Assembly: GCF_018141545.1 (NCBI RefSeq)
Contig: NZ_CP064356.1
Span: 2,431,001-2,495,000, forward strand
Source of the DNA: Miltoncostaea oceani
Lineage (GTDB): Bacteria; Actinomycetota; Thermoleophilia; Miltoncostaeales; Miltoncostaeaceae
Reading direction: 5' to 3'
DNA length: 64,000 nt
Both the position numbers and the translations under genes were made by a program. Below are positions 1 to 64,000 of the stretch, in pieces. The notes under the pieces were generated by a model. The model worked only from the letters and a program-made list of their open reading frames with translations, made no database searches and was not told the DNA's origin. Each line of letters starts with the position of its first letter. Position 1 is the stretch's first letter.

Positions 1-1040
1 GCGGGTCGCGGCGCCGCGATCGGGGCGGCGGACGTGCCCGGGACGGTCGTGGCGTGCGTGTGCGCCACGGGCGCCGCCGGGGCGGACGGGCCGCCGGAGG
101 AGATCGCGGGCAGGGTGACCGCGCCCCCGCCGATCACGGCGACGCTCACGAGGGCCGCCACCTTCGCGCCGACGCCGCCGGCCCCGGCGAGGACCGACAG
201 GCCCGTGACCGAGGAGCCGCCCGTCGCGGCGCCCGAGGCCGTCACCGCCGCGCCCGACGACGTCGCCGAGCCGATGATGTGGGCCGCCGTCAGGGCGGGG
301 ACGCCCGCCATCGCGGCGAGGTCGGTCTGGCGGCGGCCGATCGCCCCCTGGAAGCCGGCGCACGCGGCGCAGGTGCTGAGGTGGCTGCGGAGGCGGCGGG
401 AGCGGATCACGCGGCCGTCGCCGTCCGAGACCGTCCGCCGCACGTCGGCGCAGGGGAGGTCGCGGCCGAGGTCCATGTCGTGGAGGGCCTCGCGGGCCTC
501 GCGGATGAGGTGCTTCGCCGTGCCGGTCGTGGCCCCCTCGCCGAGCTTGTCGGCGATCTCGCGGTGCGACATCCCGCCGAGCTCGCGCAGCAGCAGCGCG
601 GTGCGGGGCCGCTCGCCGAGGCTGCCGAGGTCCTCGCGCAGGCGCCGCATGCGGTCCCGCGACTCGCTCATCGCCTCGGGCTCGGAGCCGGGGTCCGGGG
701 TGTCGGCCTCGAGCGACGTCCACGGGGGACGGTCACGGACGAGGTTGAGGCAGGTGTTGCGGGCGATCCGGTAGAGCCATGGCCGCAGGGCGATCGGTGT
801 CGTCCCGCGGGAGAGGGCCCGGTGCGCCTTCAGCATCGTCGTCTGCAGCGCCTCCTCGGCGTCCTCCGCGGAGCCCGTGATGCTCCAGCAGTACCGCTGC
901 AGCGGGTCGCGGTAGCGGGAGAACAGGTCCTCGAAGGCCCGTTCGTCACCGGCGCCGACCCGCACGGCGAGCGCCCGGTCGCGGGCGTCCGGAGCGGTAC
1001 CGGCCAGGAGGGGCTGCGCAGGGCGCGGGGTGGGGTTCAC
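1..1040 (-). CDS. ECF-family sigma factor with zinc-finger and membrane tail, 3' end off window
   Basis: Translated by hand from a GTG at 1040 (VNPTPRPAQPLL...); the frame stays open to the left edge, so the C-terminus is missing. Residues 29-104 match sigma region 2 (AGDERAFEDLFSRYRDPLQR, then PWLYRIARNTCLNLVRD). About residues 130-185 match region 4 (ALLLRELGGMSHREIADKL). A short cysteine/histidine segment follows near residue 220 (HLSTCAAC, i.e. HxxxCxxC), the ZAS/zf-HC2 pattern of anti-sigma factors. After an Ala/Gly/Ser-rich stretch there is a hydrophobic segment at about 290-310 and a Pro/Ala-rich tail. The protein therefore looks like a sigma factor that carries its own anti-sigma-like and membrane parts. 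A TAGATT -10-like hexamer on this strand (1107 to 1102) could give a 55-nt leader. Family assignment is firm; the role of the tail is inferred. Confidence 0.88.
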   Translation of the reverse strand, partial: MNPTPRPAQPLLAGTAPDARDRALAVRVGAGDERAFEDLFSRYRDPLQRYCWSITGSAEDAEEALQTTMLKAHRALSRGTTPIALRPWLYRIARNTCLNLVRDRPPWTSLEADTPDPGSEPEAMSESRDRMRRLREDLGSLGERPRTALLLRELGGMSHREIADKLGEGATTGTAKHLIREAREALHDMDLGRDLPCADVRRTVSDGDGRVIRSRRLRSHLSTCAACAGFQGAIGRRQTDLAAMAGVPALTAAHIIGSATSSGAAVTASGAATGGSSVTGLSVLAGAGGVGAKVAALVSVAVIGGGAVTLPAISSGGPSAPAAPVAHTHATTVPGTSAAPIAAPRP

Positions 1041-1238
1041 ACGTGTCTCGCCGGTCCGGATGGGGCACGCGCCGCGGGTGCGGCGGGGGGGTGGAATCGC
1101 CAATCTATGCCAGCGGCGCGCCCGGTCCCACTACACGAACGGATAGGCGGATGTGTCGTTCCGGTCGCCGCGTGCCGATCGAAGCGGGACGACGCGGCCC
1201 CGCGGGGTCGTGTCGCCTCATCCATGGAAGGAGAACGC

Positions 1239-1568
1239 ATGAGACGGACCCTCAGCGCGATCGGGGCGCTCGCCGTGATCGGGACGATCGCGGTGCCCGC
1301 CCTCGCCGGCAACGGCGGAGGCGTGGCGCAGATCGAGATCTGCCACGCCACCTCGTCGGCGACGAACCCCTATGTGCTCATCCACCCCGCCTCGCCGGCG
1401 GTGGCCCACGCGCACGTGAAGCACCACGACGGCGGCGACGTCGTCCCGCCCTTCGAGTACAAGGGCAAGACGTACTCGTCGAACTGGGACGCCGACGGGC
1501 AGGCACTGCTCGCCCGCGGCTGCGTCGGCCCGCCCCCCGGTGGGGGCGGAGGCGGCGGGGAGTTCTGA
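1239..1568 (+). CDS. small secreted protein with CHAT...HxxH motif
   Basis: A 109-residue protein starting at ATG 1239, chosen because GGAAGGAG lies just upstream and a clean signal peptide follows (MRRTLSAIGALAVIGTIAVP, cleavage near ALA-GN). The mature part has a Cys-His start (EICHATSSATNPYVLIHP), several His (AHAHVKHHDGGD), a PPFEYKGKTYSSNWD segment, one more Cys near the end and a Gly-rich tail. This Cys/His layout resembles small extracytoplasmic domains found in other actinobacterial secreted proteins; metal or ligand binding is possible but unproven. It is divergent from the sigma factor and may be one of its targets. Function unknown. Confidence 0.75.
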   Translation: MRRTLSAIGALAVIGTIAVPALAGNGGGVAQIEICHATSSATNPYVLIHPASPAVAHAHVKHHDGGDVVPPFEYKGKTYSSNWDADGQALLARGCVGPPPGGGGGGGEF

Positions 1569-1716
1569 TCCCGGTGCCGGGGTGGTCGCAGGCACGCGGT
1601 CACCCCGGCTCCCGGGCCCCCGGCGTTGTGAGGTTTCCGTGATGCCCGTCACGTCCCGCCGTCCCGGAGCCGATGAGGACGTCGCCTCCGCACAGCGAGA
1701 TCGAGGAACCGGACCC

Positions 1717-2295
1717 ATGACGAAGACACCACTCCTGTTGGCGCTGTCGCTCGCGCTCGTCGCCGCGCCCGCCGCCGTCGCCCACCCGGACGCACCCGGT
1801 CACCACGGCGGGGACCGGGCCGGGACGCCGCCGCCCGCGAAGGACGGGGCCACGAAGGCGAAGGACCGGTCGAAGGCGAAGGGACCGAAGGGGACGCTGC
1901 ACCTCACCCAGGCGTGCGTCGTCTCCGGCGCGACCGCCACCGGCGTCGAGGTCGGACCGCTCAGCGTCAACCGCCACATGCGCGACGCCCTCGCCGGCGC
2001 GACGTCCCTCACGGCCGCGATCGACGACGCCACCGTCGTCCGCCTGGTCGGCCGCGCGCGGCACCTGCCCGAGGGCAGCACCCCGACGCGGGCGCCGAAG
2101 GTCGGCTCGTTCGCCGACCTCGCCGCCGGGGACCGCGTGACGGTCCGCATCCGCGCACCGCGCGGCACCTCCGCGGCGGACCTGCCTGCGGCGTTCAGCA
2201 TCATCGACCACGGCCCGTCGAAGCGCTGCGCCGTCCCCGTGACGCCGCCCGCCGACGACCCCGCGGACCCGGTGGACCCCGGCCCCGCGCTCTGA
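1717..2295 (+). CDS. secreted hypothetical protein, Lys-rich linker and beta-rich domain
   Basis: A 192-residue protein starting at ATG 1717, preceded by GAGGAACCGGACCC. The signal peptide is clear (TKTPLLLALSLALVAAPAAV, cleavage near VAH). Then comes a charged low-complexity segment (residues about 25-60, His/Gly and Lys/Ala/Asp) and a folded part at about 62-180 with alternating hydrophobic residues, two Cys (QACVVSG and SKRCAVP) that could form a disulfide, and a DRVTVRIRAP strand. The layout is reminiscent of DUF5666-type OB-like extracytoplasmic domains, but I cannot confirm that. The tail is Asp/Pro-rich. It lies 148 bp after the previous secreted gene on the same strand and ends at a strong hairpin. 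Confidence 0.7.
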   Translation: MTKTPLLLALSLALVAAPAAVAHPDAPGHHGGDRAGTPPPAKDGATKAKDRSKAKGPKGTLHLTQACVVSGATATGVEVGPLSVNRHMRDALAGATSLTAAIDDATVVRLVGRARHLPEGSTPTRAPKVGSFADLAAGDRVTVRIRAPRGTSAADLPAAFSIIDHGPSKRCAVPVTPPADDPADPVDPGPAL

Positions 2296-2301
2296 GCTGC
2301 G

Positions 2302-2329
2302 TGCTCCCGGCGCCACGGCGCCGGGAGCA
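2302..2329. terminator. strong hairpin, probable bidirectional terminator
   Basis: TGCTCCCGGCGC pairs perfectly with GCGCCGGGAGCA over 12 bp around a CACG loop, followed by GTTTC on the + strand. It sits exactly between the convergent genes ending at 2295 (+) and 2333 (-), so it probably ends both transcripts. The U-tract is short, as is common in high-GC genomes. Confidence 0.75.
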
Positions 2330-2332
2330 GTT

Positions 2333-3781
2333 TCAGCGTCGCGCAGCGACCCGGGGAACTCGCATCACACGCGACGCCGCCCACCGCGTCGATCCGGGGC
2401 GGCTCGCCCGGATCCGCACCCCGGTGAAGCCGCGGTCGCGGAAGCGGACGCGGACCCGCGAGGACCGGTTGAGGGTGACCCGGACCACGGGCCGCCACGC
2501 CCCGCCGCGGAACCCCTGGACGGCGACCCGCGTCCTCCCGCCGCGCACCGACACCGTCAGCCGCAGCGTGAAGACGCCACGCACCAGGCGGAGCCGGGGC
2601 TTACCGAGGGCGACCCGTTTGCCATTCGACTGGAAGACCGCCTTCTGGGGTGGCCGCGCGGCGGACGCCGGCAGGGCCGGCGGGAGCGGCGCGCGCGTGC
2701 CGCCGCCCGCCGGCGAACCCGGGCCCCCGGTCTCGACCGCCAGGGCTCGGAGCGCGGCATACGCCGGCTTGGGGGTGAAGTCGAACCGGGTGAGCCCGTA
2801 GTTCGCCTCGATGGTGTCGCGCACCTCCTTGTCCCGCAGGGCGAACCAGTAGAGACGTTCGACGTTGAGGTACCGACGCATGTACGTGAAAGCGCGGGTG
2901 AGGTAGTCGGCCTGCTGTGCATCTGACACACACAACGCCCGGCCCGGCGACGGCGTGCACGTGCTGTAGCTGTATTCGACGACCCAGATGCGACGGCCGG
3001 GGTCGACCTGGTCGAGCAACGACTGCAGGTCGAGGATCGACGAGAGGTTGCGCTGCGGGAATCCACGACCCGGGATCGGTGGGCTCTCGGGCTCCACCGA
3101 CGGGAAGAGCATCCAGCCGAGCACGTCGAAGCTGCCGCGCATGCCCGCGGCGTAGGCGTCGCGCAGGAACGTGAACGAGCCGTCCTTGCTGTACACGGTC
3201 CCCGACACCACGATCCCCGTCGGGTCACCGCGCTTGATCGCGGGATAGACGGCCTGCTGGAGCCGCGCGAACAGGACGGGGTCCTCGGGATCCCAGAAGT
3301 CCGGCTGATTGACCTCGTTCCACGGGGAGTACGCGTCGATGCCGGGCCCGAGCCCGCGCGCGACCGCCTCAAAGAAGGCCGCGTACGCCGGGAGGGCGTC
3401 GGGACGCGGCGGCACGTTCCCCTTGTTGTTGGCGACGCGGCCATCCGTCGCCCAGGTCGGCGCCCCCGTGAACTGCACGAAGGTCTTCAGTCCGATCGAG
3501 TGCGCGTACCGCAGACGCGCGTCGAGCCGACGCCAGGCGGCACCCCCGGCCCCATCGGGCCCCGGGACGGTGTCGGCCGTCGGCTGCAGGCCGGCCCATC
3601 CGGACGGGAGGCTCACCCACGGGACGCCGGCGGCCTTCACCGCGTCCATCTCCCGCTGGTAGTCGTCGCCGGTGGCCAGGACGCGGACGCCGGCATCGGC
3701 GACGACCGGTGCCCCGACCGCACCAGCGGCACCCACGAGGAGGCACAACGTTCCGATGACGACTGCGGCGAGGTTCTTCAT
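2333..3781 (-). CDS. secreted clan GH-A-like glycoside hydrolase (PslG/GH39-like)
   Basis: A 482-residue exported protein with an N-terminal signal peptide (MKNLAAVVIGTLCLLVGAAG). Residues about 35-350 form a TIM-barrel-type glycosidase: SPWNEVNQPDFW carries the likely acid/base Glu (about residue 155, preceded by Asn as in clan GH-A) and WVVEYSYS the likely nucleophile Glu (about 269). The C-terminal 110 residues are Arg/Val-rich with alternating strands (TLRLTVSVRGGRTRVAVQGF) and may form an Ig-like or wall-binding domain. It is divergent from the initiating sugar transferase, so it could trim or release the polysaccharide made by this locus, as PslG does for Psl. Substrate unknown. The start is supported by the TAGCGT -10 six bases upstream. 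Confidence 0.85.
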   Translation of the reverse strand: MKNLAAVVIGTLCLLVGAAGAVGAPVVADAGVRVLATGDDYQREMDAVKAAGVPWVSLPSGWAGLQPTADTVPGPDGAGGAAWRRLDARLRYAHSIGLKTFVQFTGAPTWATDGRVANNKGNVPPRPDALPAYAAFFEAVARGLGPGIDAYSPWNEVNQPDFWDPEDPVLFARLQQAVYPAIKRGDPTGIVVSGTVYSKDGSFTFLRDAYAAGMRGSFDVLGWMLFPSVEPESPPIPGRGFPQRNLSSILDLQSLLDQVDPGRRIWVVEYSYSTCTPSPGRALCVSDAQQADYLTRAFTYMRRYLNVERLYWFALRDKEVRDTIEANYGLTRFDFTPKPAYAALRALAVETGGPGSPAGGGTRAPLPPALPASAARPPQKAVFQSNGKRVALGKPRLRLVRGVFTLRLTVSVRGGRTRVAVQGFRGGAWRPVVRVTLNRSSRVRVRFRDRGFTGVRIRASRPGSTRWAASRVMRVPRVAARR

Positions 3782-3787
3782 CCGGCG

Positions 3788-3793
3788 ACGCTA
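3788..3793 (-). promoter_or_regulatory. -10 element of a likely leaderless promoter (glycosidase)
   Basis: TAGCGT on the minus strand, then six bases, then the ATG at 3781. This spacing puts the transcription start on or next to the start codon. No clear -35 is visible. Confidence 0.5.
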
Positions 3794-3927
3794 GCGCAGT
3801 CCGCGCCGGATTCACCCGCCCTTCGACCAAGCCGTGACGTGTGATTCCTATTCGTGCGTACAGGTGCGTCGCGCCAACCTTTCATCTTTTCTGGGTCCTA
3901 CAGACACAGCCGACCGAACAGGGACGT

Positions 3928-5376
3928 ATGGGGACGATGATCCGCGAGCAGCCGCTGACCGAGACGCTTGGATCTCCGGGTCCGGCGGCGCTCCGATTCC
4001 GTCTGGGGATCCCGCGTTCGCGACTCCTGTTGCTGTGGGACATCGTCACGACGGCGGCGGCGTTCTCCCTTACGACGCGGATCGACGGCCTCAGTCCCAC
4101 GCCCGCAGGTGCCGTGGCGTCGGACGACACGAGCCTGACGGGCACGTTCGAGCCCGCGGCGATCGCATTCGTGGCCTTCGCGCTGATCGGGCTGGCGATG
4201 ATCCGCGATCGCGAGACGGGCCTCGGTGGGCGAGTCAGCACGATGTTCCGGCTGGGCGCGATCGCCGGAGTGTCGCTGTGGGCGACGCTCCTCACGGCGT
4301 CGGCGGCCGGGTGGGCCGTCGACCTCGATCAGTTCCTCGTCATCTCGCTGACCCTGCCGGTCGCATGGATCGTGGGCCGCCTACTTCTCGACCGTCCCCG
4401 GCGCGAGAGGGTGCTGCTGCTGGGCAGCGGGAAGGTCGCCTCGCACCTGACGGCGCTCGCGCTCCGCCACCCCGAGAGCCGCTTCGACGTCATCGGCTGG
4501 CTCGACGACGAGCCGGGGGAGGACGAGGAGAGCGCGCAGGCCGTGATCGGGCGCCTCGACGACCTCCCCCGGATCCTCGTGGAGGGCCAGGTCGATCGCA
4601 TCGTGGTGTGCTTCTCGATGGCGAGCGACGCGCGCATCGCCGCGGTCCTCCGCGACGCCGACGCGTACCGCGTGAACGTGGACGTGGTCCCGCGCATGTT
4701 CGATCTCGTCGGGCCCGCCACGGAGAGTCGCCTGATCGGCGGACTCCCGCTCCTGTCGGTGACGGGTGGCCGGCAGAGGATCAGCCAGGGGATGGCGAAG
4801 CGGGCGTTCGATCTCGCCGCGGCGAGCGTCCTCGTGGTCCTGACGCTCCCGGTGATGGCGCTCGTCGCCGTCGCGGTCAAGCTCGACTCGCCCGGCCCCG
4901 TCCTCTACCGCTCGGCTCGGCTCGGACGGAGCGGCACCACGTTCTCGATGCTGAAGTTCCGGACGATGAGCGTCGGGGCGGACGCCGCCCACGGCGACCA
5001 TGCGGCAGACCTGCTGGGTGGGCACCTCAAGCGCCCGGACGACCCGCGGGTGACCCGCCTCGGCCGCATGCTGCGTCGTTTCAGCCTCGACGAGCTCCCC
5101 CAGTTGCTGAACATCCTGGGCGGCTCGATGAGCCTCGTCGGTCCCCGTCCCGTGCTGCTCTCGGAGGCCCAGGGCATCGAGGGGTGGGCGAGCCGCCGCC
5201 ACAACGTCCGTCCGGGCGTGACGGGCCTCTGGCAGGTGCTCGGTCGCAGCACGATCCCCTGGCACGAGCGGATGCAGCTCGACTACACGTACGCCCGCCA
5301 CTGGTCGATGGGCTTCGACATCAAGATCCTGGCGAGCACGTTCGTCGCCGTCGTCTCGCGCCGGGGGGCGTTCTGA
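3928..5376 (+). CDS. polyprenyl-phosphate sugar-1-phosphate transferase (WbaP/WcaJ/CpsE type)
   Basis: A 482-residue integral membrane protein that would start glycan assembly by moving a sugar-1-phosphate from a nucleotide sugar to undecaprenyl phosphate. It has N-terminal membrane segments (residues about 30-155), a cytoplasmic CoA-binding-like domain (RERVLLLGSGKVASHLTALA, about 150-170), and a C-terminal catalytic domain beginning at KRAFDLAAASVLVVLTLPVM with the family signatures SPGPVLYRSARLGRSG, FSMLKFRTM, RRFSLDELPQLLNIL, SLVGPRPV and RPGVTGLWQVLGRS. Length and order are typical. Start chosen at ATG 3928 (AGGGA seven bases upstream); ATG 3937 is an alternative. The upstream gap (3782-3927) is clearly richer in A+T than its surroundings and should hold the promoter of block A. 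Confidence 0.93.
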   Translation: MGTMIREQPLTETLGSPGPAALRFRLGIPRSRLLLLWDIVTTAAAFSLTTRIDGLSPTPAGAVASDDTSLTGTFEPAAIAFVAFALIGLAMIRDRETGLGGRVSTMFRLGAIAGVSLWATLLTASAAGWAVDLDQFLVISLTLPVAWIVGRLLLDRPRRERVLLLGSGKVASHLTALALRHPESRFDVIGWLDDEPGEDEESAQAVIGRLDDLPRILVEGQVDRIVVCFSMASDARIAAVLRDADAYRVNVDVVPRMFDLVGPATESRLIGGLPLLSVTGGRQRISQGMAKRAFDLAAASVLVVLTLPVMALVAVAVKLDSPGPVLYRSARLGRSGTTFSMLKFRTMSVGADAAHGDHAADLLGGHLKRPDDPRVTRLGRMLRRFSLDELPQLLNILGGSMSLVGPRPVLLSEAQGIEGWASRRHNVRPGVTGLWQVLGRSTIPWHERMQLDYTYARHWSMGFDIKILASTFVAVVSRRGAF

Positions 5377-5384
5377 TCCGGCGG

Positions 5385-5927
5385 GTGGTCCTGGCGGCCG
5401 TGCTCGCGATCGGGTTCGCCACCGCGCCCGCCGTGGCGCAGGACGACCTCGACCCGGTCGCGCGCTGCGTCCGGGACAACCTCATCCGGTACGCGCCACC
5501 CGACCGGGCCGTCGTCGACCAGTACCTGAGCCTCGAGTCGGCGTGCCGCGAGAGGATCGAGAGCCAGGGCGGCGCCGAGGTCGAGGTCACGCCGGGCGGC
5601 GCTGGTGGCGGAGGCGGCGACAGCAGCGGCGGCGACGGCGGAGGTGCCGCGGGCACGCCGTCCGTCGGGGGCGCCGACGGGGTCCCCGTCCCCGACCGAG
5701 GCGAGGCCGGCGCCGGTGGCACCACCCCGGCGGACCCCGCCGTACCGACGGGGACCCCGAGCGCGCGACCCGCGGTCCTCGCGGCGCTGGGCGACGCCGA
5801 CACGGCGACGCCGGCGAACCCCACGGCCCTGGTCGACGGCCCGCCCTGGCTCCTCGCGCTCATCGGCGGCGCGATCGTGTCCGTCGCGGGGGCGGCATGG
5901 TTGGGGGTGCGATCGCGCCCGCGGTGA
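5385..5927 (+). CDS. secreted low-complexity protein with C-terminal membrane anchor
   Basis: About 180 residues: signal peptide (VVLAAVLAIGFATAPAVAQ), a short folded part with two Cys (ARCVRDNLIRYAPPDRAVVDQYLSLESACRERIES in two halves), a long Gly/Ala/Pro/Ser-rich stretch (residues about 70-150), and a C-terminal membrane helix (LLALIGGAIVSVAGAAWLGV) ending in Arg residues. The layout is that of an exported stalk anchored by its C-terminus. Start is uncertain: GTG 5385 is used here, but a CTG at 5373 overlapping the previous stop has a better-placed GGGGGG. A similar signal-stalk-helix unit is fused to the flippase at 13755. Function unknown; position between the initiating transferase and a polymerase suggests a role in surface assembly. 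Confidence 0.65.
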   Translation: MVLAAVLAIGFATAPAVAQDDLDPVARCVRDNLIRYAPPDRAVVDQYLSLESACRERIESQGGAEVEVTPGGAGGGGGDSSGGDGGGAAGTPSVGGADGVPVPDRGEAGAGGTTPADPAVPTGTPSARPAVLAALGDADTATPANPTALVDGPPWLLALIGGAIVSVAGAAWLGVRSRPR

Positions 5928-7903
5928 CCGGCTCCCCCACGCTCGTCAGCGAGGCCGAGTCCTCGGCATCCGCGAGCGATCGCACCCGGTCCGTCGCCCT
6001 GCTGGTCGCGAGCACCGCGCCGCTGGTCGTGGCCCTCGTCCTGTCGTATCGCGACGGCGGCTACTTCACGACGTCGTGGGGTGGCGCCGCCATCGTCGTG
6101 CTCGCGCTGGTCGCCGCAGTCGCGGTCGCCGTCCGGACGTCGGCGGGGGGCCCTCTCGGGTGGGTCGCCGCGGGCGGGTGGGTGGCCTTCGCGGTCTGGC
6201 AGGGACTCTCGGGGCTCTGGTCCGACGAACCGGCGGCGAGCACCGCGGCGATGGGTCTGACGCTGCTCTACGCGGCGTCCTTCATCCTCGTGCTCCTCTC
6301 CTCCCGCGGCGCGACGACCCTACGCAGACTGGTCGAGCTGAGCATGCTCGTCGTCGTCCCGGTGACGGTCAGCGCCCTCGGCGCACGTCTCGTCCCCGCG
6401 ATCTTCGCAGAGGAACAGCACGGACGGTTGTCGACGCCGATCTCGTACTGGAACAACCTGGGCCTGCTGTTCGCGTTCGGCTTCGTCGTCGCCGTCGGGA
6501 TCGCGGCCGACGGGACCCGCCGGTGGCCGCTGCGGGCCGCCGCGGCGGCCACGATCCCGATGTTCCCGCTCGGCATCCTCTTCGCCCAGTCGCGTGGCGC
6601 GCTCGTCGCCCTCGTGGTCGGCGCCGCCGTGCTCGTGGCCCTGACACGCGGGAGGATCGCGACCTCCTGGATGCTCGCCGCCGCGGCCGCCACGTCGATC
6701 CCCCTGCTGGTCCACGCCAACGCCCAGGAGTCGCTGACGATCGGGCGCGTGCTGCAGGAACCCCACGACGCCGAGGGACGGCGCGTCGTCGTCGTCCTCC
6801 TGATCGGCGCGGCTGCATGCGCCCTCGCCTCCCTGGTCGTCGTGCGCCTGGGTGACGCCGTCGCCCCGGGCCGTCGTCGACTCGTCGTCGGTGGGGCGCT
6901 CGTGACCACCCTGGTCGTCGTCGCAGCGGCGGCGCTGATCGCCCGCCCACCCGACGGCGGACCCACGGCCTGGGCCGACCGGCAGTTCGAGTCGTTCAAG
7001 CGCTACGACCCGCGTGCCCGGGACAGCGCGACCACCGTCGCCGACCGACTCGCGGTGGCCGCCGGCTCGGGCCGATGGCAGAACTGGGCCGTCGCGGCCG
7101 ACCAGTTCGCGGCGTCGCCCGTCGCGGGCACGGGAGCGGGGGACTACCGCTTCCGCTGGGCCGCCGAGCGCGACATCGACGTCAACGTGCGCAACGCGCA
7201 CTCGCTGTACCTGGAGGTGCTGGGCGAATCCGGCCTGATCGGCCTGCTGCTGCTGCTCACGCCGGTCGCCGCCGTGGCGACCGGGACGGGCCTCGCCCTC
7301 CGCCGCGGCCCTCCCGCCGCGCTGGCCCGCGACCTAGGCATCGCCGCGGCGGCCGGGTCCGCCGTGCTCGTCCACCTCGCCGGCGACTGGGCGTGGCAGA
7401 TGCCGGCCGTCGTGCTCCCCGCCGTCGTGCTCGGCGCGGCGGCGCTCGCGGCGGCGACCACCGACGCGTCCGCGGCGCGCGTGCTCCCCCGTCCCGTCGC
7501 CTGGTCGATGGCGGCGGTCGCCCTGGCCGCCCTCCTCGTCGTCGCCGGAGTCGTCGGTGGCGCGGAACGTCTCGACGAGGCGCGGTCCCAGGCCGCGCGG
7601 GGCGATCTGGCGACGGCGCTGGAGTCGGCACGCCGGGCCCAGGACCTCGACCCCCAGGGGCCTGCGGCGATCCAGCTCGAGGCGAACATCAGGGCCGACC
7701 TGGGTCAGGCCGATGAGTCGGACGCGGCTTTCGCGCGAGCGGTCGGCGCGTCACCCCACGACTGGACGATCCTGGCGGACTGGGCGTCGGCCCTGCTCCG
7801 ACGGGGCGACGTGATCGCCGCCCGGCCCCTCGTCCGCCGCGCCATCCGGCTGAACCCGCGCGAACCGCGGTTGACGCTGCTGCGGCGGGACGTGGGCCTG
7901 TGA
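5924..7903 (+). CDS. O-antigen ligase/polymerase-like membrane protein with TPR tail
   Basis: About 659 residues with 11-12 hydrophobic helices, then a soluble C-terminal part. The Wzy_C/ligase region is visible where a large periplasmic loop (residues about 350-430) ends in VAGTGAGDYRFRW and NAHSLYLEVLGESGLIGLLL, the usual family pattern. Residues about 550-655 contain tandem helical repeats (SARRAQDLDPQGPAAIQLEA, then ASPHDWTILADWASALLRRG) typical of TPRs. It would polymerise or transfer lipid-linked glycan at the outer face of the membrane. Start taken at GTG 5924, which overlaps the upstream TGA by 4 nt (GTGA), the habit of this locus; ATG 5897 with GGGGGCGG upstream is an alternative. 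One of three Wzy-like proteins here. Confidence 0.85.
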   Translation: MTGSPTLVSEAESSASASDRTRSVALLVASTAPLVVALVLSYRDGGYFTTSWGGAAIVVLALVAAVAVAVRTSAGGPLGWVAAGGWVAFAVWQGLSGLWSDEPAASTAAMGLTLLYAASFILVLLSSRGATTLRRLVELSMLVVVPVTVSALGARLVPAIFAEEQHGRLSTPISYWNNLGLLFAFGFVVAVGIAADGTRRWPLRAAAAATIPMFPLGILFAQSRGALVALVVGAAVLVALTRGRIATSWMLAAAAATSIPLLVHANAQESLTIGRVLQEPHDAEGRRVVVVLLIGAAACALASLVVVRLGDAVAPGRRRLVVGGALVTTLVVVAAAALIARPPDGGPTAWADRQFESFKRYDPRARDSATTVADRLAVAAGSGRWQNWAVAADQFAASPVAGTGAGDYRFRWAAERDIDVNVRNAHSLYLEVLGESGLIGLLLLLTPVAAVATGTGLALRRGPPAALARDLGIAAAAGSAVLVHLAGDWAWQMPAVVLPAVVLGAAALAAATTDASAARVLPRPVAWSMAAVALAALLVVAGVVGGAERLDEARSQAARGDLATALESARRAQDLDPQGPAAIQLEANIRADLGQADESDAAFARAVGASPHDWTILADWASALLRRGDVIAARPLVRRAIRLNPREPRLTLLRRDVGL

Positions 7904-7911
7904 CGCACCGC

Positions 7912-8664
7912 CTAGCGCCAGAGTCCCCGCCGGCGTCGCGGCGTGGACGGACGGGAGGGGATGCCTTCCCCGGCGACGATCGCGGCGGGCACGTCGTGTG
8001 TCATCCATCGAGCGACGGCGGGGTCCCCCACGGCCTCGGCCGCGGCGGCCATACCGACGGCGCGCACCCCGGGCATGTGGGCGTCGCTGGCGATCACATG
8101 TGCGAGGCCGAGGTCGAGCAGCCGCCGCGCGGCGGTCGCCGCACGGCGCCCCAGCCGCCGGTCGACGGACGCGGCGGTCAACTGGATGAGGGCTCCCGCC
8201 TCGACGAGAGGGCCGATCCGCTCCGGGCGCGCCTGAACGTCGGCGTTGCGCTCCGGGTGGGCGATGACCGCGGTCACGCCGCTCCCGCTCAGGCGCTCGA
8301 TCTCGGACGGCAGTGGGAGCGGCCATCCGTCGTACGGGAACTCGACCAGGACGTAGCGTCCCGCCCCCCCGAGGCTGAAGCGCGCCATCGTCCGGGCGTC
8401 CATCGCCATCAGCTGCTCGAGGGCGACCTCGCCACCCGTCCACAGTTCCAGCGGCACCCCCTCGGAGTCGAGCGCCGCCCGCACCCGATCGACCGCGGAT
8501 TCCATACGTTCGGGGGGTGTCGGGTAGTCGTGCCGGACGTGAGGCGTCGCTACGATCGCCGTGATCCCGTCACGTACGGCGTGACGCGCGAGCTCGACGC
8601 TGTCGTCCATGGTGCGCGCCCCGTCGTCGAGTCCCGGGAGTATGTGGCTGTGGATGTCGATCAA
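7912..8664 (-). CDS. PHP-family protein-tyrosine phosphatase (CpsB/YwqE type)
   Basis: A 250-residue metal-dependent phosphatase that would dephosphorylate the neighbouring BY-kinase. Metal-binding motifs of the PHP fold are all present: IDIHSHILPGLDDGA at the N-terminus, IVATPHV, GGEVALE, YVLVEFPYDG, VIAHPERN and VIASDAHMPG. The start is set at TTG 8664 because family members begin at (M)IDIHxH and GGGAAGA lies upstream; a GTG at 8709 would add a poorly conserved extension. Odd: in most capsule loci it is co-directional with the kinase, but here it lies on the opposite strand, divergent from the kinase and only 8 bp from the convergent ligase gene. Confidence 0.9.
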   Translation of the reverse strand: MIDIHSHILPGLDDGARTMDDSVELARHAVRDGITAIVATPHVRHDYPTPPERMESAVDRVRAALDSEGVPLELWTGGEVALEQLMAMDARTMARFSLGGAGRYVLVEFPYDGWPLPLPSEIERLSGSGVTAVIAHPERNADVQARPERIGPLVEAGALIQLTAASVDRRLGRRAATAARRLLDLGLAHVIASDAHMPGVRAVGMAAAAEAVGDPAVARWMTHDVPAAIVAGEGIPSRPSTPRRRRGLWR

Positions 8665-8720
8665 TCTCGTCTTCCCGGTACCGAAGAGCCCGTCGTCAAA
8701 CTGAAGCACGGGAGCCGCTG

Positions 8721-10325
8721 ATGGAGACCGGACGCGAGTCGAGCCTCTCCGAACCCCTCGCACTCAAGCGCATTCTGGCGATCCTGCGCCGGCGGTGGTG
8801 GATCGTGGCACTCGCCGCCGTCATCGTCCCGGTGGTCGCGGTGTTCATCTCGTCACGGCAGGACCCGGTCTACCAGTCCAGCGCGGACGTCCTGATCAAC
8901 CAGCAGAACCTCGCGGCGGTCCTGACGGGGACCACCGACTTCTCGATCTCACGCGACCCGGCGCGCATCACCGAGACCCAGGCGCGGATCGCCCGCTCAC
9001 CCGAGGTCGCCAAGCTCACGGTCGAGACGGTCGGCGTGCCCGAGCTGGGCGCCGGCGGGCTGCTCGGCTCGTCGTCGGTCACCCCCGACAGCAAATCCGA
9101 CCTGCTGACGTTCAGCGTGTCCCAGGGCGACGCGGATCTGGCGGGGCGCCTCGCGACCGAGTACGCCCGCCAGTACATCGCCTACCGGCTCCGTCTGGAC
9201 ACGTCGGCGATCGCCGAGGCCCGGACCGAGCTGGCGGGTCGCATCGCGGAGGTGAGAGCCGAGGGCGGCTCCGACGCCCTGCTGACCGAGCTGACGGGGA
9301 ACCTGCAGACCCTCCAGACGCTGAGTTCGTTGCAGACGTCGAACGCCGTGATGGTCCGCGAGGCGGGCAGCGGGAGCCAGACCTCACCGAACCCCCGCCG
9401 CAACGGCCTGCTCGGGTTGGGGCTCGGCCTGATCCTCGGAGTCGGCCTGGCGTTCCTGCGCGAGTCGCTCGACAACCGCGTCCGCAGCGCCGAGGAGATC
9501 AGCGACCGCCTCGGTCTGACCCTCCTGGCCCGTCTGCCCGAGCCACCCCGACGCATGCGCACCACCAATCGGCTCGTGATGATGGACGACCCGGGGAGCG
9601 TCCAGGCCGAGGCCTTCCGGATGCTGCGCACGAACCTCGACTTCGTGAACGCCGACCGGCGGGCTCGGACGATCGCCGTCACGAGCGCGGTCAACGACGA
9701 GGGCAAGTCGACCTCGGCCGCCAATCTGGCCGTCGTCCTCGCCCTTGCCGGGAGCCGCGTCATCCTCGTCGACCTCGACCTGCGGCGGCCGACCGTCCAC
9801 CGGTTCTTCGGGCTGCCGGACCGTCCCGGCGTGACCGATGTCGCCGTCGAGGACCTGGACCTCAGCGAGGCGCTGGTCGACGTCCCGCTCGAGCTGGACG
9901 ACCGGTCGAGCGCGGTGCCGCGCAACGGCGCCCCGGGTCACCGGCCCGGCCTGGCGGTGCTGCCGAGCGGGCCGATCCCCCGCGACGCCGGCGAACTGGC
10001 CGCGAGTCGTGCGCTCGGGTCGCTGCTCGCACGCCTCCGCGACCAGTGCGACGTCGTGATCATCGACACGCCGCCCCTGCTGAGGGTCGGAGACACGATG
10101 GCCCTGAGCGTCTACGTCGATGCCCTGGTGATCGTCGCGCGGATGAACGTGGTGTCGCGGCCGATGCTCGCGGAGGTCTCGCGGCTGTTGCGCCGCATGC
10201 GCGCGGTGAAGCTCGGGGTGGTCGTCACCGGCGCGCAGACCGGCGACGCGTACGGCGGCGCCTACTACGGCTACGGCCAGAAGGAGGCCCTCGCGGCCCC
10301 GCCCCGCGAGCGCTCGCCGCGATGA
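8721..10325 (+). CDS. Wzz-type chain-length protein fused to BY-kinase (tyrosine autokinase)
   Basis: A 534-residue fusion of polysaccharide co-polymerase and kinase. Residues about 13-45 hold the first membrane helix (RRRWWIVALAAVIVPVVAVF), followed by the extracytoplasmic Wzz domain and a second helix at about 228-245 (LLGLGLGLILGVGLAFLRES). The kinase domain has Walker A (SAVNDEGKST, about 323), Walker A' (VILVDLDLRRP, about 350) and Walker B (VVIIDTPPLL, about 445). The tail holds a tyrosine cluster (YGGAYYGYG, about 513-521), the usual autophosphorylation sites. An insertion of about 20 residues (LELDDRSSAVPRNGAPG) lies between A' and B. It should set chain length for the Wzy products and be reset by the adjacent PHP phosphatase. 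GGGAG precedes the ATG. Confidence 0.92.
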   Translation: METGRESSLSEPLALKRILAILRRRWWIVALAAVIVPVVAVFISSRQDPVYQSSADVLINQQNLAAVLTGTTDFSISRDPARITETQARIARSPEVAKLTVETVGVPELGAGGLLGSSSVTPDSKSDLLTFSVSQGDADLAGRLATEYARQYIAYRLRLDTSAIAEARTELAGRIAEVRAEGGSDALLTELTGNLQTLQTLSSLQTSNAVMVREAGSGSQTSPNPRRNGLLGLGLGLILGVGLAFLRESLDNRVRSAEEISDRLGLTLLARLPEPPRRMRTTNRLVMMDDPGSVQAEAFRMLRTNLDFVNADRRARTIAVTSAVNDEGKSTSAANLAVVLALAGSRVILVDLDLRRPTVHRFFGLPDRPGVTDVAVEDLDLSEALVDVPLELDDRSSAVPRNGAPGHRPGLAVLPSGPIPRDAGELAASRALGSLLARLRDQCDVVIIDTPPLLRVGDTMALSVYVDALVIVARMNVVSRPMLAEVSRLLRRMRAVKLGVVVTGAQTGDAYGGAYYGYGQKEALAAPPRERSPR

Positions 10326-12658
10326 CCGGCGCCACGGGGGCGCCGGGCGGCCGCCACGCGGCGGCGGCTCGGCCCACGCCCCTGATGCTCGGGATGGGGT
10401 GGTTCCCCGACCAGCCCGGCGGTCTCAACAGGTACTTCCGCGACCTGCACACGGCCCTCGCGGCCGACGGCACGACGGCGCCCTCCGTCGTGATCGGCCC
10501 CGCCGACGACGCGCCGGACGAGGTCCGTGCGGTGTCGGGCAACCACGCGCCGCTCCCCGCACGGGTCTGGGGCTACGCCGCCGCAGCCCGTGCCCGGGCC
10601 GCGGACGCGGGGCTCATCGACGCCCACTTCGCCCTGTACGGCCTCGCGGCGGTGCGGATGCCCGGGCTCCGCAGGCTCCCCGTCGTCGTGCACTTCCATG
10701 GTCCGTGGGCGGCCGAGGGACACGCCACCGGCGCCGCTCGGAATGTCGCCGTCAAACGCATCGTCGAACGCCTCGCCTACCGGCGCGGGCGCCACTTCAT
10801 CACCCTGTCGCGCGCCTTCCGGCAGACGCTCGTCGAGACCTACGGGATCGCCCCGTGGCACGTCTCGGTCGTGCCGCCGGGGGTCGACCTCGATCGGTTC
10901 ACCCCGGGTGACGGCGGCGAACGGGCCCGCCTCGGCGTCCCGGAGGACGCATGGACGGCCGTGGTCGCCCGACGCCTCGTGCCCCGGATGGGTATCGACG
11001 TCCTGCTCCGCGCGTGGGCGGCCCTCGGGGACACGGACGACGGCCGACGCCTCCTCACGATCGTGGGGGACGGTCCGCTGCGCCCCGAACTGGAGCGACT
11101 CGCCGCCGACCTCGACGTCTCGTCGAGCGTGCGCTTCACGGGACGTGTCACCGACGAGGCCCTGCGCGACTGGTACCGCGCCGCCGATGTCTGCGTGGTC
11201 CCCACCGTCGCGCTGGAGGGGTTCGGGCTGGTCGTCGTCGAGGCGCTCGCCTGCGGGACGCCGACCGTCGTCTCCGACGTCGGGGGACTCCCCGAGGCGA
11301 CCGCGGGCCTCGGTGGCGCCGTCGTGGTGCCGGCGGGCGACGGAGGCGCGCTCGCGGACCGGCTCGGCGCCGCCCGCGACGGCAGCCGTCCGCTGCCGGC
11401 CCCGGCCGAGTGCCGGGCCCACGCGGAGCGCTTCGGGTGGGATGTCGCGGTCGCGACCCACCGACGCATCTACGAGGCGGTCACGCGTGGCACACCGAGG
11501 ACACGGGCGCGGGTGGTCTTCCTGGACCACTGCGCCGCGTTGTCGGGTGGCGAGCTCGCCCTGGCCCGGACGATTCCGGCCCTGGAGCGGGTCGACGCCC
11601 ACGTGATCCTCGCGGAGGAGGGTCCCCTCGTCGAACTGCTGCGCGACCGCGGCATCTCCGTGGAGGTGCTGACGATGGACGAGGACGCACGTGGCCTGGG
11701 GCGTGGGAGGGTGACGCCGGGTGGCGTGCCCCTCGGTGCGGCGTGGGCGTCGGCCGCCCACGTCGCCGCCCTGGTCCGCCGACTGCGGCGGCTGCGGCCG
11801 GACCTCGTCCACACGAACTCCCTGAAGGCGGCGGTCTACGGCGCGGCCGCCGGGCGCGTCGCCGGTGTCCCCGTGATCTGGCACGTACGTGACCGCATCG
11901 CGGCGGACTATCTGCCCGCCGCCGCCGTCCGCCTCATCCGGGGGATGGCGCGGACCCTGCCGAGCGCGATCATCGCCAACAGCGAGACCACCCGGGCGGA
12001 GCTGCCGGCGGTGTCGTGCCCCGTCGAGGTGATCCCGAGTCCCGTCCCGGCCGCGGTGGCGTCGCCGGCGGACCGCGACGCGGGGGAGCCCTTCCGGGTC
12101 GGACTCGTGGGTCGGATCGCGCCGTGGAAGGGGCAGCACCTCTTCATCGACGCCTTCGCGCGCGCGTTCGGCGAGGGTCGCGAGGAGGGGGCGATCATCG
12201 GTTCGCCCCTCTTCGGTGAGGAGGAGTACGCACAGGAGGTGCGGCAGGCGAGCGCGCGGCTCGGTCTGGGCGACCGCGTCTCCTTCCGCGGGTTCCGCGA
12301 GGACGTCCCCGCCGAGCTGGCGCGCCTCGACGTCCTGGTGCACGCCTCGACGATCCCCGAACCGCTCGGGCAGACGGTGCTCGAGGGGATGGCGGCCGGT
12401 CTCCCGGTCGTCGTGCCCGACGCGGGCGGCCCGGCGGAGGTCGTCATCGACGGCGCGAACGGCATGCACTACCCCCTCGGCGACCCCGCCGGTATGGCGG
12501 ATGCGCTGCGGCGGCTTCGCGACGACCACGGCCTGCGCAGCCGTCTGGGGGCGGCGGCGCCGGCCGCGCTGCACCGTTTCGCGCCGGAGGTCGTGGGCGC
12601 ACGGATCGAGGCGCTGTACGCGCGCGTCCTGGACACGGGGCCCGGCCGGTCCGCATGA
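10322..12658 (+). CDS. two GT4 glycosyltransferases fused in one protein
   Basis: A 778-residue protein starting at ATG 10322 (ATGA overlap with the kinase stop). It contains two complete GT-B enzymes. The first (residues about 18-385) starts LMLGMGWFPDQPGGLNRYFR and has HFHGPW, VPPGVDLDRF, LVPRMGIDVLLRAW and the donor-site signature ALEGFGLVVVEALACGTPTV. The second (about 390-770) starts RVVFLDHCAALSGGELALAR and has HTNSLKAAVYGAAAG, VGRIAPWKGQHLFIDAF and PEPLGQTVLEGMAAGLPVVV. No stop codon separates them and the join is short (RGTPRTRARV), so both would be made as one chain. This would let one polypeptide add two successive sugars on the cytoplasmic face. Donor and acceptor unknown. Confidence 0.88.
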   Translation: MTGATGAPGGRHAAAARPTPLMLGMGWFPDQPGGLNRYFRDLHTALAADGTTAPSVVIGPADDAPDEVRAVSGNHAPLPARVWGYAAAARARAADAGLIDAHFALYGLAAVRMPGLRRLPVVVHFHGPWAAEGHATGAARNVAVKRIVERLAYRRGRHFITLSRAFRQTLVETYGIAPWHVSVVPPGVDLDRFTPGDGGERARLGVPEDAWTAVVARRLVPRMGIDVLLRAWAALGDTDDGRRLLTIVGDGPLRPELERLAADLDVSSSVRFTGRVTDEALRDWYRAADVCVVPTVALEGFGLVVVEALACGTPTVVSDVGGLPEATAGLGGAVVVPAGDGGALADRLGAARDGSRPLPAPAECRAHAERFGWDVAVATHRRIYEAVTRGTPRTRARVVFLDHCAALSGGELALARTIPALERVDAHVILAEEGPLVELLRDRGISVEVLTMDEDARGLGRGRVTPGGVPLGAAWASAAHVAALVRRLRRLRPDLVHTNSLKAAVYGAAAGRVAGVPVIWHVRDRIAADYLPAAAVRLIRGMARTLPSAIIANSETTRAELPAVSCPVEVIPSPVPAAVASPADRDAGEPFRVGLVGRIAPWKGQHLFIDAFARAFGEGREEGAIIGSPLFGEEEYAQEVRQASARLGLGDRVSFRGFREDVPAELARLDVLVHASTIPEPLGQTVLEGMAAGLPVVVPDAGGPAEVVIDGANGMHYPLGDPAGMADALRRLRDDHGLRSRLGAAAPAALHRFAPEVVGARIEALYARVLDTGPGRSA

Positions 12659-13758
12659 GGGTCGCGATCGTCCACGACTACCTGACGCAGCGCGGAGGCG
12701 CGGAACGCGTGGTGCTGGCGATCGCCCGGGCCTTCCCGGACGCCCCGATCCACACGTCCCTCTACGACCCGGACGGCACGTTCCCCGGGTTCGCCGATCT
12801 CGACGTGCGCCCGTCGGCGATCGACCGGCTGCCGGGGCTGCGACGCCACCACCGCCTCGCGTTCCCGTTGCTGGCGCCGACGTTCTCGCGGATGCGGATC
12901 GACGCCGACGTCGTGATCTGCAGCTCGAGCGGCTGGGCGCACGGCGTCAGCACCACCGGGGGCAAGCTCGTCTACTGCTACAACCCGGCCCGGTGGCTCT
13001 ACCAGGCGCACCAGTACAGCCGGCGCCTGAGCCTCACGCGGCTCGCGGGATCGCTCCTCGGGTCGCCGCTGCGATCCTGGGACCGGCGGGCCGCCAGGTC
13101 CGCGGACGCGTACGTCACGATCTCCACCGTCGTCCAGCGGAGGATCGAGGCGGCCTACGGCATCAGGGCCACGATCCTGCCCCCTCCCCCGGGCCTCGAC
13201 GCCAGGGGGCCGGCACGGCCCGTCCCCGGCCTCGCGCCGGGTTTCGTACTCTGCGTGTCGAGGTTGTTGCCCTACAAGAACGTGGATGCCGTCGTCCGTG
13301 CGTTCGCAGGGATGCCGGACGAGAGGCTGGCCGTCGTCGGGGACGGTCCCGATCGAGTTCGACTCCGCTCCCTCGCCGGTCCGAACGTCGACCTGCTCGG
13401 AAGCGTGGACGACGCCACTCTCCGGTGGCTCTACGCGAACAGCCGCGGTGTGGTCGCCGCGTCGTATGAAGATCTCGGCCTCACCCCCATCGAAGCGGCG
13501 GCATTCGGCCGCCCCTCCGCCGTCCTCCGCTGGGGCGGGTTCCTCGACACGGTCGAGGAGGGCCGGACGGGCGTCTTCTTCGATCGACCCGATCCGGAGG
13601 CGATCGCCGACGGAGTGCGACGCATCCTCGCCCGGCAGTGGGCCACCGCCGACCTCGACGACCTGTGCGAGCGTCACGCGCCCTCCGCGTTCGAGCGCGC
13701 GATGCAGGGTGCGGCGCTCGCGGTCGCCGGCGCCCCCCGAGCCGAATCGCGCCCGTGA
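12655..13758 (+). CDS. GT4 glycosyltransferase (WbaZ-like)
   Basis: A 367-residue GT-B enzyme, ATG overlapping the previous stop (ATGA). N-terminal acceptor half: RVAIVHDYLTQRGGAERVVL, then VVICSSSGWAHG and YCYNPARWLYQ, which are typical of WbaZ-type mannosyl/galactosyltransferases. Donor half: VSRLLPYKNVDAVVRAFAGM, AVVGDGPDR and AASYEDLGLTPIEAAAFGRP with the expected acidic residues. Soluble and probably membrane-associated, acting on lipid-linked intermediates. Sugar specificity cannot be read from sequence. Confidence 0.9.
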   Translation: MRVAIVHDYLTQRGGAERVVLAIARAFPDAPIHTSLYDPDGTFPGFADLDVRPSAIDRLPGLRRHHRLAFPLLAPTFSRMRIDADVVICSSSGWAHGVSTTGGKLVYCYNPARWLYQAHQYSRRLSLTRLAGSLLGSPLRSWDRRAARSADAYVTISTVVQRRIEAAYGIRATILPPPPGLDARGPARPVPGLAPGFVLCVSRLLPYKNVDAVVRAFAGMPDERLAVVGDGPDRVRLRSLAGPNVDLLGSVDDATLRWLYANSRGVVAASYEDLGLTPIEAAAFGRPSAVLRWGGFLDTVEEGRTGVFFDRPDPEAIADGVRRILARQWATADLDDLCERHAPSAFERAMQGAALAVAGAPRAESRP

Positions 13759-16700
13759 CCCGCCTCCGGGGAACGCGCGGGGCCCGGCGGGGCGCCGGCG
13801 TCGTGCTGATGGCGGGCCTCCTGCTCCTCGGGGCGTTCGGCACGCACGCGGTGGGCCAGCAGATACCGATCCCGCCGGCGCCCGACGCCCCTCCGATCCC
13901 GACGCCGCCCCCCGACCCCGACCCGGTGCCGCCCCCCGCGCCGAACCCCATCCCCACGCCGACGCCCGCGGCCCCCGCTCCGGCGACGCCCGCCCCCTCT
14001 CCGCCGGCCACGTCCCCGGCCCCCAGCGGACCCACGGCCGCCGAACGCGCCGCGGCGGCCCGGCGCGCCGCCCTACGGCGCGAGAGGGCACGGGCCCTCG
14101 AGGCCCGGCGACGCGCGGCCGCAGAGCGCAGGGACCGGCGCGCAGCCACCCAGGCGGATGTGGTGGCCGCATCCCTGATCGGGACCGCACGCGCGGTGCC
14201 CCGGACCACGGAAGCGGCGGTAGCCGACGCGTCGGCGAACGACGGGGACGATTCGGCGGGTGTCGGCCGCGCGATCGTCCTCGCGGCACTCAGCTTCGCG
14301 TTCGTGTGCTCGATCGCGCTCGGGATCGCCGCCGCGGTCCGCCGTCGGACCACCCGCGACGGCGACCCGACGGTCCGCACGCGTGCGGGACCGGGCCTCG
14401 CCCGCAGAGTCGCCGGGCGACCCATGGTGACCACGTTCGCCACCACGGCGGCGATGCTCGGGGTCAACCTGGTGACGGGCGTCATCATCGCGCGAGCCCT
14501 CGGGCCGGACGGCCGCGGCGAGGTCAGCGCGATCCTCGCCCTTCCCCAGACCCTCGCCTGGCTCTTCGCGTTCGGGGCCTTCCAGGCGATCGTCTACCAC
14601 CAGTCACGGAATCCGCGCGACGCGCCCTCCGTCCTCGGCACCTGGCTCGCGGTGACCATCCCGCTCGGACTGCTCGCCGTCGTCGTCGGCGAAGTGCTCG
14701 TACCGGTGCTGCTCGGGGCCCAGACCCCGGACGCGATCGCGCTGGGGCGCGTGTACGTCGGCCTCACCCTCGTGACGCTGTTCTCATCGGTGTTCCTCGG
14801 CATCGTCCTGGGCGATCGGGAGTTCGGCTTCTACAACGGGATACGCCTGTGCCAGTCCCTCGGGATCGCCGCCGGCTATCTCGTGCTGTGGCCGCTCGGC
14901 GCCCTGACGGTCGGTGCCGCGCTCGCCGTGACCGCAACCGTGCTCCTCATCTCGCTGGTGGTCGTCGCCGCGAAGGTCGTCCGCCGCCACGGCGTGACGC
15001 GCCCCGACCGGGGACTGCTCCGGACGACCGGCTGGTTCGGCGTCCGTGCCCACGCGACCGACCTGAGCGGCGTCGGCAACCTCCGCCTCGACCTCACCGT
15101 CATCCCGGCGTTCCTCGTGGCCACCCAGGTCGGGCTCTACGCCGTCGCCGCGACCATCGCCGGCATCCTCATGTCCCTCGCGGGCTCCACCGCAGCCGTC
15201 GTGCTGCCGACGGCGGCCCGTGATCGGGCGGGGGCACCACGGGTCGTGGCGCGAGCGGCGGTCGCGGCCCTCGGTGTCTGCGGCGCGATCGGCGCGGTCC
15301 TGTGGATCTTCGCTCCGTACGCGATCGAGTTGGTCTACGGGGACGACTTCTCCGGCAGCGTCGAACTGCTCCGCATCCTGATCCCGGGGGCCGTCCTCTT
15401 CGGAGCGGCGGGGATCGTGGGCCAGGGGCTGACAGCCCTGGGCCGGCCCTTCACCGCCGCCGCCGGCCAGCTGGTCGGTCTCGCGATCACCGTGATCGGC
15501 CTCCTCCTCCTGCTCCCCGACGGAGGGGTACGCGCCGCGGCCTGGGTGTCCCTCGGCGCATATGCGGCGGTCTTCCTCGTGACCTCCGTGCTCTACATCG
15601 TCGTCGCGCGCCGCGGCGCCGTGGCCGAACCACACGGTGTCGGAGCGGCACCTGCGGCGGTGGAGCACGCACGGCCGAGGCGGGCCGCCCGGGAGCGCCC
15701 TGCACCGGGCCCGGCTCCCCTGGCCGCCGCCCGGGCGTTCGCACGGGCCCACCCCGGTGCCCGCGACACCATCGCGTTCGCGCTCGGGCTCGTCGCGATG
15801 GCGTTCGTCGTCGGTGCCGCCGTCGCCACCGAAGGGAACGCCCGGGTGGCGATCGTCGGCGCCGTGCTCGCGCTCGTCGCGGGGCTCGGTGTCGCCTCAT
15901 CCCGGCTCCTGCTGCCCGCGCTCGTCGTCTGGCTCGCCGGCCTCGGCCTCCTGCGCCGGATGGTCACCGAACTCATCGAACCGACCGCCCAGGATCTCCT
16001 CCTGCTCGTCGGACCGACGCTCGTCATCGTCCTGGTGATCGGGACGCACCGCACGGATCGCACGATCCGCGACCGCCCCCTGTCGAAGCTGGTCGCGGTC
16101 TTCGGTGTGCTGGTGTTCCTGGCGGCGGTCAACCCCCTCGGGGGATCCCCCCTCGCGGGCGCCTCGAGCCTGCTCTTCGTCCTCATCCCCGTCCTGGGGT
16201 ACTGGGTCGGGACACGCATCGACGACACGACCCTCCTCCGGGTGCTCGCCCTGATGGCGGGCCTCGGGGTCGTGACGGGCCTGTACGGGCTCTACCAGAC
16301 GTTCAGCGGCTTCCCCTCGTGGGACCAGACCTGGATCGACACCTCCGGCTACGCCGCGCTCCGCGTCGGCAAGGACACCGTCCGCGCCTTCTCGACGTTC
16401 TCGTCCTCGTCCGAGTACACGATCTACCTCGCCATCGCGATCGTGGTCCTGCTGGCGTTCGCGTTCCGGCGCGCACGCTTCGTGCCGATCCTGATCGTGC
16501 CGTTGACGATGCTGGTGATCGCCTTGTTCTACGTGGGCTCGCGCGCGCCGATCTTCAAGATCGTGGCGGCGTTCGCGCTGATGGTCGCGGCATACAGGGG
16601 GATGCGCCTGGTCTCGGCTCTCGCCGTCGCGACGGTTCTGATCGTGCTGGTGCCCACGGTCGTCGCAGCCGTGGCCCCCGCCCAATCGGACAATGCGCTG

Positions 16701-17198
16701 GTGACGCGTCAGGTCGAAGGGTTGAGCAACCCCACCAGCTCGGAGGACTCGACGATCGGGTTCTACGTCGTCCTGCTGCGCGACAGCTTCGTCGACAGCT
16801 TCACCCAGCCTCTCGGCTCCGGTCTCGCCCGAGTCACGATCGCCGGCGACAAGTTCGGGGGGGAGACCTTGACGACCGAGACGGATCCGGCGACCGCCGC
16901 CGTGGCGATGGGGCTCCCAGGGCTCGCGGTGTTCCTCGCCATTCTCGGACTGGGTTTCGTGCGCGCCTACACGCTCGCGCGGCGTCGTCGGGACTTCCTC
17001 GCACTCGCCGGCCTCGGCATCCTCGTCGTCACCCTGCTCCAATGGCTCGCCGGTGGACAGTACGCGGTCGCTCTGCTGCCGTGGCTCGTGATCGGCTGGG
17101 CCGAGGCGCGGAGCCGGCCGCGTCGTTCTCGGCGCGCTGGCCACGCGCCGGTCGAGGTGGATGACCCCCACCACGCCGAGATGGTGGGCGCCCGATGA
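13755..17198 (+). CDS. stalk - Wzx flippase - Wzy polymerase triple fusion
   Basis: A 1147-residue membrane protein, GTG 13755 overlapping the previous stop (GTGA). Three parts are visible. (1) Residues 1-about 205: signal peptide or first helix (AGVVLMAGLLLLGAFGTHAV), Pro-rich stretch, Ala/Arg-rich probable coiled coil (about 95-130), then a helix (AIVLAALSFAFVCSIALGIA). (2) About 224-620: polysaccharide flippase of the MOP superfamily (MVTTFATTAAMLGVNLVTGV, IIARALGPDGRGEVSAILAL, GFYNGIRLCQSLGIAAGYL). (3) About 665-1120: Wzy-like polymerase with many helices, DTVRAFSTFSSSSEYTIYLA and FYVGSRAPIFKIVAAF. There is no internal stop. Flipping and polymerising a repeat unit would be physically linked. 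An internal start near ATG 14424 (flippase) could also yield shorter forms. Confidence 0.82.
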   Translation: MTRLRGTRGARRGAGVVLMAGLLLLGAFGTHAVGQQIPIPPAPDAPPIPTPPPDPDPVPPPAPNPIPTPTPAAPAPATPAPSPPATSPAPSGPTAAERAAAARRAALRRERARALEARRRAAAERRDRRAATQADVVAASLIGTARAVPRTTEAAVADASANDGDDSAGVGRAIVLAALSFAFVCSIALGIAAAVRRRTTRDGDPTVRTRAGPGLARRVAGRPMVTTFATTAAMLGVNLVTGVIIARALGPDGRGEVSAILALPQTLAWLFAFGAFQAIVYHQSRNPRDAPSVLGTWLAVTIPLGLLAVVVGEVLVPVLLGAQTPDAIALGRVYVGLTLVTLFSSVFLGIVLGDREFGFYNGIRLCQSLGIAAGYLVLWPLGALTVGAALAVTATVLLISLVVVAAKVVRRHGVTRPDRGLLRTTGWFGVRAHATDLSGVGNLRLDLTVIPAFLVATQVGLYAVAATIAGILMSLAGSTAAVVLPTAARDRAGAPRVVARAAVAALGVCGAIGAVLWIFAPYAIELVYGDDFSGSVELLRILIPGAVLFGAAGIVGQGLTALGRPFTAAAGQLVGLAITVIGLLLLLPDGGVRAAAWVSLGAYAAVFLVTSVLYIVVARRGAVAEPHGVGAAPAAVEHARPRRAARERPAPGPAPLAAARAFARAHPGARDTIAFALGLVAMAFVVGAAVATEGNARVAIVGAVLALVAGLGVASSRLLLPALVVWLAGLGLLRRMVTELIEPTAQDLLLLVGPTLVIVLVIGTHRTDRTIRDRPLSKLVAVFGVLVFLAAVNPLGGSPLAGASSLLFVLIPVLGYWVGTRIDDTTLLRVLALMAGLGVVTGLYGLYQTFSGFPSWDQTWIDTSGYAALRVGKDTVRAFSTFSSSSEYTIYLAIAIVVLLAFAFRRARFVPILIVPLTMLVIALFYVGSRAPIFKIVAAFALMVAAYRGMRLVSALAVATVLIVLVPTVVAAVAPAQSDNALVTRQVEGLSNPTSSEDSTIGFYVVLLRDSFVDSFTQPLGSGLARVTIAGDKFGGETLTTETDPATAAVAMGLPGLAVFLAILGLGFVRAYTLARRRRDFLALAGLGILVVTLLQWLAGGQYAVALLPWLVIGWAEARSRPRRSRRAGHAPVEVDDPHHAEMVGAR

Positions 17199-18169
17199 CC
17201 GATGCCGGTCGCCGCGCCGGCGGGGACTCCCCCGCCGCCTCCTTCTCGGTCGTGGTGCCGACCCATGGGCGAAGCGGCCCTCTGCGCCTGTGCCTCCAAG
17301 CGCTCGGGGCGCAGGAGCGGCCCCCCGATGAGGTGATCGTGGCCCACGCCGGGGACGAGGCGGCGAGGGCCGTGATCGAGGACGAGTTCCCCTGGGTCCT
17401 ACAGGCCGTCATCAAGAGGCCGTCGTACCTCGACGGGCTCCGCGCCGGGGCATCCCGCGCGACGGGCGACGTGATCTGCTTCACCGACGACGACGCCGCG
17501 CCGCGACCGGACTGGCTGGCCCGGGCCGCCGCCCGACTGGCGGACCCCGGCATCGGGGCAGTCGGCGGCCGCGACGTCCTGCGAGGCGTCGTCCCGGTGC
17601 CCGGCATCCCCGTGGGTGTGATCGGCCGGTGGGGCCGGCTCAGCGGCAACCACCACCTGGGTACGGGCGACGCGCGGGACGTCGACGTACTGAAGGGGGT
17701 GAACATCGCCGTCCGCCGAGATGCGCTCGCGTTCCCGCTCGACCTGGCGGGTGGCTCGACGCACCACCACTTCGAGGTCGCCCTCGGTCTCTGGGTGCGA
17801 CGCCAGGGCCTCCGGGTGGTCTTCGACCCTCTCATGCTGGTAGAGCACGATCCGGCGGTCCGTGCCGACGGGAGCATCCGGTTCTCGGATGAGGCGACGC
17901 TGGCCGAGGCGTCGTGCTTCAACCTCGCCTACGGGATCCTGTCCCTGCGTCCCGACCTCCGCGTGCGCCGGTCGGCGTACGGCGTGCTGGTCGGCGACCG
18001 GGACGTGCCGGGGGTCGGCCGCGCGGTCGCTGCCCTCGTGGCGGGCGACCGTCGCGTGGTCCGCCGCCTCCTCCCGTCGCTGCGCGGCCAGGGCCGTGCG
18101 GCATGGCGGGTCGCCCGCAGGCGCCCGCTGCGCATGATCGCGCTCGACGGGCGCGTCCGCGTCCCGTGA
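17195..18169 (+). CDS. GT2 glycosyltransferase
   Basis: A 324-residue GT-A enzyme, ATG 17195 overlapping the previous stop. The nucleotide-sugar-binding fold starts SFSVVVPTHGRSGPLRLCLQ; GDVICFTDDDAAPRPDWLAR holds the DxD metal site; VDVLKGVNIAVRRDALAF marks the acceptor side. The C-terminal 80 residues are Arg/Val-rich and amphipathic, possibly membrane-associated, as in other members of this locus. Cytoplasmic addition of one sugar to the lipid-linked unit is expected. Confidence 0.88.
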   Translation: MTDAGRRAGGDSPAASFSVVVPTHGRSGPLRLCLQALGAQERPPDEVIVAHAGDEAARAVIEDEFPWVLQAVIKRPSYLDGLRAGASRATGDVICFTDDDAAPRPDWLARAAARLADPGIGAVGGRDVLRGVVPVPGIPVGVIGRWGRLSGNHHLGTGDARDVDVLKGVNIAVRRDALAFPLDLAGGSTHHHFEVALGLWVRRQGLRVVFDPLMLVEHDPAVRADGSIRFSDEATLAEASCFNLAYGILSLRPDLRVRRSAYGVLVGDRDVPGVGRAVAALVAGDRRVVRRLLPSLRGQGRAAWRVARRRPLRMIALDGRVRVP

Positions 18170-19788
18170 GGGCGGTGATCGACCGACGCCTCCTGATCGG
18201 TGCCCTGGCGGCACTGGTCGTCTGCGGCACCGCCCTCGGAATCGCCGCCCGCGACGCCGGGCAGGAGCGCTGGCGCGCGGAGACCACGGTGACGGTCGAG
18301 GACGACGGCTCGCGCTCGTGGGAGGAGATCGGTCGTGCCACCGTCGCCCTCATGCAGTCCGACGCGGTGAGGGACCGCGCGGCGGCGGAGGCGCGGATCG
18401 GGGCGGACACCGTCGCCGGACGCACGACGGCGGATTCGTCCTACCTCGACTGGCGCGACGTCACGGTCGGCGCCACCGGCCGCGATCGGGCGGGGAGCGT
18501 CGCCCTGCTGTCCGCCCTCGTCTCCGCCGCCGAGGCGGCGAGCCCCCCGCAACTCCGGTGGAGCACCGGCCCGACGGGTGCCACGCGCGACGACCCCCCG
18601 CTGCCCCTGCTCGGGCTCCTCGCCCTTGTCGGCACCGTATCTGCCGGCGCGGCCGCGGCGTTCCTGGCGCATGCGACGCGTGCGACGGGCACCGGCCGGG
18701 TGCTCGCGGCGGCCGCGACCGCCGCGTGCGCGCTCGCGGCCCTGGTGTGCGCCGGCGCCCTCACCTCCGGCGACCCGTCATGGTTCGCCCTCAACGTCGC
18801 CCTCGCACCGTTGATCGCCGTCGGGGTCGGCCTCGCAGCCGAACGCGTCACGAGTGGTGCCCTCATCGCCGCGCTCGCCGGCCTCCTCGCAGCCCTGGCG
18901 GTCTGGTCGTCCGTGATCTGGTTGAGCGGCAGTGAGACGTCGGTCGGTGTGTCCCTCGGCGACGGCGTCGAGCGACGCATCTTCCCGTCGTCCTTCGGGC
19001 ACCCCGGCCATTACGGGGCCGCGCTCGCGATGCTGCTGCCGTTCGCCGTGGCAGGGTCGTGGAACGGGCCCCGCCTGCGGCGGGGACTGTTCGTCGTCGC
19101 AGCGGTGGTCGGGGTCATGGCCATCGCGCTGACGTACGCCCGGGCCGCGTGGATCGCCGCGCTGGTCGGGGCGTTCATCGCCCTGCCGACCGTGCGGGCG
19201 CGCCTGATCACCGCGGGCGCCGGGATCGTGGTCGTCGCCCCGCTCCTCCCACTGCTCGCCGACCGTGCCACCACGTCCGACTGGACCGACAACGTCCGGC
19301 TGGACATCTGGGGTCGCGCACTCGAGATCGTCGCCGCGCATCCGTTCCTCGGCGTGGGTGTCGGGGGGTTCGGTCGCTACGCGGAACCGGTCTTCCTCCC
19401 GTTCTCGGCGGTGCGCCCCGGACACGCCCACAACCTCTTCCTCAACGTCGCCGCGGAGTCCGGCGTGCCGGCGCTCGCGGCACTGCTCGCCGGCCTCGTG
19501 TGCCTGTCACTGGCACTCGCGCGGGGCCTCCGCCGGAGGGCGGACGGATCCGGGGTACCGGCGGTGGTCGATGCCGCACTCGCGCGGGCGTCCCTGGGGG
19601 CCCTCGCCGCGATCGTCGTCGCCGGGCTCCTCGACGTCGCCGTGTACCAGCGCTACACCCTCGTCCTCGCCGGCATCGTGGCGGGTGCGGGGGCGGTGGG
19701 GGCTGCACGTCTGGCCGGTCGCGCGGACCCCTCCCGCCCCGGACGGGACGCCTCGTCCGATGACCGCGCGATGGCGGGGTCGCGGTGA
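18166..19788 (+). CDS. Wzz-like domain fused to O-antigen ligase/polymerase
   Basis: A 540-residue protein, GTG 18166 overlapping the previous stop (GTGA). Residues 1-about 165 look like a reduced chain-length regulator: helix (RRLLIGALAALVVCGTALGI), a small exported part with a beta start (WRAETTVTVEDDG), and a second helix (LPLLGLLALVGTVSAGAAAA). The rest is a ten-or-so-helix Wzy_C/ligase domain with the loop motifs NVRLDIWGRALEIVAAHPFL, GVGVGGFGRYAE and HAHNLFLNVAAESGVPALAA. It is the third polymerase-like protein of the locus. The Wzz call rests on topology and position only, so confidence in that half is low. Confidence 0.78.
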   Translation: MRAVIDRRLLIGALAALVVCGTALGIAARDAGQERWRAETTVTVEDDGSRSWEEIGRATVALMQSDAVRDRAAAEARIGADTVAGRTTADSSYLDWRDVTVGATGRDRAGSVALLSALVSAAEAASPPQLRWSTGPTGATRDDPPLPLLGLLALVGTVSAGAAAAFLAHATRATGTGRVLAAAATAACALAALVCAGALTSGDPSWFALNVALAPLIAVGVGLAAERVTSGALIAALAGLLAALAVWSSVIWLSGSETSVGVSLGDGVERRIFPSSFGHPGHYGAALAMLLPFAVAGSWNGPRLRRGLFVVAAVVGVMAIALTYARAAWIAALVGAFIALPTVRARLITAGAGIVVVAPLLPLLADRATTSDWTDNVRLDIWGRALEIVAAHPFLGVGVGGFGRYAEPVFLPFSAVRPGHAHNLFLNVAAESGVPALAALLAGLVCLSLALARGLRRRADGSGVPAVVDAALARASLGALAAIVVAGLLDVAVYQRYTLVLAGIVAGAGAVGAARLAGRADPSRPGRDASSDDRAMAGSR

Positions 19789-21926
19789 GCGGAGACACCG
19801 CCGAGCGCCCCATCCGGGTCGCCCTGGTCGCCCACGACATCCACTGGGAGGGCGGGATGGAGCGAGCCATGGCCGAGCTCATCTCGACCGCACCTCCGCA
19901 TGTCCGGTTCACGGTGGTCTCGGCGACGTTGGCGCCGGAGCTGCGGCATCTCGTCGAGTGGCGTCGGGTGGATGTGCCACGCCGCCCCTTCCCGGCGAAG
20001 TTCACGGCCTTCTACATCCGGTCGGCCCGGGCGGTCAGGGGGCTCGACGTCGATCTCATCCACACCTGCGGCGCCCTCACCGCCGCGCGGGCCGACCTCG
20101 CGAGCGTCCACTTCTGCCACCACGGCTACGTCCGCGCCGCGCGGATGCTCTCAGCCGGGGGCCCGCCCCTGCGACGCGTCAACACCACCGTGAGCCGCCT
20201 CCTCGCCCTGGCGGCGGAGCGCGTGGCGTACCGCCCGTCCCGGTTGCGCCTCGCCGCCTGCGTGTCGGACGGCGTCGCACGGGAGATGCACGTCGCCTTC
20301 CCGGGGCTCGTCACGGCCATCACGCCGAACGGCGTCGACAGCGCGCACTACCGACCCGACCCGGCGACTCGCGCCGCGGTTCGCGATCAGCACGGCGCGG
20401 GGGCGGCGACCGTCGCACTCTTCGTGGGTGGCGACTGGAACCGCAAGGGACTGCCCATCGCCATCGAGGCCGTCCGGCGGGCACGGCGCGGTGGGAGCGA
20501 CGTCGTCCTCTGGGTCGTGGGGTCCGGCGACGTCGGACGGATGCGCCGTGAGCACGGCGGCGGTGTGGAGGAGGTCGTCACGTTCCTCGGCGCGGTGAAG
20601 GACCCGGCGCCGTTCTACGTCGCCGCCGACGTCCTCGTTCTCCCGAGCCTCTACGAGACGTTCTCACTCGTCGCCCACGAAGCGGCCGCCTGCGGTCTGC
20701 CCGTCGTCGGGACCCGCGTCCACGGTGTGGATGCGCTGGTCACCCGAGGGGAGGGCGGGCTGATGGTCGAGCGCGGCGCGGAGGCGTTCGCGGAAGCCCT
20801 CGTCGCTCTGGCCGAGGACCCCCCCGCCCGCCGACGCCTCGGTGACGCCGGACGCCGCTACGCACACGCGCACCCGTGGCGCGCATCCGTCAGGGCGGTG
20901 ACCGGTGCGTACGACGAATTGGTGCGCAGCGACCGCGGCGACGCAGAGACCCCGGGCGGCGCCCGCCGTCCATCGACGTCCGCCGGCAGCCGATCCGGCA
21001 GCATCGAATCACGGAACGGAACCACCGGACAGCGACAAGGGAGCAGACCGCCGATGGTGGCGAACCGCATGATGACAGGCGTCCGGAGGGCATCCGCCAC
21101 GGTCGGCGCGATGACGGGCGAGGCGCGATCCGCGGTCGCACTCACCGCGGCGGGGCGTTCGCGGGCCCGGCTTCTCACCGACGTCTTCGTCTACCGGGCG
21201 ATACGCGGGCACCTCGTCACCCGATCCGACACCGCGGTGCGAACAGTGACACTGAGGGACGGACAGCGGGTTCGCTATCGCCGGAATCGCGGCGACCTCC
21301 AGAGCTTCCGCGAGGTCTTCTACGATCGTCACTACGAGCCTCTCCCCGGGATGACGGCCCGTACCATCCTCGATGTCGGTGCCAACATCGGCCTGACCTC
21401 CATCTGGCTGGCCCGGCAGTTCCCCGGAGCCGTGATCGTCGCCGTCGAGCCGGCCCCGGACAACGCCGATCTCGTCCGTCAGAACGCCGTGCTCAACGGC
21501 GCGCAGGTCACCGTCGTCGAGGGGGCGGTCGCATGCACGGAGGGGACGACCACGTTCGCCGCGTCCGCGGAGTCGAACCTGGGACGGCTCGCGGAGGGCG
21601 GGGACCTGGTCGTCAGGACGACGACGCTCGCGCGGCTGCTCGACTCGTTCCCCTCGGGTCGCGCCGACATCCTCAAACTCGACGTGGAGGGAGCAGAGGC
21701 GGAGATACTCCTGAACGACGACGGTGCGCTTCAGAGAGTGGGAGCGGTCGCCACCGAGTTCCACCCTCAGGTCACCGGCGTCGCCGACGCCGTTCTCGAG
21801 GAGGCGTTGAGGTCAGCAGGCTTCACCGAGGCGCGGGGACGCGGCCAACTGACCACATGGTGGTGGCGGCCGGAATGGGACTGGGGATCGACGGACCCCC
21901 CGTCGGCAGCCGTCGATGACGGGTGA
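19785..21926 (+). CDS. GT4 glycosyltransferase fused to FkbM-family methyltransferase
   Basis: A 713-residue frame from GTG 19785 (GTGA overlap). Residues 1-about 385 are a GT4 enzyme (RVALVAHDIHWEGGMERAMA, AITPNGVDSAHY, LFVGGDWNRKGLPIAIEA, PSLYETFSLVAHEAAACGLP). Residues about 425-705 are an FkbM SAM-dependent O-methyltransferase (ILDVGANIGLTSIWLARQFP, VAVEPAPDNADLVRQN, DILKLDVEGAEAEILL). The join (about 386-423) is Ser/Arg/Gly-rich and reads like translated intergenic DNA. AAGGGAG at 21037-21043 followed by ATG 21054 (residue 424) could start a separate methyltransferase. Either this is a true fusion, or the GT4 stop codon has been lost or hidden by a sequence error. Confidence 0.8.
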   Translation: MSGDTAERPIRVALVAHDIHWEGGMERAMAELISTAPPHVRFTVVSATLAPELRHLVEWRRVDVPRRPFPAKFTAFYIRSARAVRGLDVDLIHTCGALTAARADLASVHFCHHGYVRAARMLSAGGPPLRRVNTTVSRLLALAAERVAYRPSRLRLAACVSDGVAREMHVAFPGLVTAITPNGVDSAHYRPDPATRAAVRDQHGAGAATVALFVGGDWNRKGLPIAIEAVRRARRGGSDVVLWVVGSGDVGRMRREHGGGVEEVVTFLGAVKDPAPFYVAADVLVLPSLYETFSLVAHEAAACGLPVVGTRVHGVDALVTRGEGGLMVERGAEAFAEALVALAEDPPARRRLGDAGRRYAHAHPWRASVRAVTGAYDELVRSDRGDAETPGGARRPSTSAGSRSGSIESRNGTTGQRQGSRPPMVANRMMTGVRRASATVGAMTGEARSAVALTAAGRSRARLLTDVFVYRAIRGHLVTRSDTAVRTVTLRDGQRVRYRRNRGDLQSFREVFYDRHYEPLPGMTARTILDVGANIGLTSIWLARQFPGAVIVAVEPAPDNADLVRQNAVLNGAQVTVVEGAVACTEGTTTFAASAESNLGRLAEGGDLVVRTTTLARLLDSFPSGRADILKLDVEGAEAEILLNDDGALQRVGAVATEFHPQVTGVADAVLEEALRSAGFTEARGRGQLTTWWWRPEWDWGSTDPPSAAVDDG

Positions 21927-21952
21927 GCGACGACGTCGAGTGGAACGGTCCG

Positions 21953-24736
21953 TCAGCGACCGAGGGTGATCATCCGCGGCGAGTCGGTGAGTGGGACCTC
22001 CATGTGCAGCGTTCCCGCCGCACAGCCGATCACGGCGACCGGGACGGCAGCGCCGTCGAGCGGGTCGACCGCAGTCGCTGTGACCGGGCACGTCTCGACG
22101 CCACCTAGTCGGATGCGGTAGGTCTCCGGCGGGAGGTCGTAGCGGCGAGGATCGTCGACCGCAGCCGCCGAGTCGTAGACGCGCGTCAGGTCGCGGCTCA
22201 TGACGTAGGCCGCGACGAGGTGGGAGCCGTCGTCGAGCTGGAACGGCAACACCGTTGCGACGTCGCGGTCGTAGAGCGTCGGGTGCGCACTCGATCCGTC
22301 GCCCGTGAACTGGCGCCGTCCCGCGTAGTCCCCGACCGCCAGCAACTGGAGGGGGCGTGGGCGTGTGAACGCCTCAGTGCCGTCGAGCGTGGCCGCGAGG
22401 CGGCGCGTCGCGGCCATCGTGGCTCCGCCCTGGGCGGTGCCGGGATAGGCGCCGGCGCCCGCCGTCACGGCCGCGTAGAAGGCCGGGGACACCAGCGCGT
22501 ACTCGCCGCCGTTGGGGGCGGCCGCGAACATGTGGACGGCGGTCACGCCCTTGTGCGCGAACGCCACCAACGAACGCAGCGCCACCTTCGCCTGGTACCG
22601 CTCGCGGGCCGCCGGCGACACCGTGGAGCCGGGGACGAGGTTGAGCTCGGTGATCCAGGTCTCGGGCGCCACTGACCCGGCGGGGGCCGTGAGCCGACCG
22701 TGGGGCGTCCCGTACACGCTGGTCGTCAGCGGCGACAGGTCGCGGACCAGGTGCTCCGTGGCGATGCCTGAGAGGAAGTACTCGGGGAAGTGACTCGTGT
22801 ACGAGGGGATGAACGCGTCGCGCCACGCCCCGCCGGCGTCCTGCGACCCCTCGGGGACGCCGAAGGCGTTCACGGGACGGACGCCGTTGTGGCGCGCCTC
22901 GCCCGGGAACACGATCCGGGGCGGATAGGGGTGCTTGTCGTTGGCCGTGAGCCCGGGGGGGCTCGTCGCGCCCGAGTCCCAGGGGCGCTGGTTCGCGAAG
23001 CCGTTGCCGATGCCGACCCCCGGCGCGGCGGTGCCTCCACGGATCGCCGCGACCGTGCGCTCCAGGATGGCGCGGGTCGTGTCGTTCATGGGCGATCCGA
23101 CACCCGTGTCGATCGTCGGCGTGTAGTAGCGGTCGATGTCGAGGAAATCCGAGCCGAACGAGAGCTCGTTCCAGACCTCGACGTCGAACGCCTCGTTCCC
23201 CAACACGGCGCGCGCCTCGCGCAGCACGACATCGACGTACGCCTGCCAGCCGGCGAGCGTCGCCTCGAACCGGGGGTTCGGTGACCCGTCGGCGAGCCTC
23301 GGGCGCGAGAACGGGGCGAACCGGAGCGTCGAGCCCGGGTGCGGGCCCGCCGCGAGCGCCACGGGGAGGGGACGCGAGAGCGTGGCGAGGCCCGAGGAAT
23401 CGACCGCCGTGATGATCACGTCGGCGGCGCGCCACCGCCCCAGATCGTCGAAGCCCGTGAGCCCGGGGCGCACGAGGGCGGCGCTGGCGGCGTCGAGGCG
23501 CACCTGGCGGTCGCCGGCCACGGCGGGGGCCGTCGTGACGAGCGACACATCCTTGGTCGGCGCGGGCAGCCCGTGATGGCTGTTCAACAGGATCAGGGGA
23601 CGGATCCCGTTGTCCCGAAGGGCGCGCAGGAGCGTGCGGTGGCGCTCCGCGCGCCACAGCGTCGACGGGTCGTCGTAGGAGACCTCCCCCCAACCGATCT
23701 CGATCCGCGCGCGGCGGAACCCACTGTCGCTCAACAGCCGCGCGGTGGCCGCGGCGCGTTCGGGCGCGACGTTGAAGTTGATGCCCATCGCGTTCCGCAG
23801 CCGCGACGCCGGGGGAGTGTCGAGGTAGCCACGCCAGGGCTGGATCCAGTGTGAGCGGTAGCCGAAGGCGAGGACCGTCTGGTTCCAGGGTGAGATGGGG
23901 TTCTCGACCATGGTCAGCGTCCCCGACGCGGGCGGAGGCGCAGGGGCCGGCGCAGGGGCAGGGTCAGGGGCGGGCGCGGGTGCCGGCGCCGGAGGGGGCG
24001 GAGGGGGCAACACGGTGACGGGGGCGCTCGCCGACCGGCGCGGGGAGGTCGTGGTCGTCGCGCCGATCGTGCTGGTCCGCGCGGCCCCCGGCGCCGTGTA
24101 CACACCGGCGGTGCTGATGCGTCCGACGGTCGTGTTGCCGCCGGCGATCCCGTCCACCGTCCACTGCACCGACGTCCGCTGACCGCCGAGGTACGCCGAG
24201 AAGGTGGCCGTCCCGTTCGCGGCGACCTTCGCGCCCGTCGGCGACAGCGTCAGAGTGCTCCCCGACTTCGCCGTCAGGTGGGACGTCACACTCGTGGCCG
24301 AGTAGCGGACCGTCACGTTCGGCGCCGACCGGACGCGCAACTCGATCGCGCTGCCGGAGTGGCGGGCCCGGAGGGTCATCGTCGCACGCGAGGCGCCGCG
24401 GGTGGCGGTCGAACGCCGCACGACCGATGCACGCACCCGCCCGTCGAATCGCTCGACGAGGGCCACCGACACCGGGCCACGCGCGAGAGGCGCGCGGGTG
24501 CGGACGACGAGTCGGACTCGGTAGAGGTCGTCGGCCTGCGCGTTGGTCTCCAGCGTACGAACGACGGTGCGCGCCGCCTCGGCGGCCGGGGTGGCGACCG
24601 TGGACGCGGAGGGGGCGGCCGAGGCAGGCCCCATGGCGACGAGGACGAGGCCGGCGCAGGCGAGCGCGACGACCGTCAGGTGGGATGACCCGACGGCGCG
24701 GCGGCGCGCGCCACGGCGGGACGTGGCGAGCAACAT
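21953..24736 (-). CDS. large secreted clan GH-A-like glycosidase with Ig-like domain
   Basis: A 927-residue exported protein. Signal peptide with a long basic n-region (RRGARRRAVG then LTVVALACAGLVLVAMGPAS). Residues about 60-150: beta-rich domain. About 155-245: Ig-like (Big_2-type) domain (SGSTLTLSPTGAKVAANGTA). About 247-275: Pro/Ala linker. About 290-927: glycosidase with WNELSFGSDFLDID (acid/base Glu, about 523) and TWITELNLVPGS (nucleophile Glu, about 695), and a C-terminal beta domain. It is convergent with block A, 26 bp from the GT4-FkbM stop. With the enzyme at 2333 it brackets block A; both may cut or remodel its product. No Shine-Dalgarno or clear -10 is visible before the ATG. 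Confidence 0.8.
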   Translation of the reverse strand: MLLATSRRGARRRAVGSSHLTVVALACAGLVLVAMGPASAAPSASTVATPAAEAARTVVRTLETNAQADDLYRVRLVVRTRAPLARGPVSVALVERFDGRVRASVVRRSTATRGASRATMTLRARHSGSAIELRVRSAPNVTVRYSATSVTSHLTAKSGSTLTLSPTGAKVAANGTATFSAYLGGQRTSVQWTVDGIAGGNTTVGRISTAGVYTAPGAARTSTIGATTTTSPRRSASAPVTVLPPPPPPAPAPAPAPDPAPAPAPAPPPASGTLTMVENPISPWNQTVLAFGYRSHWIQPWRGYLDTPPASRLRNAMGINFNVAPERAAATARLLSDSGFRRARIEIGWGEVSYDDPSTLWRAERHRTLLRALRDNGIRPLILLNSHHGLPAPTKDVSLVTTAPAVAGDRQVRLDAASAALVRPGLTGFDDLGRWRAADVIITAVDSSGLATLSRPLPVALAAGPHPGSTLRFAPFSRPRLADGSPNPRFEATLAGWQAYVDVVLREARAVLGNEAFDVEVWNELSFGSDFLDIDRYYTPTIDTGVGSPMNDTTRAILERTVAAIRGGTAAPGVGIGNGFANQRPWDSGATSPPGLTANDKHPYPPRIVFPGEARHNGVRPVNAFGVPEGSQDAGGAWRDAFIPSYTSHFPEYFLSGIATEHLVRDLSPLTTSVYGTPHGRLTAPAGSVAPETWITELNLVPGSTVSPAARERYQAKVALRSLVAFAHKGVTAVHMFAAAPNGGEYALVSPAFYAAVTAGAGAYPGTAQGGATMAATRRLAATLDGTEAFTRPRPLQLLAVGDYAGRRQFTGDGSSAHPTLYDRDVATVLPFQLDDGSHLVAAYVMSRDLTRVYDSAAAVDDPRRYDLPPETYRIRLGGVETCPVTATAVDPLDGAAVPVAVIGCAAGTLHMEVPLTDSPRMITLGR

Positions 24737-24910
24737 GGGAGGAGTCCGTTCCGGTGAGCGCGGGTGGGCACCGTGCGCTTGGGGGGCCCGATGACGCGAC
24801 CCCGACGATCACCGAATACATCGACACGCCGCTCCAGGGGCTTGATGCCCCCGGGCCACTTCCTGGGTTCACCGCTCGATCACCCCTCGAGGTGGCGCGT
24901 GACCGCGCGC

Positions 24911-24933
24911 ATCGCCGAGCCCCCTCCGGCGAT
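24911..24933 (-). terminator. possible terminator hairpin
   Basis: ATCGCCG and CGGCGAT form a perfect 7-bp stem with a 9-nt loop, 30 bp past the stop of the methyltransferase at 24963. No U-tract follows, so the call is tentative. The rest of the 226-bp gap 24737-24962 shows nothing clear. Confidence 0.4.
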
Positions 24934-24962
24934 CGGTCACCGGCCCCCGCACACCCCATCCG

Positions 24963-25775
24963 TCAGGCGGGGCGGGCCCGCCCGGTGCGTGAGATGTCCG
25001 CGGCGAGGCGCGCGGCCTCCTCGTCGTCGAGCATGCGATGCCCGAACGAGGGCGCGCCGGCCCGGGCGACGACGGTCGTCGCGAGTGCCTCCCGGTAGAC
25101 CTCCTGCGGCGCGAACCCGGCGAGCCGCATCAGGGCGGTCAGGGCACTCGGCGTGAGACCCCAGAACCAGTTTCCGTAACCCTCGTCGTCCTCGAAGGGC
25201 GTGGTGATCCCGAGTTGCGCCGCCATGCCGAGACGCCGGAGGCTCCACAACCTCCGCTGGTCCTCGTCGAGATGGGGCCAGAAGACCGCCATCCCCCTCA
25301 CGCCCCCGACCTCGGGGATCGTCGAGGAACGGAGGATCAAGGTGCCGGTGCACAGGCGCCGCAACGCGACGAGGAGCAGGTACGGGGCGGGATGGTGGTA
25401 CAGGACCCCCGCGCACAAGACGACGTCGGTCTCCCCCACCCGCTCCACCGTCCCCGCCGAGCCGATGTCCCCCAACACGAACTCGACACGCGACCCCGTG
25501 CGCTCCCGCCGCTCCGAGAACTCCGGGGTCGGCCCGAAGACATCGATGCCCGTCACCCGAGTCGCGCCGGCCGCCTCCGCAACGAACGAGTACTCGCCGT
25601 TGACGCCCCACATGCACCCGACGTCCGCGAACGTGCGACCGGGGGCGTGGGCCCGGACGAGGTCCGGCAGCATCGCGTAGCTGCCGACGCGGCCGCCGCG
25701 CGCCGCGTGCCAGCGCCGCCATGCGAACGCCCCGGGACGGGTCGTGATCACGCGCACCTTGAGCCGGTAGAGCAC
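24963..25775 (-). CDS. class I SAM-dependent methyltransferase
   Basis: A 270-residue Rossmann-fold methyltransferase. Motif I is GRTFADVGCMWGVNGEYSFV, followed by RVTGIDVFG (acidic SAM-ribose residue), FVLGDIG and the post-II segment ETDVVLCAGVLYHHPAPYLL. The C-terminal half (YGNWFWGLTPSALTALMRLA) resembles sugar or lipid O-methyltransferases from glycan loci. Start chosen at GTG 25775 because a TACAAT -10 lies seven bases upstream; a longer frame from 25823 would run through that promoter. Monocistronic and divergent from a GT2 gene. Confidence 0.85.
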   Translation of the reverse strand: MLYRLKVRVITTRPGAFAWRRWHAARGGRVGSYAMLPDLVRAHAPGRTFADVGCMWGVNGEYSFVAEAAGATRVTGIDVFGPTPEFSERRERTGSRVEFVLGDIGSAGTVERVGETDVVLCAGVLYHHPAPYLLLVALRRLCTGTLILRSSTIPEVGGVRGMAVFWPHLDEDQRRLWSLRRLGMAAQLGITTPFEDDEGYGNWFWGLTPSALTALMRLAGFAPQEVYREALATTVVARAGAPSFGHRMLDDEEAARLAADISRTGRARPA

Positions 25776-25782
25776 GAGACGG

Positions 25783-25792
25783 ATTGTAGGGT
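25783..25792. promoter_or_regulatory. overlapping divergent -10 elements
   Basis: TACAAT reads leftward (25788 to 25783), seven bases before the methyltransferase GTG at 25775, so that mRNA would be leaderless. TAGGGT reads rightward (25787-25792) and would give a leader of about 65 nt for the GT2 gene at 25865, which has AGGTGG before its ATG. The two hexamers share the TA step at 25787-25788. Confidence 0.5.
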
Positions 25793-25864
25793 CTGCGGAC
25801 GCCCACGCCGCCGCCCACGCCACGGGTGTGGGATCGACCGGACAACGCCTCGGCAGGTGGCCGG

Positions 25865-26845
25865 ATGGAGATCGACATCGTCATCTGCACCTACAACCGG
25901 GCGACGGTGCTCGCGGAGGTGCTCGACGCCCTCGCCGTCCAGCGCGTCCCCCCCGGGATGACCTGGTCGGTGGTCGTCGTCGACAACAACTCGACGGACG
26001 CGACGGCGGAGCTGGTGCAGCGACACGTCGCGGCGGGGGCGATCCCCGGGTTGCGCCGCGTCGTGGAACACACGCAGGGGCTGACCCACGCCCGTCTGCG
26101 CGGTGTCCGGTCCACCCACGCGGACTGGATCGCCTTCGTCGACGACGACTGCATCCTGGACGACACCTGGGTTGCGGAGGCGACGCGGTTCGCCTCCACA
26201 CACCCCGAGTGCGGCGCCTTCGGGAGCCGGGTGATCCTGCGCTGGGAGCGGGAGCCCGAGCCCGTCATCGCGCGCTATGGCTGGGCGCTCGCCGAGCAGG
26301 ACCAAGGCGACGGCGAACGACGGGTCACCGGTGTCGCGGGGGCCGGCATGGTCGTGAGGCGCGAGGCGCTGACGCACTCGCGGTGGCTCGAGCGGCCGGA
26401 GCTCGACGACCGCGTCGGCGCACGGCTCGTCTCCGGTGGCGACGTCGAGATCGCCGCCCGCGTCGCCGGCGCGGGATACGAGCTCTGGTACGCCGGGCGC
26501 TGCCGCCTGTGGCACCTGATCCCCGCGCAGCGCACGCGCCGGCGCTACGTCGCCGCGGTCGTGCGCGGACTCGGGGCGTCATCGGTCTACGGTCAGGCGC
26601 TCGCGGGTCCCCGTTCGGAGGGGGCTTGGGCACGGGGCGCCGCCCGTGACCTCGGCCGCGACGCGGCGACGCTGTCCCGCCACGCCACCCGCGCCCTGAT
26701 GCGCCGACGCGGGCTCACCGACCTGGCGATGGATGCGAACTGGTTCGCGGGCCGGGCGTCGGGTCTCTGGGGACTCGCCCGCGGCGGTCGCGCACGGAGG
26801 GCCCGGCTGCTCGGGATCGCCGCGCCCCGGACGAGGCGCGTCTGA
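25865..26845 (+). CDS. GT2 glycosyltransferase
   Basis: A 326-residue GT-A enzyme. ATG 25865 is preceded by AGGTGG at 5-nt spacing. Motifs: IDIVICTYNRATVLAEVLDA, VVVDNNSTDATAEL, HADWIAFVDDDCILDDTWV (DDD metal site), then a VTGVAGAGMVVRREAL segment and SGGDVEIAARVAGAGYELW (ED-like catalytic region). The Arg-rich C-terminus could sit on the membrane. It converges with the Wzt gene, with only 3 bp between stops. Confidence 0.88.
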   Translation: MEIDIVICTYNRATVLAEVLDALAVQRVPPGMTWSVVVVDNNSTDATAELVQRHVAAGAIPGLRRVVEHTQGLTHARLRGVRSTHADWIAFVDDDCILDDTWVAEATRFASTHPECGAFGSRVILRWEREPEPVIARYGWALAEQDQGDGERRVTGVAGAGMVVRREALTHSRWLERPELDDRVGARLVSGGDVEIAARVAGAGYELWYAGRCRLWHLIPAQRTRRRYVAAVVRGLGASSVYGQALAGPRSEGAWARGAARDLGRDAATLSRHATRALMRRRGLTDLAMDANWFAGRASGLWGLARGGRARRARLLGIAAPRTRRV

Positions 26846-26848
26846 CCG

Positions 26849-28084
26849 TCAGCGCCGCTCCTCGGCCGCGACGTCGGCATGGCGTTCCACGTGCCAGGGC
26901 AGGCCGAGTTGCACCACCCCGTCCGAACTCCGCGCGATGGTCCCGTCGAGGCGCACGAGCAACGCCTCCGGTTCATGCGCCAGCAGTTCGTGCGACGCCA
27001 TCCAGATCCCGATCGCGTAGTCACCCACCGGCAGGACGGGGGGGATCGTCAGGCGGGCGACGTACTCACCCGGCTCGCCACGATCCCCCGTGAACGTGTC
27101 CGACCATGCCTCGTCCAGGACCCTCACGTTGCGGAAGTCCTCGACGTAGACGCCGATGTCGAGGGCGGGGACCAGGCTCCGGACCTCGAAGGAGACCTCG
27201 AGGTCGAACGGCTGATCACGCGGGAGGACCGCCGACGACCGCCCGTGGCGGTCGACGATCGCCGCCGAGCGGAGGCGCACCGGACCGGCGTCGGCGCCGA
27301 CGAACTCGCGGCGTGCGACCGGTTCGACACCGGCCGAGACGTAGGCGTCGATGACCTCCGACGTCGGGCCGACGGCGCGCAGTCGTCCGTGGTCGAGCCA
27401 GGCGCACGTACCGCACAGCCGCGAGATCGCATCGAGGTTGTGGCTGACCAGCACGACCGTCCTGCCCTCGCCCTCCAGCTCGCCCATCCGGTTCAGGCAC
27501 TTGCGCTGGAACGCCCCGTCACCGACGGCCAGGACCTCGTCGACGATCATGATGTCGGTGTCCAGGTGGGCGGCGACCGCGAACGCCAACCGCATCGACA
27601 TGCCCGTCGAGTACCGCTTCACCGGCGTGTCGAGGAAGCCGTCGATCCCCGCGAAGGCGACGATCTCATCGAACCGGCGGTCGATCTCCCGCCTTCGCAT
27701 GCCGAGGATCGCGCCGTTCAGGTAGACGTTCTCGCGACCCGTCAGCTCCTGGTGGAAGCCGGTGCCGACCTCGAGCAGCGCACCGACGCGTCCGCGCATC
27801 CGGACGACCCCCGACGTCGGTTCCGTGATCCGGCTGAGCAGCTTGAGCAGGGTGCTCTTGCCGGCACCGTTGCGACCGATCACGCCGAACGCCTCGCCGG
27901 CACCGATCTCGAGGCTGACGTCACGCAACGACCACACCTCGGCCGGCTCGCGCCGGGGGGTGCCGCGCACCAATCGCGACACGCGGGTCGTGACGGCGTC
28001 GCGGATGTTGCCCTGCCCCCCGTGGTGCTCACCGAGCAGGTACCTCTTGGAGACGCCGTCGACGATGACCCGGGGTGGCGCCAT
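26849..28084 (-). CDS. wzt: polysaccharide ABC exporter ATPase (Wzt type) with C-terminal domain
   Basis: A 411-residue ABC ATPase that powers glycan export with the permease encoded just upstream. Walker A (GVIGRNGAGKST, about residue 68), the Wzt-type signature YSTGMSMRLAFAVA in place of LSGGQ, Walker B (IMIVDEVLAVGD) and the H-loop (VLVSHNLDAI) are intact. Residues about 255-400 form a beta-rich C-terminal domain, as in Wzt proteins that recognise the end of the finished glycan. Start is ATG 28084, which overlaps the permease stop by one base (TGATG); a longer frame to 28138 lies inside the permease gene. The C-terminal domain differs from that of the second Wzt at 42803, so the two probably export different glycans. 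Confidence 0.92.
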   Translation of the reverse strand: MAPPRVIVDGVSKRYLLGEHHGGQGNIRDAVTTRVSRLVRGTPRREPAEVWSLRDVSLEIGAGEAFGVIGRNGAGKSTLLKLLSRITEPTSGVVRMRGRVGALLEVGTGFHQELTGRENVYLNGAILGMRRREIDRRFDEIVAFAGIDGFLDTPVKRYSTGMSMRLAFAVAAHLDTDIMIVDEVLAVGDGAFQRKCLNRMGELEGEGRTVVLVSHNLDAISRLCGTCAWLDHGRLRAVGPTSEVIDAYVSAGVEPVARREFVGADAGPVRLRSAAIVDRHGRSSAVLPRDQPFDLEVSFEVRSLVPALDIGVYVEDFRNVRVLDEAWSDTFTGDRGEPGEYVARLTIPPVLPVGDYAIGIWMASHELLAHEPEALLVRLDGTIARSSDGVVQLGLPWHVERHADVAAEERR

Positions 28085-28917
28085 CAGATGATGTCCGCGA
28101 AGCGGCGCTCGGCCCGCTGGAAGTACACGAGCCCCCACACCATGAGCACCAGGGCGACGCCGGCGGAGATGGCGAGGTCAGGACCCGGCCACGGTCCACC
28201 GGCGATCGACCAGCGCGTCACGTCGATGAGCCCCGCGACGGGGTTCATCGCATAGAGCCACTGCCACCGGTCGGGGACCAGGCTGCTGGGGTAGGCCACC
28301 GGGCTCGCGAGGAGCCACATCTGCGTGACGAGTCCGATGGCGGCGGCGACGTCCCGGTACTTCACGTGCAGGGTCGCGAGTATCAGGCTCGGCCCGAGGG
28401 CGACCAGGATCGCGGCGAGCACGCACAGCGGCAGGGCGAGGATGGCGAGCGTCGGGGCGGCGCCGAAGACGACCATCGCGACGGCGACGACCCCGAACCC
28501 CACCGCCATGTTGAGCAGCCCGGGGAGCAGCGCCGCGATCGGGGCGGCGATGCGGGGGAAGTACACCTTGGTCACCATCGACGAGTTCACGATCAGGGTG
28601 CTGGTGGCCGAGTTGAGGCTGAGCGAGAAGTACGACCAGACGACGAAGCCGACAAGGGCGAAGACCAGGTAGGGCAGTCCGTCGCTCGACACGTCGGCGA
28701 GCCCCCGGAAGACGAGCGCGAAGACCAGCGCACCCGCCAGCGGCTGCACGACGGCCCAGCCGAAACCGAAGACCGCCTGCTTGTACCGGGCCTTCAGGTC
28801 GCGCAACGCGAGGAACCCGACGAGTTCGCGGGCGTCCCACAGCTCCCGGGTGCGCTGCCAACGCACGCTGCCCGAGGGGGGGTTCTCGGTCCACCGCTCC
28901 CGGACGTCGATCGCCAT
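28084..28917 (-). CDS. wzm: polysaccharide ABC exporter permease (Wzm type)
   Basis: A 277-residue ABC-2 permease with six helices. Family marks: REVVGF-like start (LVGFLALRDLKARYKQAVFG), FGWAVVQPLAGALVFALVF, STLIVNSSMVTKVYFPRIAA and LASPVAYPSSLVPDRWQWLY. Together with the downstream ATPase it forms a complete exporter for lipid-linked polysaccharide. The ATG lies six bases after a TATCCT -10, so the mRNA is probably leaderless. Confidence 0.92.
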   Translation of the reverse strand: MAIDVRERWTENPPSGSVRWQRTRELWDARELVGFLALRDLKARYKQAVFGFGWAVVQPLAGALVFALVFRGLADVSSDGLPYLVFALVGFVVWSYFSLSLNSATSTLIVNSSMVTKVYFPRIAAPIAALLPGLLNMAVGFGVVAVAMVVFGAAPTLAILALPLCVLAAILVALGPSLILATLHVKYRDVAAAIGLVTQMWLLASPVAYPSSLVPDRWQWLYAMNPVAGLIDVTRWSIAGGPWPGPDLAISAGVALVLMVWGLVYFQRAERRFADII

Positions 28918-28923
28918 CGGTCA

Positions 28924-28929
28924 AGGATA
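28924..28929 (-). promoter_or_regulatory. -10 element of likely leaderless wzm-wzt promoter
   Basis: TATCCT on the minus strand, six bases before ATG 28917. The predicted transcription start coincides with the start codon. The -35 region (around GTGTGA) is weak. Confidence 0.55.
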
Positions 28930-28989
28930 GGGGCACGACGACGGATCACACCGCCCGAACGACGGGGTGTGCGCCGGCGGGTGCGTTGG

Positions 28990-28995
28990 TACGGT
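28990..28995 (+). promoter_or_regulatory. -10 element of likely leaderless GT2 promoter
   Basis: TACGGT, then six bases, then GTG 29002. Same geometry as the divergent wzm promoter 60 bp away. No Shine-Dalgarno is present before the GTG. Confidence 0.5.
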
Positions 28996-29001
28996 CGGCC
29001 C

Positions 29002-30354
29002 GTGACCGCCCCGTCCCCGATGCGACTGGTCCCGGTCGACCTGGCGGACGGACTCGACACGCTGCTCGACACGACGGCGGACGGCCCGGACGTCTTCGCC
29101 CCCCTCTGGTGGCGGAGCCTGCCGATCGGCCACGTCGAGCTCGACGCGCGAACCCTCGCCGATCGGCGCGGCGTGGAGCGCGCCGTCGCGGACGCCACGT
29201 GGCCGGCGGTCGCCCACCACACGCTCCCCGGCGGGTTTCCCGCCGCGCCGCCGCTCCCGGGCGCGCGCCCCCCGGTCACCCCACCGGCCGGCTTCCAGGA
29301 CTGGTCTCCCGATCCGGCGCGCCTCGCCCCGCTCGCGGGAGCCCCGGCACTCCACCCCCCCGCGTGGCCGCTCGACGTCTCGGTGGTGGTCTGCACCCGT
29401 GAACGCCCCGAACAGCTCGCCCGCTGTCTCGCGTCGCTCTCGCGCGGCACCGTCGCACCGGACGAGATCATCGTCGTGGACAACGCGCCGGCCTCGGGCG
29501 CGACCCGCGACGTCGTCGCCGCCGCGACGGGGCCCGGCGTGCGTTGGGTCCCCGAGCCGCGTCGCGGCCTGAGCCACGCCCGCAACACCGGCGTGTCCGC
29601 AGCATCGGGGGCGACCATCGCGTTCACCGACGACGACACCGAGGTCCATCCCGACTGGCTGTGGCGGATCGTCCGCCCCCTCGAGGATCCGGCAGTGTGG
29701 TCCGCGACGGGTCTCGTCCTCCCGGCCGACCTCTCCTCACCCGCCCAGGTGCTGTTCGAGAAGGGGTTCGGCGGCTTCTCGCAGGGGTACCGGCCGATCA
29801 CCTTCGACTCGCGGTTCGTCACGGCCTGGCGGGGACGCGCGGTGCCGGTCTGGCAGGTCGGTGCGGGGGCCAACATGGCCGTGCGGCGCAGCGCCTTCGA
29901 GCGGGTCGGCCTGTTCGACGAACGGCTCGGCGCGGGCGCGACGGGCTGCAGCGAGGACTCGGAGCTGTGGCTCCGCATCCTCATGGCCGGAGGGGTCTGC
30001 CGCTACGAGCCCACCGCCGTCGTCCACCACCACCACCGAGCCGACATCGCGGGCCTGCGACGACTCGCCCACGACTACGTGCGCGGCCACGTGGCCGCGC
30101 TGCTCGTCGAGTACGCCCGCCACCACCGGATCGGCGAGCTGCGTCGCGCCTACCTCGAGATGCCGCGCCACATCGCCACCGACCTCGCGCGACGCGTCAC
30201 ATCGGGCGACGCCTCGCCGTGGGGGATGTCGCGGCCAGGCCTCACCGGCTACCTGCGGGGAGCGGCCCGGGTCGATCTCGCCGTGCGCCGCCGGCGGGCG
30301 CCGGCGGTCGGCCGGGCGATCACCGAGCCGGCGCCCCGGAGCGCACGGGCGTGA
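29002..30354 (+). CDS. GT2 glycosyltransferase with N-terminal extension
   Basis: A 450-residue protein. The first 125 residues are an unrecognised domain (LWWRSLPIGHVELDARTLAD, VAHHTLPGGFP). About 126-400 is the GT2 domain: PLDVSVVVCTRERPEQLARC, IIVVDNAPASGATRDVV, GATIAFTDDDTEVHPDWLWR (metal site), WQVGAGANMAVRRSAF and GCSEDSELWLRILMAGG. A shorter form of the same N-terminal region is also seen in the double GT2 at 32324, which supports a real domain rather than a wrong start. First gene of a two- or three-gene operon. Confidence 0.88.
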   Translation: MTAPSPMRLVPVDLADGLDTLLDTTADGPDVFAPLWWRSLPIGHVELDARTLADRRGVERAVADATWPAVAHHTLPGGFPAAPPLPGARPPVTPPAGFQDWSPDPARLAPLAGAPALHPPAWPLDVSVVVCTRERPEQLARCLASLSRGTVAPDEIIVVDNAPASGATRDVVAAATGPGVRWVPEPRRGLSHARNTGVSAASGATIAFTDDDTEVHPDWLWRIVRPLEDPAVWSATGLVLPADLSSPAQVLFEKGFGGFSQGYRPITFDSRFVTAWRGRAVPVWQVGAGANMAVRRSAFERVGLFDERLGAGATGCSEDSELWLRILMAGGVCRYEPTAVVHHHHRADIAGLRRLAHDYVRGHVAALLVEYARHHRIGELRRAYLEMPRHIATDLARRVTSGDASPWGMSRPGLTGYLRGAARVDLAVRRRRAPAVGRAITEPAPRSARA

Positions 30355-31094
30355 CCGGCCGCGCACCCCTCCGGCGCTTCCTGCGCGGCAACCCCTTCCC
30401 CCACCCCTACACCGAGGGCTTCTACTTCCGGGAGAAGATGCGCGCCATCCACCGGGTCGCGCCGGATCGGGAGGTGCGAGACGTCCTCGAGGTCGGAGGC
30501 GGCCGGAGCGGCCTGTCCGCCCTCCTCTACCCCGGCGCCCGGGTCGTCAACGTCGACATCGATCCCTCGTTCGCCGCCGCGCCACCGAACCGCGGACGGA
30601 CCAGGTTCGTGCACGGCGACGCGACGGCGTTGCCGTTCGAGGCGGCGACCTTCGACGCCGTGACGATGTTCGACGTGATCGAGCACATCCCCGATGACCG
30701 CGCGGCGATCGACGAGGCGCTGCGGGTGCTGAGACCCGGCGGCGTGCTGCTCCTCACGACCCCCAACGAGACGTGGCGGTTCCCGTCGCGCCGGTGGCTC
30801 CAGCCGATCTGCCGGAGCGATCGGTCGATGATGGACGAGTGGGGGCACGTGCGACGCGGGTACGCCCGGGGGGAACTCGCCGCGCTCGTCGGAGCGGAAC
30901 CGGTCACGACCGCGACCTTCATCACGCCGGTCACGTCGATCCCCCACGACATCGCCTTCTCGCGGCTGCCCAGCCCCCTCCGTCGTCTGATCTGCACCCT
31001 GGTGTCGCCCGTGACCTGGTTCGCGTACGCCCGCCACCGGGCGACCGACCCGGGCACCGAGACTGCCTACCGCTGGGACGCGCGCCGCGCCTGA
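30351..31094 (+). CDS. class I SAM-dependent methyltransferase
   Basis: A 247-residue methyltransferase, GTG overlapping the previous stop (GTGA). Methyltransf_11-type motifs: DVLEVGGGRSGLSALLYPGA (motif I), VVNVDIDPSF, FVHGDATALPFEAATFDAVT, FDVIEHIPDDRAAIDEAL and LRVLRPGGVLLLTTPN. The C-terminal part (LICTLVSPVTWFAYARHR) has a hydrophobic patch that may touch membrane or lipid-linked substrate. Likely methylates a sugar in the glycan assembled by the adjacent transferases. Confidence 0.88.
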   Translation: MTGRAPLRRFLRGNPFPHPYTEGFYFREKMRAIHRVAPDREVRDVLEVGGGRSGLSALLYPGARVVNVDIDPSFAAAPPNRGRTRFVHGDATALPFEAATFDAVTMFDVIEHIPDDRAAIDEALRVLRPGGVLLLTTPNETWRFPSRRWLQPICRSDRSMMDEWGHVRRGYARGELAALVGAEPVTTATFITPVTSIPHDIAFSRLPSPLRRLICTLVSPVTWFAYARHRATDPGTETAYRWDARRA

Positions 31095-31128
31095 GCGCGT
31101 CGACGCGGCGAGGGGCCCGGCGGTCGCC

Positions 31129-32340
31129 CTGCTGCCGTGGGGCGACGTCTTCGAGGACTACCTCGACACCATCGGCGTGACGCTGGAGGGCTTCCGTGAC
31201 GACATGACCGGCGGGTGGACCTTCGGGTACGTCGAGGCCCTCAAGAGCGCCGGCATGTCGCCGTTCCTCGTCCTGGTCTCCGCACGCGTCCGGCGCCCGG
31301 TGCGATGGATCCACCGGGACACGGGCGCGCCGATGTGGGTGCTGCCGGCCGCGCGGGCCTTCCGGGCCACCCGCGGTCGACGGTTGCGGCTGGCGCCGTT
31401 GCTCGCGACGCCGCCCGTCCGGCTCGCGGGCGCGCTGAGAGCCGAGCGCTGCCGCGCGGTGATCTGCCAGGAGTACGAGTACCCGCGGTTCGACGCGTGC
31501 GTGCTCACCGGACGGGTCCTCGGCATCCCCTGCTTCGGGACGTTCCAGGGGGGCGACCGCCCGAACGCCCTCGAGAAGCCGCTCCGGCCGCTGACCATCC
31601 GCCTCTCCTCCGGCCTGATCGTGGGTTCGTCGCGCGAGCGCGGCCGTGTCCGGTCGACCTACCACCCCCCGCCGGGGAAGGTCGCCGCCATCCCGAACCC
31701 CCTCGACCTCGCCGAATGGGGTCCCAGCGACCGCGGCGCCGCGCGCGAGGAGCTGGCCGTCGCCGACGGACGGACCGTCGTCGTGTGGCACGGCCGGATC
31801 GACATACCCCAGAAGGGCCTCGACGTCCTCGTCGAGGCGTGGCGGCGAGTCTCCTCCCGGCGCCCCGGACGCGACGTCCTCCTGCTGATCGGATCGGGGC
31901 GCGACACGGCGGACATGGCCCGCCTCGTCGGCACGCTCCCGGCGGGATCGGTCGACTGGCGCGACGAGTTCGTCCTGGACCGCGGCCGCATGCGGCGGTT
32001 CCTCGCCGCCGGGGACGTCTACGTCTTCCCCTCACGTCACGAGGGTTTCCCGGTCGCCCCCGTCGAGGCGATCGCGTGCGGCCTGCCCGTCGTGGCGGCC
32101 GACGCGCCGGGGGTCGCCGACATCTTCCCGGAGGGTGAGCGCTCGGGGGGCCTGATCGTGCCCTGCGAGGATCCCGACGCTCTCGCGGAGGCACTCGTCG
32201 GGCTGCTGGAGCACCCCGACCGGCGGGCGGCGATGCGGGAGCACGCCTTGCGGCGCGCACAGGAGGGTTTCTCGCTCGAGTCCGTCGGCGCCCGCCTGCG
32301 GGACTTCCTCGTCGCCCGGGGCGTCACGCCGCCGGGGTGA
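31129..32340 (+). CDS. GT4 glycosyltransferase with non-canonical start
   Basis: About 403 residues. Donor-half motifs are clear: VVVWHGRIDIPQKGLDVLVE, FPSRHEGFPVAPVEAIACGL and PVVAADAPGVADIF. The segment LLPWGDVFEDYLDTIGVTLE, before the first canonical start (GTG 31177), looks like the genuine N-terminus of this GT4 subfamily. No ATG, GTG or TTG exists in frame between the upstream stop (31012-31014) and 31177. I therefore place the start at CTG 31129 (CTG 31132 is the alternative), with GGCGG just upstream; a conservative start would be 31177. Its end overlaps the convergent GT2 gene by 17 bp. Confidence 0.75.
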   Translation: MLPWGDVFEDYLDTIGVTLEGFRDDMTGGWTFGYVEALKSAGMSPFLVLVSARVRRPVRWIHRDTGAPMWVLPAARAFRATRGRRLRLAPLLATPPVRLAGALRAERCRAVICQEYEYPRFDACVLTGRVLGIPCFGTFQGGDRPNALEKPLRPLTIRLSSGLIVGSSRERGRVRSTYHPPPGKVAAIPNPLDLAEWGPSDRGAAREELAVADGRTVVVWHGRIDIPQKGLDVLVEAWRRVSSRRPGRDVLLLIGSGRDTADMARLVGTLPAGSVDWRDEFVLDRGRMRRFLAAGDVYVFPSRHEGFPVAPVEAIACGLPVVAADAPGVADIFPEGERSGGLIVPCEDPDALAEALVGLLEHPDRRAAMREHALRRAQEGFSLESVGARLRDFLVARGVTPPG

Positions 32341-34792
32341 ACCTCTCCAGCGCCTCCTCCCGTTCCAGGAGGCGCTCGACGATCAGCTCGCCGTCCCACT
32401 GGCCATCGGGCAGCCGGAACGCGGCGAGCTCCGCGCCACCCCGCCGGACGCTGACCTCCCCGATCGCGATGTCCGACGTCCGGACGACCGCCCCGGCGAG
32501 ATCGACGACGGTCTGCGAGGACGACGGCGCCGGGAGGGGATGGCCGTCGTCGAGGGCGCGCTGGACGCCGACGCAGTAGACCGCACCCGACACGCGCCGG
32601 AAGAGCGCCTGCCACGCGAAGCGCGAGCCCGTCGCCTCCGCCGCGCGCAGCGCCGCGTGGACGGGACCCGCGACGGGACCGAGCGCCCGCTCCCCCGCGG
32701 CGACCGCCGCCCTCCAGGCGGGCGTCCCCACCCGCTCGGGTGTCGCGAGCCGCCCGAGGTGGAGGTCCCCCCACACCGCCGGGTGGCGGTCCGCCAGCAG
32801 GACGTCCGCGTAGCCCTCGGCGAGCTTGTCCCGGAGCAGGCGCGCCACGGTGATCTCGTGATGGTGCGACGCGCGGGCGTCCGGCACGGCGACGAACGGC
32901 ACCCCGTCGGCGAGCACCCGGCACGCGAACTCCCAGTCCTCGCGTCGCGACCGGTGGTCGAACGAGGTGTCGAACCCCCCCGTCTCCTCCATCAACCGGG
33001 CCGGGAGCGCCATCCAGCCCCCGGCGAGGTCCGTGAAGCTGAAGCGGTGACCCGCCCGCGCCTGACGGGTGAAGTGGTCGTTCCACCACCGTCCCGCCAT
33101 CTGCTCGGCAAGGCTCCCGCCGAGCCCGGCCGGCGGATACGGTCCGAGCAGGACGCCCGGGCCGGACCGGTGTGCGCGGAGGAACGCCTCCAGCCCCGCG
33201 GGCTCCGGGACGATGTCATCGTCGAGGAACACCACCAGATCCCCGCGCGCCGCCCCCGCGCCCGCGTTCCGGGCCGCGGCCAGACTGGCCTCGACCTGCG
33301 GGAGCGTCCGGTCCACTCCCGCCAGGACGCCGACGTCGCCGGCCGCCGGGCCGTTCGGCACGAGGATCACCTCAAAGCGGTCGCGGTCGAGGGTCTGCTC
33401 GGCGAGGCCAGACAGCGTGGCGGCCAACGAACGGGGACGCGTACCGAGGGTGGGGATCACCACGCTGACGTCCGGCGGCCCCCCCTCGATCCGGGCGGCG
33501 ATCACACGATGCGGCCGCGGCGGCGCCGCCGTCGCGACCGGTCGGCGCGCGGACACACCCTGCCGCCGCATCGAACGAACCCAGGTGACCGGTGACTCCA
33601 CCCAGCCGCGGACGAGTTCGAGGCCGCCAACGACGTCGATCCGGCGGCGTTCCCCGCGGCGCATGCGAACGGTCTCGACGAGCAGGTGGTGGAGGGGCCA
33701 CGACATGGCGCGGAACGCCTGCAGTTCGTGGTCGGCGACGACCGAGCGGGCGAGCATCGCGCCGATCCCGCGTCCGTAGCCGCGCATGACGCGCCGGAGC
33801 TCCGGCATGTCGGCGCGGTGGTCGTGCCAGACCAGCTGCGACGGTTCGTAGACGACCCTGTGGCCGGAGGCGAGGACGACCGCGAGGGCGTAGAGGTCAC
33901 CCCCCGATGCCGTCGGCGTCCCCGCGTCGAGCTCGCGTGGGAACGGGTCGAGCCCCTCCAGGGCGGCGAGGCGGAACGCCATGTTGTTCCCGGCGCCCAC
34001 GTTGCCGGCGCTCACCGGCGCGAGAGACCGCCAGTCCACGCGCCGGGTGCGGTACCCCTTGCTGAACCCCACCGCCGTCTCGAACGCGACCTGCGCCTCC
34101 GAATCGAGGGTGTACGGGCACCCGAGGCCCGAGACCGCGGCCACCATCGGATCGGAGAAGTGACGGCGCAGGCCGTCGAGCCAGCGTTCGTGCGGCAGGC
34201 AGTCGTCGTCCGTGTAGATCAGGAAGTCCGTCGTGCACTCCGCCATGGCGCGGCGGCGCGCGTTGTTCAGACCGGCTCTGGGCTCCTCGACGCAGCGGAA
34301 GCCGAAGCGCTCGACGAGGGGGCGCACCGGGACGCGCCCCGCGTTGTCGACGACGACGACGTCCGCGGGCGCGGGATCGAGGGCGGAGAGGGCACGCAGG
34401 CAGCGCTCGAGCTGGGCGGGTCGGTCCCGCGTGCACACCGCGACCGTCACGGCGGGGCGCGGGAGGGCCTCCCAGTACCGGCCCACGGCGGCCCACGCGG
34501 CCTGCTCCAGCTCGTCGCGGGAGACCGCCGGCCGAAGCGTCCTCCGCATCCGCCGCGTGAGGGAATCCTCCGCCTGCGAGGGATCCGTGCGCTCGGGGCC
34601 GCGCTGTACGATCAGCTCGCCGACCGGCCGATCGTCCCGGAAGGCGATGATCAGGGCGCCCTCGTAGCCGTCGAGCGAGAGCTCGTCGATGGAGGACTCG
34701 ATGTCGACTCCGACCACCCGCATGCGTCGGGGGGGCGCCGCCCCCGCACCGGTCGCCCGGTGCCCGGCTCCGTGGTCGAGGTGGCTCGTCAC
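32324..34792 (-). CDS. two GT2 glycosyltransferase domains in one protein
   Basis: An 822-residue protein. Residues about 20-105 form an N-terminal domain related to that of the GT2 at 29002. First GT2 (about 110-385): AVTVAVCTRDRPAQLERCLR, VVVVDNAGR, DFLIYTDDDCLPHERWLDGL, VGAGNNMAFRLAAL. Second GT2 (about 445-700): PDVSVVIPTLGTRPRSLAAT, VILVPNGPA, GDLVVFLDDDIVPEPAGLEA, AGGWMALPARLMEETGGFDT, RREDWEFACRVLADG. The last 85 residues are a separate region ending LEREEALERF. Both active sites keep their acidic metal residues. Start GTG 34792 has GAGGA three bases upstream; ATG 34723 is an alternative. Confidence 0.85.
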   Translation of the reverse strand: MTSHLDHGAGHRATGAGAAPPRRMRVVGVDIESSIDELSLDGYEGALIIAFRDDRPVGELIVQRGPERTDPSQAEDSLTRRMRRTLRPAVSRDELEQAAWAAVGRYWEALPRPAVTVAVCTRDRPAQLERCLRALSALDPAPADVVVVDNAGRVPVRPLVERFGFRCVEEPRAGLNNARRRAMAECTTDFLIYTDDDCLPHERWLDGLRRHFSDPMVAAVSGLGCPYTLDSEAQVAFETAVGFSKGYRTRRVDWRSLAPVSAGNVGAGNNMAFRLAALEGLDPFPRELDAGTPTASGGDLYALAVVLASGHRVVYEPSQLVWHDHRADMPELRRVMRGYGRGIGAMLARSVVADHELQAFRAMSWPLHHLLVETVRMRRGERRRIDVVGGLELVRGWVESPVTWVRSMRRQGVSARRPVATAAPPRPHRVIAARIEGGPPDVSVVIPTLGTRPRSLAATLSGLAEQTLDRDRFEVILVPNGPAAGDVGVLAGVDRTLPQVEASLAAARNAGAGAARGDLVVFLDDDIVPEPAGLEAFLRAHRSGPGVLLGPYPPAGLGGSLAEQMAGRWWNDHFTRQARAGHRFSFTDLAGGWMALPARLMEETGGFDTSFDHRSRREDWEFACRVLADGVPFVAVPDARASHHHEITVARLLRDKLAEGYADVLLADRHPAVWGDLHLGRLATPERVGTPAWRAAVAAGERALGPVAGPVHAALRAAEATGSRFAWQALFRRVSGAVYCVGVQRALDDGHPLPAPSSSQTVVDLAGAVVRTSDIAIGEVSVRRGGAELAAFRLPDGQWDGELIVERLLEREEALERFTPAA

Positions 34793-34855
34793 CGTTCCTC
34801 AGGTCCTCTCGTCGTGGGGTCGCCCGTACGGGGCGGTCACCGGCGCCCGCACGAC

Positions 34856-35731
34856 GTGAGGATCGCCTACATCATCCACGCGCACACTCTGCCCGATCAG
34901 CTCGTACGTCTGGTGGAGGCGCTCCACTCGCCGCGGTCATCCTTCTACATCCACTTCGACCGCAAATCCCCCGACGCGCAGCACCGGCACGTGGTCAGCG
35001 GCCTCGCGCACCTGTCCGACGTGCACCACATGCCGCGCCGGCGGGTCCACTGGGGTGGCTTCGGGTCGGTCCAGGCGACGCTCACCGCGATCGACGCCGC
35101 ACTCGCCGCCCGCCCCGCCGTCGATGTCGCCGTCCTGCTCAGTGGCCAGGACTACCCCATCCGTCCGACGCACGCCGTCGAGGACGCCCTCGCGCGGGTG
35201 GCGGTCCGCTGCCACCTGCAGCACACGTTGCTCCCCGACGCCTCGTTCCCGGATGAGAGCGCCCGCTACGAGCGCTGGCACTTCGCACGCCCGCGGTTCG
35301 CGTTCCCCCCACGGCGTCTGCCCCTGCCGGCACCGCGTCGGTTCCCGGCGGGCTACCGACCCCACCGCGGCTCCGCCTTCTGGGGGCTCTCCCGCGCGGG
35401 GATGGAGCTCGTCCGGAGCACCTGCCGCGACGACCCGCGTTTCGTCCGTTTCTTCCGATACGTCTTCATCCCGGACGAGATGTTCTTCCAGTCCCTGCTC
35501 ATGAGCTCGCCCCTGGCGCCGACGGTCGTGGACGACGACCTGCACTTCACGGACTGGACGGCGCGCGGCTCGCACCCCGCGACGCTCGGACCGGACCACC
35601 TCGAGGCCATGGCGGCCGCCACGGCGCCCTTCGCACGCAAGTTCGACGAACGGGTCCACCCCGGCTTCCTCGATGCCGTCGACGCGCGGCTGCGCGACAC
35701 CTCGACGCCCCGCGAGAGGCGCCCCGGATGA
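34856..35731 (+). CDS. GT14-like core-2/I-branching beta-1,6-GlcNAc transferase
   Basis: A 291-residue enzyme of the Branch family. Motifs: RIAYIIHAHTLPDQLVRLVE, SFYIHFDRKSPDAQHR, VHWGGFGSVQATLTAIDAAL, VDVAVLLSGQDYPIRP, GSAFWGLSRAGMELV, VFIPDEMFFQSLLMSSPLAP and FTDWTARGSHPATLGPDHLE. These match bacterial members that add branch residues. Metal-independent GT-A-like fold, cytoplasmic. GTG 34856 is the best start since the conserved part begins at RIAYIIH. First gene of a four-gene operon joined by 4-nt overlaps. Confidence 0.88.
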   Translation: MRIAYIIHAHTLPDQLVRLVEALHSPRSSFYIHFDRKSPDAQHRHVVSGLAHLSDVHHMPRRRVHWGGFGSVQATLTAIDAALAARPAVDVAVLLSGQDYPIRPTHAVEDALARVAVRCHLQHTLLPDASFPDESARYERWHFARPRFAFPPRRLPLPAPRRFPAGYRPHRGSAFWGLSRAGMELVRSTCRDDPRFVRFFRYVFIPDEMFFQSLLMSSPLAPTVVDDDLHFTDWTARGSHPATLGPDHLEAMAAATAPFARKFDERVHPGFLDAVDARLRDTSTPRERRPG

Positions 35732-36894
35732 TCACCGGGGCGAGCGTCGTCTATCTCTCGGCCTGCGACTGGGACGCCCCGTGGCACGGCCCCCAGGAGA
35801 TCGCCGCGCGGCTCGGCGCGGTCGGCAACCGCGTCATCTACGTCGAGACGCTCGCCTGGCGCCGGCTCCGCCCCTCCGACGCCCGCCGGGCCGCCGGACG
35901 CGTCGCCCGCGGCCTCGCAGGCCGGAGACGGAGCGCACCCGCCGAGGTCGCGCCCGCCGGGGTCGAGATCGTCTCGCCTCTCCTGGTCCCCGGGGCGCGG
36001 TCGCGGCCTGCCCGAGCCCTTAACCGGACGCTGCTGGCGCGGACCCTCCGGCGCCGGATGGGGCCCGACGATCACCCCCGCCTGCTGTGGATCTACACGC
36101 CGAGCCGCGCCTCCCTCGACCTGGTGGGAGACCTCGGCGAGGACCTCGTCCTCTACCACTGCACCCAGTCCCACCCCGACCGGCCCACCGCCCCACCCGA
36201 GACGCGGGACGTGGAGCGGCGGCTGATCACGGCGGCCGACCTGGTCGTCGTGGACGGGATCGAGCTGCAGCGCGAACGTGCTCCGCTGCACCCGCACGTC
36301 CATCGCATACCGAGCGGCGTCGATCCGGAGGCGTACACCAGCGGCGTGACGCCCGCCGCGTGGACCACCGGTCTGCGCCGACCCGTCATCGGCTATCTCG
36401 GGTCGGTCGACCACCGCATCGACCCCGACCTCCTCACCGCCGTGGCGGCGGCGTTCCCGGGAGCGACGGTGGCGGTCGTCGGACCCGTCACCGACGTCGA
36501 CGTCACCGCACTCCGCGCCATGCCGAACGTCGTGATCCACCCGCAGGTGCCGATCGCGGCGGTTCCCGGCGTGCTCGCGGCGTTCGACGTGGGACTGCTG
36601 CCGTACGCCGACCAGCCCATGACGCGATACACGTATCCGGCCAAGCTGCACCAGTACCTCGCGGCGGGGTTACCGATCGCGAGCGTGCCGCTTCCCGACC
36701 TGGAGGAGTTCGCGGACCTCGTCCAGACCGGGACGGGGCCGGCGGGGTTCGTCGATGGCGTGTCGCGGGCGCTCGCGGCCCCGGTCGACGCGGACGCACG
36801 GCGCGCCGTGGCGCGCGTCAACAGCTGGGCACACCGCGTCGAGGAGCTCTCGCGCGTGATCGCGGAGCGCCTCGCTGCGCGGAGCGGTCCGTGA
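35728..36894 (+). CDS. GT-B glycosyltransferase (TuaH-like)
   Basis: A 388-residue enzyme, ATG overlapping the previous stop (ATGA). N-terminal half: VVYLSACDWDAPWHGPQEIA, LLWIYTPSRASLDLVGDLGE, LVLYHCTQSHPD. The linker region is TAADLVVVDGIELQRERAPL followed by HRIPSGVDPEAY. Donor half: PVIGYLGSVDHRIDPDLLTA, FDVGLLPYADQPMTRYTYPA, KLHQYLAAGLPIASVPLPDL. This arrangement matches TuaH-like transferases of teichuronic acid and related glycan loci. Sugar unknown. Confidence 0.85.
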   Translation: MITGASVVYLSACDWDAPWHGPQEIAARLGAVGNRVIYVETLAWRRLRPSDARRAAGRVARGLAGRRRSAPAEVAPAGVEIVSPLLVPGARSRPARALNRTLLARTLRRRMGPDDHPRLLWIYTPSRASLDLVGDLGEDLVLYHCTQSHPDRPTAPPETRDVERRLITAADLVVVDGIELQRERAPLHPHVHRIPSGVDPEAYTSGVTPAAWTTGLRRPVIGYLGSVDHRIDPDLLTAVAAAFPGATVAVVGPVTDVDVTALRAMPNVVIHPQVPIAAVPGVLAAFDVGLLPYADQPMTRYTYPAKLHQYLAAGLPIASVPLPDLEEFADLVQTGTGPAGFVDGVSRALAAPVDADARRAVARVNSWAHRVEELSRVIAERLAARSGP

Positions 36895-37715
36895 CCGGAC
36901 CGCGCCTCTCGGTGGTCGTCATCTCCTGGAACGAGCGGCCCGAGCTGGAGCGCTGCCTGGACGCCCTGCAGCGGCACCCGGCGGGGGGCGGCCAGGAGGT
37001 CATCGTGGTCGACAACGGATCGACCGACGACACCCACGCGATGCTCGCGTCCCGGGCGGGAGGGGTGCGTGTGGTCGCGAACCCCGACAACCGGGGCGTC
37101 ACGGTCGCACGAAACCAGGGCATGCGGCTCTGCCGCGGCCGCATCATCGCGATGCTCGACTCCGACGCCTACGTCCACCCGGGCGCCCTCGACCTGCTCT
37201 GCGACCACCTCGACGCGGACCCCGGGGTGGGTCTCGTCGGTCCCCGCCTGCTCTACGAGGACGGCACGCTCCAGGAGAGCTGCCGGCGGGTCCCCTCGCC
37301 CGTGGCGCTGCTGGCGAACCGCCTTCCCGCGTTCGGCCGGCTCCACGCGGGGTCCGCCCGCCGCCGCTACCTCATGATCGGCGAGGACCACACCCGCACG
37401 ATGGACGTGGAGTACCTGCTGGGCGCCGCGATGGTCTTCCGCCGCGCCGTCGTGGAGCGGATCGGGGGCTTCGACGAGCGCTTCGGCTTCAGCACCCCCG
37501 GGGGCTACGGCTTCGACGACGCCGACTGGGCGCTGCGCGTACGTGCCGCGGGCTGGCGCGTGACCTACGTGCCCGACGCCGTGGCGACGCACGGCTACCG
37601 ACGGCGGCTCGCCGGCCAACCGGTGTCACGGGCCGGACTCGCGCTCGGCCTGAGCTACCTGATGCTGCGGCTGAAGCACGTCGGCCGTGCGCGTCGAGGT
37701 CTCGGTCCCTCGTGA
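36891..37715 (+). CDS. GT2 glycosyltransferase (rhamnosyltransferase-like)
   Basis: A 274-residue GT-A enzyme, GTG 36891 overlapping the previous stop (GTGA). Motifs: RLSVVVISWNERPELERCLD, VIVVDNGSTDDTHAML, NRGVTVARNQGMRLCRGRII, AMLDSDAYVHPGALDLL (DSD metal site), YLLGAAMVFRRAVVERIGGF and GYGFDDADWALRVRAAGWRV. Length and motif spacing are those of WbbL-type rhamnosyl/galactofuranosyl transferases. Cytoplasmic, adding to lipid-linked glycan. Confidence 0.9.
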   Translation: MTGPRLSVVVISWNERPELERCLDALQRHPAGGGQEVIVVDNGSTDDTHAMLASRAGGVRVVANPDNRGVTVARNQGMRLCRGRIIAMLDSDAYVHPGALDLLCDHLDADPGVGLVGPRLLYEDGTLQESCRRVPSPVALLANRLPAFGRLHAGSARRRYLMIGEDHTRTMDVEYLLGAAMVFRRAVVERIGGFDERFGFSTPGGYGFDDADWALRVRAAGWRVTYVPDAVATHGYRRRLAGQPVSRAGLALGLSYLMLRLKHVGRARRGLGPS

Positions 37716-40708
37716 GTGGCGCCCGCAACCGGACTGTCGTCGTCGCGATCGCGGCCGCCGTACTCTGCGCGGCTGCCGCCGCCGCCCTGATGCTGACCGG
37801 GCGCGCCGACGACACGGAGGAGGGTGCACTGCCGCCCGCGGCCGGCGAGGTCACCCCGCTCCCGCTACGCCTCGCGTTCGACGGTGCGGGCCGTGGAGGG
37901 ATCGTGGACCGTGACGGCGAGGTCACCGGCTTCACCGGGACCGGATCCGTGAAGGGGGGATCCGGCGCGACGGCGGACCGGGACGTGGCGGCGGGTGCGT
38001 TGACGATCCGGGCGCCGGAGGGATCCGCAGGCGCGGCGCGGAGGGACGGCGCGGCATGGGTCCGGTACGACGGTCGGGCACCCCACGCGGTGACGGCCAC
38101 CCTCCAGGGTCCGCTGGTGTTCGATCTCGACGGTCAGTACGGCGGTGTGTTCACGACCGGGACGGACGCGGCGAGCCTGACGATCGAGGGTGCGGACCGG
38201 GAACTGCGCGCCGTCCTCACTCGCCAGACGGGGGGCGAGATCACCGAGGTGGAGTGGCCGCTCCCACCCCTGGACGGGTCGGTCACCCTGAGGATGGTGG
38301 TCGATCCGCCGCGCGGCATCGTGACCGCACACTACGGCCCCGAGGGCGGGCCGCTGACCGTGCTCGGGTCCGCCGCCCTGCTCGCACCACCAGCGGCGGG
38401 ATCACGCGCGGGGGTCGTGACGGGCAGCACCGACGGCGTCCCGCCGGTGCAGGTCGCCTACACCGACTTCTCGGTCCTGCCGCTTGCCGTGTCCGCAGCG
38501 GGATGGTCGCCGCGGGCCGCGGCGCCGGTCCCGCGCTACGAGTCGCAGGGCGGCGTCGCAGGCGGGCGGCTCTTCGTCTTCGGCGGCTTCGTCGACATCA
38601 ACGTGCGCGCGACGACGCGGTCCGACGTCTACGACCCGGCCGGTGACCGGTGGAGCCGGGTGGCCGACATGCCCGAGCCGATCACGCACGCCGGCGCCGC
38701 GGTCGCCGGTCGGGAGATCTGGATCGCCGGGGGCTTCGTCGGGGACAACCCGGGGCCGAGCACCGACCACGTCTGGCGTTACGACACGGAACGAGACCGC
38801 TGGTCGCCGGGACCGGACCTGCCGGCGGCGCGCGCAGGGGGTGCCCTGGTGCGGCTCGGGAATCGGCTCCACTACTTCGGCGGAACGACCCGGGAGGCCG
38901 GGCACGTGATCCACGTCGACCACGGGGACCATTGGGTGCTCGACCTCCGTCGGCCGACCCGCTGGACCCCGGCCGCCCCGATGCCGGACCCGCGCAACCA
39001 CATGGCGGGCGTCGCGCTCGGCGGCCTCGCCTACGCGATCGGGGGCCAGCACGAGGCCGACGAGGTCGACGGGAACCGCACCACGGTCGTGTCATACGAC
39101 CCCGCAACGGATCGCTGGACCGAACGCGCACCGCTGCCCCAGCCGATCGGGCACATATCGGCGTCGACCGTGACCGCGGATGGCCGCATACTCGTCGCAG
39201 CGGGGCTGACCCAGAAGCAGGTGGAGGTCTCATCGATCCTCGCCTACGACGCGCGCGCCGACTCCTGGGAGGCGCTCCGGCCGCTGCCCGAGGGGCTCCA
39301 GTCACCCCTCGCCGGTGTCGCCGACGGCCGGCTCCTCGTCACGGGTGGAAGCGTGGAGTTCCTCCCCGGCACAGCGACCTACACCGCCACTCTGGCCGAC
39401 CTCGCGCCCGCGCCCACCCTGCGCTTCGGCCGCCGTCGCACCCTGCTGCAGGGACCGGACGTGGGCGCACGACGCCCGTGGCAGCCGACGTCCCTGGCGC
39501 GCGGCCCCGACAACCGGCTCTACGTCGCGCAGCTGGGCGGGGAGATCCACGTCCTCCGACTCCGGGGTACGGCGACGCCCGTCCTGGAGCGAACGATCAC
39601 CACCATCGCCCGCCGCCCGAATCGGGACTCCGACGGGCGTCCGAGCACGACACGCGGCCGCCAGGTCACCGGCGTCGCCGTCGCGTCCGACACCGACGCC
39701 CCCGGCGGGACCGTCCTCTACGTCACGCACAGCGACCCGCGGTTCGTGGCGGACGGGAAGCCGGGACGCGTGCCCTCCGACCCGGCGTCCGGTGTCGTCA
39801 CGATGCTCCGCGGTCCACGCTTCGACGCGACGGACGGTCGGGATCTGGTGCGGGGCCTTCCACGTTCGGCGGAGTTCCACAGCCCCAACGGACTGGCTCT
39901 CGGGCCGGACGGTTGGCTGTACCTGACGGTGGGCGCCAACACGAACCATGGGGCACCGTCGACGTACTTCTCCCACTACCCGGAGACCACGTTCTCGGCG
40001 GCGGTCATCCGTCTTCGTCCCGACCGCATCGCCCGGCCGATCGACGTGTCCGCCTCCTCGCGCATCCGCTGGCGGTCGCCCTGCGCCGCTGACGAGGACG
40101 TCGGCGACGGGTGCGAGGCCGGTGCGGACGTGACGACCCATCCCGCCGACGTCCCCGGCACGTTGGAGACCTTCGCGACCGGCGTCCGGAACGGCTACGA
40201 CCTCGTGTGGCACAGCAACGGGCGGCTCTACGTCAACGACAACGGCGGCAACGCGTACTACGGAACCGCTCCCGGGCCCGCCGACGGTTGCCCGGACGCC
40301 ACGGCTCACGATCCGGCGACGACACCGGACCGCCTGCTGCTCGTCCGCCGCGGCTCGTACCTCGGGCACCCCGACCCGGCGCGCGGCGAATGCCGGTTCG
40401 GCGCACCACCGGGCCGGGGTCCGCTCGCCCTCTACGGGATGCGGACATCGACGGACGGGATCATCGAGTACCGGGGGAACGCCTTCGGTGGGCGCCTCCG
40501 GGGCCAGTTGCTGTCGGTCAACTACGGGGAGGGTCCGAGCGTCGTCCGCGTCGCCCTCTCACCCGACGGGACACGTGCCGCCACCCCGGCGCCGCTCGCC
40601 CGCGGCCTCTCCGATCCGGTGGATCTCGTCGAGGGCCCCGGGGGTCGCCTGATCGTCGCCGAGCACGGACGGGGTGGGCGGGTCAGCGTCCTGTCACCCG
40701 TGCCCTGA
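37712..40708 (+). CDS. membrane-anchored kelch and PQQ/sugar-dehydrogenase-like propeller protein
   Basis: A 998-residue exported protein, GTG overlapping the previous stop (GTGA). Residues 8-29 are an N-terminal anchor or signal (VVVAIAAAVLCAAAAAALML). About 50-260: LamG/concanavalin-like beta domain. About 265-560: kelch repeats (GGRLFVFGGFVDINVR, SDVYDPAGDRWSRVADMPEP, GREIWIAGGFVGDN, AYAIGGQHEADEV, GRLLVTGGSVEF). About 590-995: a second propeller resembling soluble glucose/sorbosone dehydrogenase (SLARGPDNRLYVAQLGGEIH, GLALGPDGWLYLTVGANTNH, GVRNGYDLVWHSNGRLYVND, PGGRLIVAEHGRGG). Two propellers plus a sugar-binding-like domain fit a surface protein that holds or oxidises glycan. Catalysis is not shown. 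The 3' end overlaps the convergent GT4 by 15 bp. Confidence 0.82.
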   Translation: MSGARNRTVVVAIAAAVLCAAAAAALMLTGRADDTEEGALPPAAGEVTPLPLRLAFDGAGRGGIVDRDGEVTGFTGTGSVKGGSGATADRDVAAGALTIRAPEGSAGAARRDGAAWVRYDGRAPHAVTATLQGPLVFDLDGQYGGVFTTGTDAASLTIEGADRELRAVLTRQTGGEITEVEWPLPPLDGSVTLRMVVDPPRGIVTAHYGPEGGPLTVLGSAALLAPPAAGSRAGVVTGSTDGVPPVQVAYTDFSVLPLAVSAAGWSPRAAAPVPRYESQGGVAGGRLFVFGGFVDINVRATTRSDVYDPAGDRWSRVADMPEPITHAGAAVAGREIWIAGGFVGDNPGPSTDHVWRYDTERDRWSPGPDLPAARAGGALVRLGNRLHYFGGTTREAGHVIHVDHGDHWVLDLRRPTRWTPAAPMPDPRNHMAGVALGGLAYAIGGQHEADEVDGNRTTVVSYDPATDRWTERAPLPQPIGHISASTVTADGRILVAAGLTQKQVEVSSILAYDARADSWEALRPLPEGLQSPLAGVADGRLLVTGGSVEFLPGTATYTATLADLAPAPTLRFGRRRTLLQGPDVGARRPWQPTSLARGPDNRLYVAQLGGEIHVLRLRGTATPVLERTITTIARRPNRDSDGRPSTTRGRQVTGVAVASDTDAPGGTVLYVTHSDPRFVADGKPGRVPSDPASGVVTMLRGPRFDATDGRDLVRGLPRSAEFHSPNGLALGPDGWLYLTVGANTNHGAPSTYFSHYPETTFSAAVIRLRPDRIARPIDVSASSRIRWRSPCAADEDVGDGCEAGADVTTHPADVPGTLETFATGVRNGYDLVWHSNGRLYVNDNGGNAYYGTAPGPADGCPDATAHDPATTPDRLLLVRRGSYLGHPDPARGECRFGAPPGRGPLALYGMRTSTDGIIEYRGNAFGGRLRGQLLSVNYGEGPSVVRVALSPDGTRAATPAPLARGLSDPVDLVEGPGGRLIVAEHGRGGRVSVLSPVP

Positions 40709-41836
40709 GGGGCCACCGGCCGAACGCGACGCCGCCAGAGCCCTCACCGCGACGGCCTCCATCGCGGTGACCGACCGATCCCAGTCGAGCGTCCGCACCG
40801 CGCGACCGCCCGACGCCGCGAGGACCCTGCGGCGGGGGGGATCCTCCACCAACGTGACGAGGCCGTCCTCCATCGCGGCGCGGTCACCGACCGGGACGAG
40901 CAGGCTGTTGGACGGGTCCGCGTACTCGACGACGCCCTCGTTCGCCGCCGCGACGACGGCGCAGCCGCATGCCATGGCCTCCGCGGGGGGCAGTGCCCAC
41001 CCCTCCAGGTGGCTCGTGTGGAGGAACACCGCGAAGCTGTTGTAGAGATCCCGGATCCGGTCCTGGGACGGGTCCTCCTCGTAGGAGATCCACGAGGGCA
41101 GATCCCGCCGGCGCCGGCGCTGACCGAACGCGGTGACGCGCAGGCGGGGGACCCTGCGGCGGACCGCCCGGAGCACCGCCAGGGCGTCGTCGCGCCCACG
41201 GATGGGCTCGTCGCGATCGATGAAGCCGACGTGCGCGTCGTCACGCGCGTCGATCGGGACCACGGTGCGGAAGTGGTCGAGGTCCATCCCGTTGGGGATG
41301 CGGGTGATCCGGTCGCCGACCCCGAGGCCCTCCCCCACGCGCTGCAGCCAGCGCGAGATCACGATCTTCTCGAGTGGCAGGCGCCAGGTCGCCTCGACCT
41401 CCGCGGCCGGACCGTCCCAGATCTCGTGGCTCTGGATGAGATAGAGCCCCGCGCGTCCGGGACCGGACGCGCGCGCGACCCACGGGGCCGTCCACCATGC
41501 CGTGGCCACGAGCACATCCGCGCCGCCGAGGGCGGCGGGCGCGAGGCCATCCGAGACGCGCACGGCGACGGCGGGGTCGAACGCGAACCAGCTCCACGGG
41601 TCCGGCCGCCTGGCGCGTCGCAGCGGGGCGGCCAGACCGACGGCCCTGGCCCGCAGCGAGCGCGGACGCAGCGGGCGTCTCGGGTGGACGACCTCCACCC
41701 CATACCCACGCCGGCTCAACCGGTTCGCGTACTCGTACGCCACGCGGAACCCGCCGATGGGCGCCTCGGGCACGCACGGGAGGACGAACGCGATGCGCGG
41801 CGGCCGGCCGTCGGCGGGTGGGGGATCGACTGTCAC
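40694..41836 (-). CDS. GT4-like glycosyltransferase
   Basis: A 380-residue GT-B enzyme. N-terminal half: RIAFVLPCVPEAPIGGFRVA, YEYANRLSRRGYGVEVVHPR, DVLVATAWWTAPWVARASGP, LYLIQSHEIWDGPAAEVEAT. Donor half: RIPNGMDLDHFRTV, WISYEEDPSQDRIRDLYNSF, HTSHLEGWALPPAEAMACGC (typical EX7E region), EGVVEYADPSNSLLVPVG. These are features of RgpA/WsaF-like transferases. Start set at GTG 41836 where similarity to the family begins; a longer frame to 41998 would be Arg-rich and cross the divergent promoter. Confidence 0.85.
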   Translation of the reverse strand: MTVDPPPADGRPPRIAFVLPCVPEAPIGGFRVAYEYANRLSRRGYGVEVVHPRRPLRPRSLRARAVGLAAPLRRARRPDPWSWFAFDPAVAVRVSDGLAPAALGGADVLVATAWWTAPWVARASGPGRAGLYLIQSHEIWDGPAAEVEATWRLPLEKIVISRWLQRVGEGLGVGDRITRIPNGMDLDHFRTVVPIDARDDAHVGFIDRDEPIRGRDDALAVLRAVRRRVPRLRVTAFGQRRRRRDLPSWISYEEDPSQDRIRDLYNSFAVFLHTSHLEGWALPPAEAMACGCAVVAAANEGVVEYADPSNSLLVPVGDRAAMEDGLVTLVEDPPRRRVLAASGGRAVRTLDWDRSVTAMEAVAVRALAASRSAGGPSGHG

Positions 41837-41962
41837 GGATGTCGCTTTCGCGCTGCGGCGGGCGGGTCCGGAGGCTATCCGCCCGATGCCTGCGGCGGCA
41901 CCGGTCCACCGTCGGGCTCCCCACCCCCCGATCGACCGGCGCGGCCACACGCGGCGGTGGAC

Positions 41963-41968
41963 TACCCT
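41963..41968 (+). promoter_or_regulatory. -10 element upstream of second wzm
   Basis: TACCCT, then eight bases, then ATG 41977. A transcription start seven bases past the hexamer would leave at most a one- or two-base leader. No Shine-Dalgarno is present. Confidence 0.5.
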
Positions 41969-41976
41969 CGCCCGAG

Positions 41977-42813
41977 ATGAGGACGGCGGACCAGCCACAG
42001 GGAACCCTGATCGCCCCCCGCGCCGGGTGGGCGCCCCTCGACCTCGCCGAGCTCTGGTCGTACCGGGAGCTCCTGTTCTTCCTGGCCTGGCGCGACGTCA
42101 AGGTGCGGTACAAGCAGACCGTCCTCGGCGCAGCGTGGGCGGTGATCCAGCCGGCCTTGACGATGGTCGTCTTCAGCATCTTCTTCGGCGGGCTCGCCGA
42201 CGTCCCGTCGGACGGCGCGCCCTACCCGGTCTTCGCCTTCGCGGCCCTCGTACCGTGGACGTTCTTCGCCAACGGCCTGACCCAGGCGGCGAACAGCGTC
42301 GTCGCCGAGGAGGGGATGATCGACAAGGTCTACTTCCCGCGGGTCACCGTTCCCCTGGCCGCCGTGCTGGCCACCCTCGTCGACCTCGCGATCGCGATGG
42401 TCGTCTTGGTCGCGGTGATGCTCGCGTACGGCATCGTGCCCGGGTGGCAGGTCGTGACGCTTCCCGCGTTCGTCCTGCTCGCCGCGATGGCGGCGCTCGG
42501 CGCGGGACTCTGGCTGGCGGCGCTCAACGTGCAATACCGCGATGTCCGCTACACGCTGACCTTCCTGGTGCAGCTCTGGCTCTTCGCGAGCCCGGTCGCG
42601 TACCCGACGAGTCTCGTCCCCTCGCCCTGGGACGTCGTCTACGGACTGAACCCGATGGTGGGCGTCATCGACGGGTTCCGGTGGGCCCTCCTCGGCACCA
42701 CTCCGGCGCCAGGGACGATGGTCGCCCTGTCGATCGTCGTCACCACCTCCGCCCTTATCGGCGGGCTCTTCTACTTCCGTCGCATGGAACGCACCTTCGC
42801 CGATGTCATCTGA
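41977..42813 (+). CDS. wzm: second polysaccharide ABC exporter permease (Wzm type)
   Basis: A 278-residue ABC-2 permease with six helices, clearly paralogous to the one at 28084. Shared marks: FFLAWRDVKVRYKQTVLGAA, WAVIQPALTMVVFSIFFGGL, SVVAEEGMIDKVYFPRVTVP and WLFASPVAYPTSLVPSPWDV. It should form an exporter with the Wzt encoded next, whose start overlaps its end by 11 bp. Opens the block C operon (41977-48126). Confidence 0.92.
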   Translation: MRTADQPQGTLIAPRAGWAPLDLAELWSYRELLFFLAWRDVKVRYKQTVLGAAWAVIQPALTMVVFSIFFGGLADVPSDGAPYPVFAFAALVPWTFFANGLTQAANSVVAEEGMIDKVYFPRVTVPLAAVLATLVDLAIAMVVLVAVMLAYGIVPGWQVVTLPAFVLLAAMAALGAGLWLAALNVQYRDVRYTLTFLVQLWLFASPVAYPTSLVPSPWDVVYGLNPMVGVIDGFRWALLGTTPAPGTMVALSIVVTTSALIGGLFYFRRMERTFADVI

Positions 42814-44089
42814 ACCGCTCGCCCTGCGGGTCGACGGCATCGGCAAGCGCTACCGGCTCGGTGAGGCCAACGGCTACCGCACGCTCCGAGAGGGCATCGC
42901 GTCGCTCGGGCGACGCCGGCGACACGTCGCGAGGGAGTCGAGCGCCGAGATGTGGGCGTTGCGCGACGTGACGTTCGATGTCCGGTCGGGCGAGGTGGTC
43001 GGAGTGATCGGTCGCAACGGCGCCGGCAAGAGCACGCTCCTCAAGGTCCTCTCGCGGATCACCGAGCCCACCGAGGGCGAGGCGCGGGTCACCGGCCGCG
43101 TCGGGGCCCTGCTCGAGGTGGGCACCGGCTTCCACCCGGAACTGACGGGGCGCGAGAACATCCTGCTGAACGGTGCGATCCTCGGCATGCGCCGCGCCGA
43201 CATCCGGCGCAACCTCGACGCGATCGTCGCCTTCGCCGAGATCGAGAGGTTCCTCGACACACCCGTCAAGCGCTACTCGACGGGCATGCAGATGCGCCTC
43301 GCCTTCGCGGTGGCGGCCCACCTGGAGCCCGAGATCCTCGTCATCGACGAGGTCCTCGCCGTCGGCGACGCGGAGTTCCAGCGCAAGTGCCTCGGCCGTA
43401 TGGGCAACGTGGCACGCGAAGGTCGGACGGTGCTCTTCGTGAGCCACAACATGGCGGCCGTCGAGAGCCTCTGCGACCGGGTCCTCTGGTTGGAGGGCGG
43501 CCGCGTCGTCGCCGACGGTCCCGCCGGCGACGTGGTGTCGCGCTACCTCCAGGCGTCGTTCTCGCCCGACAACGATCGGTCGTGGACCGACCCGGCGGAT
43601 GCACCGGGGGACGAGCACGTCCGGGTACGCCGCGCACGCGTGCGTCCCGTCGGCGGCAGCGCCGACGATCCGATCGACGTCGGCACCCCGTTCGACATCG
43701 AGATCGAGTACTGGAACCTCATCGCCGGGGCGCGGATCGACCTCAGCCTGCACGTCTACAACGAGCAGGGGGTGCTCGTCTTCAACGCCGCGCCCCTCGA
43801 CTCCACGCCCGGACGGGGCCTGCCGCGACCCGCCGGCCTCTACCGCGAGGTCTGCTCGGTCCCGGCGCGTCTGATGAACGACGGGGTCCACACCGTGGAG
43901 ATGCTCGTGGTGCGGAACGACACCGAAGTCGTCTTCGGCTTGTCCGAACTGGTCACCTTCAACATCCGTGACGACCTCGAGGGGAGGGGTTCCTGGTACG
44001 GCGGGTGGGCCGGAGCGGTCCGACCGCGCCTCGACTGGAGCTCCGACCTCGTGCAGGAGGGTCCACCCTCGGGGCGGGTCGCCACGTGA
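42803..44089 (+). CDS. wzt: second polysaccharide ABC exporter ATPase (Wzt type)
   Basis: A 428-residue ATPase: Walker A (GVIGRNGAGKST, about 67), signature YSTGMQMRLAFAVA, Walker B (ILVIDEVLAVGD), H-loop (LFVSHNMAAVESL). Residues about 270-410 are the C-terminal carbohydrate-binding-type domain of Wzt (FDIEIEYWNLIAGARIDLSL, HVYNEQGVLVFNAAP, GLYREVCSVPARLMNDGVHT). This domain resembles classic Wzt_C more closely than that of the first Wzt, which argues for different cargo. ATG 42803 overlaps the wzm end. Confidence 0.93.
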   Translation: MSSEPLALRVDGIGKRYRLGEANGYRTLREGIASLGRRRRHVARESSAEMWALRDVTFDVRSGEVVGVIGRNGAGKSTLLKVLSRITEPTEGEARVTGRVGALLEVGTGFHPELTGRENILLNGAILGMRRADIRRNLDAIVAFAEIERFLDTPVKRYSTGMQMRLAFAVAAHLEPEILVIDEVLAVGDAEFQRKCLGRMGNVAREGRTVLFVSHNMAAVESLCDRVLWLEGGRVVADGPAGDVVSRYLQASFSPDNDRSWTDPADAPGDEHVRVRRARVRPVGGSADDPIDVGTPFDIEIEYWNLIAGARIDLSLHVYNEQGVLVFNAAPLDSTPGRGLPRPAGLYREVCSVPARLMNDGVHTVEMLVVRNDTEVVFGLSELVTFNIRDDLEGRGSWYGGWAGAVRPRLDWSSDLVQEGPPSGRVAT

Positions 44090-46242
44090 GCGGGCCGCGC
44101 GGCTACGCCCACCCCGACTACGCACGCACCCTCGGTCACCTCGGGCAGGCGCGCTGGTTGCGGGCAAGCGGCGCATCGGTCGTCGTCAGGCCGATCCCGG
44201 GGACGACCCGGCGGGACGCGGTCGGCCCCTATCCGTTGCTCGCCTGCCACGATTGGGATCGACTCGGGGACGACCTTGACGAGCTCCGGACGGAGGCGGT
44301 GTCCGTGACGGCGGTCCCCGACCCGCTCGGCGACCACGATCCAGGCCTCCTGCAGCGGGCGTTCCCGGACCTCGTGCGCCCCTACAAGACCCACTGGGTC
44401 GTCGACCTCGCGTCCTCCTGGTCCGCCGGTTTGTCGCGCCACCACCGACGACGCCTGCGCCTGGCCCGGGACGCGGTGACCGTCGAGGTCCTCGACACGC
44501 CCCGACGGGCCGGCGCGGAGTGGGCGGAGATGTACACCCACCTGGTCGTGCGCAGTTCCCTCACCGGTGTCCATGCGTTCCCGCCGGACGCCTTGGTCCG
44601 CCAGCTCGAGATCCCCGGCGCCACCGTGCTCCGGGCCGTCCGCGGAGGACGGACACACGCCATGGCCGTCTGGTACTCCGACGGATCGGGGGTCCACTAC
44701 CACCTCGGCGCGAGCGACCCGACGGGGTACGAGCTCGGCGCCTCCTACGCCCTCATGTACGGTGCCCTCGACCACTTCGCGCAGACGGGCGCCGACGTCG
44801 CCCTCCTCGGAGGCGGATCCGACCCCGAGGATCCCGACGGGGACGGGTTGGCGCGGTTCAAGCGCGGCTGGGCGACCGATCAGGTGCAGGCGTGGCTGTG
44901 CGGAAGGATCCTCGACCGGGGCGCCTACCGCTCGCTGACGCCGGGGGGTGACCGGGGGGAGTGGTTCCCCGCCTACCGCTCCGGACCGCCCCGGACGCGA
45001 CGCGTCGTCCGCGACGCCGCGGCCCCGCCCCCGGCGACCCTCCCCGGGGTCCTGGGTGGGCGACCGGCGTTCGACGAGCCGCTCCACGTTGGGCGCCCGA
45101 ACATCGGCGACCGGTCCCGTGTCATGGAGAGGATCGAGGGCATGCTCGACCGCCGATGGCTGAGCAACGACGGACCGCTGGTGCAGGAGTTCGAGGAACG
45201 CGTCGCGGAGGTCGTCGGTGTGGCCCATTGCGTCGCGACGAGCAGCGGCACCACCGGCCTCGACATCCTCGCCCGGGCGTGCGGTATGTCCGGCGAGGTC
45301 ATCGTGCCGGCCTTCACGTTTGTCGCGACCGCGCACGCACTCGCGTGGCAGGGACTCACCCCCGTGTTCTGCGACATCGGTCGCGAGACCCACCTCATCG
45401 ACCCGGCGCGGGTGGAGGAGTTGATCACGGACCGGACGACCGGGATCGTCGGTGTCCACCTCTGGGGCCGGGGGTGCGACGCCGCCGCCCTGGACGGCCT
45501 CGCGCAGCGGCACGGGCTGTCCCTGATCTTCGATGCCGCGCACGCCTTCGGATGCACGCTCGGGGGCCGACCGATCGGGCGCTTCGGGAGAGCGGAGGTG
45601 TTCAGCTTCCACGCGACGAAGTTCGTCAACGCCTTCGAGGGCGGGGCGATCGTCACGTCCGATGCCGCACTCGCCGACCGGTGCAGGAGTCTGCGCAACT
45701 TCGGTTTCGTGGACTTCGACCTCGTTGAGGGCCCCGGCACGAACGCGAAGATGCCGGAGGCGAGCGCGGCGATGGGCCTCACATCGCTGGAGTCACGTGA
45801 CGACTTCGCGCGGGCGAACGCCGAGAACGAAGCGGCCTATGCCGAGGGACTCGCCGGCCTACCCGGGATCCGCCTGACCCGACACCCCCCGGGGGAGACG
45901 GGCAACCACCAGTACGTCGTGCTCGAGGTCGGTCCGGAGGCGGGACTCTCCCGCGACCAGCTCACCGAGGCCCTCTGGGCGGACAACATCCGCGCCCGGC
46001 GGTACTTCCATCCCGGCTGCCACCGTTCCGAACCGTACCGCGAATCCTTCGCCCGCGGGGGCCGTGCACTCCCGGTCACCGACGAGGTGAGCGGGAGGGT
46101 GCTGTGCCTTCCGACCGGCACCGCGGTCAGCCCGCGCGACGTCACGCGGGTCTGTCGGGTCGTCGGCGCCATCCTGGAGGAGGGCCCCCGGGTCGCGGCG
46201 CACCTCCGGCGGGCCTCCGGCCGGGCGACGGATGCCGCCTGA
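44086..46242 (+). CDS. GNAT/FemAB-like acyltransferase fused to DegT-type sugar aminotransferase
   Basis: A 718-residue bifunctional protein, GTG overlapping the previous stop (GTGA). Residues 1-about 310: acetyltransf_6/FemAB-like domain (SRHHRRRLRLARDA, ATVLRAVRGGRTHAMAVWYS, YELGASYALMYGALDHF, ALLGGGSD, LARFKRGWATD). Residues about 345-705: PLP-dependent DegT/DnrJ/EryC1/StrS aminotransferase (CVATSSGTTGLDILARACGM, VIVPAFTFVATAHALAW, GVHLWGRGCDAAAL, FDAAHAFGC, FSFHATKFVNAFEGGAIVT with the PLP lysine at residue 512). The fusion would convert a 4-keto (or 3-keto) nucleotide sugar to an amino sugar and then N-acylate it. The matching dehydratase is not in the window. Confidence 0.88.
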   Translation: MSGPRGYAHPDYARTLGHLGQARWLRASGASVVVRPIPGTTRRDAVGPYPLLACHDWDRLGDDLDELRTEAVSVTAVPDPLGDHDPGLLQRAFPDLVRPYKTHWVVDLASSWSAGLSRHHRRRLRLARDAVTVEVLDTPRRAGAEWAEMYTHLVVRSSLTGVHAFPPDALVRQLEIPGATVLRAVRGGRTHAMAVWYSDGSGVHYHLGASDPTGYELGASYALMYGALDHFAQTGADVALLGGGSDPEDPDGDGLARFKRGWATDQVQAWLCGRILDRGAYRSLTPGGDRGEWFPAYRSGPPRTRRVVRDAAAPPPATLPGVLGGRPAFDEPLHVGRPNIGDRSRVMERIEGMLDRRWLSNDGPLVQEFEERVAEVVGVAHCVATSSGTTGLDILARACGMSGEVIVPAFTFVATAHALAWQGLTPVFCDIGRETHLIDPARVEELITDRTTGIVGVHLWGRGCDAAALDGLAQRHGLSLIFDAAHAFGCTLGGRPIGRFGRAEVFSFHATKFVNAFEGGAIVTSDAALADRCRSLRNFGFVDFDLVEGPGTNAKMPEASAAMGLTSLESRDDFARANAENEAAYAEGLAGLPGIRLTRHPPGETGNHQYVVLEVGPEAGLSRDQLTEALWADNIRARRYFHPGCHRSEPYRESFARGGRALPVTDEVSGRVLCLPTGTAVSPRDVTRVCRVVGAILEEGPRVAAHLRRASGRATDAA

Positions 46243-47188
46243 GGCGGACCGGCGCGGGGCGCGCCCGCGGGTGAGCGTCCTCCTGACGACCTACCAGCAC
46301 GAGCGCTTCATCGCCGACGCCCTCGAGGGCGTCGTGGCGCAACGGCTCGACGGACCGTGGGAGGTCATCGTCGGCGACGACGCCTCGACCGACCGCAACC
46401 GCGAGATCATCCGCGACTACGCACGGCGGTACCCCGATCTCATCCACACCCACTTCCCCGAGCGCAACCTCGGTCACGGTGGCCGCCCGATCTTCGCCCA
46501 GATGGTCGAACGCGCCCGGGGGGACCACCTCGCCGTGCTCGACGGCGACGACTACTGGACCGACCCCCGCAAGCTGGCGCGCCAGTCCGCCTACCTCGAC
46601 GCGCACCCCGGCTGCGCGATGTGCTTCCACGACGTCGTGATCCACTGGGAGGACGGGTCCGCGCCCGACAGCCGCAGCACCCGGCGGTGGGAGCCGCGAC
46701 GGTTCGGCCTGCGCCACCTGCTGGGCTCGGTCAACATCGCGGCCTGCAGCCCGATGTTCCGCCGGACGGCGCTGGCGCCCCTGCCCGAGTGGTACCGCGA
46801 CGTCATCTGGGGCGACTGGCAGCTCTACGTCCTCGCCGCCCAGCACGGTTGGATCGGCTACCTCCCCGACGCGATGGCCGTGTACCGCGTCAACGACGGA
46901 GGCGTCACATGGGCGGATGACGGCTCGGTCGTGGAGCGTGCCCGGCGTGTGGTGCGGTTCCACGGGGAGCTCGCAGGCCGCTTCGACGCCCGCCTCGACC
47001 GCGTGTTCGCCCGCTCCCGGTCGAAGGCCCTGTTCGAACTCGCGGCCGCGCAGGCCGCCGCCGGCGACGACGGCGGGGCGAGGGACAGCCTCGCCCGCAG
47101 CCTCCGCGCGTACGGCCCACGCCTCCGTCCACGCGACGCGCGCAGGCTTCTGCTGCGCCGGTCGATCGGGCGGGGGCCGCACCGTTGA
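46232..47188 (+). CDS. GT2 glycosyltransferase, first of a mosaic tandem pair
   Basis: A 318-residue GT-A enzyme, ATG 46232 overlapping the previous gene by 11 bp. Motifs: RVSVLLTTYQHERFIADALE, WEVIVGDDASTDRNREIIRD, DHLAVLDGDDYWTDPRKLAR (DGDD metal site), FHDVVIHWEDGS, VIWGDWQLYVLAAQHGWIGY. The catalytic core is almost identical at DNA level to that of the next gene, but the segment around residues 149-174 and the C-terminal 100 residues differ. Likely transfers one sugar in the block C glycan. Confidence 0.9.
   Translation: MPPEADRRGARPRVSVLLTTYQHERFIADALEGVVAQRLDGPWEVIVGDDASTDRNREIIRDYARRYPDLIHTHFPERNLGHGGRPIFAQMVERARGDHLAVLDGDDYWTDPRKLARQSAYLDAHPGCAMCFHDVVIHWEDGSAPDSRSTRRWEPRRFGLRHLLGSVNIAACSPMFRRTALAPLPEWYRDVIWGDWQLYVLAAQHGWIGYLPDAMAVYRVNDGGVTWADDGSVVERARRVVRFHGELAGRFDARLDRVFARSRSKALFELAAAQAAAGDDGGARDSLARSLRAYGPRLRPRDARRLLLRRSIGRGPHR
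46274..46887 (+). repeat. mosaic direct repeat, copy 1 (copy 2 at 47194-47807)
   Basis: Both copies are 614 bp and offset by exactly 920 bp without indels. 46274-46675 differs from copy 2 at one base only (C 46393 versus T 47313). 46676-46754 is strongly diverged. 46755-46887 is identical again. Similarity then drops through the rest of both genes. Confidence 0.95.
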
Positions 47189-48126
47189 GGCTCAGCGTCC
47201 TCCTGACGACCTACCAGCACGAGCGCTTCATCGCCGACGCCCTCGAGGGCGTCGTGGCGCAACGGCTCGACGGACCGTGGGAGGTCATCGTCGGCGACGA
47301 CGCCTCGACCGATCGCAACCGCGAGATCATCCGCGACTACGCACGGCGGTACCCCGATCTCATCCACACCCACTTCCCCGAGCGCAACCTCGGTCACGGT
47401 GGCCGCCCGATCTTCGCCCAGATGGTCGAACGCGCCCGGGGGGACCACCTCGCCGTGCTCGACGGCGACGACTACTGGACCGACCCCCGCAAGCTGGCGC
47501 GCCAGTCCGCCTACCTCGACGCGCACCCCGGCTGCGCGATGTGCTTCCACGACGTCGTGATCCACTGGGAGGACGGGTCCGCGCCCGACAGCCGCGTCAC
47601 CGGACGCCGGACACGTCGGCGCTCGGAGATGCGACACGTCCTGGGATCGACGAGCATCGGCGCGTGCAGCCCGCTGTTCCGCCGGACGGCGCTGGCGCCC
47701 CTGCCCGAGTGGTACCGCGACGTCATCTGGGGCGACTGGCAGCTCTACGTCCTCGCCGCCCAGCACGGTTGGATCGGCTACCTCCCCGACGCGATGGCCG
47801 TGTACCGGATCCACGAGGGCAGCACCACATGGGGCTCGTGGACCACGGCCCTGGAGCGGGCCGAGCAGATCGCCCGATTCCACCGGGAGCTCACGGGCCG
47901 CCTCGACACCCGGTTCGACGCGGCCTTGGCGCGCGCCCGGGCGAAGGCGCTGTTCCTGCTGGCCCGGGAGCACGCGGCCGTCGGCGACCGCGGCGCGGCG
48001 CGGCGGGCGCTCGCTCAGAGCCTCCGCTCACGGGGACTGCGACCCCGCCCGCAGGACGCGCGGCGTCTCGCTCTCCGGCTCAGGCTCCGGGACGCCCCGG
48101 AGCGATCAGCGACGGGTCAGGGGTAG
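47185..48126 (+). CDS. GT2 glycosyltransferase, second of a mosaic tandem pair
   Basis: A 313-residue GT-A enzyme starting at TTG 47185 that overlaps the previous stop (TTGA). Its first 135 residues (RLSVLLTTYQHERFIADALE onward) and residues 165-208 are the same as in the preceding gene. The middle segment (RVTGRRTRRRSEMRHVLGST) and the C-terminus (RIHEGSTTWGSWTTALERAE onward) are not. The differing segment lies after the metal site where acceptor contacts are expected, so the pair may share a donor and differ in acceptor. The 3' end overlaps the convergent methyltransferase by 10 bp. Confidence 0.9.
   Translation: MRLSVLLTTYQHERFIADALEGVVAQRLDGPWEVIVGDDASTDRNREIIRDYARRYPDLIHTHFPERNLGHGGRPIFAQMVERARGDHLAVLDGDDYWTDPRKLARQSAYLDAHPGCAMCFHDVVIHWEDGSAPDSRVTGRRTRRRSEMRHVLGSTSIGACSPLFRRTALAPLPEWYRDVIWGDWQLYVLAAQHGWIGYLPDAMAVYRIHEGSTTWGSWTTALERAEQIARFHRELTGRLDTRFDAALARARAKALFLLAREHAAVGDRGAARRALAQSLRSRGLRPRPQDARRLALRLRLRDAPERSATGQG
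47194..47807 (+). repeat. mosaic direct repeat, copy 2
   Basis: Partner of 46274-46887. Diverged island at 47596-47674 between two near-identical arms of 402 and 133 bp. Confidence 0.95.
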
Positions 48127-48743
48127 ACGTAGGTCGTGTACTCGTAAAGGCCGTAATCGCTCCTCATCACGAACGACCGGCCGAAACGCGCGATGAGGAA
48201 ATCCGCGAGGCGGTCGTGCGGGACGTGGAAGAGATCGTCCCGCTCCCAGTCGACGTGCGACGACATGACGTTGAAGGCGAAGCCGACCCGCGCGAGTGAC
48301 GCGAGCACGACCAGCATGGCGGTGAAGTACTCCCACATGTCCTCGAACGGGATGTCCATCTTCATGGTGAACACGCCGTTGGCGACCACGTAGTCGTGAC
48401 GTGGCGGCAGCACCTCACCCGACAGGACGTCTGCAGCGTAGACGCTGACGTCAGGGTGTTTTTCCGCCATCAACCGCCGGAAGGCCGGGGACAGGTCGTG
48501 CCCCGCATAGGCGATGTCGGTCCGTCCCGCCGCGAGCAGGTGGTCGTACAGGTGGCCGGCACCGCAGCCGAAGTCGAGGAGCGTCACGGGGCGTGCTCCT
48601 CCCGCTCGGATCACGTCCAGCATGACCTCGTAGCGCCTGGATGCGTCGCCGGCGTGCGGCCAGCCCACCCCCAGGTGGCTGTCACCGTGCCGAGCGAGGT
48701 AATCCTCGCAGGCCCGCACGATCCTCGACTGCGCCCCGGTCAC
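48117..48743 (-). CDS. class I SAM-dependent methyltransferase
   Basis: A 208-residue methyltransferase, GTG 48743. Motif I is VTLLDFGCGAGHLYDHLLAA, then YAGHDLSPAFRRLMAEKHPD, DYVVANGVFTMKMD and GFAFNVMSSHVDWERDDLFH. The last segment with HVP and ending YEYTTYVYP is typical of small methyltransferases in glycan loci. Target unknown; probably a sugar hydroxyl or a non-reducing end cap for the ABC-exported glycan. Confidence 0.85.
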   Translation of the reverse strand: MTGAQSRIVRACEDYLARHGDSHLGVGWPHAGDASRRYEVMLDVIRAGGARPVTLLDFGCGAGHLYDHLLAAGRTDIAYAGHDLSPAFRRLMAEKHPDVSVYAADVLSGEVLPPRHDYVVANGVFTMKMDIPFEDMWEYFTAMLVVLASLARVGFAFNVMSSHVDWERDDLFHVPHDRLADFLIARFGRSFVMRSDYGLYEYTTYVYP

Positions 48744-48818
48744 CCCGGCCGCCCCGGCCGCCCCCCGTTAGGCTGCTGCATCCCCGCAGCATCGCAGGTG
48801 CCGATCCACCCCGGTGCG

Positions 48819-50021
48819 TCACGTCACCCGGGGCGTGCGCTTGACGCGGCGATACACCGCCTCGGCACGCTGCGCCGCGATCTCCCAGCTCGACTCCTCC
48901 GTGACCCAGCGCCGCCCGGCGCACGCGTGAGCGGCGGCCCGCTCGGGATCGGTCAGGAGGGTGATGAGGGCGCCCGCGAAGGCCGCGGCGTCGCCGGGTG
49001 GGACGGCGATGCCCACGCCGGAGGCGTCGATCGTCGCGCCGATGTCGCCGACCCGCGTCCCGACCACCGGTCGACCGAGCGCGAGCGCCAGGAACACGAC
49101 CCCGCTCTGGTAGCCCTCCCGGTACGGCAGGGCCACCACGCTCGCCCGGGCGAAGACCGCGCGGGTGTCCTCGACCGAGACGTAGCCGGACACCGCTCGC
49201 ACGGCGTCGCCGAATTGGCGACACCGTTCGGCGACCCATTCCTCCGTGATCTCGCGTGTCGCGACGCCCGCGAGTTCCAGTCGCGCATCAGGCACCTGCA
49301 CCCGCACCCGCGCGAAGGCGTCCAACAGGACGTCGATCCCCTTGTAGCCGGCCCAGCTCCCGTAGAAGAGGATCGTGGGCGGTCCGTTCGCGGGCGGCAG
49401 CGGCCCCCCGAAGATCCTCTCGTCACCGTGCGGCACCACCGCCACCTCGGCGGGCGTCCGCCAGGTCGCGGCGAAGCGACGTCGCGAGTCGTCGCCGTGG
49501 ACCAGCACCGCATCCATGCGCCGGTACGCGCGGCCGAGCAGGACCCGTAGGAGCGGTCCGCACCGCAACTGCGACCGGCTGCCGGGGCGGCGATCGAACG
49601 GCACGACGTTGTGGCACATGTCGACGACGGCCGTCCCACCGCTGCTTGCGGCGACCCATGTCGCTCCGAGACCGTCCACGAGAGTGCGCAGATCACCGAG
49701 CTGGACGATGTCGGGGTCGTGACGGCGGACGTGCCGGGCGACGTGGAGCCACGCTCGGACGAGGATCAGTCCGCGCCCGGCTCGCTGCAGGGGCGTGAGC
49801 CACCCGTGCAGCAGGCGTGCCCCGGGGTCGAAAGCCGGCAGCACCGTGGTCAGGCGGGCTCTCGTCAGCCTGCCGGTCAGCTCGGTCGCGCGGGACGTGA
49901 GCACCTCCACGTCGTGCCCCCTCGCGGCGAGGGCATCGGCCATCTGGCCCGCATGTTGGGGAAGGGCCCCGCGCGGCTGGAACTCCACGATGGTGACCGT
50001 CAGGGCACGCGGCGTGCTCAC
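48819..50021 (-). CDS. GT4 glycosyltransferase
   Basis: A 400-residue GT-B enzyme, GTG 50021 overlapping the upstream gene's stop (GTGA). N-terminal half: LTVTIVEFQPRGALPQHAGQ, MADALAARGHDVEVLTSRA, AVVDMCHNVVPFDRRPGSRS. Donor half: VAVVPHGDERIFGG, ILFYGSWAGYKGIDVLLDAF, SVVALPYREGYQSGVVFLAL, PVVGTRVGDIGATI. The usual first Glu of EX7E is kept (REGYQSG). Translationally coupled to the gene before it. Confidence 0.88.
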   Translation of the reverse strand: MSTPRALTVTIVEFQPRGALPQHAGQMADALAARGHDVEVLTSRATELTGRLTRARLTTVLPAFDPGARLLHGWLTPLQRAGRGLILVRAWLHVARHVRRHDPDIVQLGDLRTLVDGLGATWVAASSGGTAVVDMCHNVVPFDRRPGSRSQLRCGPLLRVLLGRAYRRMDAVLVHGDDSRRRFAATWRTPAEVAVVPHGDERIFGGPLPPANGPPTILFYGSWAGYKGIDVLLDAFARVRVQVPDARLELAGVATREITEEWVAERCRQFGDAVRAVSGYVSVEDTRAVFARASVVALPYREGYQSGVVFLALALGRPVVGTRVGDIGATIDASGVGIAVPPGDAAAFAGALITLLTDPERAAAHACAGRRWVTEESSWEIAAQRAEAVYRRVKRTPRVT

Positions 50022-51082
50022 CCGGACCGCCGCGGGAGGCCGTCGTAGACCGCGAGGTACGCGGCGACCATCGCCGCGTCCGACCTGCCGGCGACCGCAG
50101 CGCTCGCACGCTCACCGAGCAGGCTCGCGAGTGCGCCGTCCTCGAGGATCCTCCGCATGGCACGCGCCATCCCCTCGGCGTCGTCGGAGGGCACGAGGAG
50201 GCCCGTCACCCCGTCGTCGACGAGGTCCGGGATCCCCGTCACGTCCGTCGCGACGACCGGACGACCGGCCGCCATCGCCTCGAGGACGACGAGGGGCAGC
50301 CCCTCCCATCTCGACGGCACGACGACCACATCGGCGGCACCGAGGATCTCCCGGGCGTCGTCCCTCGCGCCCGCGAGGCGTACACGTTCCGCCACGCCGC
50401 ACCGTGCCGCGCATGCCTCGATGGACACCCTCGAGGGACCCTCCCCGACGATGAGGAGTGCGGCGTCCGGCACCCCACGCAACGCCTCGACCGCGAGCTC
50501 GAGGTTCTTCTGGGGCACGAGGCGCCCGACGGCGACGACGATCCGACGGTCGGCGGGGAGCCCGAACCGCCGCGCCAGCACCCCGCGATCCATCGGCGCG
50601 GGGGCGGGCCCCACCGCGTTCTCGATGACCGCGTGCGGGTGGAGCCCGACGGACCCGAGGCGCCGCCCCACGCCGGCGCCACATGCGACGACCGGCAGAC
50701 CCGCGAACCTGAGGGCACGCGCCGTCGCGGGGTAGTCCCCGTCCGGCACCCCCTGGACGCCGGCGACCGCCGCCACCCGCCGTCCCCTCAGGGTCGGGAG
50801 CGCGACGGCCACCGCCATGCCAGGATTCTGCGCGTGGACGACATCCGGACGCCACCGCCGCACCGCCATCCCGACCGCCCACGCGGCGGCGGGGAGTCTC
50901 CGGAGCCGGCGATCGATCATCGGCAGGTCGAAGACGGGACACCGGAGCGTCGCCGAGAGGGGGCCGGGATGGGCGGCGAACGCGACGTCGTGACCCCGCG
51001 CCCCGGCGCCGGACGCGAGGGTCACGAGCACGCGCTCGGCTCCACCGCGGGCCATCTCCTGGACGACGAACAGGATGCGCAG
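50018..51082 (-). CDS. GT4 glycosyltransferase with probable CTG start
   Basis: About 354 residues. The family N-terminus (LRILFVVQEMARGGAERVLV) begins at CTG 51082; the first canonical start (ATG 51055) would remove the first beta strand and has AGGAG with no spacing. The CTG has GGAG nine bases upstream and a TAGCCT -10 about 40 bp upstream, and the frame closes at a TAG just beyond without any ATG or GTG. Other motifs: DVVHAQNPGMAVAVALPTLR, VGRLVPQKNLELAVEALRGV, VVPSRWEGLPLVVLEAMAAG, PVVATDVTGIPDLVDDGVTG. Cytoplasmic transferase of unknown sugar. Confidence 0.82.
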   Translation of the reverse strand: MRILFVVQEMARGGAERVLVTLASGAGARGHDVAFAAHPGPLSATLRCPVFDLPMIDRRLRRLPAAAWAVGMAVRRWRPDVVHAQNPGMAVAVALPTLRGRRVAAVAGVQGVPDGDYPATARALRFAGLPVVACGAGVGRRLGSVGLHPHAVIENAVGPAPAPMDRGVLARRFGLPADRRIVVAVGRLVPQKNLELAVEALRGVPDAALLIVGEGPSRVSIEACAARCGVAERVRLAGARDDAREILGAADVVVVPSRWEGLPLVVLEAMAAGRPVVATDVTGIPDLVDDGVTGLLVPSDDAEGMARAMRRILEDGALASLLGERASAAVAGRSDAAMVAAYLAVYDGLPRRSG

Positions 51083-51122
51083 GGCGGGGTGCTCCGGGGA
51101 CGGGTGGTCACTCCGATGGGCG

Positions 51123-51128
51123 AGGCTA
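51123..51128 (-). promoter_or_regulatory. -10 element for the GT4 pair 51082-48819
   Basis: TAGCCT on the minus strand. A start about seven bases downstream gives a leader of some 33 nt holding GGAG before CTG 51082. Confidence 0.4.
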
Positions 51129-51138
51129 GCAGCGGCGC

Positions 51139-51166
51139 GCCCCGGGCCCCCGAGAGGGCCCGGGGC
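51139..51166 (+). promoter_or_regulatory. perfect GC hairpin covering the ribosome-binding region
   Basis: GCCCCGGGCCC and GGGCCCGGGGC pair over 11 bp with a CCGAGA loop. The right arm ends two bases before ATG 51169 and contains the only Shine-Dalgarno-like GGGG. Folded RNA would hide the start, so it may be a translational control element. It could alternatively act as a transcription barrier between divergent genes. Confidence 0.6.
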
Positions 51167-51168
51167 GG

Positions 51169-52293
51169 ATGACCGCCCCCCCGGGTCGGAGGATCCGCGT
51201 CGTCATGGTCGAGCATCCGGGGGACGGTGGCGTCCCCCGGCACGTCGCGGACCTCGCGGCCGCGCTCGATCCCGGGGAGTTCGAGGTCGTCGTCGCCTGC
51301 CCGCCGCAGTCCTCCGCCTGGCGTGAGCTCCAGGCGCGCCCCGACATCTCCCTCGTCGCCATGCCGGGGGACCGCGACCCGGCGGTCGCCCACCCCCGCA
51401 CACTCTCGCGCCTGCGGCAGCTCATCGCGTCGGCCGACGTCGTCCACGCCCACTCGACGATCGCCGGCTCCCTCGTCCGCGGTCTCGCCCGCATCCAGGG
51501 GCGGACCGACCGTTGCGTCTTCACCCCGCACGCGTGGTCGTTCTGGAGCGGCGGCCGCGCGCGGGCACGGATCTTCCAGGTCGCCGAGCGTCGGTGCGCT
51601 CCCTGGACCGGCGCGATCATCGCCGTCTCGGACGCCGAGATGCGCGCCGGTCTGGACGCCGGCATCGGACACGTCGGCAGCTACCACGTCGTCCCGAACG
51701 GCATCGACCTCGACCGGTTTGCCGCGCCGTGGGCGGGGGAGGACGGCCCCGTCGTCCACATTGGGCGCCTCGCACGGCAGAAACGCCCGGATCTCCTCAT
51801 CGAGGCGTTCCGCAGACTTCATCCGGCCGAGCCGGGATGCCGGCTCGTGCTGGCCGGGGAGGGCCCCCTCCGTGGGAGCATCGAGACCACGATCCGCGAC
51901 GCGGGACTCGGGACCGCCATCTCCGTCCTCGGCGAGCGCGACGACGTCCCCGCGATCCTCGCCGGCGCACGCTGCCTCGTCCTGGCGAGTGACTACGAGG
52001 GCTGCCCCATCTCCGCGATCGAGGGTCTCGCCGCCGGCACGCCGGTGGTCGCGACCGCCGTCGGGGGCACCCCGGAGGTCGTCACCGACGGCGTCACGGG
52101 ACTCCTGGTGCCCCCGCGGGATCCCGACGCCCTCGCGGCGGCCATCGGCGCACTGTGGCGCGACCCGGTCCTCGGAAGGTCGCTCGGCGGGGCGGGCCGC
52201 GAGCACGCGCGCGAGCGGTTCTCCCGTGACCGCATGGCGCAGGGCACGATGCAGGTGTATCGGGGCATCGTCCGCTCCGCGACGCCGCGCTGA
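51169..52293 (+). CDS. GT4 glycosyltransferase
   Basis: A 374-residue GT-B enzyme. Motifs: RIRVVMVEHPGDGGVPRHVA, VVHAHSTIAGSLVRGLARIQ, FTPHAWSFWSG, VVPNGIDLDRF, VVHIGRLARQKRPDLLIEAF, VLASDYEGCPISAIEGLAAG, TPVVATAVGGTPEVVTDGVT. Intact donor site (E...E). The start lies directly behind a perfect GC hairpin, which may limit translation. Probably co-transcribed with the GT2 gene that follows after 8 bp. Confidence 0.88.
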   Translation: MTAPPGRRIRVVMVEHPGDGGVPRHVADLAAALDPGEFEVVVACPPQSSAWRELQARPDISLVAMPGDRDPAVAHPRTLSRLRQLIASADVVHAHSTIAGSLVRGLARIQGRTDRCVFTPHAWSFWSGGRARARIFQVAERRCAPWTGAIIAVSDAEMRAGLDAGIGHVGSYHVVPNGIDLDRFAAPWAGEDGPVVHIGRLARQKRPDLLIEAFRRLHPAEPGCRLVLAGEGPLRGSIETTIRDAGLGTAISVLGERDDVPAILAGARCLVLASDYEGCPISAIEGLAAGTPVVATAVGGTPEVVTDGVTGLLVPPRDPDALAAAIGALWRDPVLGRSLGGAGREHARERFSRDRMAQGTMQVYRGIVRSATPR

Positions 52294-52301
52294 GACCGCG
52301 G

Positions 52302-53261
52302 GTGCCGGCGTCGGACGGAACGGAGGGTGCGGCGGACCCCACCGTCGTCGTCCTCAACTGGCGGACCACGCCGATGACCGTGAGGTCCGTCCGCGCCCTG
52401 GGCGACGCCGGCATCGGCCCGGACCGCGTCGTCGTCGTCGACAACGGCTCCGGAACCGGCGCCGAGCAGGAGCTGCGGGAGGCGCTCCCCGGATGCCGGA
52501 TCCTGGCGTTGCCGGAGAACCTGGGTTACGCCCGGGCCAGCAATCTGGGCGCCGCGCTCGACCCCGGTGCGCCGGCCTACCTGTTCGTCAACAGCGACGC
52601 CTTCGCGCGGGGGCGTCGATCGATCACGGCGCTGACCGAGGCGCTCTCCCGCCCTGGCACAGGCGTCGCCGTGCCCCGCCTCCTGGACGAGGGGCTGACG
52701 CTCCAGCCATCCGTCCGGCCCTTCCCCGGTCCGACGGTCGCGCTCCTGCGCGCAACCGGGCTGGAGCGCCTCGTGCCCGATCGACGGCGTCCCGGACTGG
52801 GGTCGCGCTGGACTCACGACCGTTCGCGGACCGTCGACTTCGCGACGGGTGCGGTGATGATGGTGCGTGGCGACGTCTGGCGGCTGCTCGGAGGTTTCTC
52901 GGAGACGGGATTCTTCTACGGGGAGGACATGGACCTCTGTTGGCGAGCCCGCCAGCGCGGCTGGGACACGTGGTTCGCCCACGACTCGGAGTGGATCCAC
53001 CTGGGGGAGGGGTCGTCCCGACATGCCTGGGACGACGCGGCGCGCTGGGAGCGGATCGGCCGTGCCGAGGCCCGGGTCATCCGCGCACACCGCTCGCCAG
53101 CGTCGGCCGAGCTGACCCTCGCGCTCCTGCGCGCGGGGCTGTCGATGCGCGCGCGCGTATGGCGGATCGCGCGCCAACAGGCACGCGCGGCGGCATGGAC
53201 GGCGCAGGCGCGGGGGTACTCGGACCGCTGCCCGGATCCGCGCGGCGACGGACCCGCGTGA
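52302..53261 (+). CDS. GT2 glycosyltransferase (WbbL/rhamnosyltransferase-like)
   Basis: A 319-residue GT-A enzyme, GTG 52302. Motifs: PTVVVLNWRTTPMTVRSVRA, VVVVDNGSGTGAEQEL, NLGYARASNLGAALDPGAPA, YLFVNSDAFARG (NSD metal site), FATGAVMMVRGDVWRLLGGF, GFFYGEDMDLCWRARQRGWD. Matches WbbL-type rhamnosyltransferases in length and motif order. Its stop codon is part of a strong hairpin that closes the polysaccharide locus. Confidence 0.9.
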   Translation: MPASDGTEGAADPTVVVLNWRTTPMTVRSVRALGDAGIGPDRVVVVDNGSGTGAEQELREALPGCRILALPENLGYARASNLGAALDPGAPAYLFVNSDAFARGRRSITALTEALSRPGTGVAVPRLLDEGLTLQPSVRPFPGPTVALLRATGLERLVPDRRRPGLGSRWTHDRSRTVDFATGAVMMVRGDVWRLLGGFSETGFFYGEDMDLCWRARQRGWDTWFAHDSEWIHLGEGSSRHAWDDAARWERIGRAEARVIRAHRSPASAELTLALLRAGLSMRARVWRIARQQARAAAWTAQARGYSDRCPDPRGDGPA

Positions 53262-53283
53262 GCCCGGCGGGCACCGCCGGGCT
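53261..53283 (+). terminator. terminator hairpin at the end of the polysaccharide locus
   Basis: AGCCCGGCGG and CCGCCGGGCT form a perfect 10-bp stem with a GCA loop, followed by GCAATGA. It begins on the last base of the GT2 stop codon. Confidence 0.65.
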
Positions 53284-53297
53284 GCAATGATCAGGGG

Positions 53298-53615
53298 GTG
53301 AGTCGAGGCGCGGAGCGGTCGGACGGCACAGGCGGCGGGCAGAGCACCGAGCAGGTCGGCGGTACGCCGGGCGCGGGCGACGCGACGGGGCTCGGCGACT
53401 CACTGAGGACGCTGCGCCACCTGGGAAGGGATCTGGCGTCGGTGCCGTCCGCGATCCGTGAGGCGCCGGACCGCGCCGCCATGCGACCCCGTCGGGGGAT
53501 CGCCATGGGCACGCCGGGACGCGGCCCGCGGAGGGCGATGAGGGCGGCGGCGTGGCCCGTGTTCGTGATCGTCGTCTCGGTGGCCGCGGCGGTCGCCGTC
53601 GGCCTCATCCGGTGA
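53298..53615 (+). CDS. small hypothetical protein with C-terminal membrane helix
   Basis: A 105-residue protein from GTG 53298 (AGGGG just upstream). The first 80 residues are Gly/Arg/Ser-rich and probably disordered, with an amphipathic piece in the middle (LRTLRHLGRDLASVPSAIRE). The last 22 residues are one hydrophobic helix (WPVFVIVVSVAAAVAVGLI) ending in Arg, a tail-anchor layout. It converges with the encapsulin gene (15 bp between stops). Not recognised; coding status is moderately supported by the GC3 pattern and the clean membrane tail. Confidence 0.55.
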   Translation: MSRGAERSDGTGGGQSTEQVGGTPGAGDATGLGDSLRTLRHLGRDLASVPSAIREAPDRAAMRPRRGIAMGTPGRGPRRAMRAAAWPVFVIVVSVAAAVAVGLIR

Positions 53616-53630
53616 AGAACCCGGGGTCGC

Positions 53631-54443
53631 CTACTCGGCGTACCTCAGGGCGATCGCGGCCTCGGGGCCGGCGGCGCGGAAGGTGAGCGACTCCTCGAGG
53701 TAGAGGTTGACCGACGTGGCGTCGTGGTCGCGGTAGCCGATCGCGAGGTCCTGGCCGACGAGGAGCTCGAAGTCGCCGCCGCGCTGGGAGAGGAGGATCG
53801 CCCCCTCCACCGCGGGGGCCCACAGCACCGGGCCCTCCGTGATCAGCCGGAGGTGCTGGAGGATCGGGTAGCCGCCGTGCTGGGTCGTCTCGATCACCCC
53901 GGTGTAGCAGCGGGGGCCGAGGGCGAGGGCGTAGGGGCCGACGACGCCGGCGCGCTTCAGGGTCTCGACGGCCTTCGCGACGTGGTTCGGGTAGTGGTTG
54001 TAGTCCTCGGTGATCGTGATCGGCTCGTGCGTCGACGTCTCCACGAGGCCGCGGACGCCGGCGGGGGCGTAGCCGTTGAACACCAGGCGGTCCTCCGCCA
54101 GGGCGGCGCGGCGGGCGGCGTCGACGACGGGGTCCCAGTCGGCGTCGGGGGCGCCGCGCGACACGGAGTCGATCTCGTCGCGGTCGAGCGTGAACGGCGT
54201 GCGGAACTCGACGAGCGGCTGCACCAGGCGCAGGCGGCTCTCGACATCCTCGGCGGGGGGCGGGTCGTCGACGCGGGCGACGCGGCCGAGGCCGAGGGCG
54301 GAGCGCTCCCAGCCGTGGGGGCCGTCGAAGTCGACGAGCTTCCGCGCGGTGAGGAAGTGGGTCAGGGCGCGGCGCGCCTCGTCCTCGATCTCCCCCCACG
54401 CCCGGCCGTCGATCGGTGCGAGCTCGCGGTGGAGGTGGTTCAT
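53631..54443 (-). CDS. enc: family 1 encapsulin shell protein
   Basis: A 270-residue HK97-fold shell protein that self-assembles into a protein nanocompartment. N-terminus MNHLHRELAPIDGRAWGEIE, then ARRALTHFLTARKLVDFDGP, VEFRTPFTLDRDEIDSVSRG, DRLVFNGYAPAGVRGLVE, KAVETLKRAGVVGPYALALG, GGYPILQHLRLIT, and the C-terminal DFELLVGQDLAIGYRDHDAT and YLEESLTFRAAGPEAAIALR. These are the E-loop, P- and A-domain pieces of linocin/encapsulin proteins, and the length is standard. Start at ATG 54443, which overlaps the ferritin stop by one base (TGATG); an in-frame extension upstream is Arg-rich and lies within the ferritin gene. The cargo is encoded immediately before it. Confidence 0.95.
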   Translation of the reverse strand: MNHLHRELAPIDGRAWGEIEDEARRALTHFLTARKLVDFDGPHGWERSALGLGRVARVDDPPPAEDVESRLRLVQPLVEFRTPFTLDRDEIDSVSRGAPDADWDPVVDAARRAALAEDRLVFNGYAPAGVRGLVETSTHEPITITEDYNHYPNHVAKAVETLKRAGVVGPYALALGPRCYTGVIETTQHGGYPILQHLRLITEGPVLWAPAVEGAILLSQRGGDFELLVGQDLAIGYRDHDATSVNLYLEESLTFRAAGPEAAIALRYAE

Positions 54444-54838
54444 CACGAGACCATCCCGCGGAGGTCGCCGATGCCGAGGCCGCCGTCGGCGGAGGGGGCC
54501 GCGGGGGCTCCCCCACCACCGCCGCCGCCGCCCTCGATCTCGTCCTCGATCGCGGTGATGCTGCCGGTCGTGAAGAGGTACTCCCGCAGGTGGGTGTCGA
54601 GCGCGGGGTCGTTGCGGCGGAGCCACTCCAGGCTCATCGCGGCGTGCTCGGTCTCCTCGTCGCGGTTGTGCGCGAGGACCTCCTTCAGCTGCGGGTCCTT
54701 CGTCGCGTCGACGCGCTGGTCGTACCAGTCCATAGCCTCCAGCTCCTCCATGAGCGAGACGATCCCGCGGTGGCGCTCCATCGTCGCGGGACTGATGTCC
54801 TCGCGCGCCTCATGGAGTCCCATGCTCGAATCCGCCAC
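54443..54838 (-). CDS. encapsulated ferritin-like cargo protein (EncFtn)
   Basis: A 131-residue ferroxidase cargo. Residues 20-77 form the two-helix EncFtn domain (ERHRGIVSLMEELEAMDWYD, HNRDEETEHAAMSLEWLRRN). Glu32, Trp38, Tyr39, Glu62 and His65 fall at the positions of the iron site residues known from Rhodospirillum rubrum EncFtn, whose decamer makes the site at dimer interfaces. After a Gly/Ala/Pro linker (about 100-117) comes the cargo-loading peptide GGLGIGDLRG (about 118-127), which docks inside the shell. Iron would be oxidised here and stored in the encapsulin. GTG 54838 has AGGGGG upstream, overlapping the previous gene's stop. Confidence 0.95.
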   Translation of the reverse strand: MADSSMGLHEAREDISPATMERHRGIVSLMEELEAMDWYDQRVDATKDPQLKEVLAHNRDEETEHAAMSLEWLRRNDPALDTHLREYLFTTGSITAIEDEIEGGGGGGGGAPAAPSADGGLGIGDLRGMVS

Positions 54839-54847
54839 CGTGGCCCC

Positions 54848-55339
54848 CTAGTCGTCGTCGGCGGGTGCCTCGCCGATGCCTCCGGCGAGCGGCACCCGGT
54901 CGCCGTCGACGACGAGGGTCGCCGACAGCACCTCCCAGTCGCGTCCGAGACGCGCCATCACCAGATCCACCTGCCCCTCGTCGGCGGGGCCCGAAACCGG
55001 CACGACCAGGTTCATCTGCGCGGGGCCGACCCCGCCGGGCACCTCGCCCTCCGGCGCGCCGACCTCCAGGGGGCGTCCCACGGCGCGCAGGACGGACGGG
55101 TGGCCCTGCACGTACCGGGTCGCGGCGCCCACGGCGTCGGTCCCCCGGCCGCGCCAGCCGCGGAAGAGGATCACGGCGGCGGCGACGAGGAACACCCACG
55201 CCGTCACGCCCGCGATCACCGACAGCGTCTCCTGCGACCCGTCGACCCGCCGGAACACGAACGCCACCACCAGGAAGATCCCGAACAGCCACGCCGCCGT
55301 GATCATCAGCGCGCGGTACGTGCCGGGGGCGAGGTTCAC
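54848..55339 (-). CDS. two-helix membrane protein in the gltX-encapsulin operon
   Basis: A 163-residue protein starting at GTG 55339, which overlaps the gltX stop by 4 nt (GTGA). Two helices lie near the N-terminus (ALMITAAWLFGIFLVVAFVF and VIAGVTAWVFLVAAAVILFR), joined by a short loop (RRVDGSQETL). Residues about 70-160 are a soluble beta-rich domain (MNLVVPVSGPADEGQVDLVM, WEVLSATLVVDGDRVPLAGG), which looks like a Tim21/Coa1-type (cytochrome oxidase assembly protein 1) fold; I am not certain. It ends 9 bp before the ferritin start, so it is co-transcribed with the encapsulin system. Function unknown. Confidence 0.75.
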   Translation of the reverse strand: MNLAPGTYRALMITAAWLFGIFLVVAFVFRRVDGSQETLSVIAGVTAWVFLVAAAVILFRGWRGRGTDAVGAATRYVQGHPSVLRAVGRPLEVGAPEGEVPGGVGPAQMNLVVPVSGPADEGQVDLVMARLGRDWEVLSATLVVDGDRVPLAGGIGEAPADDD

Positions 55340-56802
55340 GCCGCGGCCCACTGCTCGGCGAGGCGTCCGAGGGTCGACCGGTACCGCGCGAACGACTCCT
55401 CGCGGCCGAGCAGCGCCAGGCTCTCGTAGGTGCCGGTCGAGACGGTGCGGCCCGTGACGGCGATGCGCTGCGGCTCCAGGAAGTCGCGGGCCGCCTCGCC
55501 CATCACGTGGAGCTGGTCCTGGAGGGCGTCCTTCACGGCCTCCGGCGTCCACTCCGGCAGGCTCTCGAGGCGCCCGAGGCCGCCGCCGATCACCTGGATC
55601 GAGTGCTTCACGTCGCGCATCAGGACGTCCCACGCCTCCGGCTCGATCTCGAGCGGGCGGAACAGCCAGCCGGCGAGGTCGTCGTACTCGGCGAACGTGC
55701 TGATCTTGCGCTTCACGAGCGGCGCGCTGGCGCGCACCAGCGCCTCGTCCTTGCCCTCCAGGTAGCCGGTCTGGCGCAGCCAGCCGACGAGGGCCTCCTC
55801 GAACTCCGGCGCGCTCATGAGGCGCAGGTGGCGGCCGTTGATGACCTTCAGCTTGGTCATGTCGAAGATCGCGGGGCTCTTCGAGACGCGGGTGATCGAG
55901 AACCCGTCGACCAGCTCCGGGACCGTGAACATCGTGGTCTTGTCGTCGAAGCTCCAGCCGAGCAGCGCCAGGGCGTTGACGGCGGCGCGCGGCAGGAAGC
56001 CGGCGGCCTCGAGGTCCTCCACCGACGCGGCGCCGTGGCGCTTGCTGAGGCGCTTCTTGTCGGGCCCGAGGATCAGCGGGATGTGGGCGTAGGCGGGGGT
56101 CTCGCCGCCGAGCGCCCGGATCACCATCATCTGCTTCGGCGTGTTCGAGATGTGGTCCTCGCCGCGCACGACGTGGGTGATCCCCATCTCCAGGTCGTCG
56201 ACCGCGGCGGCCAGGTTGTAGGTCGGGGACCCGTCGGACCGCACGACCACGAAGTCCTCGATCGCCCCGTGCGAGAACGTGACCGGCCCGCGCACGTAGT
56301 CGTCGATGACCGTCTCGCCGGCGACGTCGACCGCGAAGCGCCACGCGGGGCGGCGGCCCTCGGCCTCGAACGCCGCGATCTCCTCGGGGGTGCGGTCCCG
56401 CTGCCCGCGCACGACCGGGGCCTTCTTGTCGGCGCGCGCCGCGACCCGCTGGGCCTCGAGCTCCTCGTCGGTCTCGTACGCCGGGTAGATCGCCCGCGTC
56501 TCGCGGAGGCGGTCAACGGCGGCCGCGTAGACGGCCCCGCGCTCGCTCTGGCGGAACGGGCCCTCGTCCCAGTCGAGGCCGAGCCACGTGAGGCAGCGGA
56601 GGATCTCCGCCTCGCTCTCCCCCGTCGAGCGCTCGGCATCGGTGTCCTCGAGCCGCAGCACGAAGGTGCCGCCCGTGTTGCGGGCGATCAGCCAGTTGAA
56701 GAGCGCGGTGCGCGCACCCCCCACGTGCAGGCTGCCGGTCGGGCTGGGCGCGAAGCGCACACGAGCCGGTCCGGTGATGTCAGGGCGAGGGGTCCGGGCC
56801 AC
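55336..56802 (-). CDS. gltX: glutamyl-tRNA synthetase
   Basis: A 488-residue class I synthetase that charges tRNA-Glu (and possibly tRNA-Gln in the indirect pathway). The HIGH-type motif is in RFAPSPTGSLHVGGARTALF (from about residue 15); GTFVLRLEDTDAERSTGESE follows; the KMSKS-type motif is KKRLSKRHGA (about 254); VVRGEDHISNTPKQMMVIRA is the tRNA-acceptor region; the C-terminal helical anticodon domain runs to the end. GTG 56802 is used because the conserved part starts 13 residues later and a TATCCT -10 lies seven bases upstream, indicating a leaderless mRNA. A much longer open frame upstream overlaps nfo and is not coding. Confidence 0.96.
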   Translation of the reverse strand: MARTPRPDITGPARVRFAPSPTGSLHVGGARTALFNWLIARNTGGTFVLRLEDTDAERSTGESEAEILRCLTWLGLDWDEGPFRQSERGAVYAAAVDRLRETRAIYPAYETDEELEAQRVAARADKKAPVVRGQRDRTPEEIAAFEAEGRRPAWRFAVDVAGETVIDDYVRGPVTFSHGAIEDFVVVRSDGSPTYNLAAAVDDLEMGITHVVRGEDHISNTPKQMMVIRALGGETPAYAHIPLILGPDKKRLSKRHGAASVEDLEAAGFLPRAAVNALALLGWSFDDKTTMFTVPELVDGFSITRVSKSPAIFDMTKLKVINGRHLRLMSAPEFEEALVGWLRQTGYLEGKDEALVRASAPLVKRKISTFAEYDDLAGWLFRPLEIEPEAWDVLMRDVKHSIQVIGGGLGRLESLPEWTPEAVKDALQDQLHVMGEAARDFLEPQRIAVTGRTVSTGTYESLALLGREESFARYRSTLGRLAEQWAAA

Positions 56803-56808
56803 GCCCCG

Positions 56809-56815
56809 TAGGATA
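56809..56815. promoter_or_regulatory. shared symmetric -10 element for divergent gltX and nfo
   Basis: TAGGATA reads TAGGAT rightward (56809-56814) and TATCCT leftward (56815-56810). nfo GTG 56821 lies six bases to the right and gltX GTG 56802 seven bases to the left. Both mRNAs would be leaderless, and only one polymerase could use the site at a time. Confidence 0.6.
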
Positions 56816-56820
56816 GCGAC

Positions 56821-57726
56821 GTGCGATTCGGCGCCCACGTCTCCTCCTCCGGTGGCATCAGCAAGGCCATCGGCCGCGGCGCCGAGCTCGGCTGCGAATC
56901 GCTGCAGGTCTTCACGCACAACCCCCGCACGTGGCGGCCGATCAACCACAGCGACGACGAGATCGCCGCCTTCCGCGCCGGCGCCGCCGCGCACGGCATG
57001 GAGCCGCTCGTCAGCCACGGCCTCTACCTCATCAACCTCGGCGCCCCCGACCGCGAGGTCCCGAGCGGCCCCCCCGGCAAGCCGGCGACGACGACGCGCA
57101 ACATCTACCGCGCGTCGGTCGAGAGCCTCGTGCAGCACCTGACCATCGGCGAGCGGCTCGGCCTGCAGGGCGTGGTGCTGCACGTCGGGTCGTCGAAGGG
57201 GTCGGACGAGGCGGAGGCGATCGGCCGGATCGGCGAGGGCATCGCCGAGGCCCTCGCGACCGCTCCCGGCGACTGCGCCGTCCTGCTGGAGAACACCGCC
57301 GGCGCGGGCGACACGATCGGCCGCAGCTTCGCCCAGCTCCGCGCGGTGGCCGACGCCGCCGGCGGGGGCCCGCGGCTCGGGTTCTGCCTCGACTCGCAGC
57401 ACCTGTTCGCCTCGGGGTACCCGGTGCACGAACCCCGCGGCATCGACCGCGTGCTGGAGGAGTTCGACGAGGTCGTCGGCCTGTCGCGGCTCCGGTGCCT
57501 GCACCTCAACGACTCCATGACGGCCTTCGGGTCGAACCGCGACCGCCACGAGAACATCGGCGACGGCGGGATCGGCGAGGACGGCATGCGCAGCATCCTG
57601 GGATGCCCCGCCCTCCAGGGGCTCCCCGTGATCCTGGAGGTCCCGGGGCTGGAGGGCACCGGACCCGATGCCGAGAACATGGCACGGGTGCGGCGGCTCC
57701 ACGCGGAGGGCCTCGCCGCCAGGTGA
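56821..57726 (+). CDS. nfo: endonuclease IV (AP endonuclease)
   Basis: A 301-residue zinc enzyme that cuts the DNA backbone 5' of abasic sites in base-excision repair. N-terminus RFGAHVSSSGGISKAIGRGA; zinc ligands are all visible: His in LVSHGLYLINLG, His in VVLHVGSSKG, Glu in VLLENTAGAG, Asp and His in GFCLDSQHLFASG, His in CLHLNDSM, Asp and His in SNRDRHENIGDG, Glu in VILEVPG. GTG 56821 is the start of the conserved protein. Its promoter is shared with gltX. Confidence 0.96.
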   Translation: MRFGAHVSSSGGISKAIGRGAELGCESLQVFTHNPRTWRPINHSDDEIAAFRAGAAAHGMEPLVSHGLYLINLGAPDREVPSGPPGKPATTTRNIYRASVESLVQHLTIGERLGLQGVVLHVGSSKGSDEAEAIGRIGEGIAEALATAPGDCAVLLENTAGAGDTIGRSFAQLRAVADAAGGGPRLGFCLDSQHLFASGYPVHEPRGIDRVLEEFDEVVGLSRLRCLHLNDSMTAFGSNRDRHENIGDGGIGEDGMRSILGCPALQGLPVILEVPGLEGTGPDAENMARVRRLHAEGLAAR

Positions 57727-57781
57727 ATTACTGACTGGCGTGGTTATAAGCCCGTAAGTTCATTCGCGTCCCGCGCAGCCG

Positions 57782-59263
57782 ATGCACATGGTCATGAGGG
57801 CGTGGCGCATCCTGTTGGCCGTCTCCGTCGCGGCCGTCGGCGCGGTGATCGTCCTGAGCCTCCTCGCCCCCGGGCTGGCCGGCCGGATCGCGCTCGCCGA
57901 GTGGGGGCAGGCGCTCGCCGAGGCCGCGGGCGCCGCCGCCTGCGCCGTCGCCGCGTCGCACACCCGTGGACGCGCCCGCCTGGTCTGGGTGCTGTTCGCG
58001 ACCGGCCAGGCGACGTGGGCCGCCACCGACGCCCTCGCGGGCGCGACGGTGCTGCTCGACATCGAGGTGGCCGAGGTCAGCGCGCTCGACGCCGGCTGGC
58101 TCGTCTTCTACGTCCCGATGCTCGGCGCGGTCTGCATCCTCTACCGCCACCTGCGCCCGGAGCGGGGGTGGCAGGGCCTGCTCGACGGGTTGATCGTCAC
58201 GGTCGCCACCGCGGCGGTCGCATGGACGGCGCTGCTCAGCCCCCTCGCGCGCGACGCCTCCGGCGGCCTCGTCGGGACGCTCGTGGCGCTGCTCTACCCG
58301 GCGCTCGACATGACGTGCCTCGCCGCCCTCGGCTGGATCATCCTGCGCCACGGCTCGCGCAGCCCCGTCTGGCTGCGCTGGGTGGTCGCGGCCTTCGCGT
58401 TGCAGAGCGCCGCGGGCCTGGCGTACGTCACCGCGACGCTCCTCGGCCACGACATCGCCGTCGCCGCCGCGGGCATCTACATGGCCGCCGGGTTCACGTG
58501 GGTCGCGGCGGGCCTCGCGCGGCGGCGGGCGGCGGAGCGCACCTGGGCCGCGGGCCTGCACGACGCCCCGCCGGTCTGGAGCCAGACCCTCCCCTTCGTG
58601 CTCGGCATGGCCGTCGTGCTGCTGGGCGTCGTGCGGCCCGAGACGGAGCTGCGCATCGCGGCCGGGGTCGGGGCCGTGCTGATGGGCGTCCGCTCGATCG
58701 AGGCGCTGCGCGTGGCGCGCGGCCTGCTCGCCGAACGCGACCGCCTCCTCGTCACGGACCCCCTCACCGGCGCCTTCAACCGGCGCTTCCTCGCCCACGA
58801 GAGCGGCCGGGCGTTCGCGGCGGCGGAGCGCAACGACGACCACCTCGCGGCGATCGCCCTCGACCTCGACCACTTCAAGTCGGTGAACGACCGGCTCGGC
58901 CACGGCGTCGGCGACCAGCTGCTGCAGACCGTCGCCCGGGCGATCCGCAGCCAGCTGCGCGCGAGCGACCTGCTCTGCCGCCTCGGCGGCGACGAGTTCC
59001 TGATCCTCTGCCCCGCCACCGACGGTGACGGCGCCCTCGCGGTCGCCGAGCGGATCCGCGTGCAGGTGCGCGACTGCGCGCAGCGCCTCGTCCCGGAGAT
59101 CCCGGTGACCACGTCGCTCGGCATCGCGACGTTCCCCGCCGACGCCGCCGACCCGGCCGACCTGATGCGCGCCGCCGACGACGCGCTCTACGCCGCGAAG
59201 GCCCTCGGCCGCGACGTCGCGGCCCGCTACGTGGGCCCGCCCCCGGAGCTCGTCCCGGGCTGA
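57782..59263 (+). CDS. membrane-bound diguanylate cyclase
   Basis: A 493-residue protein making cyclic di-GMP. Residues about 5-310 hold nine or ten hydrophobic helices, a MASE-like sensor region. The GGDEF domain (about 325-480) has DPLTGAFNRRF, ALDLDHFKSVNDRLGHGVGD, an intact active site LGGDEF (about 400) and, five residues before it, RASD, the RxxD inhibitory site, so product feedback is likely. The end (DALYAAKALGRDVAARY) is typical. It starts at ATG 57782; ATG 57788 and 57794 are alternatives. A TATAAG hexamer at 57745-57750 is the best -10 candidate in the unusually A+T-rich gap after nfo. c-di-GMP often governs exopolysaccharide output, so a link to the preceding locus is plausible but not shown. 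Confidence 0.92.
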   Translation: MHMVMRAWRILLAVSVAAVGAVIVLSLLAPGLAGRIALAEWGQALAEAAGAAACAVAASHTRGRARLVWVLFATGQATWAATDALAGATVLLDIEVAEVSALDAGWLVFYVPMLGAVCILYRHLRPERGWQGLLDGLIVTVATAAVAWTALLSPLARDASGGLVGTLVALLYPALDMTCLAALGWIILRHGSRSPVWLRWVVAAFALQSAAGLAYVTATLLGHDIAVAAAGIYMAAGFTWVAAGLARRRAAERTWAAGLHDAPPVWSQTLPFVLGMAVVLLGVVRPETELRIAAGVGAVLMGVRSIEALRVARGLLAERDRLLVTDPLTGAFNRRFLAHESGRAFAAAERNDDHLAAIALDLDHFKSVNDRLGHGVGDQLLQTVARAIRSQLRASDLLCRLGGDEFLILCPATDGDGALAVAERIRVQVRDCAQRLVPEIPVTTSLGIATFPADAADPADLMRAADDALYAAKALGRDVAARYVGPPPELVPG

Positions 59264-59290
59264 TCGCGCGGGGCCCGGCCGGGGCGTTGG

Positions 59291-59296
59291 TACAGT
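59291..59296 (+). promoter_or_regulatory. -10 element of the tRNA-Gly gene
   Basis: TACAGT lies 26 bases before the mature 5' end at 59323, giving a short 5' leader of about 20 nt. No clear -35. Confidence 0.45.
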
Positions 59297-59322
59297 CGTC
59301 GGGCGGGCGCGCGTCCCGTCCC

Positions 59323-59393
59323 GCGGGTGTAGCTCAATGGTAGAGCAATGGCCTTCCAAGCCATCGACGGGGGTTCGACTCCCCTCACCCGCT
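59323..59393 (+). tRNA. trnG: tRNA-Gly (anticodon UCC)
   Basis: A full cloverleaf of 71 nt. Acceptor stem GCGGGTG pairs with CACCCGC. D arm AGCTC...GAGC. Anticodon stem ATGGC/GCCAT encloses CTTCCAA with anticodon TCC. T arm GGGG-TTCGACT-CCCC. Discriminator base T. The CCA end is not encoded. Reads GGA and, by wobble, GGG codons. Confidence 0.96.
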
Positions 59394-59473
59394 CTGCGCC
59401 GTGCGGCGACGCCGGCCGGACACGCGTACTCCCTACGGATGCCGGTCCCGGTCCGCCGTGTGATCGTGGCCTC

Positions 59474-61120
59474 ATGCGGGCCCGGCGGATGATCGCGATC
59501 GTGACGGTGGCGTCCTGCCTCGCCACGCCGGCGGTCGCCGGTGCGGCGAGGGTGTGGCAGCCCGCGCTCACGATCACGCCGCGCGGGGCGCAGCCCGGCG
59601 ACCCCGCGGCGGCCGCGGGGACGGGGGGCGAGGGGCTCGCCGCGTTCACCGTGGACCACGCCGGCCGCGCGCAGGTGGAGGCGCGGGTGCGTGTGCCGGA
59701 CGTCCGCGCGCCCTGGGCGCGGCTGGTGCTGTCCGGGACCTTCCCCGTGCGGCCCCCGCCGCCCGTGGCCGCGATCGAACCGGGCGGGAGGGCGTTCGTC
59801 GCGTGGAGGGTCCCCGGGGGCGGTGTGCGCGCAGCCGTGCGGGACCGGCCGCGTGGCGCGTGGCGGGTGGTGCCCGTCGCGGCCGGCGGCGCGACCGACG
59901 ACGAGTTCCGCTCGTTCACCGGCGCCGCGGCGGCGATGCAGGGCGGGACCGTCCTGTCGACGCTGGCGTGGGCGGAGCGGACAGGCGGAGCGTGGACGGT
60001 GCGGGTCGCCCGGCGGGCGGGGACCGGCGCGGTGTGGGGCGAGTCGCCGCGGCTCCCGCTGCCCGCGGGCGCCGACGGGCCGTCGGTGGCCGTCGCCGCC
60101 GACGGCACCGTCACCGCCGCCTGGTCGATCCCGGCGACCCCCGCGCCGTTCGAGGGCGGCGGCATCCAGGCGGCCGTCGCGACGCCGGACGGCGGCTGGA
60201 CACCCACGGTCACGCTCTCCGCCGACGGCCTGCTCCCCTCGGCGGCGGCCACCTCCGGTGGGCGCGCGGCCGTCGCGTGGGAGGACCACGGCGGGCCGGT
60301 GCCGACCGTGACGGTCGCCGAGGCCGGCGCCGGGACGACGTGGGGGGCGCCCCGGCCGGTGGCCCCCGGCCAGGCGCCGCGCATCGCGGGCAACCCCTCG
60401 GGGGACCTCGCGATGACGTGGGCGGGACCGGGCACCGCCGACGCCACGCCGATCCTCGCCGCGGTCCGCCCGGCGCTCGGCGCGTGGCCGGCGCCGGCGA
60501 CACTGACGGCCGGCGTCGGGCTCACCCGCATCGAGGCGTCGCTCGCGCGGGTCGCCATCGGCGGCACCGGCCGGGCGTTCGTGGGCGTGCTCGACCAGGA
60601 GGGACCCGGCTCGGCGACGGTCGTCCTCGGGGCCGCACGGGCCGGCGAGCGGTGGTCGATCGTCGGGCAGCCGGTCGGCGGCGACGAGTTCGGCGTCGCG
60701 ATCTCGGCATCGGCGGGCGGCAACGGGCTGGCCGTGCTCCCCACGTACGACCCGCTCCTCGCGAGGGACTTCGACGGCTACGGGCGGCCGGTGATCACGG
60801 CGGGCCTCGCGGGCGCACGACGCGGCGGCGGCACGGTGGCGTGGACCGCCGTCGTCCGCAACCGCGGGCGCTTCACCGCGCGGTCGGTGACCCTGCGCCT
60901 CGGCGTCTGCTGCGGCACGCGCCTGCTGTCGGCCCACCCCGCCGGCGTCCGATCGGGACCGCAGGTCACCTGGACGTTCCCGCACCTCGCGCCGGGTCGC
61001 TCCCTCACGATCCGCCTCACGCTGCGGCACCCCCATCCCGGCCCGGTTCCCCGCCTCAGCGGCACGGTGGACGCCGTCGCACGGCCGCCGACGTTCGTGA
61101 CGGCGACCGCACGGGGCTGA
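59474..61120 (+). CDS. secreted repeat (beta-propeller-like) protein, paralogue 1
   Basis: A 548-residue exported protein. ATG 59474 gives a signal peptide (RRMIAIVTVASCLATPAVAG, cleavage near AGA-AR). The mature part has five or six similar units of about 50-60 residues with an AxxWxxP or AVAWxD core (FVAWRVPGGGVRAAVRDRP, TAAWSIPATPAPF, AAVAWEDHGGPVPTVTVAEA, FVGVLDQEGPGSATVVLGAA), as in sialidase- or kelch-like propellers. Residues about 455-548 are a DUF11-like Ig domain with LRLGVCCGTRLLSAHPAGVR and a double Cys. Tandem to a paralogue at 61192 with matching layout. Role at the cell surface; ligand unknown. Confidence 0.82.
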   Translation: MRARRMIAIVTVASCLATPAVAGAARVWQPALTITPRGAQPGDPAAAAGTGGEGLAAFTVDHAGRAQVEARVRVPDVRAPWARLVLSGTFPVRPPPPVAAIEPGGRAFVAWRVPGGGVRAAVRDRPRGAWRVVPVAAGGATDDEFRSFTGAAAAMQGGTVLSTLAWAERTGGAWTVRVARRAGTGAVWGESPRLPLPAGADGPSVAVAADGTVTAAWSIPATPAPFEGGGIQAAVATPDGGWTPTVTLSADGLLPSAAATSGGRAAVAWEDHGGPVPTVTVAEAGAGTTWGAPRPVAPGQAPRIAGNPSGDLAMTWAGPGTADATPILAAVRPALGAWPAPATLTAGVGLTRIEASLARVAIGGTGRAFVGVLDQEGPGSATVVLGAARAGERWSIVGQPVGGDEFGVAISASAGGNGLAVLPTYDPLLARDFDGYGRPVITAGLAGARRGGGTVAWTAVVRNRGRFTARSVTLRLGVCCGTRLLSAHPAGVRSGPQVTWTFPHLAPGRSLTIRLTLRHPHPGPVPRLSGTVDAVARPPTFVTATARG

Positions 61121-61140
61121 GGTCCCGGCGCCCCGGCCCC

Positions 61141-61163
61141 GGGGCACCCGTGGGGGGTGCCCC
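61141..61163 (+). terminator. hairpin between the tandem paralogues
   Basis: GGGGCACCC and GGGTGCCCC form a perfect 9-bp stem with a 5-nt loop, 20 bp after the first paralogue's stop. No U-tract; it may end or attenuate the transcript before the second copy. Confidence 0.55.
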
Positions 61164-61191
61164 GCGTCCTCCGGTGGTGGGAGAGTGGGCC

Positions 61192-62826
61192 ATGGCCCGC
61201 CGCCGCGCAGTCCTCGCCCTGATGACGGCCGGGATGCTCGCCGCCGTCGCCGCGGTCGTCCCCGTGGCGTCCGCCGCCCGCGTGTGGCACCCGACCCTGA
61301 CGATCGTGCCGCCCGGCCCCGAGCCGGGCGACCCGTCGGCGGCCGACGGCGGCGGGGGGCGGTCGCTCGTGGCCTACCCCACCCGGGCGGGCCGCCGGTC
61401 GCAGGTCGAGGCGCGGCTGCGCGACGGGCCGGTCGCCCGGTGGACGCGGGTCGTCCTGTCGGGCACCTACCCGTCGGTCGTCGGGACGCCCGCCGCCGCG
61501 CTCGACGGCACCGGCCGGGGGTTCGTGGCGTGGCGGGTGCCCGGCGGCCCGGTGCGGGCCGCCGTCCGTGACGTGCCCGGCGGCCCGTGGCGGGTGGTGC
61601 CCGTCGCGCCGGGAGGGACGGCGGGCACGGGGTTCGGGGACGCCGTCGCGCGGATCCGCAACGGCGACGGCCGCGGCGCCGTGATCTGGGCGGAGGGGAC
61701 GACCGCGGTGCGCGCCGCGAGCCGTCCGGGGCTCCGCGCCGCGTGGACCGAGACGCCCACCCTCCCCCTCGACCCGGGGGCGTCGCGTCCCTCGATCGCC
61801 CTGTCGACCGACGGCACCGCCGTCGCGGCGTGGACCGTCCCGCAGGGCGCGGGGTTCTTCGCCACCGGCCCGCTGCGCGCCGCGGTGCGCGCCGCCGACG
61901 GCACGTGGTCGGCGCCGGTGACGCTCGCGCCGGGCGGCGCGCTCGCGGCCTCGGCGGGCGCCGGCGACGCCGGCCGCGCCGTCGTCGCCTGGGAGGACCG
62001 GACCGGCGGGACGTCGCAGGTCCTCGTCGCCGAGAAGCCGTTCGGGCAACCCTGGGGGGCGGCGGTCGACGTGGCCGCCGGGGAGGTCCCCCGCGTCGCG
62101 GCGAACGTCGCGGGCGACCTCGTGCTGACGTGGGCGGGGCCGGGGACACCCGACGCCACGCCCATCCTCGCGGTGGTGCGGCCCGCCGGCGCCCCGTGGC
62201 CCGCGCCGACGGTGCTCACCCCCGGCCGCGACCAGACGTGGGTGGAGGCCTCGCTGGCGCGCCTCGCGATCGGCGGCGGGGCGCGGGCGTTCGTGGCGTG
62301 GCTCGACCCCCAGGGACCGGGGTCGGCGGAGGTGAACCTGGCGGCGGCGAAGGCCGGTGAGCCGTGGGAGCGGTCGGCGCGGCAGGTGCGCAGCGACGAG
62401 ACCGGGTTCGCGCTGTCGGCGTCCTTCTCCAACGCCCTGGCGGTGTCGCCCGTCGAGACGACGGAGGGGTACCGGCTCGACGCGTACGACTACGACGGTT
62501 TCGCGCGGCCCCGGGTGTCGGCCCGGCTCGGGGGGGTCCGGCGGGCCGACGACACCACCGGCTGGACGGCCGTGCTGCGCAACACGGGCCGGGCGCCGGC
62601 GGTGGACGCACGCCTCACCCTCACGATCTGCTGCGGCGTGCGGCTGGTGTCGGCGTCGCCGGCGGGCACCCGGTCCGGGACCTCCGTCGCGTGGACGGTG
62701 CCGCGCATCCCGCCGGGCGGGACGTCGGTGGTGCGCCTCGTCACCCGCCCGGACACGCGGCTGTCGGGGTTCACGCGGGCGGTGGCCGCCGCGCCGGTCG
62801 CCGTGACGGCGACCGTGCGCGGCTGA
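61192..62826 (+). CDS. secreted repeat (beta-propeller-like) protein, paralogue 2
   Basis: A 544-residue exported protein; ATG 61192 with GGGAGAG upstream. Signal peptide RRAVLALMTAGMLAAVAAVV, cleavage near ASA-AR. It follows paralogue 1 along its length: ARVWHPTLTIVPPGPEPGDP, GFVAWRVPGGPVRAAVRDVP, VAAWTVPQGAGF, RAVVAWEDRTGGTSQVLVAE, LTWAGPGTPDATPILAVVRP, and the C-terminal LTICCGVRLVSASPAGTRSG with the same double Cys. The first third is more diverged, and the third repeat unit is shorter. Probably arose by tandem duplication; the two may be expressed separately given the hairpin between them. Confidence 0.82.
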   Translation: MARRRAVLALMTAGMLAAVAAVVPVASAARVWHPTLTIVPPGPEPGDPSAADGGGGRSLVAYPTRAGRRSQVEARLRDGPVARWTRVVLSGTYPSVVGTPAAALDGTGRGFVAWRVPGGPVRAAVRDVPGGPWRVVPVAPGGTAGTGFGDAVARIRNGDGRGAVIWAEGTTAVRAASRPGLRAAWTETPTLPLDPGASRPSIALSTDGTAVAAWTVPQGAGFFATGPLRAAVRAADGTWSAPVTLAPGGALAASAGAGDAGRAVVAWEDRTGGTSQVLVAEKPFGQPWGAAVDVAAGEVPRVAANVAGDLVLTWAGPGTPDATPILAVVRPAGAPWPAPTVLTPGRDQTWVEASLARLAIGGGARAFVAWLDPQGPGSAEVNLAAAKAGEPWERSARQVRSDETGFALSASFSNALAVSPVETTEGYRLDAYDYDGFARPRVSARLGGVRRADDTTGWTAVLRNTGRAPAVDARLTLTICCGVRLVSASPAGTRSGTSVAWTVPRIPPGGTSVVRLVTRPDTRLSGFTRAVAAAPVAVTATVRG

Positions 62827-62835
62827 CCCGGCGCG

Positions 62836-63309
62836 CTAGTCGCCCTTGACGAGGACCGCGGACAGGATTCCCTGCCCGCCGTCGCTGACGCTCACGACCT
62901 TCCAGCCGTCGTCGGCACGCGCCGTGAGCTGCGCCGCCAGCGCGTCCGCCGATCCGGTCTCGACCGCGTACTCGGGGGAGGGGATCTCGGGGTCGCCCTC
63001 CTTCGCGAAGCGGTTCTTGAAGTGGTTGTAGGGCCGCACGACCAGGAAGAAGACGACGGCGGCGATGATGAGGAACGTCAGCACGGCGTTGATGAAGAGG
63101 CCGTACTGGAACCGGCTGCCGTTGATGGTGAAGTCGAGCTCGGAGAAGTCGGGCTGACCACCGATGGCCGCGATCAGCGGGGTGACGACGTTGGCGACGA
63201 AGGCGGCGATCACGGCACCGAACGCGGTGGCGATGACGACCGCGACGGCGAGGGCGACGACGTCCCCCTTGAGCACGAACTCCTTGAAGTCCTTCACGGC
63301 GTTCTTCAT
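62836..63309 (-). CDS. mscL: large-conductance mechanosensitive channel
   Basis: A 157-residue MscL. N-terminal amphipathic helix and first membrane helix: KEFVLKGDVVALAVAVVIAT, AFGAVIAAFVANVVTPLIAA. Periplasmic loop: GGQPDFSELDFTINGSRFQY. Second helix: FINAVLTFLIIAAVVFFLVV, then RPYNHFKNRF. The C-terminal 50 residues (EYAVETGSADALAAQLTARA, DGWKVVSVSDGGQGIL) are longer than usual for MscL and not the standard helical bundle. It opens under hypo-osmotic shock to save the cell. GAGGAGG six bases before ATG is the best Shine-Dalgarno in the window. Confidence 0.95.
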   Translation of the reverse strand: MKNAVKDFKEFVLKGDVVALAVAVVIATAFGAVIAAFVANVVTPLIAAIGGQPDFSELDFTINGSRFQYGLFINAVLTFLIIAAVVFFLVVRPYNHFKNRFAKEGDPEIPSPEYAVETGSADALAAQLTARADDGWKVVSVSDGGQGILSAVLVKGD

Positions 63310-63366
63310 TGGCTTCCTCCTCTGCGGCGGCGGGCGATGGGCGACACGGACGGTCCGGTCTCCGCA

Positions 63367-63372
63367 ACCCTA
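63367..63372 (-). promoter_or_regulatory. -10 element of mscL
   Basis: TAGGGT on the minus strand. A start seven bases downstream gives a leader of about 50 nt that carries the GAGGAGG site, unlike the leaderless promoters elsewhere in the window. Confidence 0.45.
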
Positions 63373-63383
63373 GTCCCGGCGGG

Positions 63384-63399
63384 GGCCGGCGTCCCGGCC
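63384..63399 (-). terminator. possible terminator hairpin upstream of mscL
   Basis: GGCCGG and CCGGCC pair with a CGTC loop, 18 bp past the stop of the gene at 63417 and just before the mscL -10. Short stem and no U-tract. Confidence 0.35.
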
Positions 63400-63416
63400 G
63401 CCGGGCCACATCCGGC

Positions 63417-64000
63417 TCAGTCGGAGACGGCCACCAGCACGCCGATCAGGATGGTGAGGGCGACGACCCCCAGCTCGATGAACCCGAGCGCGCGCCCGAC
63501 CCGTGCGCGCTGCTCGCCGGCGAGCTCGGGGTCGGCGGCGATCTCCCGCAGGGCCTGGTTGGCGACGACGATGGCGATGACGGACACGACGACGGGGATC
63601 GTCACGAAGCCGGCGGCGCCGAGGATCAGGGCGACCGTCGCCCGGCGCGACTCGGGCCGCGGCCCGGCGACCGGACGGGACGCCGGCGGTGGCGCGCCGG
63701 ACCCGGCGCGCTCGGCGGGGGCCTCGGCGGTGTCCCACCCGCCGCCGGGGTCGGCCGCGGCCCCGGCGCCGGACCCGCCGTCGTCCGTCTCCCCGGCGGG
63801 CAGCGCCTCCACGGCGTCGCGCACCACCCCCGGCGGGGGCGCGGCGTTGCGGTGGTCGATCAGCAGGCCGTCGAGGGCCGCGTCGACGGCCTCGGGGTCG
63901 AGGTCGCCGAGCTCCTCGCGGTAGCGGTCACCCGCTCCGGGCTCGCCCGGCCAGGTCGATTCGATGCGGTCGGCGATGCGCCGCCACTGCTCGTCGCTCA
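63417..64000 (-). CDS. two-helix membrane protein, first base of start codon off window
   Basis: About 194 residues. At the right edge the frame reads TG AGC GAC GAG CAG TGG, which would be MSDEQWRRIADRIESTWPGE if the missing base is A (or G). Residues about 1-60 are acidic and soluble; 65-115 are Gly/Pro/Ala-rich. Two helices follow (ATVALILGAAGFVTIPVVVS VIA region and GFIELGVVALTILIGVLVAV) with a charged loop between (REIAADPELAGEQRARVGRA). The two-helix tail resembles DUF4190-type small actinobacterial membrane proteins. Function unknown. A shorter GTG start at 63827 would lose the well-formed N-terminus. Confidence 0.7.
   Translation of the reverse strand, partial: SDEQWRRIADRIESTWPGEPGAGDRYREELGDLDPEAVDAALDGLLIDHRNAAPPPGVVRDAVEALPAGETDDGGSGAGAAADPGGGWDTAEAPAERAGSGAPPPASRPVAGPRPESRRATVALILGAAGFVTIPVVVSVIAIVVANQALREIAADPELAGEQRARVGRALGFIELGVVALTILIGVLVAVSD

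Follow-up and report, generated by a model that had tools for sequence, protein, structure and literature searches.

The window analysed here is a 64,000 nt stretch of the Miltoncostaea oceani genome (NCBI RefSeq assembly GCF_018141545.1, contig NZ_CP064356.1, forward strand nt 2,431,001–2,495,000), and positions are counted from its first nucleotide unless another contig is named. The left part of the window carries the following genes:

3841–5376, + strand: initiating sugar-phosphate transferase (Bac_transf; PF02397, 5.5e-62)
5543–7903, + strand: frame containing the third Wzy_C domain of the window (domain at about 6815–7258) and C-terminal TPRs; the frame start is approximate
7912–8763, − strand: CpsB/CapC-type phosphatase (PF19567, 2.3e-44)
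8721–10325, + strand: polysaccharide co-polymerase (Wzz; PF02706) with an attached AAA domain of the kinase type
10322–12658, + strand: two GT4 glycosyltransferases in one frame (two stretches, each matching PF13692 and PF00534; the start lies in an ATGA overlap)
12655–13758, + strand: GT4 glycosyltransferase, directly upstream of the fused gene
13755–17198, + strand: the entire fused gene, stalk + Wzx + linker + Wzy, 1147 aa in a single open frame
17195–18169, + strand: GT2 glycosyltransferase, directly downstream of the fused gene
18166–19788, + strand: second Wzy_C protein (PF04932, 1.7e-14), its N terminus carrying a TM-ectodomain-TM module
19785–21926, + strand: GT4 glycosyltransferase fused to an FkbM methyltransferase

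The operon runs in the order Wzz-kinase, GT4-GT4, GT4, stalk-Wzx-Wzy, GT2, TM-ectodomain-TM-Wzy_C and GT4-FkbM, with ATGA or GTGA overlaps at the 10322, 12655, 17195, 18166 and 19785 boundaries. The CpsB/CapC phosphatase, the initiating sugar-phosphate transferase and the third Wzy_C gene lie upstream of it. Judged from the predicted functions of these genes, this is a Wzx/Wzy-type exopolysaccharide locus. It seems to be rich in gene fusions, as seen in the GT4-GT4 (10322–12658) and GT4-FkbM (19785–21926) frames. The second Wzy_C protein (18166–19788) has a co-polymerase-like N-terminal layout with no match to a Wzz profile, and may be a co-polymerase–polymerase fusion, while the Wzy_C/TPR gene at 5543–7903 is possibly the ligase of the pathway. 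Elsewhere in the window (46232–48126), two adjacent GT2 frames have near-identical protein starts and are likely to reflect a recent tandem duplication.

The fused gene begins with GTG, ends with TGA and has no internal stops. Its start forms a 4-base GTGA overlap with the upstream stop at 13755, and its own stop an ATGA overlap with the next gene. The alternative flippase-only start, ATG 14424, would leave a gap of 0.67 kb in an otherwise gapless operon, and the inclusion of the stalk in the gene, as proposed in a sequence-only reading of this DNA, is upheld. Long chance frames are common in high-GC DNA, so that openness by itself is weak evidence for a gene of this length. Codon usage, trained on the other genes of the window, prefers frame 0 over the Wzx, linker and Wzy segments; the preference is strong inside both domains and weak in the linker (+0.03 to +0.08 bits per codon), and for the Pro-rich stretch of the stalk the frame is undecided by this measure. 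Stops are absent from all forward frames between 15581 and 16035, the region of the Wzx–Wzy junction, which means that no one insertion or deletion could have run two genes together there, and a frameshift joining overlapping genes was dropped as an explanation on the same ground. The sequence-only reading had described a single frame of 1147 residues and had named about 15600–15770 as the place to look for a missed stop or frameshift; the assembled sequence offers no stop there in any forward frame, and the single frame stands. Without a stop after Wzx, ribosomes translating Wzx must continue into the Wzy half. The Wzx and the Wzy-type half are confirmed to be one gene and one polypeptide, a real fusion, with the following parts:

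13797–13853, + strand: signal-like first transmembrane segment, residues 15–33 (hydropathy peak 1.91)
13854–14036, + strand: Pro-rich stretch, residues 34–94 (29 of 61 residues are Pro), predicted to be extracytoplasmic; mostly pLDDT <50
14037–14237, + strand: Arg/Ala-rich helix, residues 95–161, predicted as a single continuous helix
14271–14327, + strand: second stalk transmembrane segment, residues 173–191 (hydropathy 2.55), followed by RRR
14418–15617, + strand: Wzx (MOP) flippase, about residues 222–621 (PF01943; structural match to WzxE)
15618–15767, + strand: flexible linker, about residues 622–671, Arg/Ala/Pro-rich and predicted to be cytoplasmic (pLDDT <50 at 624–660)
15768–17108, + strand: Wzy_C/WaaL-fold half, about residues 672–1118 (weak PF04932 match; structure matches)

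The stalk (residues 1–223) has five Arg and no acidic residues ahead of its first transmembrane segment, and its two transmembrane segments flank the Pro-rich stretch and the Arg/Ala-rich helix, the latter modelled with pLDDT values of up to 90 at residues 91–120. No Pfam family, PF02706 included, matched residues 1–223. A Wzz/co-polymerase identity for the stalk was rejected because of the missing PF02706 match, the likeness being limited to the two-transmembrane layout. No convincing relatives of the stalk were found in 98 other genomes of the class, and NCBIfam and PDB sequence searches returned low-complexity matches to the Pro-rich stretch only.

In the whole protein, PF01943 matches residues 230–488 (E = 1.7e-7; 31.4 bits against a cut-off of 28.2), and when the flippase domain is searched alone PF01943 and PF13440 are both above their curated cut-offs (33.7 and 31.0 bits). 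The best solved match is WzxE (Foldseek E = 4.8e-10); the model of this half aligns with WzxE (PDB 9g9n) over 393 residues (Z = 34.5, rmsd = 3.4) and with MurJ at Z = 31.6. There are 12 hydropathy segments in the flippase, so that Wzx should end, and the Wzy half begin, in the cytoplasm, which fits the basic character of the linker, itself predicted to be disordered. R247 and R444 are near-invariant among flippase homologues and are putative counterparts of R44 and R239 of the WzxE cavity. Profiles and model agree with the sequence-only reading that the protein contains a complete MOP/Wzx flippase, located here at about residues 222–621, for which translocation of lipid-linked sugars is predicted.

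The C-terminal half is divergent. PF04932 (Wzy_C) matches residues 919–1061 of the window protein at E = 0.0067 and 16.7 bits, below the cut-off of 31.7, but a stand-alone homologue in genome G145 (41% identical) lies above it (E = 4.4e-9, 36.7 bits), as does the homologue in genome G045 (36.7 bits). In the full-length model the list of solved folds was filled by flippase matches, and the Wzy half was therefore modelled separately, giving a model of moderate confidence (pLDDT 71, pTM 0.74) that was built on 18 sequences. Folded alone, it resembles WaaL (7tpg, Z = 13.4 over 335 residues), FtsW (Z = 11.4) and RodA (Z = 10.9); the same three proteins are the top Foldseek matches, none with E below 0.001. 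The conserved Arg of the G-x-R motif and the Pro-Leu-Gly-x-Gly motif are retained. The 'AHN' motif of Wzy_C lacks its His here, and an E-x-D lies nearby (residues 1042–1044, nt 16878–16886). Most aligned Wzy_C proteins have the His-Asn motif, while the G145 and G045 homologues likewise have E-x-D instead, and the subfamily that includes these three proteins also has an F-P-S-W-D insertion. These data support a predicted complete domain of the Wzy/WaaL superfamily. Since the AHN His is absent, with E-x-D nearby in its place, the activity of this half is not assured, and a polymerase rather than a ligase role is something that we infer, since neither PF04932 nor the fold distinguishes polymerases from ligases, and the window has two more Wzy_C genes. 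Of the 'complete Wzy-like polymerase' proposed from the sequence alone, the superfamily assignment was borne out (WaaL-type fold, homologues above the PF04932 cut-off), and the choice of polymerase over ligase was not.

Homologue searches used the fused protein without its stalk. The stalk-Wzx-Wzy fusion was not found elsewhere, either in 61 genomes of the genus, family and class or in 149 genomes of the class, and the search of 61 genomes gave no detectable homologue of the window protein in close relatives. The nearest homologues of both halves (flippase 48%, Wzy 41%) are on a single contig of G145, which belongs to another family of the class. Here a flippase-GT4 fusion of 831 aa (L040:5409-7904, − strand) is followed by a separate Wzy as the next gene, in a cluster that also holds GT4s and a co-polymerase-type kinase protein recognised by sequence. 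In G045 the homologues of the two halves are encoded separately, with about 9 kb between them. Given the separate genes in these nearest homologues, the ancestral state was probably also separate and the window fusion derived. A scan of the genome collection returned only one locus (L013) with flippase and polymerase adjacent, and there they overlap yet are separate genes. Frames of 800–1317 aa around other flippases of the class were considered as further fusions, but those read were chance upstream extensions in high-GC DNA. The exception, L146:1093-4494 (− strand) in genome G003, is a MOP flippase whose frame runs on into another large membrane region, one that has no Pfam match; this region is reminiscent of a GT-C transferase, and the frame is possibly another kind of flippase–transferase fusion.

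A second Wzx–Wzy fusion occurs in the same genome outside the window. It encodes 997 aa (G000:C1:3004269-3007262, L047:9270-12263), lacks the stalk, and clears the cut-offs of both profiles by a wide margin (E = 2.9e-28 and 6.4e-22). Full-length, single-frame orthologues are present in four more genomes of the family, namely G003, a member of the same genus (69% identity), G018 (65%), G009 (63%) and G017 (53%), and a homologue of a PCP/kinase-like gene lies directly upstream in five of the five genomes. The linker of the closest pair (G018/G009) differs by 12 synonymous and 5 non-synonymous codon changes, which shows purifying selection on it in that pair, and none of the start-capable codons recurs in all five linkers; both observations indicate that the linker is translated. 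Among 198 genomes of the phylum (a draw that did not include G009, G017 and G018), full-length matches were limited to G000, the source genome, and G003, the remaining matches covering one half only, as in G048, where the halves are separate. A plasmid search with the second fusion returned only separate, distant flippases or ligases. In maximum-likelihood trees of the Wzx and Wzy halves, the window fusion groups with the G145/G045 homologues, apart from the second fusion. The well-supported branches of either tree require two changes, so the join of Wzx to Wzy arose at least twice, independently. The sequence-only reading had known of no standard example of its stalk-Wzx-Wzy order, had asked for the same order in related genomes and had treated a lack of the fusion in close relatives as telling against it. 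The implied uniqueness of the Wzx–Wzy order does not survive, since M. oceani also has a stalkless fusion in this order, one that has become fixed in some relatives; the exact arrangement with a stalk was not found elsewhere. Close relatives do lack the window fusion, but they equally lack any detectable homologue of it.

Several explanations can be weighed for these data. An artefact of sequencing or assembly that joined two genes is extremely unlikely: the exact fusion is seen in one assembly only, but with a stop-free junction two genes could not be recovered by any one insertion or deletion, codon usage points to frame 0 all the way through Wzx, linker and Wzy, if weakly at the linker, and four further assemblies bear out the second Wzx–Wzy fusion that this genome contains. 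It is very unlikely, though slightly less so, that the gene still yields two functional proteins, through translation that starts internally at GTG 15621, GTG 15660 or ATG 15798 or through cleavage of the linker by a protease. These start codons are in frame and the linker is predicted to be disordered; against this, no Shine-Dalgarno-like sequence was found before any of the three, although coupled genes of this operon lack clear ones too, and the linkers of the second fusion have no start-capable codon in common.

A neutral fusion, in which a stop was lost between adjacent coupled genes and the tether between two unchanged halves is functionless, would suit the tightly packed operon with 4-base overlaps at all boundaries, the two-domain GT4-GT4 and GT4-FkbM frames adjoining it and the flexibility of the linker. 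It is nevertheless clearly unlikely, given two independent origins in one genome, the maintenance of the second fusion across several genera at 53–69% identity and the purifying selection on its linker, seen in one pair. More weight, for a reading that is still on the unlikely side, is due to a real fusion whose C-terminal half is a WaaL/O-OST-type ligase or transferase, moving a finished chain or single units to the wall or to protein while another Wzy_C gene supplies the polymerase. The failure of PF04932 and the fold to tell the two activities apart speaks for it, as do WaaL as the top solved match and the two further Wzy_C genes of the window, one with a TM-ectodomain-TM module. In the part of the G145 locus before the contig end, however, the flippase is accompanied by no Wzy_C protein other than the Wzy-half homologue, and a flippase–ligase tether would be less sensible if the substrate of the ligase were finished polymer. 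The likeliest reading, and a moderately probable one, is that the protein is a natural tethered flippase–polymerase of a Wzx/Wzy-type exopolysaccharide pathway; the points against this are that the exact fusion is known from one genome only, that its Wzy half is divergent and that either of the two other Wzy_C genes could be the polymerase.

In the tethered flippase–polymerase, the Wzx half would flip the repeat unit, linked to undecaprenyl-PP, to the outside, and the Wzy half tethered to it, acting at the outer side, would pick the unit up near its exit and add it to the growing chain. The tether would fix flipping and polymerising at 1:1 and keep them co-localised, and a direct hand-off of flipped units from the Wzx to the Wzy half is a reasonable inference. 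The two transmembrane segments would anchor the stalk, with the Pro-rich spacer and the Arg-rich helix exposed outside, where the helix may touch acidic polymer, the wall or a co-polymerase; this is a guess and the least certain step. A bolder proposal, clearly doubtful at present, is that of a one-chain assembly machine with a built-in co-polymerase-like stalk, flippase and polymerase, in which units are never free in the outer leaflet, chain length is set within the molecule and channelling has been selected at least twice in the lineage.

Wzx and Wzy have been studied as separate proteins, and it is unsettled whether the polymerase receives the flipped unit directly. Occasional architectures of the Wzx–Wzy type may sit in UniProt or InterPro without comment; our search, which covered a collection of papers, found no published Wzx–Wzy fusion. 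PMC4182512 cites genetic links of Wzx with Wzy/Wzz, and PMC10030265 describes a Wzy–Wzz complex. A natural 1:1 tether that evolved twice in the lineage and has been kept across several genera makes the coupling of flipping and polymerising testable via the linker, and structural studies of the flippase–polymerase pair gain a target that is a single chain.

Among known systems, the flippase half can be compared most closely with E. coli WzxE (PDB 9g9n), with which it shares the fold along the entire domain. The C-terminal arginine cluster of WzxE (R413-415) is reported to be necessary for full activity and is proposed to recruit the pyrophosphate; the structure paper also proposes that a flipped unit is kept at an arginine cluster until WzyE uses it (PMC11706664). 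As the structural alignment runs 222..621 to 6..416, this position appears to be taken here by ARRG (residues 618–621), at the start of the linker; whereas the Arg tail of WzxE is a free C terminus, that of the fused protein continues as the tether of another membrane enzyme, and a stalk with two transmembrane segments is added ahead of the flippase. The C-terminal half has its fold and two motifs in common with the Wzy/WaaL superfamily (PF04932; PDB 7tpg), SEDS RodA/FtsW being the next closest, and differs from most Wzy_C members, which have the His-Asn motif, in its E-x-D, its F-P-S-W-D insertion and its join to Wzx. The Wzx-GT4 fusion of G145 contains the nearest homologue of the flippase half, in a similar cluster, but the fusion partner of that flippase is a glycosyltransferase of the cytoplasmic type and not Wzy. 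The second fusion of M. oceani has the same Wzx-then-Wzy order in one frame beside a PCP/kinase gene, yet it has the canonical AHN motif, no stalk, halves from other Wzx and Wzy subfamilies, and an independent origin. The Wzc-type co-polymerases to which a kinase (BYK) domain is fused, described in PMC7310880, likewise place two functions of the Wzx/Wzy pathway on one polypeptide, but they join a length regulator to a kinase, while the window fusion would join a flippase to a polymerase.
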